Shown piece by piece: positions 1 through 44,375 of a DNA stretch of 44,375 nt. The translations under genes and the position numbers were made by a program. How positions within the stretch are numbered: position 1 is the first letter of the stretch; the number at the start of each line of letters is the position of its first letter. A model generated the notes under the pieces. The model was given only the letters and a program-made list of their open reading frames with translations. It searched no databases and was not told the origin of the DNA. The stretch comes from a virus: the IMG/VR virus record IMGVR_UViG_3300027743_000014, positions 1 to 44,375 of that record. The stretch is one strand, 5' to 3'.

Positions 1-127
1 CCGGCAAACCGGCATCGCATCGAGTACGAGGCGTGGCTCGCGGATGGCGGTGTGCCTGATCCGTACGTGCCGCCAGAGCCGGTGCCGCCAACACCAGCGC
101 CTGATACCGTTGTTCTCTACGATCACG
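1..127. repeat. Terminal direct repeat, left copy (identical to 44249-44375)
   Basis: Bases 1-127 match 44249-44375 without a difference. The repeat ends abruptly inside a coding sequence and has no flanking structure. A 127-base overlap equals a commonly used maximum assembly k-mer, so this is most simply the overlap of a circular assembly graph, not a genuine short terminal repeat. Confidence 0.9.
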
Positions 128-201
128 AGAACCGGTTGCGTGCCATTGAAGGGCAGCAACCGCTCTCGCTTAGCGACTTCCTGACCAGGCCGGCCGCATG
201 A
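1..201 (+). CDS. Small fibre-associated protein, 3' part (continues from 44168)
   Basis: This is the C-terminal 66 codons plus stop of a gene that starts at 44168 and runs through the artificial contig end. Base 1 is the first base of a codon in that frame. The joined product is about 94 residues: a short N-terminal beta-like stretch, the segment IPNDPANR, an Asp/Pro-rich linker with PDPYVPPEPVPPTPAP, and a C-terminal segment. Short proteins with an IPNDP...YxAWLAxGxxPDP pattern are common next to, or at the end of, tail-fibre proteins in proteobacterial phages. The gene lies between the collagen-like fibre and the tail hub, so a fibre-associated or fibre-assembly role is inferred. Its TGA overlaps the ATG of the next gene. 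Confidence 0.75.
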   Translation, partial: PANRHRIEYEAWLADGGVPDPYVPPEPVPPTPAPDTVVLYDHENRLRAIEGQQPLSLSDFLTRPAA

Positions 202-1853
202 GCATTCATGCCGCCTTTCGTCGCCAGCCGATGCCGCAGGGCGCGCAGCAGCATCAGACGATTACCATTGCGGCGCCGACGCGCGGGCTGATCCAATCAG
301 AGAACGAAGCCTTCATGCAGCCCGGCGGCGCGGTCGTACACGACAACTGGGCGCCGACCATGCGCGGCGTCAAGCTGCGCGGCGGCTTCATCCGCTGGTG
401 CGTATTGCCGGAGACGACGCCGATCATCTCCGGCTTCAACTACATCAGCGGCAACAATCAGCGCATGTATGCGGCGAACGCCGCCAAGCTGTACGACGTC
501 ACGAGCTCGACGCCGGTGCTGGTGAAGGGCGGCCAGGCCAGCGGCAATTACGTGGCGGCGCAGCTGTTCAACCAGAGCGGCAACTGGATCATCGCGCTCA
601 ATGACGCCGGCGACTTCATCCTGCGCAGCAAGGACGGCATTACCTGGACGGTGCTCTCTGGCGTCATCGGCAACGCCGGCGACGGCCTCCCCAACATCAC
701 CTACGACCCCGCCAAGCTGCCGGTCGGCGTCTCTCAAGGGCTGGCGCTGACCTATGCCTGGACCTACCGCAACCGGATCTACTTCATCCAGCAAAACAGC
801 ATGAATGCCTGGTACCTGGATATCAATGCGGTTGGCGGGGTGCTGCAGCCGATCTACCTCTCCGGAGCCTCGACGCGTGGCGGCAGGCTGCTGTTCGGCG
901 CCACCTGGTCGATCGACGCCGGCGACGGCACCGACGACAAATGCGTCTTCGTCACCGACACCGGCGAGGTCTTGGTGTTCACCGGCTCCAACCCCGGCGA
1001 CGTCGCCAACTGGAAGCAGGAAGGCCGCTACCACATCACGGCGCCGCTCGGCATGAACGCGCACATCGCCATCGGCGGCGACCTGTTCATCATGACGGTC
1101 GACGGCGTGGTGCCGCTCTCTCAAGCGATCTCCAAGGAGAGTGGCCAGCTCGAGCAGGCGATGGTGAGCCGCAACATCAAGCCGCTCTGGCGCGACGAAG
1201 TCGCCGCCAAACGCGCGTACCCGTGGACGATCAAGAAATGGGACGAGTACGGCGGGGTGTTCATCGCGACACCCGGCGGGCTCACGCCCGCGATGCAGCA
1301 CTGCCTGATGCTCAACAACACGACCGGCGCCTGGGCGCGCTTCACCTGGGACGCGACCTGCTTCCTGCGCATGCGCACGGATATGTTCTTCGGGACGCAG
1401 TACGGCGTCGTGATGCAGGCGGACCGCTCCGGCTACGACGACGGCCAGCCCTACGTCTGCACGCTGGTCGGCGGCTGGGAGCTGTTTCAGAACGGCAGCT
1501 CCCAGGTGGTGTGGCACCAGGCGCGCGCCATCTTCACCGCCGGGCCGCGCGAGCCGTTCGAGCCGCAGCTCGCCGCCACGGTCGACTACCGGCTCGACAT
1601 CCCGCCGCCGCCACCCGCAGGCCAAGACCCCGGCGCCGGCGAGGGGTGGGACGAGGGCTTATGGAACGCGGCGCACTGGGACGCCGCGGGCCTCGACGCC
1701 GCCACGACGCGCAATACGCTCTGGGTCTCGATCGGCATGAGCGGGTTCGCCCACGCGCCGATCGTGCAAGTCACCGTGGCGCAGGTCTCGCGGCCGCGCG
1801 TCGAGCTGATCGCAATCGCCACCACGCAGGAGCGCGGCGGCGTCAACGTCTAG
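198..1853 (+). CDS. Tail hub / DNA stabilisation protein (P22 gp10-like)
   Basis: This 551-residue protein looks like the tail hub of short-tailed phages, the family often annotated as packaged-DNA stabilisation protein (P22 gp10). After capsid filling these proteins close the portal and carry the tail fibres. The N-terminal segment has the typical pattern of a conserved Asn-Trp-Pro core with a short arginine-glycine stretch (DNWAPTMRGVKLRGGF, about residues 49-64). The rest is a series of short beta strands rich in Gly, Asp and Trp, consistent with a beta-propeller. The ATG overlaps the TGA of the small gene before it. It follows the neck gene (42005) and fibre gene (42705) across the contig join, which matches the gp4-gp10 order of P22-type tails. 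The call rests on pattern and order, not a database search. Confidence 0.7.
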   Translation: MSIHAAFRRQPMPQGAQQHQTITIAAPTRGLIQSENEAFMQPGGAVVHDNWAPTMRGVKLRGGFIRWCVLPETTPIISGFNYISGNNQRMYAANAAKLYDVTSSTPVLVKGGQASGNYVAAQLFNQSGNWIIALNDAGDFILRSKDGITWTVLSGVIGNAGDGLPNITYDPAKLPVGVSQGLALTYAWTYRNRIYFIQQNSMNAWYLDINAVGGVLQPIYLSGASTRGGRLLFGATWSIDAGDGTDDKCVFVTDTGEVLVFTGSNPGDVANWKQEGRYHITAPLGMNAHIAIGGDLFIMTVDGVVPLSQAISKESGQLEQAMVSRNIKPLWRDEVAAKRAYPWTIKKWDEYGGVFIATPGGLTPAMQHCLMLNNTTGAWARFTWDATCFLRMRTDMFFGTQYGVVMQADRSGYDDGQPYVCTLVGGWELFQNGSSQVVWHQARAIFTAGPREPFEPQLAATVDYRLDIPPPPPAGQDPGAGEGWDEGLWNAAHWDAAGLDAATTRNTLWVSIGMSGFAHAPIVQVTVAQVSRPRVELIAIATTQERGGVNV

Positions 1854-1864
1854 GAGCTAAGTCC

Positions 1865-2851
1865 ATGGCCGAACCTGACTGGCGCAGCCTGATCGCGATG
1901 GTGATGGCGAGCCCGCACATGAGCCGCATGCTCGCCTCGATGCCGGCCGAGCAGGCGTTCGTTAACAACTTCCTGGGCGGCGGCGGTGGCGGTGGGGGTG
2001 GTGGCGGCGCGAGCCCTGCTATGGCCTACGCCGGCGGCGGCGCGCCTGCGCCGGCGGCCGCGCCAGCGCCGGCCCCTGCGCCAGCGCCTGCGGCGGGAGG
2101 ATCCTCCGCGGCTGCGGACGCCATCCGGGCCCAGTACGGCCTGCCGAGCAATAACCTGCAGGAGAACATCAATTTCTTCGCGAGCCGCGGCGTTCCGATG
2201 GCCAACCTGATGCGGCACCCCGCCTACGCCGCCATGGTGCAGCTCGACCAGCAGGCCGGCGCCGGCGCCTTTAGCGGCGGCGGTGGCGGTGGTGGTGGTG
2301 GCGGGGATCCTTACCAATACCCGACCGAGGGGTCCGACCCGGCCTCGGAGGGTGAGACGGGCTTCAACAGCCCCGCCCAGTCCATCAGCGACCAGTTCGG
2401 CGCCGGGCTTATCGGCAACCCAACCGGCGATCTATCGACGCCTGGGTACACATCACCGAGCGGGTTTGTCGCCGGGTCGCAATTTGCTTCCGGGCCGCCC
2501 ACGTCGTCGTTCAGCACCCACGCCTCTGTGCCTGGCGCCCCGGCGCCTGCAGCGCCGGCGCCTGAGACTGCAGCGCCGGCGCCCTCGCCTTCGCCTTCGC
2601 CTTCGCCTGGTTATACCGGCCCCGGCTTCGGCATCACCGGACCCGGTTATGGCGACAGCGTCGGCATGGGCTTTGGCGGTGCCACCGGCGACGGCACCTC
2701 CGGCAGCACGGCGGCGAGCGACGCCGCCGGCATCGGCACCACCGGCAACAGCACCGGCATCTCGGGCGGCCCGGGCGGCACGGGTGAAGGCGGCGCCAAC
2801 ACCGGCGAAGGCGGGGGCGGGGGCGGTGGCGGCGGAGGGGGCTCCAAATGA
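1865..2851 (+). CDS. Gly/Pro/Ala-rich low-complexity virion-module protein
   Basis: A 328-residue protein that I do not recognise. I chose the ATG at 1865 because an AGGAGC ribosome site lies just upstream and the upstream extension of the frame only shadows the tail hub gene. The first 40 residues look folded (MAEPDWRSLIAMVMASPHMS), as does a helical stretch near residues 80-130 (IRAQYGLPSNNLQENINFF). Otherwise it is made of poly-Gly runs of 10-12 residues (near residues 40, 140 and 315), alternating Ala-Pro, Ser-Pro repeats and Gly-Thr stretches. It overlaps the next gene by ATGA and sits in the tail operon, so it is probably a minor virion or ejected protein. The glycine tracts use mixed GGC, GGT and GGG codons, so they are not a simple slippery repeat. 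Confidence 0.75.
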   Translation: MAEPDWRSLIAMVMASPHMSRMLASMPAEQAFVNNFLGGGGGGGGGGGASPAMAYAGGGAPAPAAAPAPAPAPAPAAGGSSAAADAIRAQYGLPSNNLQENINFFASRGVPMANLMRHPAYAAMVQLDQQAGAGAFSGGGGGGGGGGDPYQYPTEGSDPASEGETGFNSPAQSISDQFGAGLIGNPTGDLSTPGYTSPSGFVAGSQFASGPPTSSFSTHASVPGAPAPAAPAPETAAPAPSPSPSPSPGYTGPGFGITGPGYGDSVGMGFGGATGDGTSGSTAASDAAGIGTTGNSTGISGGPGGTGEGGANTGEGGGGGGGGGGGSK

Positions 2852-3357
2852 TCCCGGCAAACCCCGGCTATAGCGCCAACGACTACCGCAACCTGGTCTC
2901 CCGGCTGCTGGTTATGCAGACCCAGGCGGCGGGGGCCATGTCGGGTCGCCCGGGCGGACACGGCGTCGGCCCGATGGCGGGCGCGGTGGCGCCAACCGGA
3001 GACCTGCCGGTCGACCTGACGCTGCCGCGGCAGCCGACGCCCGCGGCTGCGGGCACGCCCCCCGTGGCGCCGGCGATGAAATCGCCGAATGAGCTGATGG
3101 GAATACCCGCCGGGGACGCGACCGAGCCCCCGGTGCGGCCGATGACGCCGACGGCGCCGCCCCCGGCGGCGCCCGCGGCGCCAGCGTTCGCGGGCTTCGG
3201 AGGCTTTAGCGGTGCCGAGCCCGCAGCGCCGCCCGTGGAGCAGCCGGTCGACGGCTCGGGGGCGGCCGGCGCTACCGTCGGGTTCAGCGGCGGCAATATG
3301 GCCGGCGACCAAAGCGGCAGCAGCGGTAGCGGCGGTGCGGGCGGGGGGTCCAAGTGA
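2848..3357 (+). CDS. Pro/Gly/Ala-rich protein of the tail operon
   Basis: A 169-residue protein without a recognisable domain. It begins with a short plausible helix (YRNLVSRLLVMQTQAAGA, residues 12-29) and then becomes disordered: Pro-Ala-rich in the middle (residues 50-115) and Gly-Ser-rich at the end, with a terminal SGSGGAGGGSK that resembles the GGGGGSK end of the preceding protein. The shared C-terminal end and similar composition suggest the two adjacent genes are related or serve the same assembly step. ATGA overlap with the gene before and GTGA overlap with the gene after indicate translational coupling. A role as minor virion component is inferred only from position. Confidence 0.7.
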   Translation: MIPANPGYSANDYRNLVSRLLVMQTQAAGAMSGRPGGHGVGPMAGAVAPTGDLPVDLTLPRQPTPAAAGTPPVAPAMKSPNELMGIPAGDATEPPVRPMTPTAPPPAAPAAPAFAGFGGFSGAEPAAPPVEQPVDGSGAAGATVGFSGGNMAGDQSGSSGSGGAGGGSK

Positions 3358-3830
3358 CGCTGCGTTACATCTACGGGGAGGACAAGTCGGTGGCGCAGTT
3401 CGTCGCGCAGCTGATCCCGCACATTGACCCGGCGGGCTTTCCCGCCAACGCGACCGCGATCGGTATCACCGACGCCGACAACCGTCCGCTCGCCGGCATC
3501 GTGTTCTACGACCACAGCCGGCCGGCCGGCACGGTCAATATCGCGGCCGCGGCGCGGCCGAGCGCTCATTTCTGGTTTTCCCGTGAAACAATGCGCCACG
3601 CGATGGGCTACGCCTTCGACGTGCTGCGCTGCCAGATGGTGGTCTTCCGCGTGCTGGCAAACAATCTCGGCCTGCTGCGCCAGCTCCACGCCTTCGGCTG
3701 CGCGCCGATCCTGGTGCCGCGCATGTACGGGCGGCAGGACGACGGCGTGATCTGCACCTACACGGCCGAGCAGTGGGTCGCGAGCCGTTACTACAAAAAT
3801 GGCATAGCGAAACAGAAGGACGCCGCCTGA
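3354..3830 (+). CDS. GNAT-like acetyltransferase fold protein of the virion module
   Basis: A 158-residue protein starting at GTG, whose TGA-overlap with the preceding gene supports the start. The order of elements fits the GCN5-related N-acetyltransferase (GNAT) fold: a central strand NRPLAGIVFYD (residues 43-53), then SAHFWFSRETMRHAMGYAFDVLRCQMVVFRVLANNLGLLRQLHAFG (residues 66-111 in pieces), where an N-terminal helix, strand and the Asn-Asn/Leu-Arg-x-Leu helix match the acetyl-CoA side of GNAT proteins. GNAT-fold proteins are found in virion gene clusters of T7-like and other podoviruses, where some act structurally without catalysis. Substrate and activity cannot be told from sequence. 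It sits between two low-complexity genes in a tightly coupled operon. Confidence 0.6.
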   Translation: MTLRYIYGEDKSVAQFVAQLIPHIDPAGFPANATAIGITDADNRPLAGIVFYDHSRPAGTVNIAAAARPSAHFWFSRETMRHAMGYAFDVLRCQMVVFRVLANNLGLLRQLHAFGCAPILVPRMYGRQDDGVICTYTAEQWVASRYYKNGIAKQKDAA

Positions 3831-4222
3831 TGGCTCTCCCCAGTCCCCAGACGCCGCAGCGGCAGCCGATGCTGCCGCCGGGTCAGTACCCGCCACCGGA
3901 TCCGCGCGACCAGATCACGAAGGCGCTGCTCGACCAGCAGTACCCGCCACCCGCACCGCCACCGCTTCCGCCGCAGGCTGGGGCGCCGCCACCGGCCGGC
4001 GCGCCGCCCATGGGAGGCGCGCCACCGCCCGGGGGAGCCCCGCCGGGAGGCGGAATGCCGCCTCCGGGGGGGATGCCGCCCCCAGGCGGAATGCCGCCCC
4101 CAGGCGGAATGCCGCCGCCTGGCGGGCTGGTACCGCCCCCTATGGGCATGCCGCCCTCGGCCACGCCCGGCATGATGACAGACCCGGCCCGGCTGGCCGG
4201 GATGCGCCCACCAATCGCCTAA
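3830..4222 (+). CDS. Proline/glycine/methionine-rich repeat protein
   Basis: A 130-residue protein almost entirely of Pro, Gly, Ala and Met. The start at 3830 is chosen because ATG overlaps the stop of the GNAT-like gene; a longer reading from 3773 would overlap that gene. Residues 34-70 are poly-Pro with Ala-Gly, and residues 71-100 carry four copies of a GGMPPP hexapeptide. The C-terminal 20 residues (MTDPARLAGMRPPIA) look less repetitive. No enzyme motif is visible. Position suggests a small virion or assembly protein. The short N-terminal RDQITKALLDQQY stretch could be the only helix. Confidence 0.65.
   Translation: MALPSPQTPQRQPMLPPGQYPPPDPRDQITKALLDQQYPPPAPPPLPPQAGAPPPAGAPPMGGAPPPGGAPPGGGMPPPGGMPPPGGMPPPGGMPPPGGLVPPPMGMPPSATPGMMTDPARLAGMRPPIA
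4049..4120 (+). repeat. Four 18-bp tandem repeats coding GGMPPP
   Basis: Four units of 18 bp start at 4049, 4067, 4085 and 4103, with the core ggcggaatgccgcc. Units differ at a few positions only, mainly in the last three bases and in the second unit. They code a six-residue Gly-Gly-Met-Pro-Pro-Pro repeat and could vary in copy number by slippage or recombination. Confidence 0.85.
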
Positions 4223-4233
4223 GGAGCTGAGCC

Positions 4234-5769
4234 ATGGGCTTCCTGTTCCCCGACCCGCCGACGCCGCCGAACCCGATCGTGACCGCGGGCGCGCAGACCG
4301 CCTCCAACATGGGCACGGCGATCACCGGCTCGTACCTGAACAACTACAACCAGAACACCCCGACCGGCAGCCTCTCCTACGACGTCACCGGCAACTACGG
4401 CTACACCGATCCGCTTACGGGTCAGGTCTACAACGTGCCACGCTGGACCGCGACGCAGTCGCTGTCCCCGGCGGGGCAGAAGCTGCAGAGCACCAACGAG
4501 GGCACCAGTCAGATCCTGGCGGACCTCGGGCAGTACGAGAGCCAGAGCCTGTCCGACATGCTGCGCGACCCAAATCGCAGCCTGCAGACCTCGTTCAACA
4601 ACGCCCCCGCGGCCGGCACGGTGCCGGGCGCCAACATCCCCGGCACGCAGTACGGCTGGGGCGACGTCGGCGGCCTGCAGCGCGACCTCCCCGACCGCGG
4701 GCAGCAGGAGACGACCTTCGGCGACGCCGGCGATATCACCCGCAGCTACGGCCCACAGGACGACTTCTCGTCCGACCGCGCGCGGGTGGAGGACAGTCTT
4801 TTCCAGCGCATCAACCCGCAGATGCAGCAGGACCGCGACCGCCTGCGGCAGCAGCTCGCGGACCAGGGCATCCAGTACGGCACCGAGGCCTACGACCGCG
4901 CGGTGGCGCAGTCCGATCGGCAGAACACCGACGCACGCCTGGCTGTCACTGCCCAAGGCGGCCAGGAGCAGCAGCGCATGATGGACATGGCGGCGCAGCG
5001 TGCCGGCTTCCAGAATGCAGCGCAGAAACAAGCCTACGACCAGGCGCTCGGCCGCGGCCAGTTTGGTAACCAGGCGCGGGTCGAACAGGCGCAGAAGGAT
5101 CTCACCTCCGGCCAGTTCACCAACCAGGCGCAGAAGGACGCCTTCACCCAGGAGGCCAGCCGCGCCCAGTTCAACAACGCCGCGCAGGCGCAGGAGCTCG
5201 CGCGCCAGAGTGCGGTGTTCAATTCACAGAACGCCTCGCGCGGCCAGTACCTGACCGAGCAGGCCGCGCTGCGCAGCGCGCCGATCAACGAGATCCTCGC
5301 GCTACAGTCTGGCTCGCAGGTGCAGCAGCCTAATTTCGTTAATACCGGCACTAATCAGATCGCGAATACGGACGTGGCCGGGATCATCAACAACCGCTTC
5401 AGCCAGGATCTCGACATCTACAAGCAGCAGACCGCCAACGTGAACAACATCATCGGCGGGCTGTTCGGACTGGCCGGCTCGGGCGCGAAAGCCGGCGCGC
5501 AGATCGCCACCGGATCCGATCGCCGGATGAAGAAGAACATTCACCGCGTCGGCACGGTGTTCGCGGCGCGCAAGCACGACGAGCCCAAGAAGCTGCCGAT
5601 CTACGCCTACAACTACAAGGATGGCTTCGAGGACGGTGGCGCGACGCGCCATATCGGCCCGATGGCGCAGGACGTGGAAAAGATCGACCCGAGCGCCGTC
5701 ACCAAGCGCAAGGGCATGCGGTACATCTATCCCAAGAAGGTGTTCGGCGACATTCTGAGGGTGGCGTGA
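4234..5769 (+). CDS. Long coiled virion protein with C-terminal S74 chaperone-like domain
   Basis: A 511-residue protein with an AAGGAGCTGAG ribosome site. Residues about 1-160 are Asn/Thr/Gly-rich. Residues 185-350 are highly charged and Gln/Ala-rich, with repeated blocks around GQFGNQARVEQAQKDL, GQFTNQAQKDAFTQE and AQFNNAAQAQEL, suggesting a helical rod. The last 85 residues start with SDRRMKKNIHRVG and include YAYNYKDG and RHIGPMAQDVEKI. That is the signature of the peptidase S74 intramolecular chaperone, which trimerises fibre proteins and in many families cuts itself off at the Ser-Asp/Lys-Asn region. Here the Ser-Asp pair is present at the predicted site. The gene is one of two S74 proteins in the genome; whether it is a fibre or an internal rod is not settled. 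Confidence 0.8.
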   Translation: MGFLFPDPPTPPNPIVTAGAQTASNMGTAITGSYLNNYNQNTPTGSLSYDVTGNYGYTDPLTGQVYNVPRWTATQSLSPAGQKLQSTNEGTSQILADLGQYESQSLSDMLRDPNRSLQTSFNNAPAAGTVPGANIPGTQYGWGDVGGLQRDLPDRGQQETTFGDAGDITRSYGPQDDFSSDRARVEDSLFQRINPQMQQDRDRLRQQLADQGIQYGTEAYDRAVAQSDRQNTDARLAVTAQGGQEQQRMMDMAAQRAGFQNAAQKQAYDQALGRGQFGNQARVEQAQKDLTSGQFTNQAQKDAFTQEASRAQFNNAAQAQELARQSAVFNSQNASRGQYLTEQAALRSAPINEILALQSGSQVQQPNFVNTGTNQIANTDVAGIINNRFSQDLDIYKQQTANVNNIIGGLFGLAGSGAKAGAQIATGSDRRMKKNIHRVGTVFAARKHDEPKKLPIYAYNYKDGFEDGGATRHIGPMAQDVEKIDPSAVTKRKGMRYIYPKKVFGDILRVA

Positions 5770-5770
5770 C

Positions 5771-7378
5771 ATGGCAGAGCCAGACGAGACCCCGCGGTCC
5801 TCCGGCAGCGGCATTCTCGACCCCCTGATCGGCGCGGGGTTCTTCTCGCCGAACATGTCGCTGGAGGAGATCAAGCGCCGGCGCGCGATCGCCGGCGCGC
5901 TCGCCTCGCGGGCGCGTGCGTTCCCCAAGACGGTCGGTGAGGGGATGACGTATTTCGGCGAGAGCATCGCCGACGCCATCAACGACTTCACCCTCGGCCG
6001 CGGCGAGCGCGCCTACAGCGCCAAGCGCGACGCCGACTTCCCCGGCGTTACGCCGGCCGTCACGCCGGCGCCGGTCGCGGCCGCTGACCCTGTCGTACCG
6101 CCCACCACGGTCGCAGCCGTTGACCCCCTCACCGTCGAGCCGAATAGCGGGCCGGCCAGTCGCGAGGCGATCGCGCAGGTGCTGGCGCGCCGCAACGGTG
6201 CGGCGCCACCGCCGCCGCCGCGCCCGATGATGACCAGCAACGTCTCTCTCGACACCGGCGCGGCGCCGGTCGTCGCCCAGGATGACGGCGCGACGTTCGC
6301 CGAGGAGGGCGGTGGCAATCCGCCGATCGTCTCCAACATCCGCCCGATGGTGATGGCGCAAGCCGCGCCGCGCCAAGGTCTCGGCCGCGTCCCGGGGCCC
6401 TTCGACCCGCGCGCCCCGGAGCCGGCGACCGCAGTACCGCCGCCCCCGGGCGTGCCGGAGGAGCCCGTGCTGGCGCCGGAGACCCCACGCGAGCAGGCGC
6501 TGAAGGCCTACCAGCGCAAGTACCGCGACGATCCGACCGCGGTGCAGAACGCCCAGCAGCAGATCGATACGCTGGCGGGCGCGCGGCAGCGCGACTGGAC
6601 CATCAAGCACGAGAAGTGGAAGGTCGACTACGGCGACGTGCTCAAGCAGCGCGATCCGAAATACCGGCAGGATCTGGAGGACGCGGCCACGAAATCGCGC
6701 CGCGAGGCCGAGGACCGCACCGAGTTTCCGCTCGGTGGACCCAAGGAGCACCAGGCGGTCGTCAAGGAGAGCTACGAGAACGTCAAAAACATTCCCAAGG
6801 CGCAGTCCGCGGTCAACAGCGTCAAGCAGTTGCTCGCCAGCGACGCCGGGATGTTCACCGGCAGCGACGCCAATATCAAGCTCAGTCTCTCCAAGTGGGC
6901 GCAGGCAGCCGGCATGCCGTACAACCCGGCGGTGTCGAACACGGAGACGTTCCGCGGACTGATCGTGCCGATCCTGGCGGCGCTGCGTCCCGCCATCGTC
7001 GGTCCCGGCGCGCAGTCGCTGCCCGAGCTCAAGATGCTGCAGGACGCCGCGGCCGGCAACATCACGCTGGATCGCCGCTCGATCGAAAACATCATGACGC
7101 AGATCGAGAAGCAGGGCGTGCTCGACGCGGTCAATCATCAGCGCGTCATCGCGGCAAATGCCGGCCGCGGGCCGCGCTCCGAGGCGATGCGCCAGTTGTG
7201 GTCAAGCAGCTTCCCGCTGCCGATGGACAAGCTGGTGCCACGCAGCGCCGCCACGCAGCTGCGTGACGAGGCCGCCAAGGTCGGCGACGATCCGGCCAAG
7301 CTGAAGGCGCTGTACGAAGAGTTTGACGAGGACTACGCCACGCCGGGCCTCGCCGAACGGATGCTGGGAGGGCGCTAG
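5771..7378 (+). CDS. Large internal-virion-like protein, function unknown
   Basis: A 535-residue protein that I do not recognise. The N-terminus (residues 10-75) contains a Gly/Phe stretch and helices with SLEEIKRRRAIAGALASRAR, a candidate amphipathic segment. Residues 80-240 are Pro/Ala-rich linker. From about residue 240 it is helical and charged (EQALKAYQRKYRDDP, QRDWTIKHEKWKVDYGDVL), and the last 200 residues look like a folded helical domain with SVKQLLASDAGMFTGSDANI. It lies between the S74 rod gene and a glycine-zipper protein, in the position where short-tailed phages keep their ejection proteins (P22 gp7, gp20, gp16; T7 gp14-16). An ejected internal protein is therefore a reasonable but unproven guess. 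No transglycosylase motif was seen. Confidence 0.7.
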   Translation: MAEPDETPRSSGSGILDPLIGAGFFSPNMSLEEIKRRRAIAGALASRARAFPKTVGEGMTYFGESIADAINDFTLGRGERAYSAKRDADFPGVTPAVTPAPVAAADPVVPPTTVAAVDPLTVEPNSGPASREAIAQVLARRNGAAPPPPPRPMMTSNVSLDTGAAPVVAQDDGATFAEEGGGNPPIVSNIRPMVMAQAAPRQGLGRVPGPFDPRAPEPATAVPPPPGVPEEPVLAPETPREQALKAYQRKYRDDPTAVQNAQQQIDTLAGARQRDWTIKHEKWKVDYGDVLKQRDPKYRQDLEDAATKSRREAEDRTEFPLGGPKEHQAVVKESYENVKNIPKAQSAVNSVKQLLASDAGMFTGSDANIKLSLSKWAQAAGMPYNPAVSNTETFRGLIVPILAALRPAIVGPGAQSLPELKMLQDAAAGNITLDRRSIENIMTQIEKQGVLDAVNHQRVIAANAGRGPRSEAMRQLWSSSFPLPMDKLVPRSAATQLRDEAAKVGDDPAKLKALYEEFDEDYATPGLAERMLGGR

Positions 7379-7381
7379 CCC

Positions 7382-9025
7382 ATGGGCCGCTTCGACCCCG
7401 ACAAGGCGGACTATTCTACGCCACCGCCCGGGGAGGCGCCCGCCGCGCCGTCGGGGCGTCGCTTCGCGCCCGACCGTCACTTCCCCACCGCCCCCGACGC
7501 GACGCCCCCGCCGGGCGCCGTGACGTCGTGGTGGGAGACGGCGAAGAACTACGGCCAGACCGCGGACGACGCCGTGCGCGCGGCCGCCAACGTCCTCTCC
7601 TTCGGCATGGCGGACCGCCTCGCCGGGTTGACCAATCCCGGCGGTACCGCCGCGGAGGTGAAAAAATCCGAGGCCGCGCGTGAGCGCAGTCCGATCGCCT
7701 CGGTGGCCGGCGACGTCGCCGGCGGCGTGGCTATCCCAGGGCTTGGCGGCGGCATGCTGGCCGCGCGCGGCCTCCAGGCGGGCCTGCGGCCAGCGATCGC
7801 GCGCGCGGTCGGCTACGGCGCCGAGGGCGCGGCGGTGGGCGCCGGCCAGGGCGCCGGCACCACCTACAGCGGGGTGCCGTCCGACTACGTCAAGAACGCG
7901 GTGACCGGCGGCGCCCTCGGCGGCGCGCTCGGCGGCACCTTCGGCAGCATCCTGGGGCCGCGCAATCCGGGCATGCGGACCACCGCGGAGGCGCCGGCCT
8001 CGGCGGCGACGCAGCGGGTGGCCGATCGCGGCTACGACATGCTGCGCGCCAGCCCGGCGCAGTACGAGGGCCCGGCCGCGCGGCAGCTCGGCGACCGCGT
8101 GGCGCAGCGGCTGCAGAACTTTGACCCGACCTACACGCCGACCTCAACCCGCGCGGTCGAGCGGCTGCGCGCCTTCGACAACTGGCCGACCAGCCAGTCG
8201 GTCACGCCGGCGCAATTTGATCTGGTGCGGCAGTCAATTAACGAGATCCCGGCGATCGCCGGCAAAGACATCAAAGCGGGTCGTACGGTCAAGAATATGA
8301 TCGACGAGTTTCTCGCCGCGCCGCCGCCGGGTTCGGTGCGGCCTGGGTTCGAGCGCGAGGCGGCTGAAGCAGCGCGGACCGCGCGCATCGCCACCGACAG
8401 CCACGCCGGCGCCGCGCGGGCGCGCGCGGTCGAGAACCTGCAGACTTCCGCCCGCAATGCCACCGGACGCGAAGGCAACCTGGCGGAGCGTCAGGCGTCC
8501 AAGCTGGCAACCTTCATCGACCCCGCCACCGCGGCCGGGCGTAACCGCATGCGCGGCTTTAACGCCGCCGAGCGCGAAGCCTTTCAGGACGTGGTGACGC
8601 CCGGACGCGGGCAAAGCCTGCTGAAGTCGGCCGGCGACCTCTTGTCGGGATCCAGCACGCCGGGCGGTCCGATCGCCGCCGCGACGGTGCTCGGCGGCGC
8701 CGGCGGCCTCGCCGGCCACTACTTCAAGGACGACCCCGTGATGGGCACCGCGGTGGGCGCCACCATCCCGCTCCTCGGCATGGCGATGAAGGGCGGCGCC
8801 AACCGGATGAGCGCCAAGGCGTTCGATCGGGCGCTCGACCTGGTACGCCAGCGCAATCCGCTCTATGCGCACAGGGTCGCCAACGCCGCGATGGAAGAGC
8901 CTGGTAAGCACGGCTCGCAGATGCTGCGCGACGCCATCACGGCCGGCCTGGTCGGCCAAGGGTTCGGCCAGGTCGACAGCGTCGAGGACGAGCCGCTACG
9001 CATCACCGTCAACCCGCGTCGATAG
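7382..9025 (+). CDS. Putative DNA-ejection protein with glycine-zipper membrane segments
   Basis: A 547-residue protein. After a Pro-rich start (residues 1-45) there is an amphipathic segment with SWWETAKNYGQTADDAVRAA and then a long region rich in small residues, with GXXXG-type glycine zippers (GGVAIPGLGGGMLAARG, GGALGGALGGTFG, about residues 115-200). A second small-residue stretch, GGAGGLAGHYF, lies near residue 435. Glycine-zipper segments of this sort are typical of phage proteins that insert into the host envelope during genome entry. The middle part is helical and charged. It follows directly on the previous gene and precedes the S74 fibre. Function is inferred from composition and place; the protein shows no enzyme motif. 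Confidence 0.7.
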   Translation: MGRFDPDKADYSTPPPGEAPAAPSGRRFAPDRHFPTAPDATPPPGAVTSWWETAKNYGQTADDAVRAAANVLSFGMADRLAGLTNPGGTAAEVKKSEAARERSPIASVAGDVAGGVAIPGLGGGMLAARGLQAGLRPAIARAVGYGAEGAAVGAGQGAGTTYSGVPSDYVKNAVTGGALGGALGGTFGSILGPRNPGMRTTAEAPASAATQRVADRGYDMLRASPAQYEGPAARQLGDRVAQRLQNFDPTYTPTSTRAVERLRAFDNWPTSQSVTPAQFDLVRQSINEIPAIAGKDIKAGRTVKNMIDEFLAAPPPGSVRPGFEREAAEAARTARIATDSHAGAARARAVENLQTSARNATGREGNLAERQASKLATFIDPATAAGRNRMRGFNAAEREAFQDVVTPGRGQSLLKSAGDLLSGSSTPGGPIAAATVLGGAGGLAGHYFKDDPVMGTAVGATIPLLGMAMKGGANRMSAKAFDRALDLVRQRNPLYAHRVANAAMEEPGKHGSQMLRDAITAGLVGQGFGQVDSVEDEPLRITVNPRR

Positions 9026-9034
9026 GAGCCGCCC

Positions 9035-10615
9035 ATGCCGCGCACCGGAGCCGGGATATACACCAAGCCGTTCCCCGACGTGACTGCGGGAACGACGATC
9101 CAAAGCGCTGTCCATAACGGCATCATGGGCGACGTCGAGACCGACCTGAACGCCCCGCGCCCGGTCATTGCGGGCGGGACCGGGGCAACCAGCGCCACGC
9201 AGGCGCGCGCCAACCTGCAGGCCGAGACCGCCATGCAGACGGTCACCAACTACGACAGCCACGTCTGGCAGAACGGCTCGTTCTGGTCGGGGCCGGGCGC
9301 CACTTCGGCGCCGGGAGCCAGCACCTATAGCGGGATCGCTTACAGCGCCAACAACGACCCGAACTACATCACGGTCGAGGCGCGCGATGTTGTCAGCGGG
9401 CTGAACTACATTCGCCAGAAGACCACCACCTGGGGCCCCTGGAAGCTCGACGCCGGAGACAAGCTGCCCAACACCGGCGGCACCATCACCGGTAACCTGA
9501 CGATCACCGGCACGCTCGGCGTCACCGGCACGACCACGCTCGGCACACTCAACGCCGGCGCCACGACGGTGGGGCATCTCGCCTCCACCTCGCTCACCAC
9601 CGGCGCGATCAGCTCCGGCTCGATCAACACCAACGGCAACTTGATCACCTCGGGCGGCCTCAACACAGGCACTATCAACTCAGGCGCTATCAACGCCGCG
9701 GGCGACATCCGCGCCGTCCGCTCCGGCGGCCTGACGGGCGTGATCTATTTCGGGACCGGGGACCACTATCTGTTTTACAACGGCACCGACTATTCGATGC
9801 CGAACGGCGGGCTCAGCGTCGGCGGAAACGTCACCGCCGGCACCTTCAACGGTAATCTCAACGGCACCGCCAATTATGCCACCAGTGCCGGGTCCGCCAG
9901 TAGCGCCGGCTACGCCACCAGCGCCGGCTCGGCGCCGGCCAGTGGCGGCAGCGCCGACTACGCCACCAATTCCAACTACGCCAACAGCGCAGGGTCTGCC
10001 CCCGCCAACGGCGGCACCTCGAGCGCGGCGCGCAGCCTGGTGACCAACTCCGGGTCGCGCACCTGGAGCGTCTATGGCGCGGGGACGAACCTGATCATCG
10101 ACGACAGCTCGGCCGGCCTGCGCGCCGCGGAGTTCACCGCCTACGGCACCAACGGGGCAGGCACCATCGACCTCTGGCTGCCTTACCACACGGTCACGGC
10201 CAACGGCGTGAATGGGTCGTTCACCAACGGCTTCATATGCGAGAGTATCTCCTCGGCCCGCTACAAGGCCGACATCCAGGACATGCCGCGCGATGCCTCC
10301 GACAAGCTGATGGCGTTCCGCCCGGTGACGTTTCGATCGAAGTGTCCGATCGACGACCCCGACCAGATCCACTTCGGGCTGATCGCCGAGGAAGTCGAGG
10401 CGATCGAGCCGCGGCTGGTGATGTATGGTCACGGCAGCGAGGACTACGTCAACGAGCGTGGCGCGGAAGGCGAGCCGATCAGGCACTCCCTGCGCGCGGG
10501 CGCCAAGAAGCAGGTGCGAGGGCTGGACTACAACGCCATCGTGACGCTGATGCTGGCCAAGATGCAGGACCAGGAGCGGCGCATCGCGCTGCTGGAGGCG
10601 AAACTGAACCAATGA
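9035..10615 (+). CDS. Tail fibre with beta-repeat shaft and C-terminal S74 auto-chaperone domain
   Basis: A 526-residue tail fibre protein with an AGGAG ribosome site. The N-terminal ~130 residues probably attach to the virion (PRTGAGIYTKPFPDV...). Residues 145-235 are Thr/Gly/Ile repeats (GGTITGNLTITGTLGVTGTT and relatives), the pattern of a trimeric beta-helix shaft. Residues 270-340 carry the Asn-Tyr-Ala-Thr-Ser-Ala-Gly-Ser repeat found in many phage fibres. The final ~120 residues are a peptidase S74 domain: SSARYKADIQDM, FRSKCPIDDPDQIHFGLIAEEV, then the coiled C-terminus RRIALLEAKL. The chaperone folds the trimer and usually cleaves itself off at the Ser-(Ser/Ala) before the domain. It is likely a receptor-binding fibre. 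Confidence 0.9.
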   Translation: MPRTGAGIYTKPFPDVTAGTTIQSAVHNGIMGDVETDLNAPRPVIAGGTGATSATQARANLQAETAMQTVTNYDSHVWQNGSFWSGPGATSAPGASTYSGIAYSANNDPNYITVEARDVVSGLNYIRQKTTTWGPWKLDAGDKLPNTGGTITGNLTITGTLGVTGTTTLGTLNAGATTVGHLASTSLTTGAISSGSINTNGNLITSGGLNTGTINSGAINAAGDIRAVRSGGLTGVIYFGTGDHYLFYNGTDYSMPNGGLSVGGNVTAGTFNGNLNGTANYATSAGSASSAGYATSAGSAPASGGSADYATNSNYANSAGSAPANGGTSSAARSLVTNSGSRTWSVYGAGTNLIIDDSSAGLRAAEFTAYGTNGAGTIDLWLPYHTVTANGVNGSFTNGFICESISSARYKADIQDMPRDASDKLMAFRPVTFRSKCPIDDPDQIHFGLIAEEVEAIEPRLVMYGHGSEDYVNERGAEGEPIRHSLRAGAKKQVRGLDYNAIVTLMLAKMQDQERRIALLEAKLNQ

Positions 10616-10845
10616 TCCGCGCGATCGCGCTCACGCTGCTGCTGTCGGGCTGCGCCTCGATCGGCCCCTATGGCTACGGCCGCGGCGCTGATCCTGCACT
10701 TTACGGCGTACCCGACGCCGTGGTCGTGGTGAGGCCTCCGGAGCTCTACACGCGACCCGAGATCGACGCGATCAACGCCGAGGCCGCCTGTCGGGCGTTG
10801 GCGCGCAACCAGCTGCAGGCCGCGCGCTGCGGCGTCAGGAGATAG
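10612..10845 (+). CDS. Small lipoprotein, possible outer-membrane spanin-like or host-envelope protein
   Basis: A 77-residue protein whose ATG overlaps the stop of the fibre gene. Residues 1-14 form a signal peptide ending in the lipobox LLSGC, with Cys14 the predicted lipidation site. The mature part is only ~64 residues with a Tyr/Gly-rich start (SIGPYGYGRGADP) and two further cysteines (AACRAL, AARCGV). Small lipoproteins following the tail genes are often outer-membrane spanins or superinfection-exclusion lipoproteins. The missing proline-rich body argues against a canonical o-spanin, though the size fits. It is followed two bases later by a small membrane protein, which hints at a joint role in lysis or in altering the envelope. 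Confidence 0.8.
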   Translation: MIRAIALTLLLSGCASIGPYGYGRGADPALYGVPDAVVVVRPPELYTRPEIDAINAEAACRALARNQLQAARCGVRR

Positions 10846-10847
10846 CC

Positions 10848-11024
10848 ATGAGCCTGGGACTGATTTTCTGGATCCTGATGCTGCTGTGGCTGGTGTTCGG
10901 CCTGTGGCAGAACTGGCCGGGTATTCAAGGCGGCCAATGGCAGCCGGCGGGGGGCAACCTGCTGCTGTTCATCCTGCTGCTGATCCTCGGCTGGGCCGCC
11001 TTCGGGGCGCCGATCCGCGGCTAG
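10848..11024 (+). CDS. 58-residue two-helix membrane protein, holin candidate
   Basis: The ATG at 10848 follows an AGGAGAT ribosome site that overlaps the end of the lipoprotein gene. The 58-residue product has two hydrophobic stretches: FWILMLLWLVFGLW (about residues 7-20) and LLLFILLLILGWAAFGAP (about 39-56), joined by a Gly/Gln-rich loop. This is the layout of class II holins, although membrane toxins or exclusion proteins look similar. Its TAG stop (11022-11024) interleaves with the stop of the opposing gene: one CTAG serves both. It is the last gene of the long plus-strand operon. Confidence 0.75.
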   Translation: MSLGLIFWILMLLWLVFGLWQNWPGIQGGQWQPAGGNLLLFILLLILGWAAFGAPIRG

Positions 11025-11248
11025 GGCCGCAGGAACCAGAGCGCGATCATCAGGATGAAGACGAACAGCAGCCCGCCGGTCAGGGCGGCGAGCCAGCCGC
11101 CGTGCCAGCCGTAGTAGGCGGCGCAGAACACACCAGCGGCGATCAGCACCAAGTCGATGCGACGCACCGCGCGGTAGACGTCCCGGTCGCCCCAATCGAC
11201 AAAGGCCCCCCAAATCCGGCGAAGAAAATGGGGGGCCCTGATCTGCAC
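11021..11248 (-). CDS. Small two-helix membrane protein, start uncertain
   Basis: The reading frame ends at 11021 in a CTAG that is also the stop of the opposing gene. Near the C-terminus are two hydrophobic segments, DLVLIAAGVFCAAYYGW and LTGGLLFVFILMIALWFL, so it is an integral membrane protein of about 75 residues from the GTG at 11248. A GTG at 11308 would give 95 residues but overlap the preceding gene by 44 bases. A GC-rich hairpin (11204-11237) lies inside the N-terminal coding region, so a later start, for example the GTG just before RRIDLVL, is also possible. No good ribosome site marks any of them. It could be a holin or antiholin partner of the 10848 protein; that is a guess from size and place. 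Confidence 0.5.
   Translation of the reverse strand: MQIRAPHFLRRIWGAFVDWGDRDVYRAVRRIDLVLIAAGVFCAAYYGWHGGWLAALTGGLLFVFILMIALWFLRP
11204..11237 (-). terminator. GC-rich hairpin after the exported-protein genes
   Basis: A perfect 9-bp inverted repeat, GGCCCCCCA (11204-11212) and TGGGGGGCC (11229-11237), with a 16-base loop. On the minus strand it begins 28 bases after the stop of the 11265 gene and is followed by TTTGTCG. It fits an intrinsic terminator with a short U run, or an attenuator in front of the small membrane protein whose possible N-terminus it overlaps. Confidence 0.5.
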
Positions 11249-11264
11249 GTCGGGGCTGGGGGGC

Positions 11265-11813
11265 TTAGACGTGCGGATGGCGACGACGTCGCCAGCCCCA
11301 CAGGCCACCCAGCGCCATCAACAGGCCGGGGATGCCTGCGCCGACCACCGGCCCGGGGACGGCCTGCGTCGAGATGTTGCCGCTGTAGCCTGAGGTGCCG
11401 GAGCCGATGCCGGTAAACTCGGCATAGAAGAGGCTGGGGCCGTTGAGGAAACCCGAACCGCCGACAATCTGGCAGTTCGGCGTGACGCCGCAAGCTTGCG
11501 CCGCCTGTGGCCCGAACAGCAACACGTCGTTGCCGTTCTGGAGAATGCCGTCGACACTGTCCCAGATCGATGCCTGCCAATTCAGTATTTCATCGCCGGG
11601 TGCGGCGAACGTATTCGTGGCGTTGGCGATCGTGAAGGTGCTTGGCCCCGTAATCGAGAACGTGACCTGATCGTCAAACGGACCAGCGCCAGGGGTGAGC
11701 GAGAAGTTACCCTGTTGGCTGGTCGGGTCAGGCGCCAGGATGTTGAAGACCGCCGCATTGCTGGACGCCGTGAGCGTCAGCAGGGCCGTCATAGCGAGCA
11801 AAAGCTTACGCAT
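11265..11813 (-). CDS. Exported protein with PEP-CTERM-like C-terminal sorting tail (1 of 2)
   Basis: A 182-residue protein with a GGAGG ribosome site. Residues 1-20 are a Sec signal peptide (RKLLLAMTALLTLTASSNA). The mature domain is rich in Asn, Gly, Thr and Ser with beta-strand pattern and one cysteine pair (ACGVTPNC). The C-terminus has the tripartite tail of exosortase-type sorting: the motif AVPGPVVGAGIPGL, a hydrophobic stretch to GGLWGW, and the Arg cluster RRRRH. The VPGPxxGAGxPGL form is one I associate with Bradyrhizobium and relatives, where cellular proteins carry it. Its neighbour 11817-12614 has the same tail on an unrelated body. Nothing in a virion needs such a tail, so the protein is probably anchored in or exported through the envelope of the infected host. 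Stop and start of the two genes are three bases apart. Confidence 0.8.
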   Translation of the reverse strand: MRKLLLAMTALLTLTASSNAAVFNILAPDPTSQQGNFSLTPGAGPFDDQVTFSITGPSTFTIANATNTFAAPGDEILNWQASIWDSVDGILQNGNDVLLFGPQAAQACGVTPNCQIVGGSGFLNGPSLFYAEFTGIGSGTSGYSGNISTQAVPGPVVGAGIPGLLMALGGLWGWRRRRHPHV

Positions 11814-11816
11814 GGA

Positions 11817-12614
11817 TTAGACCTCCGCGTTGCGCCTGCGCCGATAGCGGGCGAGGCCGATGAGAGTGAAGCATGCGCCGATTAGGCCAGGAAGGCCGGC
11901 GCCGACAATCGGGCCGGGCACCGCCTGTGGGGTCGGGGTGCAGTCCGGGCAGGTCGGGTTGATGACCGGGGTCAGCCCGGCGATGGCGAGGAAGCTATCG
12001 GGACCGTCGTTCGACGGCTGGCAGCCGCCGCCTGGCGCGTCGCAGCCCATACTGGCGAACAGCCCGATCTTGTAGCTGCTGGTCGGGTTGAGCGCGTTCC
12101 ACGCAATACGCTGCGCAGTGTCGAGCGTGAAGATGAACAGGCCGGTGCCGTTGCCCTCCTGCAAGTCGAGGTCGTTCTCGGTAAACTGGATCGTGCCCGC
12201 CGTGGAGAACGTGCCGACCAGCGTATTGCTGCTGTTGTAGAGCCGCAGCGAGAGCTGGCTTAGCGTGATGCCGGAGTTGCCGGTCTGGTTGGAGTTGTAG
12301 CCGATCGCGACTTGGCTGGCACCGCCCCAATTCAGATCGCCGAGCGTCGGCGTCGAGGATTTATCGGCCCCCGAAATGGCGTCGCCAGTCACGCCGCCTG
12401 GCGCACTAGGGTCGGACGATCCGGTCTGAATTGGCGCGGTCTGCAGCGTCAGCACGCGCGGCGCTGCGCCAAAGCCGATGCCGCCGATGTCAACGTAGGA
12501 TTGCTCAACGGCGGTGCCGCCGTTGGGCTGATTGGGGTTATCAAACAGGATGAGATTGGCGCAGGCAGGACTGGAAAAGGCCGCCAACGCGGCAGCCAGA
12601 AGTAGCTTTTTCAT
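11817..12614 (-). CDS. Exported protein with PEP-CTERM-like C-terminal sorting tail (2 of 2)
   Basis: A 265-residue protein with an AAGGAAC ribosome site. Residues 1-19 are a signal peptide ending at Ala-Cys-Ala (KKLLLAAALAAFSSPACA). The body is beta-rich with many Ser, Thr, Asn and Gly and resembles cellular PEP-CTERM surface proteins in composition; it has cysteine pairs in MGCDAPGGGCQP and PTCPDCTP. The tail is AVPGPIVGAGLPGL, a hydrophobic segment (IGACFTLIGLA), and RYRRRRN. It begins a two-gene unit with 11265-11813 and has its own upstream noncoding stretch. Possible roles are altering the surface of the infected cell (superinfection exclusion, adhesion) or lysis; none is shown by the sequence. 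The tail would depend on the host's exosortase because no such protease is coded here. Confidence 0.8.
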   Translation of the reverse strand: MKKLLLAAALAAFSSPACANLILFDNPNQPNGGTAVEQSYVDIGGIGFGAAPRVLTLQTAPIQTGSSDPSAPGGVTGDAISGADKSSTPTLGDLNWGGASQVAIGYNSNQTGNSGITLSQLSLRLYNSSNTLVGTFSTAGTIQFTENDLDLQEGNGTGLFIFTLDTAQRIAWNALNPTSSYKIGLFASMGCDAPGGGCQPSNDGPDSFLAIAGLTPVINPTCPDCTPTPQAVPGPIVGAGLPGLIGACFTLIGLARYRRRRNAEV

Positions 12615-12750
12615 GGAAGGTAGTTCCTTCGTTGTGACGTCACATTTACGGCGCCAGTGTGACGCGGCCTGGTTTGACTGTCGAGCGTCAAGTTCTGTAC
12701 AACCTCCTCGCTTCGTTGTTGACGACCGCCCCGCCGGGTCCGTTCAGGCG
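12615..12750. other. Noncoding gap between the minus-strand regulator and the exported proteins
   Basis: About 136 bases without a convincing gene. It contains the palindrome TGACGTCA (12635-12642) just upstream of the ribosome site of the 12614 gene, a possible operator, and the left arm of the large hairpin at 12727-12767. It probably holds the promoter of the exported-protein pair, but I could not pick convincing -35 and -10 boxes. Confidence 0.4.
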
Positions 12751-12767
12751 TTAGTCCCGGCGGGGCG
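12727..12767 (-). terminator. Perfect 12-bp stem hairpin around the stop of the double-HTH gene
   Basis: Arms CGCCCCGCCGGG (12727-12738) and CCCGGCGGGGCG (12756-12767) are perfect inverted repeats with a 17-base loop. The stop codon of the 12751 gene lies inside the loop. There is no U run on either strand, so it is a factor-independent terminator only in the wide sense, or an mRNA 3' end stabiliser. It divides the regulator genes from the exported-protein genes. Confidence 0.5.
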
Positions 12768-13254
12768 TTTCCTCCCAGCGAAACCGCGCCCCGCGCAGGC
12801 TGCGGCGCACCTCGCGTCCAAATCGGTTGATGATCTGCCGCGCGCGCCCGCCGGTGATGCTGCAGCGCTTGCCGATGGCCGTGTAGGTCACCCCCTCGGC
12901 GCGCAGCAGCCACATATGCTCGCGCCGGGCGGCGAAGTAATCCTCATCGGTGATGTTGTAGCGGTCAAAGCGTCGCCAGACCGGCGACGGCACCAGCGGC
13001 TCGTCGACCGCGAAGAAATAATTGCGCAGCGCCACCAAGGCGACGGCACGCCGGTTGTCGGCGTAGACGTGTCCCTGCACATGTGCGTCGGTCCAGTCGT
13101 TGCAGAAATGCATGATCTGGTGGCACACGGTCGACGCTGTCGTATTCAGGCTCTCGCCGATCTGTTGCTGCGTCTCGCCCGCGATCCAGCGGCGCGCGAG
13201 ATCGGCGCGCGCGGCGTCGTCCCAGCGGTTCGCCATCCACGTGGTGAGGCTCAT
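12751..13254 (-). CDS. Putative DNA-binding regulator with two helix-turn-helix segments
   Basis: A 167-residue protein. I chose the ATG at 13254 because it overlaps (ATGA) the stop of the small membrane gene before it; longer readings run through that gene. Residues about 12-40 (DLARRWIAGETQQQIGESLNTTASTVCHQI) and about 108-140 (LRAEGVTYTAIGKRCSITGGRARQII) each look like helix-turn-helix units of the sigma-region-4 or resolvase-tail type. The latter follows an 'EHMWLL...G.TY..IG' pattern seen in many small phage DNA-binding proteins. The C-terminus is basic (RRSLRGARFRW). It may regulate transcription of the phage, or be a small-terminase-like DNA binder, though a terminase candidate exists elsewhere. 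Function beyond DNA binding is not supported. Confidence 0.65.
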   Translation of the reverse strand: MSLTTWMANRWDDAARADLARRWIAGETQQQIGESLNTTASTVCHQIMHFCNDWTDAHVQGHVYADNRRAVALVALRNYFFAVDEPLVPSPVWRRFDRYNITDEDYFAARREHMWLLRAEGVTYTAIGKRCSITGGRARQIINRFGREVRRSLRGARFRWEETPRRD

Positions 13255-13343
13255 CCGATCAGCCCCATGTAGAAGAACAGCATCAGGAAGATGCCGAGGG
13301 CCACCAGGCCCTCGACGGTGGTCGCGATCATCAGACTGCTCAC
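13251..13343 (-). CDS. 30-residue single-helix membrane peptide
   Basis: A GTG-started frame coding 30 residues (SSLMIATTVEGLVALGIFLM then a short FFYMGLIG end). It is nearly all hydrophobic, so a single membrane helix. The start overlaps the stop of the gene before (GTGA) and its stop overlaps the ATG of the gene after (ATGA). Being coupled on both sides makes it more likely to be real than chance. Function unknown. Confidence 0.55.
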   Translation of the reverse strand: MSSLMIATTVEGLVALGIFLMLFFYMGLIG

Positions 13344-13771
13344 GGCACATACTCCCAGGCGGTCGCACACACCGGACACGCCAGCATCACCTTGTTCTCG
13401 TGGCGAAACACCCGCTTGGTGGCGCGGCTGTCGCAGGACGGGCAGACGCGCGGGTGGCGGTAGCCGCGGCTGTTCGGCACCGGCGGCAGGTCGCCGGCAT
13501 TGGTGGTCCAGACCGCCTTGGGCACCGACCGCACGTCTTGTGTGGTGGTCCAGCCTGCCTTGGGCGTCGTCTGCAGGTCCTGCGCCGGCAGCGGTACGGG
13601 AGGCGGGATAATATCCATCGGCTCGCCGAGCGGTGGCGGGGCGGCTTCGATCACGTTGGACGCCTCCAGCAGCAGATTGGCGGCGTCGCTCAGGTAGGCG
13701 TCGGCGCCATCGTGCGGGCGGCTCAGGATGAAGGCCGCGCAGGTCCGCATCCGGTCGGTTAATTCAGTCAT
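13340..13771 (-). CDS. Zinc-ribbon protein of unknown function
   Basis: A 143-residue protein. The start at 13771 is preceded by ACAACGGAGCACGGC, the leader motif found before several genes in this genome, so I prefer it to the longer reading. The N-terminal 45 residues form helices (TDRMRTCAAFILSRP, AANLLLEASNVIEAA), the middle is Pro/Thr-rich, and the C-terminus is a zinc ribbon: CPSCDSRATKRVF...LACPVCATAW, two CxxC pairs 20 residues apart. Single zinc ribbons of this kind are frequent in phage accessory genes and probably bind nucleic acid or protein. It is the first gene of a minus-strand operon that faces the 13845 operon over a 73-base gap. Confidence 0.7.
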   Translation of the reverse strand: MTELTDRMRTCAAFILSRPHDGADAYLSDAANLLLEASNVIEAAPPPLGEPMDIIPPPVPLPAQDLQTTPKAGWTTTQDVRSVPKAVWTTNAGDLPPVPNSRGYRHPRVCPSCDSRATKRVFRHENKVMLACPVCATAWEYVP

Positions 13772-13844
13772 TGCCGTGCTCCGTTGTTTACGATAGTGGG
13801 AGTTATGCCATTCGTCTATGATTAAATCATTAACGGAGCCCGCC
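13772..13844. promoter_or_regulatory. Divergent control region with a 13-bp palindrome
   Basis: This 73-base gap separates two operons reading outward. It is AT-richer than its surroundings and carries ATGATT-A-AATCAT at 13818-13830, a perfect palindrome around one base. TATGAT at 13817-13822, overlapping the palindrome, is a good -10 for the plus-strand genes; its -35 is weak. A regulator bound at the palindrome would block this promoter. Confidence 0.45.
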
Positions 13845-14027
13845 ATGCCCGAAAAAGACGCCCTGCTGTTGGCTGCGCGGAGCGAGAACCTGCGCTTGCG
13901 CCTGATGCTCAGCGCACTGCCGGACCCAGACCCGGACATCAACTGGGCGCCCCTCTACATTCAGTGGTGGTTTCGTAATCGGCGACACCTGCGTGCGCTC
14001 GCCGAGCCGCCGGACACGGCCGCATGA
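13845..14027 (+). CDS. Small charged protein, unknown
   Basis: A 60-residue protein from the ATG at 13845, chosen because of the TAACGGAGC leader. It starts with a charged helix (KDALLLAARSENLRLRLML), followed by DPDPDINWAPLYIQWWFRNRRHL and a disordered end. The Trp/Arg-rich core suggests contact with nucleic acid or protein. It is the first gene of a six-gene plus-strand unit of small proteins, probably expressed early. The ATG of the next gene overlaps its stop. Confidence 0.65.
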   Translation: MPEKDALLLAARSENLRLRLMLSALPDPDPDINWAPLYIQWWFRNRRHLRALAEPPDTAA

Positions 14028-14233
14028 AACTACACCCCGACACGGCCAAGCTGCTCGCCGAGATCCGCGCTTACTGTATCCGCACCGGATTGCACGACAC
14101 ACGCTTCGGCATCGAAGCGCTCAACGACGGGCACCTGCTGACGCGGCTGCGCGCCGGGCGCGAGCTGCGCCGCGACACGGTCGCGCGGGTGCGCGCGTAC
14201 ATGAAACGCCGAAACGGCCGTCACCCGACATGA
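14024..14233 (+). CDS. Small helical DNA-binding-like protein
   Basis: A 69-residue, mostly helical, basic protein. The pattern LLAEIRAYCIRTGLHDTRFGIEALNDGHLLTRLRAGRELR resembles a family of small proteins frequent in Rhizobiales phages and prophages that look like degenerate HTH regulators: a first helix, a T-x-F-G turn, then a G-x-L-x-x-R-L-R-x-G strand/turn, and a last helix (RDTVARVRAYM). DNA binding is likely but not proven. It is coupled to both neighbours by ATGA overlaps. Confidence 0.65.
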   Translation: MKLHPDTAKLLAEIRAYCIRTGLHDTRFGIEALNDGHLLTRLRAGRELRRDTVARVRAYMKRRNGRHPT

Positions 14234-14517
14234 AGGACGAAATGGACATCGTGGAGCGGGCGCGCTGGGACAAACGGTACACCACAGGGCACGTCCCCGT
14301 GACGCTGGAGGAATGCGCCCAAGAGATCGAGCGGCTGCGGGCAATGATTGAGAAACTGCTTCAAGATCGCCGGGACGAGACGGCGTGTAGGCGGATGATT
14401 GAGGCGTTAACCGGCCGTGACCAAGCCGCCTCCGCCTACCGCGCACAAATCGAGAAGATCAATCGGTCTACAGACCGGGAGATCGCTGCGGCGTTAGCCG
14501 GCCGAGAGGACAAATGA
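14230..14517 (+). CDS. Small coiled-coil protein, unknown
   Basis: A 95-residue, highly charged protein. Residues 5-30 and 30-95 look helical with heptad-like spacing (LEECAQEIERLRAMIEKLL). It has no recognisable family motif. ATGA overlaps on both sides place it inside the early plus-strand unit. It may form dimers; nothing more can be said. Confidence 0.65.
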   Translation: MKDEMDIVERARWDKRYTTGHVPVTLEECAQEIERLRAMIEKLLQDRRDETACRRMIEALTGRDQAASAYRAQIEKINRSTDREIAAALAGREDK

Positions 14518-14627
14518 ACTGGTTGTCAAGAATGCTCTGCTGGCTCGGGTGCCACGACTGGCGCAACATGGACGGGCGCTGTTGCGTGTGCGGATACGAA
14601 GACCGGCTTTGGGATGATAGACGATGA
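14514..14627 (+). CDS. 37-residue cysteine-rich micro-protein (mini zinc ribbon)
   Basis: A 37-residue frame beginning with MNWLSRMLCWLGCHDW and ending with RCCVCGYEDRLW. The pair Cys-x3-Cys near residues 9-13 and the CCVC group near residues 25-28 could hold a metal. Tiny 'NWL..LLCWLGxHDW...C..CG' proteins occur in many phages of proteobacteria, which supports a real gene. Its ATG overlaps the stop of the preceding gene, and its stop overlaps the ATG of the GcrA homologue, so it is translated in between. Confidence 0.7.
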   Translation: MNWLSRMLCWLGCHDWRNMDGRCCVCGYEDRLWDDRR

Positions 14628-15076
14628 AACCGGGCGTGGACTGGGACGACAAGCTGATCGCGCGGTTCAAGGCGCTGCACCGTGGCGGCAAGCGCTCGTT
14701 CAAACAGATCGCCGATATGCTGAGCCAGGAATTCGGGCTCAAGCTGACCAAGAACGCCTGCATCGGCAAGGGCCGGCGCCTGGGACTGGAGCAGCGCCCG
14801 CGCTCGACACCGAAACCGGAGCCGGAACCGAAAAAGCGGGCATCAAGTACCCCCGAGTTAGTGCCTCGTCCGGTGGTTGCGACGGCCTGGCGCGTCGATA
14901 CGCCCATCCTCACCGGCTGCATCCGGATCACGATCTACCAGCTGCGTCAGGGGGTGTGCCATTTCCCATTCGGCGATCGGCCACCCTACGCCTACTGCGG
15001 CAACACCACGGCGCGCGGGATGCCCTGGTGCCCCCATCACCAGACGGTGGTCTACCCGCGAGGAGCGCCCCGATGA
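14624..15076 (+). CDS. gcrA: GcrA-family cell-cycle transcription regulator (phage homologue)
   Basis: A 150-residue protein with both parts of GcrA. The N-terminal DNA-binding domain spans about residues 5-55: W7 and the following helix (DDKLIARFKALHRGG), then SFKQIADMLSQEF and the recognition helix TKNACIGKGRRLGL, which matches the cellular form TRNAVIGKxHRLGL. A Pro/Glu/Lys linker follows. The C-terminal domain (about 107-145) reads LRQGVCHFPFGD, YAYCGNTTARGMPWCPHH, with the Cys/His set CHFP-CGN-CPHH of the sigma70-interacting part. In alphaproteobacteria GcrA binds GANTC sites methylated by CcrM and recruits sigma70 RNA polymerase. No CcrM-type methylase is coded in this genome. Acting on host or phage promoters is inferred. 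ATGA overlaps both neighbours. Confidence 0.85.
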   Translation: MKPGVDWDDKLIARFKALHRGGKRSFKQIADMLSQEFGLKLTKNACIGKGRRLGLEQRPRSTPKPEPEPKKRASSTPELVPRPVVATAWRVDTPILTGCIRITIYQLRQGVCHFPFGDRPPYAYCGNTTARGMPWCPHHQTVVYPRGAPR

Positions 15077-15417
15077 GCAAAGAGCCGAACCCAATCGTCG
15101 ACGGCTGCCGTTGGCCAAAGCTGGGTGAGTGTGTGACCGTCAACCCGGACCCGACCATGCGGCGCGAAGTGCTACTGGCCTTCGACCCGGCCGAGCCAAA
15201 CAAGCCTTATCTCGTGTCCAAAAAGATGGAAAAGACCGTGCTCAGACGCTTTCCGGCCGGCAGTACGATGCGCGTCATGCTATTCACCGCGAGAAATCGC
15301 GCCGGCGTCTATTTCCTGTGGCCGGTGGCGACGCCGGTCCCTGAGAAGCACCCGGTGTGGGACGCGATGAAGGGGTGGGTCGAGCTCCTTGAGTGGGAGG
15401 AAGAGACGCTGCACTAG
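15073..15417 (+). CDS. Small protein after gcrA, unknown
   Basis: A 114-residue protein whose ATG overlaps the gcrA stop. It seems a single small beta-rich domain: PIVDGCRWPKLGECVTVNPD, LVSKKMEKTVLRRFP, MRVMLFTARNRAGVYFLWPV, then an amphipathic helix (WDAMKGWVELLEWEEE). No family recognised. It ends the plus-strand early unit. Its TAG at 15415-15417 shares a CTAG with the opposing helicase stop. Confidence 0.65.
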   Translation: MSKEPNPIVDGCRWPKLGECVTVNPDPTMRREVLLAFDPAEPNKPYLVSKKMEKTVLRRFPAGSTMRVMLFTARNRAGVYFLWPVATPVPEKHPVWDAMKGWVELLEWEEETLH

Positions 15418-16817
15418 GCGGCCTTTTGCTTGCTGTGCCAGGTGCGCAGCCAGGCCTCGAACGCCTCTTGCGCTGACATCTTGTAAAACACGCGGTTGAC
15501 CTTCAACCCGTCGACCGTGTCGTCCGCGATGCACACGCGCACGACGACGGGGCGCGTCTGGCCCGGCCGCGCGATGCGCGCGATGGTTTGCTCCCAGTAC
15601 TCCGGCGACCAACACGGCGAGAGCCAGGCCATGTCGGCGCCGCCGTGCTGCAGATTCAGGCCGTGCCCGCCGGAGGCGGGGTGAAGCCCCATAAACCTTA
15701 GTCTCCCAGCGTTCCAGTCCGTGATGTTCTCCGCCGCTTGCTTGTCAGAAACGCCACCGCCGAGGTAGCGAAACGGCTGCTTGGTGGCGTCCTCGACGAT
15801 CTGCATCATCCATTCCAGGTCATCGCGAAACTCGTAGATCAGCAGCGTCGGGTCGGTCGCGTTGTCGACGATGTCCTCCAGCCACTCGATCTTGGCGTCG
15901 TGCAGGTGCGCGGCCTTCTGGTTCGCGTCGTAAACAAAGCCATTCGCCATCTGCGCGAGTTTGCCGGTGGCGACGCCGGCGGACGCCGCGATCAGCGGCT
16001 CGCCCTCCACGTTCGCCACCAGTTTGCTGCGCATATCCTCATACTTCTCGCGCACGTCGTGCGGCAGCCGTACGCGATCGAACACGATGGTGGGGTGAAC
16101 CAAAGGCATTTCGCCCTCTTCCACCATCACGGTCAGCGGCGCAATGTCCGCGTTGAGCTTCGTCTCGGTGTCGGGCAGCGGCTTCCAGCTGTACTGCATG
16201 TAGTCGGTCGGATAGAAATACTTGCGCTGCCATTGTCCGAAAGATCTGCCCCACAACTTGCCGCGGGTGACGATCCGGACCGGCATGAACAGGTCGAGCG
16301 CACTCGAGGGACGCAGTGTGCCACTCAGCCCCCAGATCATCCGAAACCGATGCGCTTGCTTGGCCAGCACGCGCGCGCGCACGCCGGAAGGGTTGCGTAA
16401 TCTGGACGCCTCATCGATCACCAGCAGGTCCCACGCCATGTGGTCGGGGGCTAAGTCGTCCATCTGCTCGAGCAGCCATGGCACCAGATCAAGGCCGATG
16501 AGGGTTATGTGGCGCAGGCCCCAGCACTGCAGCAGCTGCGCGCGCTCGAGCGGCGCGTTGTTGAGGATCGAATAGCTCAGCTGATTAGTGTGCGCCCACT
16601 CCTCGATCTCGTCCGGCCACACCACGCACGCCACCCGTTTGGGCGCGATCACCAGGGCGTGGCGGATGACCTTGTCGCGCAGCAGATCCGCGATCGCGGT
16701 CAGCGCCGCGGCCGTTTTTCCCCCTCCAGGTCTGAGCACGCAGAGCTGCTCGTCGTTCTCGTAGAGCGCAGTCGCGATGCGCTGCTGGTAGGGGCGCAGA
16801 TCTTTAGGCGTTCTCAT
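15414..16817 (-). CDS. SNF2-like DEAD/H superfamily II helicase
   Basis: A 467-residue superfamily II ATPase. Motif I is RPGGGKTAAAL (about residues 29-40), motif II LLVIDEASRLR (about 131-141), motif III LSGTLRPSS (about 164-172), and motif VI WEQTIARIARPGQTRPVVV near residue 420. This Gln-x-x-ARIxRxGQ pattern is typical of SNF2-type phage helicases. Motif Q is represented by LRPYQQRIA near the start. Such enzymes remodel DNA or help replication and recombination; most phage examples sit next to the DNA polymerase, as here. The start overlaps (ATGA) the 53-residue gene before it. The stop shares a CTAG with the opposing gene. The only GANTC site I found in the genome (GATTC, 15653) lies inside this gene. 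Confidence 0.85.
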   Translation of the reverse strand: MRTPKDLRPYQQRIATALYENDEQLCVLRPGGGKTAAALTAIADLLRDKVIRHALVIAPKRVACVVWPDEIEEWAHTNQLSYSILNNAPLERAQLLQCWGLRHITLIGLDLVPWLLEQMDDLAPDHMAWDLLVIDEASRLRNPSGVRARVLAKQAHRFRMIWGLSGTLRPSSALDLFMPVRIVTRGKLWGRSFGQWQRKYFYPTDYMQYSWKPLPDTETKLNADIAPLTVMVEEGEMPLVHPTIVFDRVRLPHDVREKYEDMRSKLVANVEGEPLIAASAGVATGKLAQMANGFVYDANQKAAHLHDAKIEWLEDIVDNATDPTLLIYEFRDDLEWMMQIVEDATKQPFRYLGGGVSDKQAAENITDWNAGRLRFMGLHPASGGHGLNLQHGGADMAWLSPCWSPEYWEQTIARIARPGQTRPVVVRVCIADDTVDGLKVNRVFYKMSAQEAFEAWLRTWHSKQKAA

Positions 16818-16975
16818 TCGCCCGGCACCCTGATGTAGCGGTTACCGTGCTCGTCCAAGAATGTCGCCTCCTCAAAACGAAGCGCGATTTTCTCGGTGTA
16901 GTCCGCCATCACGCTCAGTGACGTATCGATGCTGTCCAGCAGCTCTAGTAGCTTCTCGATTTGCTCGTGGCTCAT
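16814..16975 (-). CDS. 53-residue protein between polymerase and helicase
   Basis: An ATG at 16975 follows a GGGAG ribosome site that lies over the end of the polymerase gene, and the stop overlaps the helicase start (ATGA). The product starts with a regular amphipathic helix (SHEQIEKLLELLDSIDTSLS) and ends TFLDEHGNRYIRV. It resembles small phage helix-strand proteins, perhaps dimeric, with no known activity. Coupled genes on both sides support it. Confidence 0.6.
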   Translation of the reverse strand: MSHEQIEKLLELLDSIDTSLSVMADYTEKIALRFEEATFLDEHGNRYIRVPGE

Positions 16976-16981
16976 GTGTTG

Positions 16982-19126
16982 TTACTCCCATTGGACGGTC
17001 GTCTCTTCGTTCTTGGAATAATAATAAGCGATCGTCTCTTCGCTCATGACTGGCAAGCCATCAGACCAATCAAAACCTTGCCGCATGATACGACGTAATT
17101 CTACTGCGACATGCGGCGCAGCTTCTTCTGGACACTCCACTAAAATTTCATCATGGACGTGGAGCCGCACGTCGAAGGCGCAGCCATCCTCCAATCGACG
17201 CAACGTGCCGCGCAGGAAGTCCGCGGCGGTCGCCTGCGTGATGTTCTCCATGAAGATGCCCGGCCATAGCTTCATCCGGCCGTAGCCGCGCGCGAAAGTC
17301 ATCTCCTCCTTCTTCTCGCCGGTCGGCTCGCCGTCGTCGTCGAGCACGTCAAGCATCTCGGTGTGCATGGCCCGGTAGGTCAGCACGCGGCGTGACGGCA
17401 GCGTGCAGACGAGCGAGCCGCCGAGGTAATCCGGTAAAAAAGTGAACGCGACGCGGCCGGCGTGCTTGGTCACGCCCGGCAGGTCGCGCGCGACCATCGC
17501 GGCAGCCCAGAGCTCCTGGGAGAACGCCTTCACCCACGGGTTCTCCAGACGCCAGGCGTCGACAATCTCTTTGGCTTCCTCGGCGGACAAATGCAGCCCG
17601 TAGCCGGCCGCCATGGCCAGCAGGGCGTTGACGCCGCCGCAGAACCCCAGCGCGAGCTCGGCCACCTTGCCGCGCTGGCGCATCGGCTTGGTGACCTGGT
17701 CAACCGGCACGCGGCTGAGAGCGGCGGCGGTGCGTGTGTAGAGGTCGGGCACGCCCGGGTCGGCGTCGACGTCGCGAAAGATCTGCAGGCGGGCCCGAGC
17801 GCCAGCGTGATGATCGCAGAGCCACGGCAGCACGCGCGCCTCGATCTGCGACCAGTCCGACCACACGAAGGTGCGGCCCTCGCCGGCCACGAAAGCCGGG
17901 CGGATCAGCAGCGATAAAATTCTTGCGACCGGCGTGTCCGAAAGCGCCGCCAGGCCCGCATAGGAGCATAGGGACAGTAGCGCCTCGATCGTTCCGTGTT
18001 CGTTCTCCAGCGTGTCGCGCGCCAGATTGTGCACCTGCACGCCGCGCGAGCTCGCCCGCCCAGTCTGGCCGGCGCCGTTGAACACATACTGGCCGAACAG
18101 CACCCCGTCGACGTGCTGGCTGAGCATCTTGGCGAACTTCTGCGGGGTCTTGGAACCGCCGTAGAGCCGGATCTGCAGCAGGCGCAACACGGCGTTCAAA
18201 TCGTTCAAATCGTTCAAACCGTTCGAACAGAATGCGATCAGCCGTTCGACCTTGCGCCGCGTCAGTTCGTGCTTGGCGGCCTTGGTGACGACGCCGTCCT
18301 CGTCGACCTCCTCGGCGCGCTTGACCAGCATCTCGCGCCCCTCGGCCGGGAGGCGCGCCTGCAGCCAGGCGACCATGCGCTGCACCTGGTCGACCGAGGT
18401 GATGGCGCCGTCGGTGAGGGTGGACAGCTCGGCGCGCGAGCGCCTGGCATCCTCGGCCGCCAGTTTCGCAGCATGCGAAACCATCGGCAGGTCGACCGCC
18501 ACGCCGCGCTCATTGATCGCCTCCATCGCCCAGTACTCGCGCCATTCCGCGAGAGGAAGTTGTCGGGTGCCGAGGAACACCGCACGCATCGCCTCGATGT
18601 CCTGCTTGGCGTAGTCGAGAAACATCTCCCACTCATGCGGGTGCGTGGCGGGGGCCCCTCTGCTGTCGGGGAGACAGAACAGCTTGATTAAGTCGGTACC
18701 GCTTTTAGCCTTCTGAATGCCGCCGCCGGCCATGCGCGACGCCATATCGAGGTCCGGCGGCAGGCCGGAGGCGGCCGCCTGCGCCATCACGTCGATGATG
18801 TGCCACGGCTCCATCACCGGGAAGCCGTCCGTTGCGAAGTTCCAGATCGCCTTGTCGAACCCGGCGTTCCAGGCGGCCCAGACGGCTTCGCCGGCGACCA
18901 CTTTTTTGTGGTGTTCCCAGATCTCACCGGGCAGCTGATCCGATAGATTATCCACGGCTCGGACCGGGCCACCGCCGATCGCATACGCGAGCACAATCGC
19001 GCTGGCTTCCGTTGCGTAACGGTAGGCGCCAACCTCCTTGAGGTTAAGCAGCCCCCGGGTCTCGAAATCGATGAAGCCGACGCGCTCAAGCGGGAAGGTG
19101 GCGCCGGCGGCGCGGTCGTCGTGCAT
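16982..19126 (-). CDS. Family A DNA polymerase with 3'-5' exonuclease
   Basis: A 714-residue replicative polymerase. I set the start at 19126 (ATGCACGACG) because CGACGGAGC, the leader motif of this phage, stands just before it; the longer frame runs over the neighbouring gene. Exonuclease motifs are present: Exo I VGFIDFETRG (Asp20 and Glu22), Exo II AWNAGFDKA, Exo III YAKQDIEAM. Polymerase motifs are A, WSDWSQIEARVLPWL; B, RQRGKVAELALGFCGG; C, HVHDEILVECP. Motif B has cysteine/glycine where many family A enzymes have Tyr-Gly, an accepted phage variant. There is no 5'-3' exonuclease domain. With the primase-helicase at 21909 and the two nucleases it forms the replication set. A hairpin lies just upstream. 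Confidence 0.93.
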   Translation of the reverse strand: MHDDRAAGATFPLERVGFIDFETRGLLNLKEVGAYRYATEASAIVLAYAIGGGPVRAVDNLSDQLPGEIWEHHKKVVAGEAVWAAWNAGFDKAIWNFATDGFPVMEPWHIIDVMAQAAASGLPPDLDMASRMAGGGIQKAKSGTDLIKLFCLPDSRGAPATHPHEWEMFLDYAKQDIEAMRAVFLGTRQLPLAEWREYWAMEAINERGVAVDLPMVSHAAKLAAEDARRSRAELSTLTDGAITSVDQVQRMVAWLQARLPAEGREMLVKRAEEVDEDGVVTKAAKHELTRRKVERLIAFCSNGLNDLNDLNAVLRLLQIRLYGGSKTPQKFAKMLSQHVDGVLFGQYVFNGAGQTGRASSRGVQVHNLARDTLENEHGTIEALLSLCSYAGLAALSDTPVARILSLLIRPAFVAGEGRTFVWSDWSQIEARVLPWLCDHHAGARARLQIFRDVDADPGVPDLYTRTAAALSRVPVDQVTKPMRQRGKVAELALGFCGGVNALLAMAAGYGLHLSAEEAKEIVDAWRLENPWVKAFSQELWAAAMVARDLPGVTKHAGRVAFTFLPDYLGGSLVCTLPSRRVLTYRAMHTEMLDVLDDDGEPTGEKKEEMTFARGYGRMKLWPGIFMENITQATAADFLRGTLRRLEDGCAFDVRLHVHDEILVECPEEAAPHVAVELRRIMRQGFDWSDGLPVMSEETIAYYYSKNEETTVQWE
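18194..18229 (-). repeat. Four 9-bp tandem repeats inside the polymerase gene
   Basis: Units of nine bases begin at 18194, 18203, 18212 and 18221: two exact gttcaaatc copies, then gttcaaacc and gttcgaaca. On the minus strand they code a short repeated Asn-x-Leu tripeptide (GLNDLNDLNAV) in a region linking exonuclease and polymerase. A small in-frame expansion is the simplest reading. Confidence 0.8.
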
Positions 19127-19154
19127 GGGTGCTCCGTCGAGAAAAAAGCCTATA

Positions 19155-19177
19155 CCCCCTCCCAGTCCGGGAGGGGG
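19155..19177 (-). terminator. Intrinsic-terminator-like hairpin before the DNA polymerase gene
   Basis: CCCCCTCCC (19155-19163) and GGGAGGGGG (19169-19177) form a perfect 9-bp stem with a 5-base loop. Read on the minus strand, TTTTTT follows after six bases. It lies between the ssDNA-binding candidate (stop at 19191) and the polymerase start (19126), so it may reduce polymerase expression relative to the upstream genes. Confidence 0.55.
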
Positions 19178-19190
19178 TGTCGACAAAGCC

Positions 19191-19976
19191 CTAGCGCGGG
19201 CCAGGGCGGCGGCGTTGGCCGACGCGGGCCTGTACCGTGCTGACCGGCTCGACAACCGCCTCAGCGGCCGGCTGGACGGCCTCCAGCGGGGGTTTGGCGG
19301 GCTTGGCCGGCGCAGCCTTGACCGGCTCAGGCTTGGGCTGCTCCGGCGACAGGGCCGGTTGGGCGGGTCCGTCCGGCGCCATCTCACCGTTCATGTTGGC
19401 CCAGCCGATCTGGCGGAAGATGGGCTTGTAGATGTCCTTGCCCCACTTCGCGTTCCAGTAACTCTCGCTCTCCAGCGTGATGACGGGACAGAAGTAGACG
19501 CGGTCGACCGCGACCTGGCTGTAGATCTTGCCCATCAGGACATCCACGGCCTGGATGCAGCCGAGCGAGGCGCTCTTGTAGTGCGCCTCGAGGTCCTTGT
19601 CGGCGCCGTCGAGGCATTTGAGGTCGAAGGAGCGGGTGTCCTTGCACTCCTTGCCCTCGATCGGGGGCGGCTGGACGCCCTTGTCCTGCGTCACCGGCAC
19701 CATGGCGTCGAGCGCCAGCTCGTTCTTTTTGCCGCGCTCCACCCAGCAGGTATAGCCGTGCTGGATCGAGCGGGTGTTGATCACCCAACGCGAGCCCTTC
19801 TGCACATCCTCCTTCGATTGACCGAAGTTCCAGGTACCGTCCTTCTCGTTCATCCGCAGCAGGTCCTTGCCGCCGAAGCCAGGGATCTTAGTGACGGCGC
19901 GCGCCTGCGCGATGCCGCTCATCAGCTGGGCGGCGTAGTCATCGGGGAGTGCAAGCGAATTGCCGTTGTTAGCCAT
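19191..19976 (-). CDS. Putative single-stranded-DNA-binding protein (by context)
   Basis: A 261-residue protein with a TAGGAGATAG ribosome site. Residues 25-200 look like one folded alpha/beta or OB-type domain (GKDLLRMNEKDGTWNFGQ, SRWVINTRSIQHGYTCWVERGK, VYFCPVITLESESYWNAKWG), and the last 60 are Pro/Ala/Lys-rich and probably disordered. Genes in this place, between a DUF2800-type nuclease and a family A polymerase, are often ssDNA-binding proteins (for example DUF2815). A disordered tail also fits an SSB, though SSB tails are acidic and this one is basic. I did not recognise the family by sequence, so the function is inferred. A hairpin terminator follows. Confidence 0.7.
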   Translation of the reverse strand: MANNGNSLALPDDYAAQLMSGIAQARAVTKIPGFGGKDLLRMNEKDGTWNFGQSKEDVQKGSRWVINTRSIQHGYTCWVERGKKNELALDAMVPVTQDKGVQPPPIEGKECKDTRSFDLKCLDGADKDLEAHYKSASLGCIQAVDVLMGKIYSQVAVDRVYFCPVITLESESYWNAKWGKDIYKPIFRQIGWANMNGEMAPDGPAQPALSPEQPKPEPVKAAPAKPAKPPLEAVQPAAEAVVEPVSTVQARVGQRRRPGPR

Positions 19977-20002
19977 TTTGACTATCTCCTATTGCCTCTT
20001 GA

Positions 20003-21283
20003 CTATCGCACCAGCCGGACGGCGGGTGCGTCTCCCGAAAGCGCCTTAAGCGCTTCGCGGAACTGCTCGATCGCGACGTGCGGCTCGACCACCGGGGCCG
20101 GGTCATCGGTGCGCGCGATCGTGGTCTCGGTGGTCTCCGGTGTAACGCGCAGGTGGTCGGGTATCTTGACCCCTTTGCGCTTGGCGTAGGCGTCGATCGA
20201 CTGGAACGTCGCCAGCTTGCGCTGCCAGATCTCGTCCTGCGGGAAGCCCATGCGGGTCAGCACTTCGTTGACGCGGCTTTCCTCGATCCACTGGCGCTGC
20301 TTGGTCTTGGCCTTGAGGCGCCAGCCGGGGATCTTGCCGCCGGCCTCCAGGTAGCTGTGCATCTGCCGATCGATGTCGGCCTTGAACATCGCCAGGCTGT
20401 CGACCAGCACCTTGGCACGCGCCAAGTAGGCGCCGTAGGCGGAGGGGATGTCCGGGCGCGCATTCATCTCGCGCGCGGGCGTTGGAACATCGGCGAGCGC
20501 CGAGAGGTCGAGCAGCGCGCCGGTCCAGAGCGGGCACGCCACCTTGCAGGGGGCCCAGCGGCAGTGCTCGCCGCGCGCCCGCGGCGGGGCGCGGCCGATC
20601 GCGAGCAACACCGCGTTCTCGACGTCATCGACGAACTGGCGGACCTCGACGCGCGCGATCTGCGTGTGGGTGAGCGGCTCGACCCCGCGCGGCTGGATGA
20701 TGGCACCCACGATATGACGCCCGCCGGCGTACCACCTTGGCTGCGTTGCCTTGGCGGCGGCGATGTAGAACATCAGCTGCGGATTGACGTAAGCCCCATC
20801 ATTCGTGTCGTAGACCATGCGCACGCCGACGCCGGCGCCGAATTTCCAGTCGACGTGCAGCACGCAGGTGTCGCTCTGCAGCACGAGATCGATCGTGCCA
20901 AAGGCGCCGGCGAGGCGCGGAAACTTGACGCGCGCCTCGATGCCGACAACCTCGAAATGACCTCCGTATTGCGCCTCAAGCTCGGCCAGGCAGGCGAGCG
21001 CGGGCTCGATCATGGTATCGTAGTGCTCATAGGTGAGCTTGCGATCGTGAAAGTCGCGCGTGATCCAGGAACGGACGATGCCGGGCAGTTCGTTGACGGG
21101 AATGCCCTGCTGGCGCACCGCCATCAGCTCTTGCATCACCGCGTGCATGGCGGTGCCTTCTTCGGCGTACTCGGAAGGGATGTCGGCGCTGGGCGGTAGG
21201 GCGAGGATCGCCTGGTGACTGCCGGGGCAGTTGAGCAGCCGGCCGGCGTTCGAGCCGCCCACGATCGAACTATGCTTCGCCAT
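20003..21283 (-). CDS. DUF2800-type PD-(D/E)XK nuclease
   Basis: A 426-residue protein. The N-terminus SNAGRLLNCPGSH and EEGTAMHAVMQELM are hallmarks of the RecB/Cas4-like DUF2800 group. The nuclease core contains GTIDLVL and VDWKFGAG (Asp ... Asp-x-Lys, near residues 128-150), followed by NPQLMFYIAAA. A cysteine cluster EHCRWAPCKVACPLW (about residues 236-250) may bind an iron-sulphur cluster as in Cas4-like nucleases. The C-terminal ~200 residues are helical and basic (AYAKRKGVKIPDHLR). Such proteins are exonucleases of phage replication/recombination. The ribosome site is AAAGGGTC. It is the first gene of the minus-strand replication operon that opens at 21283. Confidence 0.8.
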   Translation of the reverse strand: MAKHSSIVGGSNAGRLLNCPGSHQAILALPPSADIPSEYAEEGTAMHAVMQELMAVRQQGIPVNELPGIVRSWITRDFHDRKLTYEHYDTMIEPALACLAELEAQYGGHFEVVGIEARVKFPRLAGAFGTIDLVLQSDTCVLHVDWKFGAGVGVRMVYDTNDGAYVNPQLMFYIAAAKATQPRWYAGGRHIVGAIIQPRGVEPLTHTQIARVEVRQFVDDVENAVLLAIGRAPPRARGEHCRWAPCKVACPLWTGALLDLSALADVPTPAREMNARPDIPSAYGAYLARAKVLVDSLAMFKADIDRQMHSYLEAGGKIPGWRLKAKTKQRQWIEESRVNEVLTRMGFPQDEIWQRKLATFQSIDAYAKRKGVKIPDHLRVTPETTETTIARTDDPAPVVEPHVAIEQFREALKALSGDAPAVRLVR

Positions 21284-21324
21284 TTTGACCCTTTACCATC
21301 TGACAATTCACTGTGGAGAGCCTG
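21284..21324. promoter_or_regulatory. Short divergent start region of two replication operons
   Basis: Only 41 bases lie between two genes reading outward, so the promoters must overlap the flanking genes. TTGACC at 21285-21290 could be a plus-strand -35, but no clear -10 follows at the right distance. The pieces TGGTAAAGGGTCAAA (minus) and TGTGGAGAG (plus) are the ribosome sites. Confidence 0.3.
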
Positions 21325-21612
21325 ATGGTAAAAAGCCCATCTGTCAAGGAGAGCGTGGTCGAGCGTGCGCTGCGCGACCGGGTGATCGCACGCGGCGGGG
21401 TGTGCGAGAAAATCATGGTGATCGGGCGGCGCGGTTTCTTTGACCGGCTGATTATCCTACCCGGCCCGCGGATTATTTTTGCTGAGGTGAAACGGCCGCG
21501 CGGTGGCCGGGTAAGCGCCCACCAGCGGCAGTATATCGATGATTTTAAGACGCGAGGGGTAGAGGTTGCGATCGTGCGAAATTCAGCGGATATTGACGCG
21601 CTGCTGAAATAG
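21325..21612 (+). CDS. VRR-NUC domain nuclease
   Basis: A 95-residue single-domain VRR-NUC nuclease. I chose ATG at 21325 with a GGAGAG site; a GTG four codons earlier would place the start over that site. The core reads RDRVIARGGVCEKIMVIG, then RGFFDRLIILPGPRIIFAEVKRPRG: the Asp of FFDRL and the Glu-x-Lys of AEVK are the catalytic metal-binding set, followed by the basic stretch and the QRQYIDDFKTRGVEV helix. Stand-alone VRR-NUC proteins resemble Holliday-junction resolvases and are frequent in phage replication modules, usually next to helicase or primase genes, as here. It opens the plus-strand replication operon. Confidence 0.9.
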   Translation: MVKSPSVKESVVERALRDRVIARGGVCEKIMVIGRRGFFDRLIILPGPRIIFAEVKRPRGGRVSAHQRQYIDDFKTRGVEVAIVRNSADIDALLK

Positions 21613-21675
21613 CAGGGGCCGCGGTGCTTGCGACACCAACGGCCCCGATCTGCACCGCACAACCGGAGACAGACC

Positions 21676-21909
21676 TTGACCAATACATATCACAAACAAT
21701 CGATGCTGCAACTCTGTCGCCCTTACTGTGGAGGGCAGTTCATGCATCTAGACCGTGCAGTAAACAACAAAAATAACACTGCGCCCGTCAGGCTGACGTG
21801 CGTGCAGTGTGCCAATGACGGTAGCTGCATTTTCATCATAGAACAGCACAAAGGGCGCACACTTCTCCGCTGGGATGGTGGCTTTCGTGTCAGGTTGGAG
21901 GATATTTGA
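21676..21909 (+). CDS. Zinc-ribbon protein
   Basis: A zinc-ribbon protein with LCRPYCGGQF near its start and LTCVQCANDGSCIF about 35 residues later, then IIEQHKGRTLLRW. The pattern CxxxCGG...C..C...IxQHKGxTxxxW is repeatedly found beside phage replication genes. The start is uncertain: TTG at 21676 follows CGGAGAC at a good distance (77 residues), while the ATG at 21703 has none; an ATG-like reading from 21628 is unlikely. The stop overlaps the start of the primase-helicase gene. Confidence 0.65.
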   Translation: MTNTYHKQSMLQLCRPYCGGQFMHLDRAVNNKNNTAPVRLTCVQCANDGSCIFIIEQHKGRTLLRWDGGFRVRLEDI

Positions 21910-24098
21910 TGCTGCAGCCCAAGCCCGTCGAGGCTTATCGCGACGTCTGGCGCCGCATCAAGGCCAACGGCTACGACGTCATCCCGTTGTTCACTGGCAA
22001 GGACAAGCCGCCGAAGGGCTGGCCGACGCTGCCAAATGACGAAGCGTCAATCGCACGTTGGAACGGGCGCACCGCGGCGGTTCGTATGTATGGCGGCGGC
22101 CTGTTCGCGATCGACATCGACATTCGTACCGCGGCGATCGCCGACGCGATCGTGCAGATGCTCGAACGCGAGTGGCCGGCGTTCATGGCGACCTGCCTGC
22201 GGCGGCACTCCGGCGCGGTCAAGCTGATGCTGATCGGCCGCGCGACGACGCACCACCGCTACCTAAACACGTTCCGCTGTCTCGACCCGGCCGCGCCGGA
22301 GGACACGAGCGGGCACCGCGTCGAGGTCTTTACCACCAATTCCAAGCGCTACATTGGCGTGCATGGGGCGCACAGCCCGGGGCGCGAGTACGGCTACCAC
22401 GGCCGCAGCATCCTTGAGGTGCCGGCGGCCGAGCTACCTGAGTTCCCGGCTGCCGACATCGGTCGGATGGTCGCCCGGTGCGAAGAGATCATGTTGGCGC
22501 ACGGGCTCAAGCCGAGCCAGCCGCCCCAGGCCGCCCACGAGTATAAAGGTGGGGTGGTTTACGACATCGACGAGGCGACGCGATTTGACGCGGACGGCGG
22601 CCCGGACGACATCGATTATGAGGAATTAGTCGGCCTTTACACGACGCGCGGCGAATTGCGTGTGTCGGGCTCGTTCATCGACGGCGGCACCAATCGCAGC
22701 CGCTGCCGGGTGGGTGATTGTTACCTGGCGCGCTGTGTTGGTGTGTTCGACCACGAGGCCATGGCCTGGCACTGCCCCAAGGAGGCGGACCCCAGCAAAG
22801 CGGCCGAGAAGCTGGGCGAGCGGCTGAACGAGGCCGGGATCGAGATGGATCCGGCACCGCCGCAGTGGCGCGAGATCTACCCTAATGGCACCCCGCGCGC
22901 CTCACTGCACAACGCCCGGCTCGGTATTGAGGCGGGCGGTTTTGTTGCAGTGTATGACGTGTTTCACAACAAGATGTACCTCGGGCGCCCGGCAGGTGGA
23001 CCACTATTGTCGTTCTGCGGTGAGGTCACCGACAACCGCGTCATGTTGCTGCGGGTGTGGGTGTCGGACACCTATGGGCGCGACTTCACCGAGAAGCACG
23101 TGCGCGATGCGGTCGTGGCGATGGCTGTGGCGAACCCCTACAATCCGGTGACCGAGATGCTGGCCGAGGCGCAGGCCAACTGGGACGGCGTGGCGCGGCT
23201 CGACCGCATGGCAGTCGACTACTTTGGCTGCCCCGACACACCGCTCACCCGCGCCTGCGTGCGCAAGACCATGATCGCGGCCGTTGCGCGGGCGCGCAAC
23301 CCCGGCTGCAAGTTCGACACCATCCTAGTGCTGGAGAGCCCGGAGGGGTGGAACAAGTCGAGTGCGTGGGCGGTCCTGGCCGGCGAGGGTAATTTCTCGG
23401 ACGAGCGCATTATCGGGCACGCCAGCCGCGAGGTGGTCGAGCAACTGGCCGGCGTCTGGATCCACGAGAACGCGGACCTGGCCGGCATGCGCAAGGCCGA
23501 GGTCGAGACCGTCAAGGCGTACGCCTCGCGCGCGGTCGACCGGGCGCGGCCGGCTTACGGGCACTTCCTGGTCGAGCAGCCGCGGCACTCGATCGAGGTC
23601 GGCACGACCAACAACGACGAATATCTGCAATCGCAAACCGGCAACCGGCGGTTCTGGCCAATCAAGATGGAGCGGCGCATTGATCTCGCCGCGCTACGCG
23701 CCGCGCGGCTGCAGTTATGGGGCGAGGCGGCCGCGGCGCAGGCCGCCGGCGAGAGCCTGACAATCGACGAGGCATTGTGGCCCGCGGCGGCAATCGCACA
23801 GGAGGCGCGGCGGGTGCGCGATCCGTGGGAGCCCATGCTTGAAAATCTGGCGCCAGTGTCGGTTACGGGTCCGTTGGCTGGTGCGGGGTATATCGGTAAC
23901 GGAATAGTGCATGTGGTGGAGGATGAGCAACGGGTTGCGACGGCCGTTATCTTCGAGCACGTTATTCGGATACCATCACACCTCCTTCAGGTTACACATG
24001 CCAAGCGGCTGGCGGACGCAATGCGAGCCCTCGGATGGGATACTAAGGTCTTCAAACTAGAGGGGAAAACGGTTCGCGGCTATGCCCGGAAAGTGTAG
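21909..24098 (+). CDS. Primase-helicase: PrimPol (AEP-like) plus VapE-type ATPase
   Basis: A fused protein of about 729 residues. Residues 1-200 match a bifunctional primase-polymerase domain: the opening DVWRRIKANGYDVIPLFTGKDKPP, the Asp-x-Asp metal site LFAIDIDIRT (near 65-75), and the GYHGRSI segment. A Cys cluster follows (CRVGDCYLARC, near 260-275). The C-terminal ATPase (about 390-640) is of the virulence-associated-E type: P-loop region ESPEGWNKSS, Walker B-like VWIHENADL, the segment KAYASRAVDRARPAYG, sensor VGTTNNDEYL and GNRRFWPIK. The P-loop lacks the usual GKS, having Asn-Lys-Ser instead. Such fusions act as primase-helicase in phage replication. The start overlaps the stop before it; a TTG at 21906 is possible. 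Confidence 0.87.
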   Translation: MLQPKPVEAYRDVWRRIKANGYDVIPLFTGKDKPPKGWPTLPNDEASIARWNGRTAAVRMYGGGLFAIDIDIRTAAIADAIVQMLEREWPAFMATCLRRHSGAVKLMLIGRATTHHRYLNTFRCLDPAAPEDTSGHRVEVFTTNSKRYIGVHGAHSPGREYGYHGRSILEVPAAELPEFPAADIGRMVARCEEIMLAHGLKPSQPPQAAHEYKGGVVYDIDEATRFDADGGPDDIDYEELVGLYTTRGELRVSGSFIDGGTNRSRCRVGDCYLARCVGVFDHEAMAWHCPKEADPSKAAEKLGERLNEAGIEMDPAPPQWREIYPNGTPRASLHNARLGIEAGGFVAVYDVFHNKMYLGRPAGGPLLSFCGEVTDNRVMLLRVWVSDTYGRDFTEKHVRDAVVAMAVANPYNPVTEMLAEAQANWDGVARLDRMAVDYFGCPDTPLTRACVRKTMIAAVARARNPGCKFDTILVLESPEGWNKSSAWAVLAGEGNFSDERIIGHASREVVEQLAGVWIHENADLAGMRKAEVETVKAYASRAVDRARPAYGHFLVEQPRHSIEVGTTNNDEYLQSQTGNRRFWPIKMERRIDLAALRAARLQLWGEAAAAQAAGESLTIDEALWPAAAIAQEARRVRDPWEPMLENLAPVSVTGPLAGAGYIGNGIVHVVEDEQRVATAVIFEHVIRIPSHLLQVTHAKRLADAMRALGWDTKVFKLEGKTVRGYARKV

Positions 24099-24268
24099 GT
24101 TACAGGTTACGGGTTACGGGTGTGGGTCCTAAAGTGGTAATTCATGTATTCCCTGTATGTTCTACCCCCCTCCCGGTAACCACTACTCTTCCTTCTATAT
24201 GTAACTAGTGTAACTAATGTAACCTCATTGAAAACAAAGGAGAATTTAATGTAACCCTACCTGTAACC
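24097..24268. other. Iteron-like GGTTAC/GTAACC repeat region, candidate replication origin
   Basis: Between the primase-helicase stop and the next gene is a 220-base noncoding stretch (24099-24318), AT-rich relative to the genome. It holds three abutting 7-bp units (aggttac 24097, aggttac 24104, gggttac 24111), then GGTAACC (24175), and five units in the opposite orientation: tgtaact 24200, tgtaact 24209, tgtaacc 24218, tgtaacc 24250, tgtaacc 24262. The middle three are exactly 9 bases apart. A further aggttac lies in the coding sequence at 23989. Repeats of opposite orientation on either side of an AT-rich core are what a replication-initiation region or a multi-site operator looks like. Confidence 0.6.
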
Positions 24269-24318
24269 TCAAATCGCTCGCGCGCGCCTTTTTGATACCC
24301 AAAACAACGGAGCAAACG

Positions 24319-24726
24319 ATGAGAATATCGACACTGACAATCGCGCTGACATGCGCACTGACACCCGCGGCGGCGCAGACCGACTTCAAGGTCCACGACC
24401 GGCACCCGGCCTACGCGGCCGATGCCTTCCACGATCGCTGGAGCGCTACCCTCACGGGCCGCCCGACCGACAAACTGGTGCGGACGATCCGCGTCGACCC
24501 CAAGGACGCGCCGACAAAACCGATCCCAGGCTCGTACCCGGTGCTGTCGGGTGATTTGGTACGTCCAAGGGCGCAAAACGCGCCGGCGGGCTCCCCAGCC
24601 CCGCGGGCGGCCCTGCTGGCGCCGGTCGAGCGGGCGGTGTTCAAGCCGCGGGAGCAGGCGGTGTGCGTGCGTCACGGGCTCAAGACAGTGTGGAACAATC
24701 AATCCTGGAGGTGCCGTCGTGGATAA
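24319..24726 (+). CDS. Exported accessory protein, unknown
   Basis: A 135-residue protein with the ACAACGGAGCAAACG leader. Residues 1-20 are a signal peptide (RISTLTIALTCALTPAAAQ). The mature part is basic, Pro-rich and has one cysteine pair near the end (AVCVRHGLK, SWRCRRG). A periplasmic or secreted role in the infected cell is expected. Possible jobs are envelope disruption or exclusion, but there is no recognisable lytic domain. It follows the repeat region and overlaps the next gene by eight bases. Confidence 0.65.
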   Translation: MRISTLTIALTCALTPAAAQTDFKVHDRHPAYAADAFHDRWSATLTGRPTDKLVRTIRVDPKDAPTKPIPGSYPVLSGDLVRPRAQNAPAGSPAPRAALLAPVERAVFKPREQAVCVRHGLKTVWNNQSWRCRRG

Positions 24727-25132
24727 CGTGCGATTGATGGACGAGATGCGCAAGCGGATGACGGCCGAGAACGGGCCGCCGAATGTGCCACCCCTGACGA
24801 CGGGCCCGGCGGTGCCGCCAACCCGTTCAGAGCGGGTCGAGGCCGCGATGCGGGCGATCGAGGAGAGCGAGGGTGAGCGCGAAGCACTCCGGCGCGAGCT
24901 CGACGAGGCGCGGACCAACCGGCGTGGCGTCCAGGCCGAGGTCGACGCCTTGATGTTGGCGAACAGCCGGCTGATCACCGAGATCGAGGCGTGCCGCGAC
25001 GAACGGCTCGAGGCGCTGCGGCGGTTGGCCGGCTTCGAGGCCGTGTTCGAGGCCGCCTTGACGGTGCTGCAAAAGTATCGGCCCGCCACCCTTTCGGATG
25101 ACGGGGCGATCGGCGCGGACGATCTGGACTAG
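24719..25132 (+). CDS. Coiled-coil protein, unknown
   Basis: A 137-residue protein, start at GTG 24719 behind TGGAGGTGC, or ATG 24737. After a Pro-rich stretch it is a long charged helix (AAMRAIEESEGEREALRREL, AEVDALMLANSRLITEIEAC), probably a coiled coil. The end LSDDGAIGADDLD is acidic. No family recognised. It ends this plus-strand operon; a hairpin follows at once. Confidence 0.65.
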   Translation: MDNVRLMDEMRKRMTAENGPPNVPPLTTGPAVPPTRSERVEAAMRAIEESEGEREALRRELDEARTNRRGVQAEVDALMLANSRLITEIEACRDERLEALRRLAGFEAVFEAALTVLQKYRPATLSDDGAIGADDLD

Positions 25133-25150
25133 GTCACCAGCGGGTGACCT
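25131..25150. terminator. Bidirectional hairpin between convergent genes
   Basis: AGGTCACC (25131-25138) and GGTGACCT (25143-25150) pair perfectly around a 4-base loop. The stop codons of both convergent genes (TAG 25130-25132; TGA on the other strand 25134-25136) lie in or beside the left arm. There is no T run, so termination is plausible but not certain. Confidence 0.45.
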
Positions 25151-25343
25151 CGAGGTCGTAGCGGCTATACGTTTGGACGAGCCGCATGTCCATCGGCACG
25201 TCGAGGGCAACATTGCCCTCGGCGTCGATGCAGGCGTCGACGAAGTCGCGCAGGTCGACAAGGCTGAGGATCTGGCGGCCCTCGATGACGCGCGGGTTGG
25301 GGCGCTTGGCGCCGGGCGGCATGATGGAGAGATCGGTGGGCAT
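25134..25343 (-). CDS. Small protein, unknown
   Basis: A 69-residue protein. I chose ATG at 25343 because TCAACGGAGCCACC precedes it; a longer reading from 25385 would overlap the upstream gene's stop (ATGA) but lacks a ribosome site. It reads TDLSIMPPGAKRPNPRVIEG, LVDLRDFVDACIDAEGNVAL, then MRLVQTYSRYDLEV. One small alpha/beta fold is likely. It seems to be one of the small proteins that phages express early, here on an operon driven by the promoter at 25696-25724. Confidence 0.6.
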   Translation of the reverse strand: MPTDLSIMPPGAKRPNPRVIEGRQILSLVDLRDFVDACIDAEGNVALDVPMDMRLVQTYSRYDLEVTRW

Positions 25344-25381
25344 GGTGGTGGCTCCGTTGAGGGGTGGGAACAGGTACTCGA

Positions 25382-25669
25382 TCATGCGGCGGCCATTGCG
25401 TCTTTACGGACGGTGACCGCCAGGCGGCGGGAGGGCTTCACGATCCGGTGCGCCGCCAGCAGCTGGGCCGAGCAATGCGCGCGGATCGCCTCGTTGTCGT
25501 AGGTGGTGGTCTCGAACTCGGAGACCGACAGCGCGAAGCGGTCGCCTTCGTACTTGCCGGGCGCGAGCTCCTCGAGGGCGGCTTTCATCGCCTTGACCTC
25601 GCGCTCGAGTTTCGCCTTTTGCGCCTCGAGGGCGCCGATCTGGTCGATGATGGTGGAGAGGTTGGTCAT
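25382..25669 (-). CDS. Coiled-coil small protein of the early minus operon
   Basis: A 95-residue protein with the leader GACAACGGAGCAAGCAG before ATG 25669. It has a helix IIDQIGALEAQKAKLEREVK, then APGKYEGDRFALSVSEFETTTYDNEAIR and a C-terminal RIVKPSRRLAVTVRKDA. Small proteins with a LEREVK-type coil followed by GxYEGDxFxLxVSEFxTTTxDN are common in phages of Rhizobiales and have no known activity. The upstream reading to 25699 adds ten residues over the promoter, so is unlikely. It starts the operon opposite the HTH gene. Confidence 0.65.
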   Translation of the reverse strand: MTNLSTIIDQIGALEAQKAKLEREVKAMKAALEELAPGKYEGDRFALSVSEFETTTYDNEAIRAHCSAQLLAAHRIVKPSRRLAVTVRKDAMAAA

Positions 25670-25695
25670 CTGCTTGCTCCGTTGTCGATAACCAG

Positions 25696-25724
25696 ACATT
25701 GCCAGATTGACTACGTTCTGTCAA
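25696..25724 (-). promoter_or_regulatory. Sigma70-like promoter facing the early minus operon
   Basis: On the minus strand TTGACA (25719-25724) is followed after exactly 17 bases by CAATGT (25696-25701). The -35 is a perfect consensus; the -10 is weak. The start would fall just ahead of the 25669 gene. An inverted repeat TGTCA-AA-TGACA (25719-25730) overlaps the -35, as for repressed promoters. Confidence 0.45.
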
Positions 25725-25775
25725 ATGACAAATTGTCGCAGTGACTAGCTAGCCTGTTTGGCTACTATCTGCGAC
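25719..25775. promoter_or_regulatory. Operator-like inverted repeats in front of the HTH gene
   Basis: Three dyads lie in the 130-base divergent gap: TGTCA-AA-TGACA (25719-25730), TAGCC-N5-GGCTA (25750-25764), and GTCGCAG (25735-25741) with CTGCGAC (25769-25775) around it. They lie between the HTH gene and the minus-strand operon, where autoregulators usually bind. Confidence 0.4.
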
Positions 25776-25799
25776 GTTATCCAACAAAGGAGCACGCAT

Positions 25800-26063
25800 A
25801 TGAGTACGTCAGATTACGCCGCCGAGGTCTACGCTAAGGAGGAATGGCAGCGCGAGCGCATGTTATCACCCAAAGGCTATCTGCGCGCGATCGCCGGCCT
25901 GGGGATGAACGTCGCCCAGGCCGGCCGATGGCTGGGCGTTTCGAAACGGACCGGCTATCGCTACGCGACGGGTGAAACAGCCATCCCGACCGCGGTGGTG
26001 CTGCTACTGGGCTCCGCCAAGCGGCACGCCATCCGCCCTCTGGTACCGGCGCCGCCCCGCTAA
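25800..26063 (+). CDS. Helix-turn-helix regulator (Cro/XRE-like)
   Basis: An 87-residue protein with an ACAAAGGAGCACGC leader. Residues 28-70 form a compact HTH: PKGYLRAIAGLGMNVAQAGRWLGVSKRTGYRY, then ATGETAIPTAVVLLLG. The glycine-turn-arginine pattern matches small Cro/XRE-like phage repressors. It could repress the minus-strand operon and itself through the dyads at 25719-25775. No matching CI-type partner or integrase is present, so it is probably an early-to-late switch protein and not a lysogeny repressor. It is the first gene upstream of the terminase operon. Confidence 0.75.
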   Translation: MSTSDYAAEVYAKEEWQRERMLSPKGYLRAIAGLGMNVAQAGRWLGVSKRTGYRYATGETAIPTAVVLLLGSAKRHAIRPLVPAPPR

Positions 26064-26111
26064 CCCACGGCACGGCTTGACGTTTGGGTAGTTCCGCGGG
26101 CATGGTCCGCC

Positions 26112-26297
26112 ATGGCCGGGCTGCGCGTCATCTCGATCAACGACCACCAGAAGCGGCGCGATCGCGCGCAGCTTCTGGCTGATATGGCGATACTGGCGAG
26201 CAGCATTGCGGATGAGCTGCTGTCGATCGACGCGCGCCTGCGTGCGTTGCGGGCGCAGCTCGAGGCGCTGCAACAGGGAGGGGCTTCGCCTAATTAA
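26112..26297 (+). CDS. Small coiled-coil protein before the terminase genes
   Basis: A 61-residue helical protein (AQLLADMAILASSIADELLS, ARLRALRAQLEALQ). The ATG at 26112 has no strong ribosome site, and an out-of-frame ATG ten bases earlier exists, so the start is moderately sure. TTGACG at 26077-26082 could be a -35 for this operon, but no good -10 follows. The stop abuts the GTG of the terminase small-subunit candidate. Confidence 0.55.
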   Translation: MAGLRVISINDHQKRRDRAQLLADMAILASSIADELLSIDARLRALRAQLEALQQGGASPN

Positions 26298-26555
26298 GTG
26301 CCTAAAAAAGCGCGCGAAATCGTTGATGTGCGGTCGTTAGCGCGCGTTCACACGGCGAGCGCGATGCGCCGCATCGAGGGCCTGGCGGAGAATGGCAAGA
26401 GTGAAGGCGTGCGGCTCGAGGCTAATAAAATATTGCTCGATCGCGGCTGGGGTCGGCCATCACAAGAGATTAGGCACGTCGGCACGGGAGAGCAGGGCGC
26501 GATCGAGATAATCGTTCGGCACATCGGCAAGGGGTCTAAAGCGCCGAGGAAATAA
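26298..26555 (+). CDS. terS: Putative terminase small subunit
   Basis: An 85-residue, basic protein with GTG start right behind the stop of the preceding gene and directly before TerL. It reads KAREIVDVRSLARVHTASAMRRIEG, then RLEANKILLDRGWGRPSQEI, a pattern seen in short DNA-binding proteins that precede large terminases. Small terminases recognise the packaging site; this one is short for the family (more often 100-180 residues), so the call is mainly by position. Confidence 0.6.
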   Translation: MPKKAREIVDVRSLARVHTASAMRRIEGLAENGKSEGVRLEANKILLDRGWGRPSQEIRHVGTGEQGAIEIIVRHIGKGSKAPRK

Positions 26556-27929
26556 ATGCGGATATTTCTGCCGCACGACGACTGGACGCCGCGCGAGCAT
26601 CAAATGCCGCTGTGGAATTATCTGCGCGACGGCGGTAAGCGCGCGGTCGCGGTGTGGCATCGGCGCGCCGGCAAGGACGACGTCTGCCTGCACCACACCT
26701 GCATCGCCGCGATGGATCGCGTCGCCAACTACGGCCACGTGCTGCCCGAGTTCCTGCAGGGCCGCAGGGCTATCTGGAACGCCGTCAACCCGCACAGCGG
26801 TAAGCGACGCATCGACGAGGCGTTCCCGCACGTGCTGCGCGCTTCGACCAACGACACCACGATGTCGATTAAATTCATCAACGGCTCGACCTGGGCGGTG
26901 CTCGGCTCGGACACCTACGACACCTCGCTGGTCGGCTCGAGCTACGCGGGGTTAGTGTTCAGCGAGTATGCGCTCTCCAATCCCAGCGTCTGGGGTTATA
27001 CGCGCCCCATGCTCGAGGAGAACGACGGCTGGGCGATATTCATCACCACACCGCGCGGCCGTAATCATGCGTACGATATGTTCAACCATGCGCTTAAAAC
27101 ACCGTCCTGGTTTTGCGAGCTATTAACCGCCAAGGACACCGACATGCTCAGCGACGAGACGCTGGCGGAAACGCTGGCCGAGATGCAGAGCCTGTACGGC
27201 CAGGATCAAGGAATGGCCTCCTATCGGCAGGAGCTATTCTGCGACTGGACCGCCGCGGTGTTGGGCAGCTTCTACGCGATCGAGATGCGCTCGGTGCGCG
27301 ACGAGGAGCGCATCCAGGTGATCGAGCCCCCGAAAGGCATGCCGGTCTCGCGCGCGTGGGATCTCGGGGTCGGTCACAGCACCAGCATCTGGTTCTTCTG
27401 CGCGGTTGGCGCGCAGCTCTACGTCCTCGACAACTACACGGCCTCGGGCGTCGGCTTCGAGCACTACCGCGACCACATCGCCAGGATCTACGAGGAGCGC
27501 GGCTGGACCCACGGCACCGACTGGGTGCCGCACGACGCCATGGTCAAGGAGATGGGCACGGGCAGGACGCGCGTTGAAACCATGCGCCAGCTCGGCCTTA
27601 ACCCGGCGCTCGCCCCCGACGCCTCGCTCGAGGACGGCCGCAACGCGGTACGCCAGACGCTCGCCTACTGCGTCTTCCACCCGCGCTGCGGCGAGGGTGA
27701 CCTCAACGGCCTCTCGGCGCTCGAGCAGTACCGCCGCGAGTGGGACGACGACATGAAGACGTTCAAGAAGAACCACGTCGACGACTGGACCACCGATCCG
27801 GCGGACGCTTTTCGGTACATGTCGCTGTCCTGGCGCCGCGCCCCGCCGCGCATCGTCAAGCCGCCCAAGCGGGAAGGCTTCGTGATCCCGCCGCCGGTCG
27901 ACCAACGCCGCGGAGGCATGCGGCTATGA
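26556..27929 (+). CDS. terL: Terminase large subunit
   Basis: A 457-residue packaging motor. The ATPase has VAVWHRRAGKDDVCLHH (Walker A, near residues 31-46), the conserved AIWNAVNPHSGKRRIDEAF block, LVFSEYALSNPSVW (Walker B region, near 133-146) and IFITTPRGRNHAYDMF (coupling motif). The nuclease part has SRAWDLGVGHSTSIWF (first Asp, near 267), WVPHDAM and the final DDWTTDPADAFRYM Asp. This is the form found in many podoviruses with large portals. It lies between the TerS candidate and the small gene before the portal. The stop overlaps the next ATG. Packaging strategy cannot be read from it safely; a headful mechanism would fit the circular map. Confidence 0.93.
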   Translation: MRIFLPHDDWTPREHQMPLWNYLRDGGKRAVAVWHRRAGKDDVCLHHTCIAAMDRVANYGHVLPEFLQGRRAIWNAVNPHSGKRRIDEAFPHVLRASTNDTTMSIKFINGSTWAVLGSDTYDTSLVGSSYAGLVFSEYALSNPSVWGYTRPMLEENDGWAIFITTPRGRNHAYDMFNHALKTPSWFCELLTAKDTDMLSDETLAETLAEMQSLYGQDQGMASYRQELFCDWTAAVLGSFYAIEMRSVRDEERIQVIEPPKGMPVSRAWDLGVGHSTSIWFFCAVGAQLYVLDNYTASGVGFEHYRDHIARIYEERGWTHGTDWVPHDAMVKEMGTGRTRVETMRQLGLNPALAPDASLEDGRNAVRQTLAYCVFHPRCGEGDLNGLSALEQYRREWDDDMKTFKKNHVDDWTTDPADAFRYMSLSWRRAPPRIVKPPKREGFVIPPPVDQRRGGMRL

Positions 27930-28135
27930 GCGGTGCAACCTACGTCGTCAAACGCTTCCTGGCCGGCGTCAACGGTGATTACATCAACGCCGACCACATT
28001 GTCCGCGTCTACGTCAAAGACGGGAAGCTGATGGCGGACATGGCCTACGGCCCCGTCATCCAACTCAAGACCAATATGACGTCCTGGGCGCCGGGGACGT
28101 CCCCGATGACGCTGACCGAGATGGTGAGTTTATAA
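27926..28135 (+). CDS. Small beta-rich protein between TerL and portal
   Basis: A 69-residue protein overlapping TerL by ATGA and the portal by TAATG. It reads TYVVKRFLAGVNGDYINADHIVRVYVKDGKLMADM, with a short sheet fold similar to the small proteins located between terminase and portal in other podoviruses. No function is known; it may be a head-completion or packaging accessory protein. Confidence 0.65.
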   Translation: MSGATYVVKRFLAGVNGDYINADHIVRVYVKDGKLMADMAYGPVIQLKTNMTSWAPGTSPMTLTEMVSL

Positions 28136-30507
28136 TGGCCGACAGCGATCACGAAGATACCCGCCACGACGACCTCGAGTTCAACCCCGAGCTCGAGCCC
28201 AAGAGTTCGAAGGCCTGGCTCAACCTGCTCAATGAGAGCGAGAAGGCGTTCGAGGACTGGAACCAGCACTGCGACAACATCGATAAGCGCTACGCCAACC
28301 TCGATCGCCTCACCCTGATGGCGCGCGATCGCGAGTTTCAGATGTTCTGGGCCAACACCGAGGTGCTCAAGCCCAGCATCTACGCCAAGGCGCCGGTGCC
28401 TGTGGTCGTCCCCAAGTTCAAGGACCGCCGCCCGGTCTACCAGGCCGCCTCCGAGCTGATGGAGCGCTGCTGCGTCGTCTCGTTCGACTTAACGCGCATC
28501 GACGAGCTGATGAAGCTGGTGCGCGACGACGTCGTGCTCTACTCCCGCGGCGTTGCCTGGGTCAGATACGAGGCCGCGGGTAAAGCCAGCAATTATGACT
28601 ACGAGAAGGTCTGCATCGACTTCAAAGGCCGGCGCGACTTCCTGCACGGCCTGGCGCGCAACTGGCGCGAGGTGCCGTGGGTCGCGGCGGCGAGCTACTT
28701 GACCCGCGAGGAGGCGCGCGACCGCTTCAAGAAGTATAGCGGCCTCGCCTACCAGGACGCCGAGTACAAGGTCGACCGCGACGCCGAGGAGATCGGCGGC
28801 ACCGACAACCGCGAGCGCGCCAAGTTCTGGGAGATCTGGCACAAGGATCTGCAGCGCGTCGTGTGGGTCGCCGAGGGCGCCGAGGACATTCTCGACGAGG
28901 ACGAGCCGCACCTCAAGCTGGAGGGCTTCTTTCCCTGCCCCAAGCCGGCCTATTCGACAGTGCAGCCGGGCTCGCTGATCCCCGTCCCCGAGGTGCTGCA
29001 GTACAAGGATCAGCTCGACGAGGTGAACACGCTGACGGGTCGCATCCATGCGCTCACCGAGGCACTCACCGCCAAAGGTTTTTACCCGGCCGGCGGCGGT
29101 GAGCTCGCGGAGGCGATCGAGACGGCCATCAAGATCAATACACCTGGGGTTGTGATGGTGCCGATCTCGAATTGGGCCGCCTTTGGCGGCTCGAAAGAGA
29201 CCATCATCTGGATGCCGATCGATATGATTGCCGCGACCGTCACGCAGCTGGTGACGATCCGCAAGCAGGTCATCGACGACATCTACCAGATCACCGGCCT
29301 CGCCGACATCATGCGCGGCGCAACCGACGCGCGTGAGACGCTCGGCGCGCAGGAGCTCAAGACCCAGTTTGGCTCCACCCGCATCCGCGACAAACAGCAG
29401 GAGCTGGTGCGCATCGCGCGCGACCTGGTGGTGATCGCCGGCGAGATCATGACCAGCGAGTTCAGCCAGGTGACGCTGATCGAGATGAGCCAGACCCAGC
29501 TGCCGACGCAGGCGATGCAGCAACAACAGATCCAAGAGCTGACCCAGCAGCTCGAGCAGCAGCAGCAGCAGTGGGAGCAGGCGCAGCAAGATCCGCGCTT
29601 TGCGCAGCTGCAGCAGAGCAATCCGCAGGCCGTGCAGCAGGCGCAGGAGCAAATTCAACAGGCGACCGAGACTGGCCAGCAGGCGCTCACCCGCATTCAC
29701 GAGAAGCCGACGCTCGAGCAGGTGATGCGCTTCCTAAAAGACAACAAGTCACGCGCCTTCACGCTCGACATCGAGACCGACAGCACGGTGATGATCGACG
29801 AGAACGGCGAGAAGGAGCGCAGGGCCGAGTTCATCCAGGTATTGACGCCCATGCTGGCGCAGATCGGCCAGATGGTGACCGCGACGCCGGAGAGCGCCGA
29901 GTTCTGCGGCGCCTTGCTCAAGTTCGCCACCGCGCCCTACCGCGCCGGTCGCGAGCTCGACGGCGCGGTCGACAACCTGATCGAGCTGATGAAGGCCGAA
30001 CAGGGCAAGCCGAAAGGCAAAGACCCGACCACGATGCAGAACGAAACTGCGCTGCAGATCGAGCAAATGAAGGTCGACGCCATCAAGGCGCGCGACCAGA
30101 CCGATGCACAGCTCAAGCAGCAGGAAATGGAGATGCGCGACCGCCACGAGAAGATGAAGGTCGCCAGCAGCGAGAAGATCAAGATGGCGGAGATCTCCAG
30201 CCGCCGCGGCGACGACGGTGGCAAACAACAGGCCACCCAGCTCAAGCTGGTGCACGATCGTGAAAAGCACGACATGGATATGCAAAAGCTGCAGGCCGAC
30301 CAGCAGCGCGACGCCGCCAAGGCCAACCTCGACCGCCAGCGCGACGTCGAGAAGGCGAATATGCAGCAGGCCGCAATGCGCGCCAAGCAGCAGGCCGACG
30401 CCCAGCGCGCGCAGGACCAGCGCGCCGTGCTGCAGCAGCGCACGGCCGATCAGCGCTCAGCGCAACAATTCAAGCTGATGCAGCCGCCGGGAGGTGGGCG
30501 CCGATGA
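28135..30507 (+). CDS. Portal protein (P22-type, long)
   Basis: A 790-residue portal. Early conserved parts are WLNLLNESEKAFEDWNQHCDNIDKRYANL (near residues 28-56), MFWANTEVLKPSIYAKAPVPVV and the block NWREVPWVAAASYLTREEARDRF. The core PDEPHLKLEGFFPCPKP and DEVNTLTGRIHALTEALTAKG also fits portals of short-tailed phages of this group. After about residue 460 it is Gln-rich (QQQQIQELTQQLEQQQQQWEQ), and residues 630-780 are a long charged helix. That long end recalls the P22 portal barrel inside the capsid. Portal dodecamers sit at one capsid vertex and bind the terminase and neck. It follows TerL, with the expected order. Confidence 0.85.
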   Translation: MADSDHEDTRHDDLEFNPELEPKSSKAWLNLLNESEKAFEDWNQHCDNIDKRYANLDRLTLMARDREFQMFWANTEVLKPSIYAKAPVPVVVPKFKDRRPVYQAASELMERCCVVSFDLTRIDELMKLVRDDVVLYSRGVAWVRYEAAGKASNYDYEKVCIDFKGRRDFLHGLARNWREVPWVAAASYLTREEARDRFKKYSGLAYQDAEYKVDRDAEEIGGTDNRERAKFWEIWHKDLQRVVWVAEGAEDILDEDEPHLKLEGFFPCPKPAYSTVQPGSLIPVPEVLQYKDQLDEVNTLTGRIHALTEALTAKGFYPAGGGELAEAIETAIKINTPGVVMVPISNWAAFGGSKETIIWMPIDMIAATVTQLVTIRKQVIDDIYQITGLADIMRGATDARETLGAQELKTQFGSTRIRDKQQELVRIARDLVVIAGEIMTSEFSQVTLIEMSQTQLPTQAMQQQQIQELTQQLEQQQQQWEQAQQDPRFAQLQQSNPQAVQQAQEQIQQATETGQQALTRIHEKPTLEQVMRFLKDNKSRAFTLDIETDSTVMIDENGEKERRAEFIQVLTPMLAQIGQMVTATPESAEFCGALLKFATAPYRAGRELDGAVDNLIELMKAEQGKPKGKDPTTMQNETALQIEQMKVDAIKARDQTDAQLKQQEMEMRDRHEKMKVASSEKIKMAEISSRRGDDGGKQQATQLKLVHDREKHDMDMQKLQADQQRDAAKANLDRQRDVEKANMQQAAMRAKQQADAQRAQDQRAVLQQRTADQRSAQQFKLMQPPGGGRR

Positions 30508-30803
30508 TGCGCGACGACATCGCCCAGCAGCTGGTGATGCGGCAGATGAAGATGGGGCAGCAGCAGCGCCCGCTGGTCCCCAAGCCGTTCATGCCGCAGG
30601 TGCCGCCGGCGCGCTCGTTGCCGCCGACCATGATCGGCACGCCCCCGAAGGTGCAGCAGGCCGCCATCCAGGACGTCCTCGGCCAGGCGCAGCGCGCGGT
30701 CGACCCGACCGACCCGTACGAGCCCGATGGCGCGCTGGCGATCGGCAAGCTGCTGAAGAAGTACCTCGGCGATCCCGGCACGCAGGGGAGCGGCGCGCCA
30801 TGA
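30504..30803 (+). CDS. Small protein after portal, unknown
   Basis: A 99-residue protein whose ATG overlaps the portal stop. It has an N-terminal helix (MRDDIAQQLVMRQMKMGQQQ), a Pro-rich middle and a final helical stretch (LAIGKLLKKYLGDP). No family recognised. Position suggests a head or assembly role. Confidence 0.65.
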   Translation: MMRDDIAQQLVMRQMKMGQQQRPLVPKPFMPQVPPARSLPPTMIGTPPKVQQAAIQDVLGQAQRAVDPTDPYEPDGALAIGKLLKKYLGDPGTQGSGAP

Positions 30804-30901
30804 CCCCAGAGCAGCGCCAGTATGCGATCGGCGCGGTCGTGATTGTCTGCGTGATCCTGGTCATCGCCATCGTCTGGCTGGGCAGCGAGGCCATCCGGTG
30901 A
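30800..30901 (+). CDS. 33-residue single-helix membrane peptide
   Basis: A frame of 33 residues. The start overlaps the stop of the gene before and the stop overlaps the GTG of the gene after. It has a charged start (TPEQRQYA) and then one hydrophobic helix (IGAVVIVCVILVIAIVWLG). Too short for computed gene lists, but double coupling and a full membrane helix support it. Possible role in lysis or virion assembly is unproven. Confidence 0.6.
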   Translation: MTPEQRQYAIGAVVIVCVILVIAIVWLGSEAIR

Positions 30902-30987
30902 GTATCCGCACCACGGTCTACATCCTGTTGGTTATTGCCGGCGCCGCGATACTGATCGCGCTCGGCATGCAGCAGGGAGCACACTGA
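30898..30987 (+). CDS. 29-residue single-helix membrane peptide
   Basis: A GTG-started frame of 29 residues: a basic start (SIRTT), one hydrophobic helix (VYILLVIAGAAILIALGM) and the end QQGAH. Its start overlaps the stop of the 33-residue peptide (GTGA) and its stop overlaps the next ATG. Two such peptides in a row suggest a functional pair. Confidence 0.6.
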   Translation: MSIRTTVYILLVIAGAAILIALGMQQGAH

Positions 30988-32387
30988 TGGCGTTCGGTGA
31001 CTTCGCCCGCCTCGACGACTGGATGCTGCCGCCGCAGGAGCCGGCCGCGCCGGCCCCGAGCGTGCGTGATGTGTTTCGTATGGGCGGCCTGGCCGATCTG
31101 ACGCAGTACGTGGAGGCGCACCCCGAGCAGGTATTTGGCGACTATGACAAGCGTGCCGCCAAGCGGCAGGCGTTCGAAGCATTGCCGGAGATCGACCAAA
31201 AGCCGCTGGTCGACCTGTCGGGCGGCGTGCCGCTCGACGAGCAGATCGAGCAGGACAAAGAGCTGGCGAAGTTCTTCGTGCCAACCACGCCGCTCGACGC
31301 CGGCTTGATGGTCGCCGGCGGGCCGGTTGGCGGCAAGCTGGCCAAGACGGCCGCCGTGGGTCTGGGTGCGTTGCTCAATCCGGGTGACGCTGAGGCCGGG
31401 GCGCGCGATCCGCGGCTGTGGTCGGCCATCTCCAGGACCAAGCTGCGCAAGCCGCTCGACGAGATGGAGCACCGCTATACCGATGCGCGCAACCCGGTGC
31501 CGAAGTTCGTGCAGCCGGAAGACCTGGTTGGTGGCTATGGCATCTTTACGCCGTGGGATCTCTCAGCCGCGAATAAGACGTTGACCCATGTCGATGCCTT
31601 GAAACTGGCCGATCCGGTACGGCTGCACGGTGGCGTTGGCTTCCCGGAAGCCAACCCCGGCATGGCGGCGGCCTCAGAAGCACCGATCTCGCGCGGGCTC
31701 GATAACCAGGCGATGGCGCTCACCGAGCGGACTGGCAAGCCGGTCTACATCATGCCGATGACCATGTCGCCGCAAGGCATCGACGCCTCGCACCACGTCG
31801 CGGACCCGCTCTCGCAGCTGCTGCAGACCGCGAAGATCACCACCAAAGATGCCAAGGCGTTCGATGAGGTGATGCGCGAGAACGTGCCGAACTGGGTCGG
31901 TGTGAAGAGCGACAAGTTTCGCGACTACATCAATGACCTGAAGGGTGGCATGACCACCAAGGCACTGATGGCCAACCGTATGGCATTGGCCGAGTGGCAG
32001 GCCAAGGGCTTCCCCGATGTCGCCGCGGTGCGCCACGCCGCGTCCGAGCCGGCGCTGATCGAGATGCCCCGCAACACCACCGGGATGGCGATCTCAAAGT
32101 ATATCCCGGGGCAAGGACTGCTCGAAACGACCCATCCGAGCTATTCCAAAGGCGTAGCCGGCCAGCACATGGGGCAGCTCGCTTCGCTGATCCCGTTCGA
32201 GGCGGCGGCGCCGTCGATCGCCGAGGGGCTAGCGCGGGTCAACGCAGCCAATAAGGCGCTCGGCAAAAAGGTCGCCATCCAGCCGCGCTATCACATGGAG
32301 AAGCCGACCAAAGGTGTGCCGGTCGAGCAGTATTTTGACGAGCAATGGGCGGAAAATATCCGCCGGCTGTGGGGGGACATCAAGTGA
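30987..32387 (+). CDS. Large protein of the head region, unknown (polyvalent-type domain possible)
   Basis: A 466-residue protein. It begins with helices (RDVFRMGGLADLTQYVEAHP), passes a small-residue stretch (MVAGGPVGGKLAKTAAVGLG, near residues 108-127), and from about residue 150 has a folded domain with LVGGYGIFTPWDLSAANKTL, ADPVRLHGGVGFPE and GKPVYIMPMTMSPQG. The hydrophobic-GGxGFPE and PVYIxPMxMSPQG segments remind me of domains in large phage polyvalent proteins, which are delivered with the genome, but I cannot confirm it. It is the largest unexplained gene of the head region. ATGA couples it to the small membrane peptide. Its stop overlaps the opposing 32380 gene by eight bases. Confidence 0.65.
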   Translation: MAFGDFARLDDWMLPPQEPAAPAPSVRDVFRMGGLADLTQYVEAHPEQVFGDYDKRAAKRQAFEALPEIDQKPLVDLSGGVPLDEQIEQDKELAKFFVPTTPLDAGLMVAGGPVGGKLAKTAAVGLGALLNPGDAEAGARDPRLWSAISRTKLRKPLDEMEHRYTDARNPVPKFVQPEDLVGGYGIFTPWDLSAANKTLTHVDALKLADPVRLHGGVGFPEANPGMAAASEAPISRGLDNQAMALTERTGKPVYIMPMTMSPQGIDASHHVADPLSQLLQTAKITTKDAKAFDEVMRENVPNWVGVKSDKFRDYINDLKGGMTTKALMANRMALAEWQAKGFPDVAAVRHAASEPALIEMPRNTTGMAISKYIPGQGLLETTHPSYSKGVAGQHMGQLASLIPFEAAAPSIAEGLARVNAANKALGKKVAIQPRYHMEKPTKGVPVEQYFDEQWAENIRRLWGDIK

Positions 32388-32598
32388 CGTCGAACAGCGC
32401 ATCGCCCGTCATCAGGTCGAGATCATCCGGCAGGCCGAGCGCCTTGGCGGCGGCGATTTGGACGTCGATGAGCGCCCGTACCGCCTCTTGCGGCATGTCC
32501 GAATTGCCGCCGGCATCGCGCGGCCAGGCAACCTCGGCGAGGGCGTGGGCCGCGCCCATGATCTCGCTTAGCGCAAGCTTTTTACCAGCCTCATCCAT
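32380..32598 (-). CDS. Antisense small helical protein
   Basis: A 72-residue frame on the minus strand inside the plus-strand virion operon. The product is a regular helical protein (AGKKLALSEIMGAAHALAEV, QEAVRALIDVQIAAAKALGLP). It fills an otherwise empty interval, and its composition looks like real coding. I see no ribosome site in front of ATG 32598. It may be an orphan accessory gene with its own control, or may be spurious. Confidence 0.45.
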   Translation of the reverse strand: MDEAGKKLALSEIMGAAHALAEVAWPRDAGGNSDMPQEAVRALIDVQIAAAKALGLPDDLDLMTGDALFDVT

Positions 32599-32632
32599 GT
32601 GTTTAGCTTAACCCGTTTTAAGGAGTGGCACA

Positions 32633-33067
32633 ATGCCCACTAGCGCCTTCTACAAGTACCACACTTACGTCGACGAGGTCGCCGCCGCCGGGCACAACCA
32701 TAAGACGGCGGTGTGGAAGTGCGCCCTGACCAACACGGCGCCGACGCAAGGCTCGGACACGGTCTGGAACACGACCGTCGCGCCGCCCCCCGCGACCGCC
32801 AACGGCTACACCGCCGGCGGCAATACGCTCACCACCTCGAGCGCCACGACGACCAGCGGCGTGTTCAAGCTGGTGCTCGCCGACACGGTGTTCACCGCGA
32901 CCGCGGGCGGCATCGGGCCGTTCCGCTACGCCATCATCTACAACAGCTCAGCCTCCAACAAGGTGTTCGGCTATCTCGACTACGGCGTCGGCGGCCTCAC
33001 CCTGGCGGCGGGCGAGAGCCTCACGGTCGACTTCGACGCCAGCGCGGGGGCCTTCACGATCCAATGA
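32633..33067 (+). CDS. Beta-rich structural protein, decoration candidate
   Basis: A 144-residue protein with an AAGGAG site. It reads SAFYKYHTYVDEVAAAGHNH, then Thr/Ser/Gly-rich strands (SATTTSGVFKLVLADTVFTA, IGPFRYAIIYNSSA). The composition is typical of small phage structural proteins, such as capsid decoration or fibre-linked proteins. It stands well before the major capsid gene. Function is inferred from place. Confidence 0.7.
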   Translation: MPTSAFYKYHTYVDEVAAAGHNHKTAVWKCALTNTAPTQGSDTVWNTTVAPPPATANGYTAGGNTLTTSSATTTSGVFKLVLADTVFTATAGGIGPFRYAIIYNSSASNKVFGYLDYGVGGLTLAAGESLTVDFDASAGAFTIQ

Positions 33068-33510
33068 CCGACACGTTCGGGATCATCTACGGCGACGAGA
33101 GCAAGGCTATTCGGCGCATCGTCGTGTCGGATGACCCGGACTACGACTACGCAATCCATGTGCACGCGGGCGAAGGCCTGCTCGTCGCCGACGCCGCGCG
33201 CGGGCGTGATCTCCCCGCGGCGCGTCGCGCGATGCGCGCGGCCTTCGCGATCGAGCCCCCCGAGCCGCTGGTGGCGGTGGTGAACGCCGACGGCGTCGTC
33301 ACCGCGATAATCCTGGCGGACCCGGCGCTCGACGCGGTCGAGCGGCACGACCTGATCCCGGCCTACGCCGGCGTCGCTACGGGTCAGACCTACGACCGCG
33401 ACACCGCCACCTTCTGGGCGCCGGCGGTGCGTATTCCGGCGGGCGAAGGGCCCGCCGGCCCCTACCCTGAGACGATCGTCCCGACCTACCCCGTACCAAA
33501 GCCAGAGTAG
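33064..33510 (+). CDS. Virion-operon protein, unknown
   Basis: A 148-residue protein with ATGA overlap with the preceding gene. It has an early sheet (DTFGIIYGDESKAIRRIVVS, YAIHVHAGEGLLV), and a Pro-rich end (GPYPETIVPTYPVPKPE). Similar short proteins occur beside phage fibres as carrier or linker proteins. No family recognised. Confidence 0.65.
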   Translation: MTDTFGIIYGDESKAIRRIVVSDDPDYDYAIHVHAGEGLLVADAARGRDLPAARRAMRAAFAIEPPEPLVAVVNADGVVTAIILADPALDAVERHDLIPAYAGVATGQTYDRDTATFWAPAVRIPAGEGPAGPYPETIVPTYPVPKPE

Positions 33511-36500
33511 ATGGCCGTCAGGGTCTTCATCGTCTCCGGCACCGACTACACGGTGCCTGCCAACTACGCGACCCCCAGCACCATTGAGGTCATTGGGGCG
33601 GGCGGCGGCGGTGGCGGCGGCGACGGGAGCACCGGCGCGCGCGCGGGCGGCGGCGGCGGCGCCTATGCCAGGGTTTCCAGCCCCGCGCTGACGCCCGGCG
33701 CCGTCGTCACCATCCAGGTCGGCGCGGGCGGCACCGGGCCGTCAGGCGCCGTCGGCAACCACGGCACCGACGCTTGGTTCAATGGTGCGTCGCTTGCGGC
33801 ATCGCTAGTCGGTGCCCAGGCCGGGCAGGGCGGCGGTAACGGCGGCGGCGGGCCGTATACTGGCGGCGTTCGCGGTCGTGACATAAACAGCAAGGGTTCT
33901 ACGCTCTACGACGGCGGCACGGGCGGAAATTCTCCAAACGGCTGGAACGGCGGCGGCGGTGGTGGGGCTGGCGGGCCGAACGGTACTGGAGCAGCCGGTG
34001 GCGCAAGCATTAGCGGCGGCGGCGCGGGCGGTGGCGGCGGTGGCGGCAATGGTGGCGGGTCCGCGGCCGCTAACTCCACCGGCAATGGCAGCGCGGGCGG
34101 GCATAATTTCGGCGGCACGGGCGGCGGGGCCGGCGGAACATCAGGCTCCACCGCGTCAACCGCAGGCGCAGCCGGGACCGATGGTGGTGGCGGCGGCGGC
34201 GGCGGTGGCGTCGGCAACGGCAATATCCCTGCCTCTCCCGGCGGCAACGGCTCCACCGGCACCGAATGGGACGCGACGCACGGTTCCGGCGGCGGTGGCG
34301 GCGGTGCCGGCGGCACCGGCAACGGCTTTGGCACGACCAGCATAGGCGGCCACGGCGGGCTCTACGGCGCGGGCGGCGGCGGTGGTTCCTACTCCGGAGG
34401 TGTTGCCGGCGGCACCGGCGGCCAGAGCATCATCGTCCTCACCTACGAGGCTGGAGGCCCGACCAACTACCCGCTGACGGTAACGACCGGCGCGCTCACA
34501 CTCACCGGCAACACGACTACCCTCACCCCCGCGCAGCCGCACAAGACGCTCACCGTCACGGCTGGCGCGCTGGCGCTGACGGGAAACACAGCCGGTCTGA
34601 ACTACGCGGGTGCGATTGCAGCGACGACGCTCGACCCGGCCGAAACCTCGACCAAGATCACACTGTCGAACGGTAACCTGACCGCAACCAGAACATCCGG
34701 CAGCGGATACGGCACGACGCTGTCGACACCGTCGGACGGCACCAAGGTCTACGCCGAGGTTGTTACCAACGTCGGAAGCACCGCGCAGTGGGTTTTCGGC
34801 GTCACAATCGATGCTTTCTCGGTCGAAGCAGGCATACTCGGCGGCTCCGCAGGCACACACGGGGCTTCATCGGTCGCTTATTTCGACGACGGCAGTGTCT
34901 ACAAGGACGGCGCCGAGCAGGGAGACGGTCTCGACGCTCCGTTTGTGGCCGGCGATCGTGTTGCCGTTGCCTACAACGCCGGTGCCGGACAAATCACGTT
35001 TCGAAACGTCACTACGGCGAGTGCGTGGACGGCATCGATCGCCAGTCCGTTCGCCCTGAACACGCCGTTGCGTTTTGGTTTCAGCGTCTTCAGCACGATT
35101 GGTAGCCAAGCAACATTCCACTTCGATGACACGTTCGTCGGCACGCCGCCGGACAGCAGCTATACACGCTGGAACGGCACGGCGATCCCCACGACGTTCG
35201 ACCCGACCTACACGCACGCCAACATCACGCTGTCGAACGGCAACAAGACGGCCACGCGCTCATCGACGGCTAACGGCACCGACGCGGCCACGCTCTCCTA
35301 CGAGATCGCCGCCTCTGCGACCAAGGTGTACGCGGAGGCCACGATCAACGTGCAAAGCGCTCCCCAAGCTTGGGGTCTTGCCAATTCGTCGGCCAATCTT
35401 GGTGTGTTCATCGGCGGCGATAACAACGGCATTTCCGCCTTCGGCTCCCAAATTACGACCAACAGTGTTCCCGTAGCCGTTCTCCCCGGCACGGCTCCGG
35501 TGGCGGGGGAGGTGTTAGCGATTGCGGTCAATAAGACGGCGCAGACGGTGGCATTTCGCAATGTCACGCAGGCCGCCGCGTGGTCATCTGCCGTCTCAAT
35601 ATCCGCGATCACCGGCCCGTGGCGCTTCTCTACCAACGGTGCCCTCGCAGGCAACCAACTCACCGCTAATTTTGACGACACGTTTGTCGGTACACCGCCG
35701 GATGGCAGCTACACGCGCTGGAACGGCACGCCGATCGGCGTCGCCGGCGCCTATAATCTCACCGTCACGCCCGGCTCCCTGGCGCTCACCGGCAACGACG
35801 CCGCGCTGCCGCGCACCATAATCCTGGTCGCCACGACCGCCGCGCTCGCGCTCACCGGCAGCGCCGTCGACTTCCTGCGCGGTTTTGCCTTAGCGGTCAC
35901 GACCGCCGCGCTCACCCTCACTGGCACCGCCGCAAACCTGGTGCGCGGCCTGCGCTTGGCGGTGAACACCCTCGCGCTCTCGCTTAGCGGCAACCCCGTC
36001 GTCCTCCTGGGCGGGAAGACCCTGAGCGCAACCTCCGGCGCGCTCGCGCTCACTGGCAATACCGCCGGCTTCCTGCGCGGGGTTGTGCTAGCCGCCACGT
36101 CCGGCGCGCTCGCGCTCACTGGCAACGCCGCCAATTTGCTGCGCGGCACCGTCCTGGCCGCCACCTCCGGCGTGCTCGCACTCACCGGCACTGCGGTCGA
36201 CCTTGTCACCAGCAGCGCCCGCACGCTGACGGTCCTGACCGGCGAGCTCGCGCTCACCGGCAACACCGCCAACCTGCTGCTCAACCGCCTGCTGATTGCC
36301 GCCCAAGGCGCGCTGACGCTGACCGGAAACGCCGCGAGCCTGCTCACCACCTACACCCTGGCGGCGTTCAACGGCACGCTGACGCTCACCGGCGTTGACG
36401 TGCTGTTGCGCTCGGCACGCAGGATCGCGGCCGAGCTCGGCGAGCTGCTGCTCACCGGGCGGCCGGTCGACCTCGTCTTTTATGTGCCGCAACACTACAA

Positions 36501-36624
36501 ACTTGCTGTCGAACCCGGCGCGCTCGTATTATTGTCCCCGCGCGTCGAGCTGCGCATCAATGAAAAGCAGCCCGGTCCGATGCGGTGGGGTCGTCGTCTC
36601 GTCGTGATACCTGGACGCTGGTAG
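33511..36624 (+). CDS. Large repetitive virion surface protein: Gly-rich region, two SPRY-like domains, LTGN repeats
   Basis: A 1037-residue protein with four parts. Residues 1-25 start VRVFIVSGTDYTVPANY; residues 25-310 are the glycine-rich fibre domain (VIGAGGGGGGGDG, VTIQVGAGGTG). Residues about 370-555 and 555-740 are two copies of one B30.2/SPRY-like beta-sandwich: both contain ITLSNGN...TATR, TKVYAE, ITFRNVT/VAFRNVT, and end in FDDTFVGTPPD and YTRWNGT. Residues about 745-990 are roughly 11 repeats of 21-23 residues with the core LALTGN-x-AxLLRG. SPRY-like domains often bind protein or glycan, so it is likely a surface or receptor-directed protein. It is unusual in lying in the head region, away from the tail fibres. 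Confidence 0.75.
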   Translation: MAVRVFIVSGTDYTVPANYATPSTIEVIGAGGGGGGGDGSTGARAGGGGGAYARVSSPALTPGAVVTIQVGAGGTGPSGAVGNHGTDAWFNGASLAASLVGAQAGQGGGNGGGGPYTGGVRGRDINSKGSTLYDGGTGGNSPNGWNGGGGGGAGGPNGTGAAGGASISGGGAGGGGGGGNGGGSAAANSTGNGSAGGHNFGGTGGGAGGTSGSTASTAGAAGTDGGGGGGGGGVGNGNIPASPGGNGSTGTEWDATHGSGGGGGGAGGTGNGFGTTSIGGHGGLYGAGGGGGSYSGGVAGGTGGQSIIVLTYEAGGPTNYPLTVTTGALTLTGNTTTLTPAQPHKTLTVTAGALALTGNTAGLNYAGAIAATTLDPAETSTKITLSNGNLTATRTSGSGYGTTLSTPSDGTKVYAEVVTNVGSTAQWVFGVTIDAFSVEAGILGGSAGTHGASSVAYFDDGSVYKDGAEQGDGLDAPFVAGDRVAVAYNAGAGQITFRNVTTASAWTASIASPFALNTPLRFGFSVFSTIGSQATFHFDDTFVGTPPDSSYTRWNGTAIPTTFDPTYTHANITLSNGNKTATRSSTANGTDAATLSYEIAASATKVYAEATINVQSAPQAWGLANSSANLGVFIGGDNNGISAFGSQITTNSVPVAVLPGTAPVAGEVLAIAVNKTAQTVAFRNVTQAAAWSSAVSISAITGPWRFSTNGALAGNQLTANFDDTFVGTPPDGSYTRWNGTPIGVAGAYNLTVTPGSLALTGNDAALPRTIILVATTAALALTGSAVDFLRGFALAVTTAALTLTGTAANLVRGLRLAVNTLALSLSGNPVVLLGGKTLSATSGALALTGNTAGFLRGVVLAATSGALALTGNAANLLRGTVLAATSGVLALTGTAVDLVTSSARTLTVLTGELALTGNTANLLLNRLLIAAQGALTLTGNAASLLTTYTLAAFNGTLTLTGVDVLLRSARRIAAELGELLLTGRPVDLVFYVPQHYKLAVEPGALVLLSPRVELRINEKQPGPMRWGRRLVVIPGRW
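35752..36480 (+). repeat. About eleven degenerate 63-69-bp repeats coding LALTGN units
   Basis: The last part of the 33511 gene repeats a 21-23-residue unit: two strands ending in LALTGN or LTLTGT, then a turn such as AANLLRG. DNA units share gcgctcgcgctcac and are close enough to recombine. The repeat suggests a beta-solenoid-like rod. Confidence 0.8.
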
Positions 36625-36645
36625 TCAACCCGAAAGGAGGGCGAC

Positions 36646-37356
36646 ATGGCCCATAACGCGCTGACCGTGACCAACCCCAACCCGACGCCGCCCACCAACA
36701 TGAGCTGCACGGGTGCGACCTCGCCCAATCCGCCAAATTTTACCAAGAACACCTACAACGACCCGAAAAACTGGTCATACATCAACCCAAAGGACTACCC
36801 GCCGCCTTACTTCGACGACGGCGCGTCCGGTGCGCTGACCGCGCTGGCGGCCAATACGGCGGCGCTTGCGTCAGGATCCGGCGCCACCGCCGGCGGCACC
36901 GAGAACAGCTATCCGGGCGCGGCCAGCGGCGTGGTTCCGGCCTCCACCAGCGTGGCGCATGAGGGCGCCGGCACCGAGGTGGTGGTCACCTCGCCGGGAT
37001 CTCTCGCGACCGCCCCGACCCAGCAGGTGAGCGTGCTCGGCTCCTACACCACGACGCCGAACGCGAGCCATGCGTCCTACCTCTCGGCCGGCACCGCGCC
37101 GGTCATCACCGGAACGCCCGCTCCGAACAACACCGCATCCGGTCTCGGTACCGTGCTGATGACGCTCACCGGCACCGGCTTCAAGCGTGACAGCGTGATT
37201 TACGTCGACGGCATCGCGCAGAACACCAACTACGTCAGCTCTACGTCGCTGACCACGAACGCGCCCAAGAAGCCGACTGCCGGAACCCGGCAGGTCACGG
37301 TGGTTAATGGTGTCGGGGGCACGCCGAGCGCGGCCTCCACCTGGACCTTCACCTAA
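36646..37356 (+). CDS. Structural protein with IPT/TIG-like domain (1 of 2)
   Basis: A 236-residue protein with the strongest ribosome site of the region, AAAGGAGGGCGAC. Residues 1-65 are Asn/Pro-rich; 65-130 are Ala/Gly/Ser-rich; residues 150-236 form a TIG/IPT-like Ig sandwich: PVITGTPAPNNTASGLGTVLMTL, TGTGFKRDSVIYVDG, TRQVTVVNGVGG. TIG domains in phages often decorate capsids or tails and stick to cells. The next gene has the same kind of domain. The strong site suggests many copies per virion. Confidence 0.75.
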   Translation: MAHNALTVTNPNPTPPTNMSCTGATSPNPPNFTKNTYNDPKNWSYINPKDYPPPYFDDGASGALTALAANTAALASGSGATAGGTENSYPGAASGVVPASTSVAHEGAGTEVVVTSPGSLATAPTQQVSVLGSYTTTPNASHASYLSAGTAPVITGTPAPNNTASGLGTVLMTLTGTGFKRDSVIYVDGIAQNTNYVSSTSLTTNAPKKPTAGTRQVTVVNGVGGTPSAASTWTFT

Positions 37357-37371
37357 CAAGGAGACGACGCC

Positions 37372-38253
37372 ATGGCGACCAGGCCACACGACGAGGAGCG
37401 GGTCGAGCGGGAGCGGCAGGAGAACACCGCCTCGCGCAAACGCGCGCACGACGAGGAGCGGAGCCGGCAAAGCGGCGCCCGCGGTCCTGCCCCCCGCGAC
37501 GACGGCGCCCAGCTTCACAAGGACGCCACGCCGCGCCAGCGCCTCGAGCACGAGAAGGACGAGGAGGGCTTCGTCGAGCGCATCCGCGAGGAGAAGCAGC
37601 ACCACGACTTCATCGAGCGCACCAAACCTGACGACCCGAGCGACAACCTCGGCCAGCTGACACGCGACAACGTCAATCCCGACATCCCCAGTGCTGAGCC
37701 AGGAACGGGGCCGATCGTGCAGCCGGAGAGCAACTCCGGCGGTGTGCCGCCACCCAAGACCGAGGAGAGCGAGCTGCCTGAACCGCTTCGCGCGCACAGC
37801 ATCAACGAGCCGCCGGGCTCGGATGTGATCCCGGGCGCGGACACCGGGCCAAATCAGCTCCCTGGCGACGGCTCTGCGCTGCCGCCTGGTACCGAGCTGC
37901 CGCCGCTGGTACTCTCCGACATCTCGCCTGACAGCGCCGATCTCGGCAGCATGGTCGATTTCGTGCTGACTGTGATCGGTAGCGGCTTTACGCCGAACAG
38001 CGTGATCCTGTTCGACGACGAGGAGCTGCCGACCACGTTTGTCAACCAGACTACCATGACGGCCAGCCCGCCGACGCAGGCCGAGGCCGGCATCGTCGAC
38101 GTCGAGGTGGCGCGCGGCGAGGATCTTAGCGACGTGCTCACGTTCGAGTTCGTCGCGCCGGCGGGCCGGCGCTCGAGCGAGAAGGCCGAGCGCAGGCCGA
38201 AGAAGAACACGCCGATCAGTCGGCGTGCGGACAAGAAGAAGGGGAAGAAATGA
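37372..38253 (+). CDS. Charged protein with IPT/TIG-like domain (2 of 2)
   Basis: A 293-residue protein with an AAGGAGACG site. The first 90 residues are extremely charged (EERVERERQENTASRKRAHD), the middle is Pro/Gly/Ser-rich, and residues about 175-265 are a TIG-like domain: LSDISPDSADLGSMVDFVLTV, GSGFTPNSVILFDDEELP, EAGIVDVEVARG. The end is strongly basic (RRADKKKGKK). It is an adjacent relative of the preceding protein's domain on a different scaffold. It may be a head or decoration protein whose basic tail meets DNA. The last codons overlap the next ATG. Confidence 0.7.
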   Translation: MATRPHDEERVERERQENTASRKRAHDEERSRQSGARGPAPRDDGAQLHKDATPRQRLEHEKDEEGFVERIREEKQHHDFIERTKPDDPSDNLGQLTRDNVNPDIPSAEPGTGPIVQPESNSGGVPPPKTEESELPEPLRAHSINEPPGSDVIPGADTGPNQLPGDGSALPPGTELPPLVLSDISPDSADLGSMVDFVLTVIGSGFTPNSVILFDDEELPTTFVNQTTMTASPPTQAEAGIVDVEVARGEDLSDVLTFEFVAPAGRRSSEKAERRPKKNTPISRRADKKKGKK

Positions 38254-38501
38254 GCGAAGAGCTGAGCCTGGGTGCGCGCCGCGTGCGCGCATCCTTCAAC
38301 CCGACCAAAAACTCGGCGGTGGACATGCTCAAGGGCACCGCCGCCAAGTTCATCGACCAGTGCCACGCCATGGCTGACAAGACGGACGATCCCGAGATCG
38401 GGCGTTGCATCAGTCTGGCGATGACCCACGCCGAGACCGCGGCTATGTACGCCGTCAAGGCGGCCACGGCCGAACCAAAGCAGGAAACGAAGGCCGCGTA
38501 G
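38250..38501 (+). CDS. Acb2/Tad1-hairpin-like small protein, candidate anti-CBASS sponge
   Basis: An 83-residue helical protein. The pattern RRVRASFNP (residues 10-18), then a helix from V24 to about M41 (VDMLKGTAAKFIDQCHAM), a turn DDPEIGR (46-52), and a helix AMTHAETAAMYAVKAAT (57-73) match the helical hairpin I associate with the DUF7681/Acb2-Tad1 family. Family members Acb2 and Tad1 bind cyclic nucleotides made by CBASS and Thoeris defences and so block them. Many members lie, as here, among head genes and have not been tested. Sponge function is therefore inferred; the hairpin pattern itself is visible. ATGA coupling precedes it, and the stop shares a base with the next GTG. Confidence 0.65.
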   Translation: MSEELSLGARRVRASFNPTKNSAVDMLKGTAAKFIDQCHAMADKTDDPEIGRCISLAMTHAETAAMYAVKAATAEPKQETKAA

Positions 38502-38800
38502 TGAGCCTGATTGAGATCGAACCGGGCCGCTTCGTCGTCGATCGGCGGCGCGGCCCGGTCGCGCGCAGCCGGCTGCCGGCGCCGATGCTGATCACGGACG
38601 AGATGCCGCCGACCGAACAAATAGACGGCAAATTCTACACCTCTAAACGTACGTTCCGCGCGGTCGGGCGCGCGCACGGGCTGACTGAGGTTGGCAACGA
38701 AGTTCTGAAGCCGAAGACGCGATCGAGTTCAGCACCGCAGGAGCGCGCGCGCCGGCGCGAGGCGATCAAGACCGCCGTCGAGAGATACCGAGCGAAATAG
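38501..38800 (+). CDS. Conserved head-operon protein, unknown
   Basis: A 99-residue protein with GTG start that overlaps the preceding TAG by one base. It reads LIEIEPGRFVVDRRRG, then MLITDEMPPTEQIDGKFYTSKRTFRAVGRAHGLTEVGNE. The pattern (D)GKxYTSKxxFRxxxRxxGxxExGNE occurs in small proteins before the scaffold or capsid genes of many phages, whose function is unknown. It is followed by the hairpin region upstream of the scaffold gene. Confidence 0.75.
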   Translation: MSLIEIEPGRFVVDRRRGPVARSRLPAPMLITDEMPPTEQIDGKFYTSKRTFRAVGRAHGLTEVGNEVLKPKTRSSSAPQERARRREAIKTAVERYRAK

Positions 38801-38822
38801 CGACTGATTTGCGCGCGGTGCT

Positions 38823-38857
38823 GATTAGTCGCTTCGCGGTCAATTTGACCACTAATC
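38823..38857. promoter_or_regulatory. Nested inverted repeats upstream of the scaffold gene
   Basis: GATTAGT (38823-38829) pairs with ACTAATC (38851-38857), and the near-perfect palindrome GGTCAA-T-TTGACC (38838-38850) lies inside. The scaffold ribosome site GGGAG follows at once. It could fold in mRNA as a hairpin next to the ribosome site or be a protein-binding dyad. This 69-base gap is the only sizeable one in the head operon before the capsid gene. Confidence 0.45.
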
Positions 38858-38869
38858 GGGAGAGCCCCT

Positions 38870-40108
38870 ATGTCTGACACGTCCGCCCCCTCGCCGCCCC
38901 CGCCGCCGTCAAATACGCCGGCCCCTGCGCCGCAGCAGGAAGTTCCGGTCAACCAGAACCCGGTCGACGTCCCCCGCCCACTGGGCGACCAGGCGCCGCC
39001 GGCGGCCCCTGAGAAGCCACCCGTCAGCCGGCGGGAGGCGATCCAGAAGGCGCTCGCCAAGCAGCGCGTCGACAGCCCGCCGCAGCCGCGCGAGGCCAAG
39101 AAGGGCGACAATAACCCCCCGGAGGACACCCCGGACGAGGAGTTCAGCCTCAAGAAGCGACCCAGCGACCAGCCGCGCGATCGCGGCCGGTTCGCACCAA
39201 AGTCTGCGCCCAATGTTTCGCCGCAGGAAAGCGCAGACGCGGGGCGGCAGGCGGCCCAACCCGGCACGCAGGCCGCCCCGCAACCCTACACGCCCCCGCC
39301 GGGCGCGCCGGCGCACCACCACCCCATCCCGCGCATGTCACCGCGCGCCGCGGCGTTGTGGGACAAAGTGCCGGATGAGGTGCGCGCCGACGCACACCGG
39401 ATGTATCGCGAGATCGACCAGGCCTTCCGCAAGTACAAGGCCGACTACGACTTCGCCAACACGATCCGGCCCTACATCGAGATGGCGCGCCAGCAGGGCA
39501 CCACGATCGCGCGCGTCTTAGAAAACCACGACGGCATCGAGCAGAAGCTGCGCTCAGATCCGATCGGCGGCCTCGAGATCATTGTCCACAATCTCAATCT
39601 GCAGACCCCGGACGGGCAGAAGCTGACGTTCCGGGATCTGGCCTGGCACCACCTCAACCAGACCCCGGAGCAGCATCAGCTGATCCAGCAGCGCAACTCC
39701 GCGGAGGCGATGCGGCTGCAGATCGAGGAGATGCGGCGCCAGCAGGAGGCGCTTGCCAACGAACACCGCCGGATGCAGTATGCGCAGCACTTCTCGATGA
39801 CGCGCGGGGCGGTTGATCGGTACGCCGACACGCACCCCCGCTTCAACGAGCTAGGACCGCTGATCCACCAGGAGATCCAGCTCGGGTTCGACCTGGAGAC
39901 GGCCTACCGCCGCGCAGAACTGCTGTGGCCCGCGACAGCGGCTCAGACCCGCACCGGCACGACGGCGGCTCAGACCCGCAACCCCGACAGAAGCATCTCC
40001 GGCGCGCCCGGTGGCGGACCCCTCAATGGGGCTGCGCGTACAGGCAAGCCGACCTCTCGCAAGGACGCCATCGCGCACGCCATCAACCATGTGCGGGGCA
40101 GCCTATGA
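38870..40108 (+). CDS. Putative scaffolding protein
   Basis: A 412-residue protein directly before the capsid gene. The first 130 residues are Pro/Lys-rich and probably disordered. Residues 145-330 are helical: MSPRAAALWDKVPDEVRADAHRMYREIDQAFRKYKADYDFANTI, then LRSDPIGGLEIIVHNL and the coil RLQIEEMRRQQEALANEHRRMQ. The last 50 residues are Gly/Arg-rich with SRKDAIAHAINHVRG. This layout and the location fit podovirus scaffold proteins that guide capsid assembly. The SD is GGGAGAG. No protease is seen nearby, so scaffold release is likely without cleavage, as in P22. Confidence 0.75.
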   Translation: MSDTSAPSPPPPPSNTPAPAPQQEVPVNQNPVDVPRPLGDQAPPAAPEKPPVSRREAIQKALAKQRVDSPPQPREAKKGDNNPPEDTPDEEFSLKKRPSDQPRDRGRFAPKSAPNVSPQESADAGRQAAQPGTQAAPQPYTPPPGAPAHHHPIPRMSPRAAALWDKVPDEVRADAHRMYREIDQAFRKYKADYDFANTIRPYIEMARQQGTTIARVLENHDGIEQKLRSDPIGGLEIIVHNLNLQTPDGQKLTFRDLAWHHLNQTPEQHQLIQQRNSAEAMRLQIEEMRRQQEALANEHRRMQYAQHFSMTRGAVDRYADTHPRFNELGPLIHQEIQLGFDLETAYRRAELLWPATAAQTRTGTTAAQTRNPDRSISGAPGGGPLNGAARTGKPTSRKDAIAHAINHVRGSL

Positions 40109-40137
40109 CGTAACCCATAGCCCCACGGGGGGAGTGA

Positions 40138-41160
40138 ATGCCCAATATTACGACCAATGCTGCCTACCAGCAGATCCTCAGCATGGCCGTCGAAGAGCGG
40201 TCAAGCAGCTACCAAGACCTCGTCTCCAACAACAACGCACTGCTCGCCGTTCTCAGGCGCAAAGGCGCCTGGAAGTCCTACTCCGGTCCGGTCATCCGCG
40301 AGACCCTGCAGATCGGCAAGCAAGTCGCGCAGTGGTATTCGGGCTACGACCAGCTGCTCAACCCGGCGATCGACCTGTTCAACGACGCGATGTTCACCCC
40401 CAAGATGGTCGTCGTGCCGATCATCCTGTCGATGCAGGAAATTCTCAACAACCAGGGCTCGAGCCAGCTGATGGACGTGCTCGACAGCTACATGGAGGCC
40501 GCCGAGCGCTCGCTCGAGGACACCATGGACGCCGGGCTGTTCTCCGACGGCACCGCCAACGGCGGCAAGCAGATCACCGGGCTGGCCACCGCGATCCCGA
40601 TCACCACCAATAGCGGCGTCTACGGCGGCCTCGACCGCGCCACCGCTACGATTTGGCGGACGTCAACCTTCGACGCGCAGACGATGGCGACGACGATCGG
40701 CACGCAGGTGAACAAGGACACCATCCGGCCCTTCCTCAACATGATCATGACCCAGCGCTCGCGCGGCAAGGACTACGCCGACTTGCTGATCATGAGCCCG
40801 GAGCACTACGCCGCTTACGACGCCGCGACGATACAGATCCAGCGGCAGACCAACGAGACCTCGATGGGCAAGCTGGGCTTCTCCTCGCTCGAGTACATCG
40901 GCGGCGGCAAGCGGGCTGAGATCGTGCTCGACGGCGGCATTGGCTCGAACATGCCGGCCAACACCACGTTCGGCATCAACACCGACAGTCTGCGCTTGCG
41001 CTATCACCCCAACCGCAACTTCGACCGCGTGTTTGATGGCGAGGGCCAGATGCCGATCGACAAAGACGCGATCGCGCAGTTCATCGGCTGGATGGGCGAG
41101 CTCACGATGGTCAACCCGCTGTTCAACTGGCGCTTCTACGACAGCAATCCGGCGACCTAA
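40138..41160 (+). CDS. Major capsid protein
   Basis: A 340-residue protein with a GGGGGGAG ribosome site. It has the makeup of an HK97-fold capsid protein: an N-terminal helix region (MAVEERSSSYQDLVSNNNALLAVLRRKGAW), the spine-helix block MDVLDSYMEAAERSLEDTMDAGLFSDGTA, the P-domain strands and the end LTMVNPLFNWRFYDSNPAT, plus LLIMSPEHYAAYDAATIQIQ. It follows the scaffold gene and precedes neck-type genes. It shows no long N-terminal prodomain, so it probably needs no maturation cleavage. A small GC-rich hairpin follows its stop. Confidence 0.88.
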   Translation: MPNITTNAAYQQILSMAVEERSSSYQDLVSNNNALLAVLRRKGAWKSYSGPVIRETLQIGKQVAQWYSGYDQLLNPAIDLFNDAMFTPKMVVVPIILSMQEILNNQGSSQLMDVLDSYMEAAERSLEDTMDAGLFSDGTANGGKQITGLATAIPITTNSGVYGGLDRATATIWRTSTFDAQTMATTIGTQVNKDTIRPFLNMIMTQRSRGKDYADLLIMSPEHYAAYDAATIQIQRQTNETSMGKLGFSSLEYIGGGKRAEIVLDGGIGSNMPANTTFGINTDSLRLRYHPNRNFDRVFDGEGQMPIDKDAIAQFIGWMGELTMVNPLFNWRFYDSNPAT

Positions 41161-41279
41161 CACAACTCCCCCGGCGGGGGTTATCCAGACCCCTTCCTCC
41201 GCCGGTTCTCCCTGCGGCCGTCGTGTTTCTCGTTCAGCACGGCGGTCGCAGTTTTGGCAATCACGGAGACACCAAACCC
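41161..41279. other. Gap after the capsid gene, with a short GC hairpin
   Basis: About 119 noncoding bases. CCCCC-GGC-GGGGG (41168-41180) begins seven bases after the capsid stop and could act as a weak terminator or as an mRNA end that keeps capsid transcript levels high. There is no T run. The rest holds the ribosome site CACGGAGAC for the next gene; I see no promoter. Confidence 0.4.
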
Positions 41280-42005
41280 ATGGCCCTGCGCGACCCAGAC
41301 GACGCCCTTGTCGTCCTCTTCCGACACCTGCCCCTGCCGAACGACTTGCGTACGCAAGCGGAAGGGCGCCCCATCTTCGACGACGTCGAGGTGTGCGAGA
41401 TCCGCCTCCCCGGCTCCAAGGACGTCAAAGTCTTCCCGGCGTTGGCCTTCTCCACCGGGTGGATCGATGATCCGCACACCGGCGCGAGCCACCAGATCAC
41501 CTACGCGGAGCGGTTCGCCCACCAGTACCGGCAATTCAAGATGCACGTGGCGCAGACCAAGAGCGGCACCCCGCTCGACTACGCGCCGTTTCTCACGGCG
41601 GCACGCAGAGCCGAGCTGCGCGCGCAGAACGTCTACACGGTGGAGCAGCTGGCCGCGATCGAGGGCACCGAGCTCAAGAACCTCGGGCCGGGCGGGCGTG
41701 AGTACAAAAACGGCGCGGTTGACTACCTGGCCGAGAGCAAAGCCAGCGTGCCGGCCAAGCAGATGCAGCAGGAGCTCGAGGCGCTGCGTGCGCGCAATCA
41801 GATCCTTGAAGAGGACGCCAAGCTGAAAGCCGAGCGCGAGGCGGCCACGCCCAAGGCGACGGCGGACGTCGACTTCGACGACATGAATGTGGATCAGCTG
41901 CGCGAGTACATCACCGTGCACACCGGCCTGCCGCCGACCGGCTCGCTCGGCCACAAGTCGCTCAAGCATCTTGCGCAGGGGATCGTCAAACAAAAGGCCG
42001 CCTGA
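41280..42005 (+). CDS. Head-associated protein with coiled and HhH-like segments
   Basis: A 241-residue protein. ATG 41280 is chosen for its CGGAGAC ribosome site; the upstream reading from 41223 lies in the noncoding gap. Residues 1-110 form a first domain (DDALVVLFRHLPLPNDLR, VFPALAFSTGWIDDPHTG). Residues 125-155 read YTVEQLAAIEGTELKNLGPGGREY, a helix-hairpin-helix-like pattern that could contact DNA or protein. A coil follows (MQQELEALRARNQILEEDAKL), and the end reads VDQLREYITVHTGLPPTGS, a SAP- or LEM-like motif. It lies between capsid and neck genes. A head-completion role is likely but not certain. Confidence 0.7.
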   Translation: MALRDPDDALVVLFRHLPLPNDLRTQAEGRPIFDDVEVCEIRLPGSKDVKVFPALAFSTGWIDDPHTGASHQITYAERFAHQYRQFKMHVAQTKSGTPLDYAPFLTAARRAELRAQNVYTVEQLAAIEGTELKNLGPGGREYKNGAVDYLAESKASVPAKQMQQELEALRARNQILEEDAKLKAEREAATPKATADVDFDDMNVDQLREYITVHTGLPPTGSLGHKSLKHLAQGIVKQKAA

Positions 42006-42712
42006 TGAGCCTGCTCACCGTGGTGCGCGATGTCTGCGCGGTGGTCGGCGTCGCGGCGCCGGCCAGCGTGATCGCGGCGATCAGCTCGAACCGCACCATG
42101 TTTGAGATGCTCGCCTGCGCCAACGAGATGGCGCAGCGCATCGCCTACGACACGCGTGACTGGACCGCGCTGCGCCGGTTTCACAAGTTCCTCGGCGCCA
42201 CCGTCATCGACCCCGCCGGCGACTACGATCAGGACGTCTACGCGTTGCCGGCGGACTATAAGCGACTGCTGCTCACCTCAAATTTGTGGCGCTCGACCTC
42301 GTCGCAGTCGCCGATGAAGTTCATCGACGACCACGACGACTGGCTGCACCGCCACCTGGCGAACGACACCGAGAATTCCTGGACGCTATTTGGTCACGAC
42401 GTACACCTGCGCCCGGGGTTGCCGCCCGGCGAAACCATCCAGTTCGCCTACCTCGACAGGAACTGCGTCGCGCTGGCGAGCGGCGGCAACGGCGATCGCT
42501 TCCAGGCCGACGCGGACACCTTCCGGCTCGACGAGCGGCTGTTGAAATTAGGCATGACCTTCGACTGGAAGATGAAGAAGGGGTCGCCGTACGCCGAGGA
42601 CATGGGCACTTACCAGGACGCGGTCTCCATCGCGATGGGTCGCGACAAGCCGGCGCCGATCTACCTCGGGGGGCGGCCGCGGCAGGACATGTGGTGGGGC
42701 ACCCATGCCTAG
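42005..42712 (+). CDS. Neck / tail accessory protein (P22 gp4-like)
   Basis: A 235-residue protein. It starts with helices ([41 protein letters not shown]), then [17 protein letters not shown], the conserved [22 protein letters not shown], and [21 protein letters not shown] with the end [11 protein letters not shown]. The LDExLLxLGMxWxWKxxKGxxYAED pattern is typical of the gp4-type neck proteins of short-tailed phages, which attach to the portal and carry the tail hub. TAATG/ATGA-type overlap with the gene before and overlap with the fibre gene after support co-translation. Confidence 0.8.
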
Positions 42713-44168
42713 CATCGGCGGACGCGGTCTGCACCACGGCACCTACAACATGGTGATGGGCGAGCCGGGACCACCCGGCGCGCCGGGCTCGCCGGGCGCC
42801 GACAGCACGGTGCCGGGGCCGCCCGGGCCGGTTGGTCCGTCTGGGCCGCAGGGCCCGGAGGGCGACCCCAGCACGGTACCCGGGCCGGCTGGCCCCGCAG
42901 GGTCGACCGGGCCGGCTGGTCCGCAGGGTCCGCAGGGCATTCCCGGCCCCGTTGGTGCCGGCTCCGGTGACGTCAATGGGCCGGGCACTGTGGTCGCAGA
43001 TCGCATCGCGCTGTTCAACGGCACCACCGGCAAGCTGATCAAGGACGGCGGTAAGACGCTGGCCGACCTAACGACTGATTTCATCAATGTCGGCGGCGAC
43101 ATCATGACCGGGCATCTCGCGTTGCCGGTCGGTCCCGGTGCCGCGCAGGCGGTGCGCAAGGACTATGTCGATGCCGCTATTCTCGCCTACGCCGCTCCGT
43201 TCGACGCGCTGGCCTACAACGGAATGCAGATCAACGGGTCGATGGAGGTCAGTCAGGAAAAAGGCACGGGTGTTGGGTCGACAAGTAGCTATGTTTGTGA
43301 TGGGTGGATCATAGCCGCAGGTGGTGTGCCTGTTATTTTTGGCTCACAAAACACCGGTAGTGGACTGGCAGGGTTAACTAATTTTATAAACGTTGCTGTT
43401 TCCACAGCGCAACCATCGCTTGGGGCTGCTGAACACGCGATGATATATAACCAAATCGAGGGTTATCGTATTAGTCGCTTGGCGTGGGGAACAGCCAATG
43501 CGCAGCCGCTTACAATTGGTTTCTGGAGCTGCCACCAAAGAACAGGCACTTATAGCGTTTCAGTCCGAAACAGTGCGTTCAATCGTAGTTGTATTGCTAC
43601 TTACACGCAAAATGTCTCCGCTGCATGGGAATACAAAACCGTCAATATTCCCGGCGATACTGGAGGAACGTGGAACGCGGGCAACATCGTTGGGATGTCC
43701 GTTGCCTTCCCGTTGGCATCTGGCGCAACATTTACGGCTCCAGTAGCTGGTGTTTGGTATGGGACCAACTACATTGCTGCACCGGGGCAAGTGAACGGCG
43801 TGGCCACCACCTCCGATGTTTTGCGAATAACTGGCGTCGTTATCCTTCCCGGCACGCAGGCCCCCACCGCCGCGCAATCGCCGCTGATCATGCGACCGTA
43901 TGATCAGGAGTTGGTGACGTGTCAGAGATACTATGAGAGCGCAGCACTCCTAATACGATCTCCCATAACAGGTATGCACTATCATTGGTTTAGGTACATC
44001 GATAAACGCGCTGCACCGGCTGTATCGCTTTCCACCATCGTATACAACGGTGGAGCATCTGCTGCTACTGTTGCAAACCCTCTTCTTACCGGCGCAGAGA
44101 TATCGTTCACCAACACCACGATAAACGGGTTTATAACGGCCAACTGCATCGCAGACGCGAGGTTGTGA
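42705..44168 (+). CDS. Collagen-like tail fibre with AT-rich, probably acquired distal domain
   Basis: A 487-residue protein. Residues 19-87 are collagen-like Gly-x-y triplets ([32 protein letters not shown]). Residues 95-175 follow with [17 protein letters not shown] and the fibre module [12 protein letters not shown] (a motif shared by many fibres before a coiled neck). From about residue 180 the protein is a beta-rich receptor-binding domain ([29 protein letters not shown]). The matching DNA (43250-44165) drops to around 50% GC, against roughly two-thirds elsewhere, with many A/T third positions. So the tip was probably gained by recent exchange. Collagen triplets are common in fibres as flexible rods. 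It is the likely receptor-binding protein. Confidence 0.85.
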
Positions 44169-44375
44169 TGGCAAAATATCAGCTCACCGCGACCGATGCC
44201 GTAATCCTCACCGAAGAGGATGGCACGCAGTGGCACATTCCAAACGATCCGGCAAACCGGCATCGCATCGAGTACGAGGCGTGGCTCGCGGATGGCGGTG
44301 TGCCTGATCCGTACGTGCCGCCAGAGCCGGTGCCGCCAACACCAGCGCCTGATACCGTTGTTCTCTACGATCACG
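44168..44375 (+). CDS. Small fibre-associated protein, 5' part (continues at 1-201)
   Basis: This is the first 69 codons and one base of the gene described at 1-201. The ATG overlaps the stop of the fibre gene. It reads AKYQLTATDAVILTEEDGTQW then the IPNDPANR motif. The frame is open through the last base; the overlap with the start of the window (127 bases) lets the whole 94-residue gene be reconstructed. Confidence 0.8.
   Translation, partial: MAKYQLTATDAVILTEEDGTQWHIPNDPANRHRIEYEAWLADGGVPDPYVPPEPVPPTPAPDTVVLYDH
44249..44375. repeat. Terminal direct repeat, right copy (identical to 1-127)
   Basis: This copy ends the window. Joining it with the copy at 1-127 gives a 44,248-bp circle and restores the split gene without a frameshift. 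Confidence 0.9.

Follow-up and report, generated by a model that had tools for sequence, protein, structure and literature searches.

P0001, a putative cyclic nucleotide sponge of the Acb2/Tad1 hairpin family encoded in a phage head-gene operon

Acb2 of phage T4 and of P. aeruginosa phages acts against CBASS and Tad1 acts against Thoeris, both belonging to a family of proteins that soak up bacterial alarm signals. Acb2, solved for T4 (Vs.4, PDB 7UQ2) and for P. aeruginosa phage p26 (PDB 8H2J/8IXZ), is a single-domain hairpin of about 75-115 aa whose protomer has one short and two long helices (PMC12043709, PMC10419184). Cyclic dinucleotide binding by T4 Acb2 is disrupted in the Y8A mutant; F82 makes a stacking contact with the base (PMC12657218), and T68M lowers affinity (PMC12657230). 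Solved Tad1 proteins (PDB 7UAV, 8SMD, 8KBE-8KBH) share the hairpin topology and have in addition an N-terminal antiparallel beta-sheet domain. Here we describe P0001, an 83-aa protein encoded in the window, by which we mean the whole stretch of 44,375 nucleotides that was analysed. What is new is P0001 itself; the Acb2/Tad1 family is already known, and the branch of FNP-type hairpins in which P0001 falls is common and mostly free of experiments. The most likely reading, which we hold with moderate confidence, is that P0001 is a putative cyclic nucleotide sponge.

The gene, its family and the predicted fold

The gene and its landmarks are:

38250..38501, + strand: P0001, Acb2/Tad1-hairpin protein of 83 aa (PF24729, 45 bits, and AlphaFold2 model)
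38292..38303, + strand: SFNP motif, codons 15-18 of P0001 (joint alignment)
38331..38333, + strand: K28, codon 28 of P0001, invariant in relatives (joint alignment)
38403..38468, + strand: second long helix of P0001, codons 52-73, with the R52, T59, M66 and K70 signature

The open reading frame translates as MSEELSLGARRVRASFNPTKNSAVDMLKGTAAKFIDQCHAMADKTDDPEIGRCISLAMTHAETAAMYAVKAATAEPKQETKAA, and the two motifs on which the first-pass annotation had relied are present in it, SFNP at residues 15-18 and AMTHAETAAMYAVKAAT at residues 57-73. Its ATG overlaps the stop codon of the upstream gene (ATGA), its own stop overlaps the GTG start of the downstream gene (TAGTG), and comparison with the closest relative gives a dN/dS of 0.21 (NG86), lower than the 0.47 of the upstream IPT gene. 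Because of these overlaps with both neighbours and a dN/dS of about 0.2, P0001 is a real gene, and it is under purifying selection. The small size of the protein and the overlap of both gene ends with the neighbours could also be read as signs of a decayed or fortuitous frame; this reading, whose probability we put close to nil, is ruled out by the family match (PF24729, E 1.3e-11), the purifying selection and the size of the family, which counts at least 472 matches in viruses. A search of the whole window found one hairpin copy. PADLOC gave no match, and no promoter was seen near the gene in a scan with a consensus that covers phage and alphaproteobacterial promoters poorly.

The proposal that the protein belongs to the family of Acb2 is borne out by the Pfam profile search, in which PF24729 is the sole family matched, with 45 bits against a cut-off of 27. 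All 71 of the 71 aligned relatives also match PF24729, and the characterised Acb2 proteins T4 Vs.4 and p26 score 71 and 66.5 bits on it, respectively. In agreement, hhalign pairs the FNP-type profile with the Acb2-type profile at a probability of 96.2 (E 2e-9). Searched against the PDB, the profile of the 71 relatives recovers T4 Vs.4 (7UQ2) with an E of 2.4e-4 and, below significance, five Tad1 sequences and 9PTQ, "Acb2 homolog 43" (E 0.5, hairpin region), for which no paper was found in the literature searched. A designed TIM barrel, also helical, scores level with Vs.4, so that this search alone is not decisive, and the single sequence of P0001 returned nothing meaningful from the PDB. Taken with the Pfam result, we conclude firmly that P0001 is a member of the Acb2/Tad1 hairpin family.

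A helical hairpin had also been anticipated, and it is the fold that AlphaFold2 predicts from the alignment of the 71 relatives, all of them PF24729 members: helices span residues 7-11, 22-42 and 48-72, with a pLDDT of 91.7 and values >90 across most residues. The long antiparallel helices 22-42 and 48-72 form the hairpin and the short N-terminal helix 7-11 precedes it as in Acb2, which gives the model the topology of the Acb2 protomer. Its top two Foldseek matches in BFVD are Acb2/Tad1 hairpin proteins (E 6e-4 and 2.4e-3). Among the best 50 PDB matches Acb2 and Tad1 do not appear; encapsulated ferritins come first, together with generic helical hairpins, at E above 1. For so simple a predicted fold we regard the PDB outcome as uninformative, neutral to slightly negative.

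Positions aligned with the Acb2 pocket

Pocket residues of Acb2, taken from PMC12657218 and PMC12657230, were located by aligning 105 FNP-type proteins jointly with 102 of the Acb2 type. F16, which is F in 99% of the FNP-type proteins, pairs with the tyrosine found in 100% of the Acb2-type ones (Y8 in T4, Y11 in PaMx33-type Acb2). K28, invariant in the FNP-type proteins (100%), pairs with Acb2 K23/K26 (99%), and K26 of PaMx33-type Acb2 is, we assume, a residue of the cyclic-dinucleotide pocket. In the second long helix, R52 (99%) pairs with R67 (63% R; D in T4), T59 (98%) with T68/T74, K70 (100% K) with R79/R85 (99% R), and M66 with M75/M81, a position that is invariant in the Acb2 family; the R52, T59, M66 and K70 signature is common to Acb2 and Tad1. 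T73 pairs with F82/A88, the T4 F82 not being kept. The pocket positions are thus kept or conservatively replaced at F16 (Y in Acb2), K28 (K26) and T59 (T68) and changed at T73 (F82), and those matching the Acb2 pocket rank among the most conserved. Judging from the alignment, most pocket positions, not all, appear to be kept with conservative changes, and the choice of ligand may differ.

P0001 shares with Acb2 the PF24729 match, the single-domain hairpin, the arrangement of one short and two long helices and the aligned aromatic, K, T, M and K/R positions. Unlike Acb2, it has F for Y, K70 for R79/R85 and T73 for F82/A88, reads FNPSxxxxVD where Acb2 has GYRDLSQEEIDLMN, has three fewer residues ahead of the conserved K, and carries an extra conserved Gly-x-x-x-Val ahead of the FNP motif; identity is about 20% across the aligned part. 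With Tad1 it shares the hairpin topology and the second-helix pattern R-x6-T-H-x-E-x-A-x-M-W/Y, while the first helix differs.

These comparisons bear on whether a sponge of the same fold could take up something other than a CBASS dinucleotide, for example the Thoeris signal gcADPR, a cyclic trinucleotide or a messenger of type III CRISPR systems. AMTHAETAAMY of P0001 strongly resembles ALTHVEEALMW in solved Tad1, down to an R placed seven residues ahead of the T, and the N-terminal dinucleotide-pocket motif departs from that of Acb2. However, the Tad1-type N-terminal beta domain is absent from P0001 (83 aa in all, no strand in the AlphaFold2 model), and P0001 retains both K28 and an aromatic residue where Acb2 has Y8, so we consider this alternative rather unlikely.

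The head-gene operon and related phages

The genes that surround P0001 are:

26556..27929, + strand: terminase large subunit (phrog_2, E 1.3e-26)
28135..30507, + strand: portal protein (phrog_12082, E 3.6e-180)
37372..38253, + strand: upstream 293-aa protein with an IPT/TIG domain (PF01833, 26.2 bits)
38501..38800, + strand: downstream 99-aa protein, homologue of RHph_I3_18 EVC14_006 (phrog_21669; BLASTP 42% over 91 aa)
38870..40108, + strand: virion structural protein, probable scaffold (phrog_25516, E 2.4e-16; matches RHph_I3_18 EVC14_007)
40138..41160, + strand: major head protein (phrog_9953, E 1.5e-79; 63% to Rhizobium phage RHph_I3_18)

The hairpin gene lies in a co-directional, tightly packed operon in the order IPT protein, hairpin, 99-aa protein, scaffold and major head protein, and the PHROG matches to terminase large subunit, portal, virion structural protein and major head protein agree with the earlier placing of P0001 among head genes. 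Two relatives (L024/L002 and L045) likewise have the IPT gene paired with the hairpin gene. Two consecutive genes fill 36646-38253 directly 5' of the hairpin, the second being the IPT/TIG gene at 37372-38253.

The best matches of the major head protein and portal are those of Rhizobium phage RHph_I3_18, which makes the alphaproteobacterial host supposed by the first-pass annotation plausible; weaker matches come from Bradyrhizobium and Ruegeria phages, but also from Microcystis, Stenotrophomonas and Myxococcus phages. RHph_I3_18 has the order portal, two small genes, scaffold and major head protein, and its 113-aa gene matches the 99-aa gene of the window (42%). No hairpin was found in RHph_I3_18, either at the syntenic site or by tblastn, and since this phage is otherwise syntenic, the hairpin is an accessory gene.

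In the relatives of P0001 the terminase large subunit is the commonest neighbour, the terminase small subunit and portal occur as well, and others adjoin DNA polymerase, Sak4 and exonuclease genes; the counts are approximate because the neighbouring frames were picked by a simple script. In annotated records, the hairpin lies 5' of the terminase small subunit (Pmp11), after the terminase large subunit (DSL-LC05), between internal virion proteins (PS3) or, in others, near ERF or DUF669 recombination genes. The late position, which had been called odd for an anti-defence gene, is therefore ordinary, as relatives commonly sit beside terminase or portal genes.

Such surroundings would also suit a small helical structural protein, or an assembly or packaging helper, working with the head and terminase genes and binding no nucleotide. 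The gene stands between the IPT/TIG gene and the scaffold and major head genes, relatives often adjoin terminase and portal, and the best 50 PDB Foldseek matches hold only generic helical hairpins. Nevertheless, the hairpin is missing from the syntenic RHph_I3_18, the neighbours of relatives extend to DNA polymerase, Sak4, exonuclease, ERF and DUF669 genes, a variety that implies no fixed structural partner, and conservation is among the highest at the positions that correspond to the Acb2 pocket. We judge a structural role improbable.

As a cyclic nucleotide sponge, P0001 would form a small oligomer, hexameric if it resembles that of Acb2, and this putative oligomer would sequester a cyclic nucleotide immune signal, with the consequence that CBASS-type effectors would stay off during virion building. 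Both the binding of the ligand and the protection from CBASS, with its benefit to the phage, are putative. Given that a sponge binds its signal stoichiometrically, strong late expression could help. Delivery of P0001 in the virion was also considered and is unsupported, nothing in the analysis pointing to it.

Fibre-like genes are also present in the stretch that holds the hairpin. A 1037-aa glycine-rich, repeat-bearing protein at 33511-36624 has weak matches to phrog_10080 and to tail fibre assembly phrog_863. At 4234-10615 there are four consecutive proteins of 511-547 aa, two of them with a Peptidase_S74 endosialidase-chaperone domain, which suggests several alternative fibres or tailspikes. 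Additionally, at 15414-24098 a protein with a VapE-like domain (213 bits) adjoins a block of replication genes on the minus strand, which code for DNA polymerase A, an SNF2-type helicase and a DUF2800 nuclease.

The FNP-type branch

The FNP clade is widespread, with at least 472 viral matches, and FNP-type hairpins occur in contigs of Rhizobiales, Rhodobacteraceae, Burkholderiales, Dyadobacter and Flavobacterium relatives. When Acb2, Tad1 and FNP-type hairpins are placed in one tree, all 105 of the 105 FNP-type proteins fall in one clade with modest support (0.73), while the same tree does not resolve Acb2 (support 0.10). We tentatively propose, as a possibility short of our preferred reading of P0001, that FNP-type hairpins may form a separate and very widespread branch of sponges with a signal specificity of their own. 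The branch would span phages of Proteobacteria and Bacteroidota, and whether its genes lie in late or in replication operons would depend on the lineage.

Providencia phage PS3 gp43 and other UniProt proteins named "Acb2/Tad1 hairpin domain-containing" resemble P0001 in fold and in the FNPS and MW.VKA sequences. PS3 gp43, like P0001, belongs to a late operon, where its own neighbours are internal virion genes; it differs in having 65 aa and in scoring just under the Pfam cut-off. In the literature searched we found no experiment on these proteins or on any other of the FNP branch. If P0001 binds a cyclic nucleotide, counter-defence by sponges would extend to this whole branch, and the nearly invariant F16, K28, R52, T59 and K70 offer a direct handle for a mutational test.

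In a Rhodobacteraceae MAG (contigs CATOSB01...), seven contigs (L121-L127) each hold a hairpin relative within a stretch of at least 6.4 kb; these stretches are nearly the same (99.3-100% identical to that of L121), a pattern that would fit seven copies of a single prophage or element.
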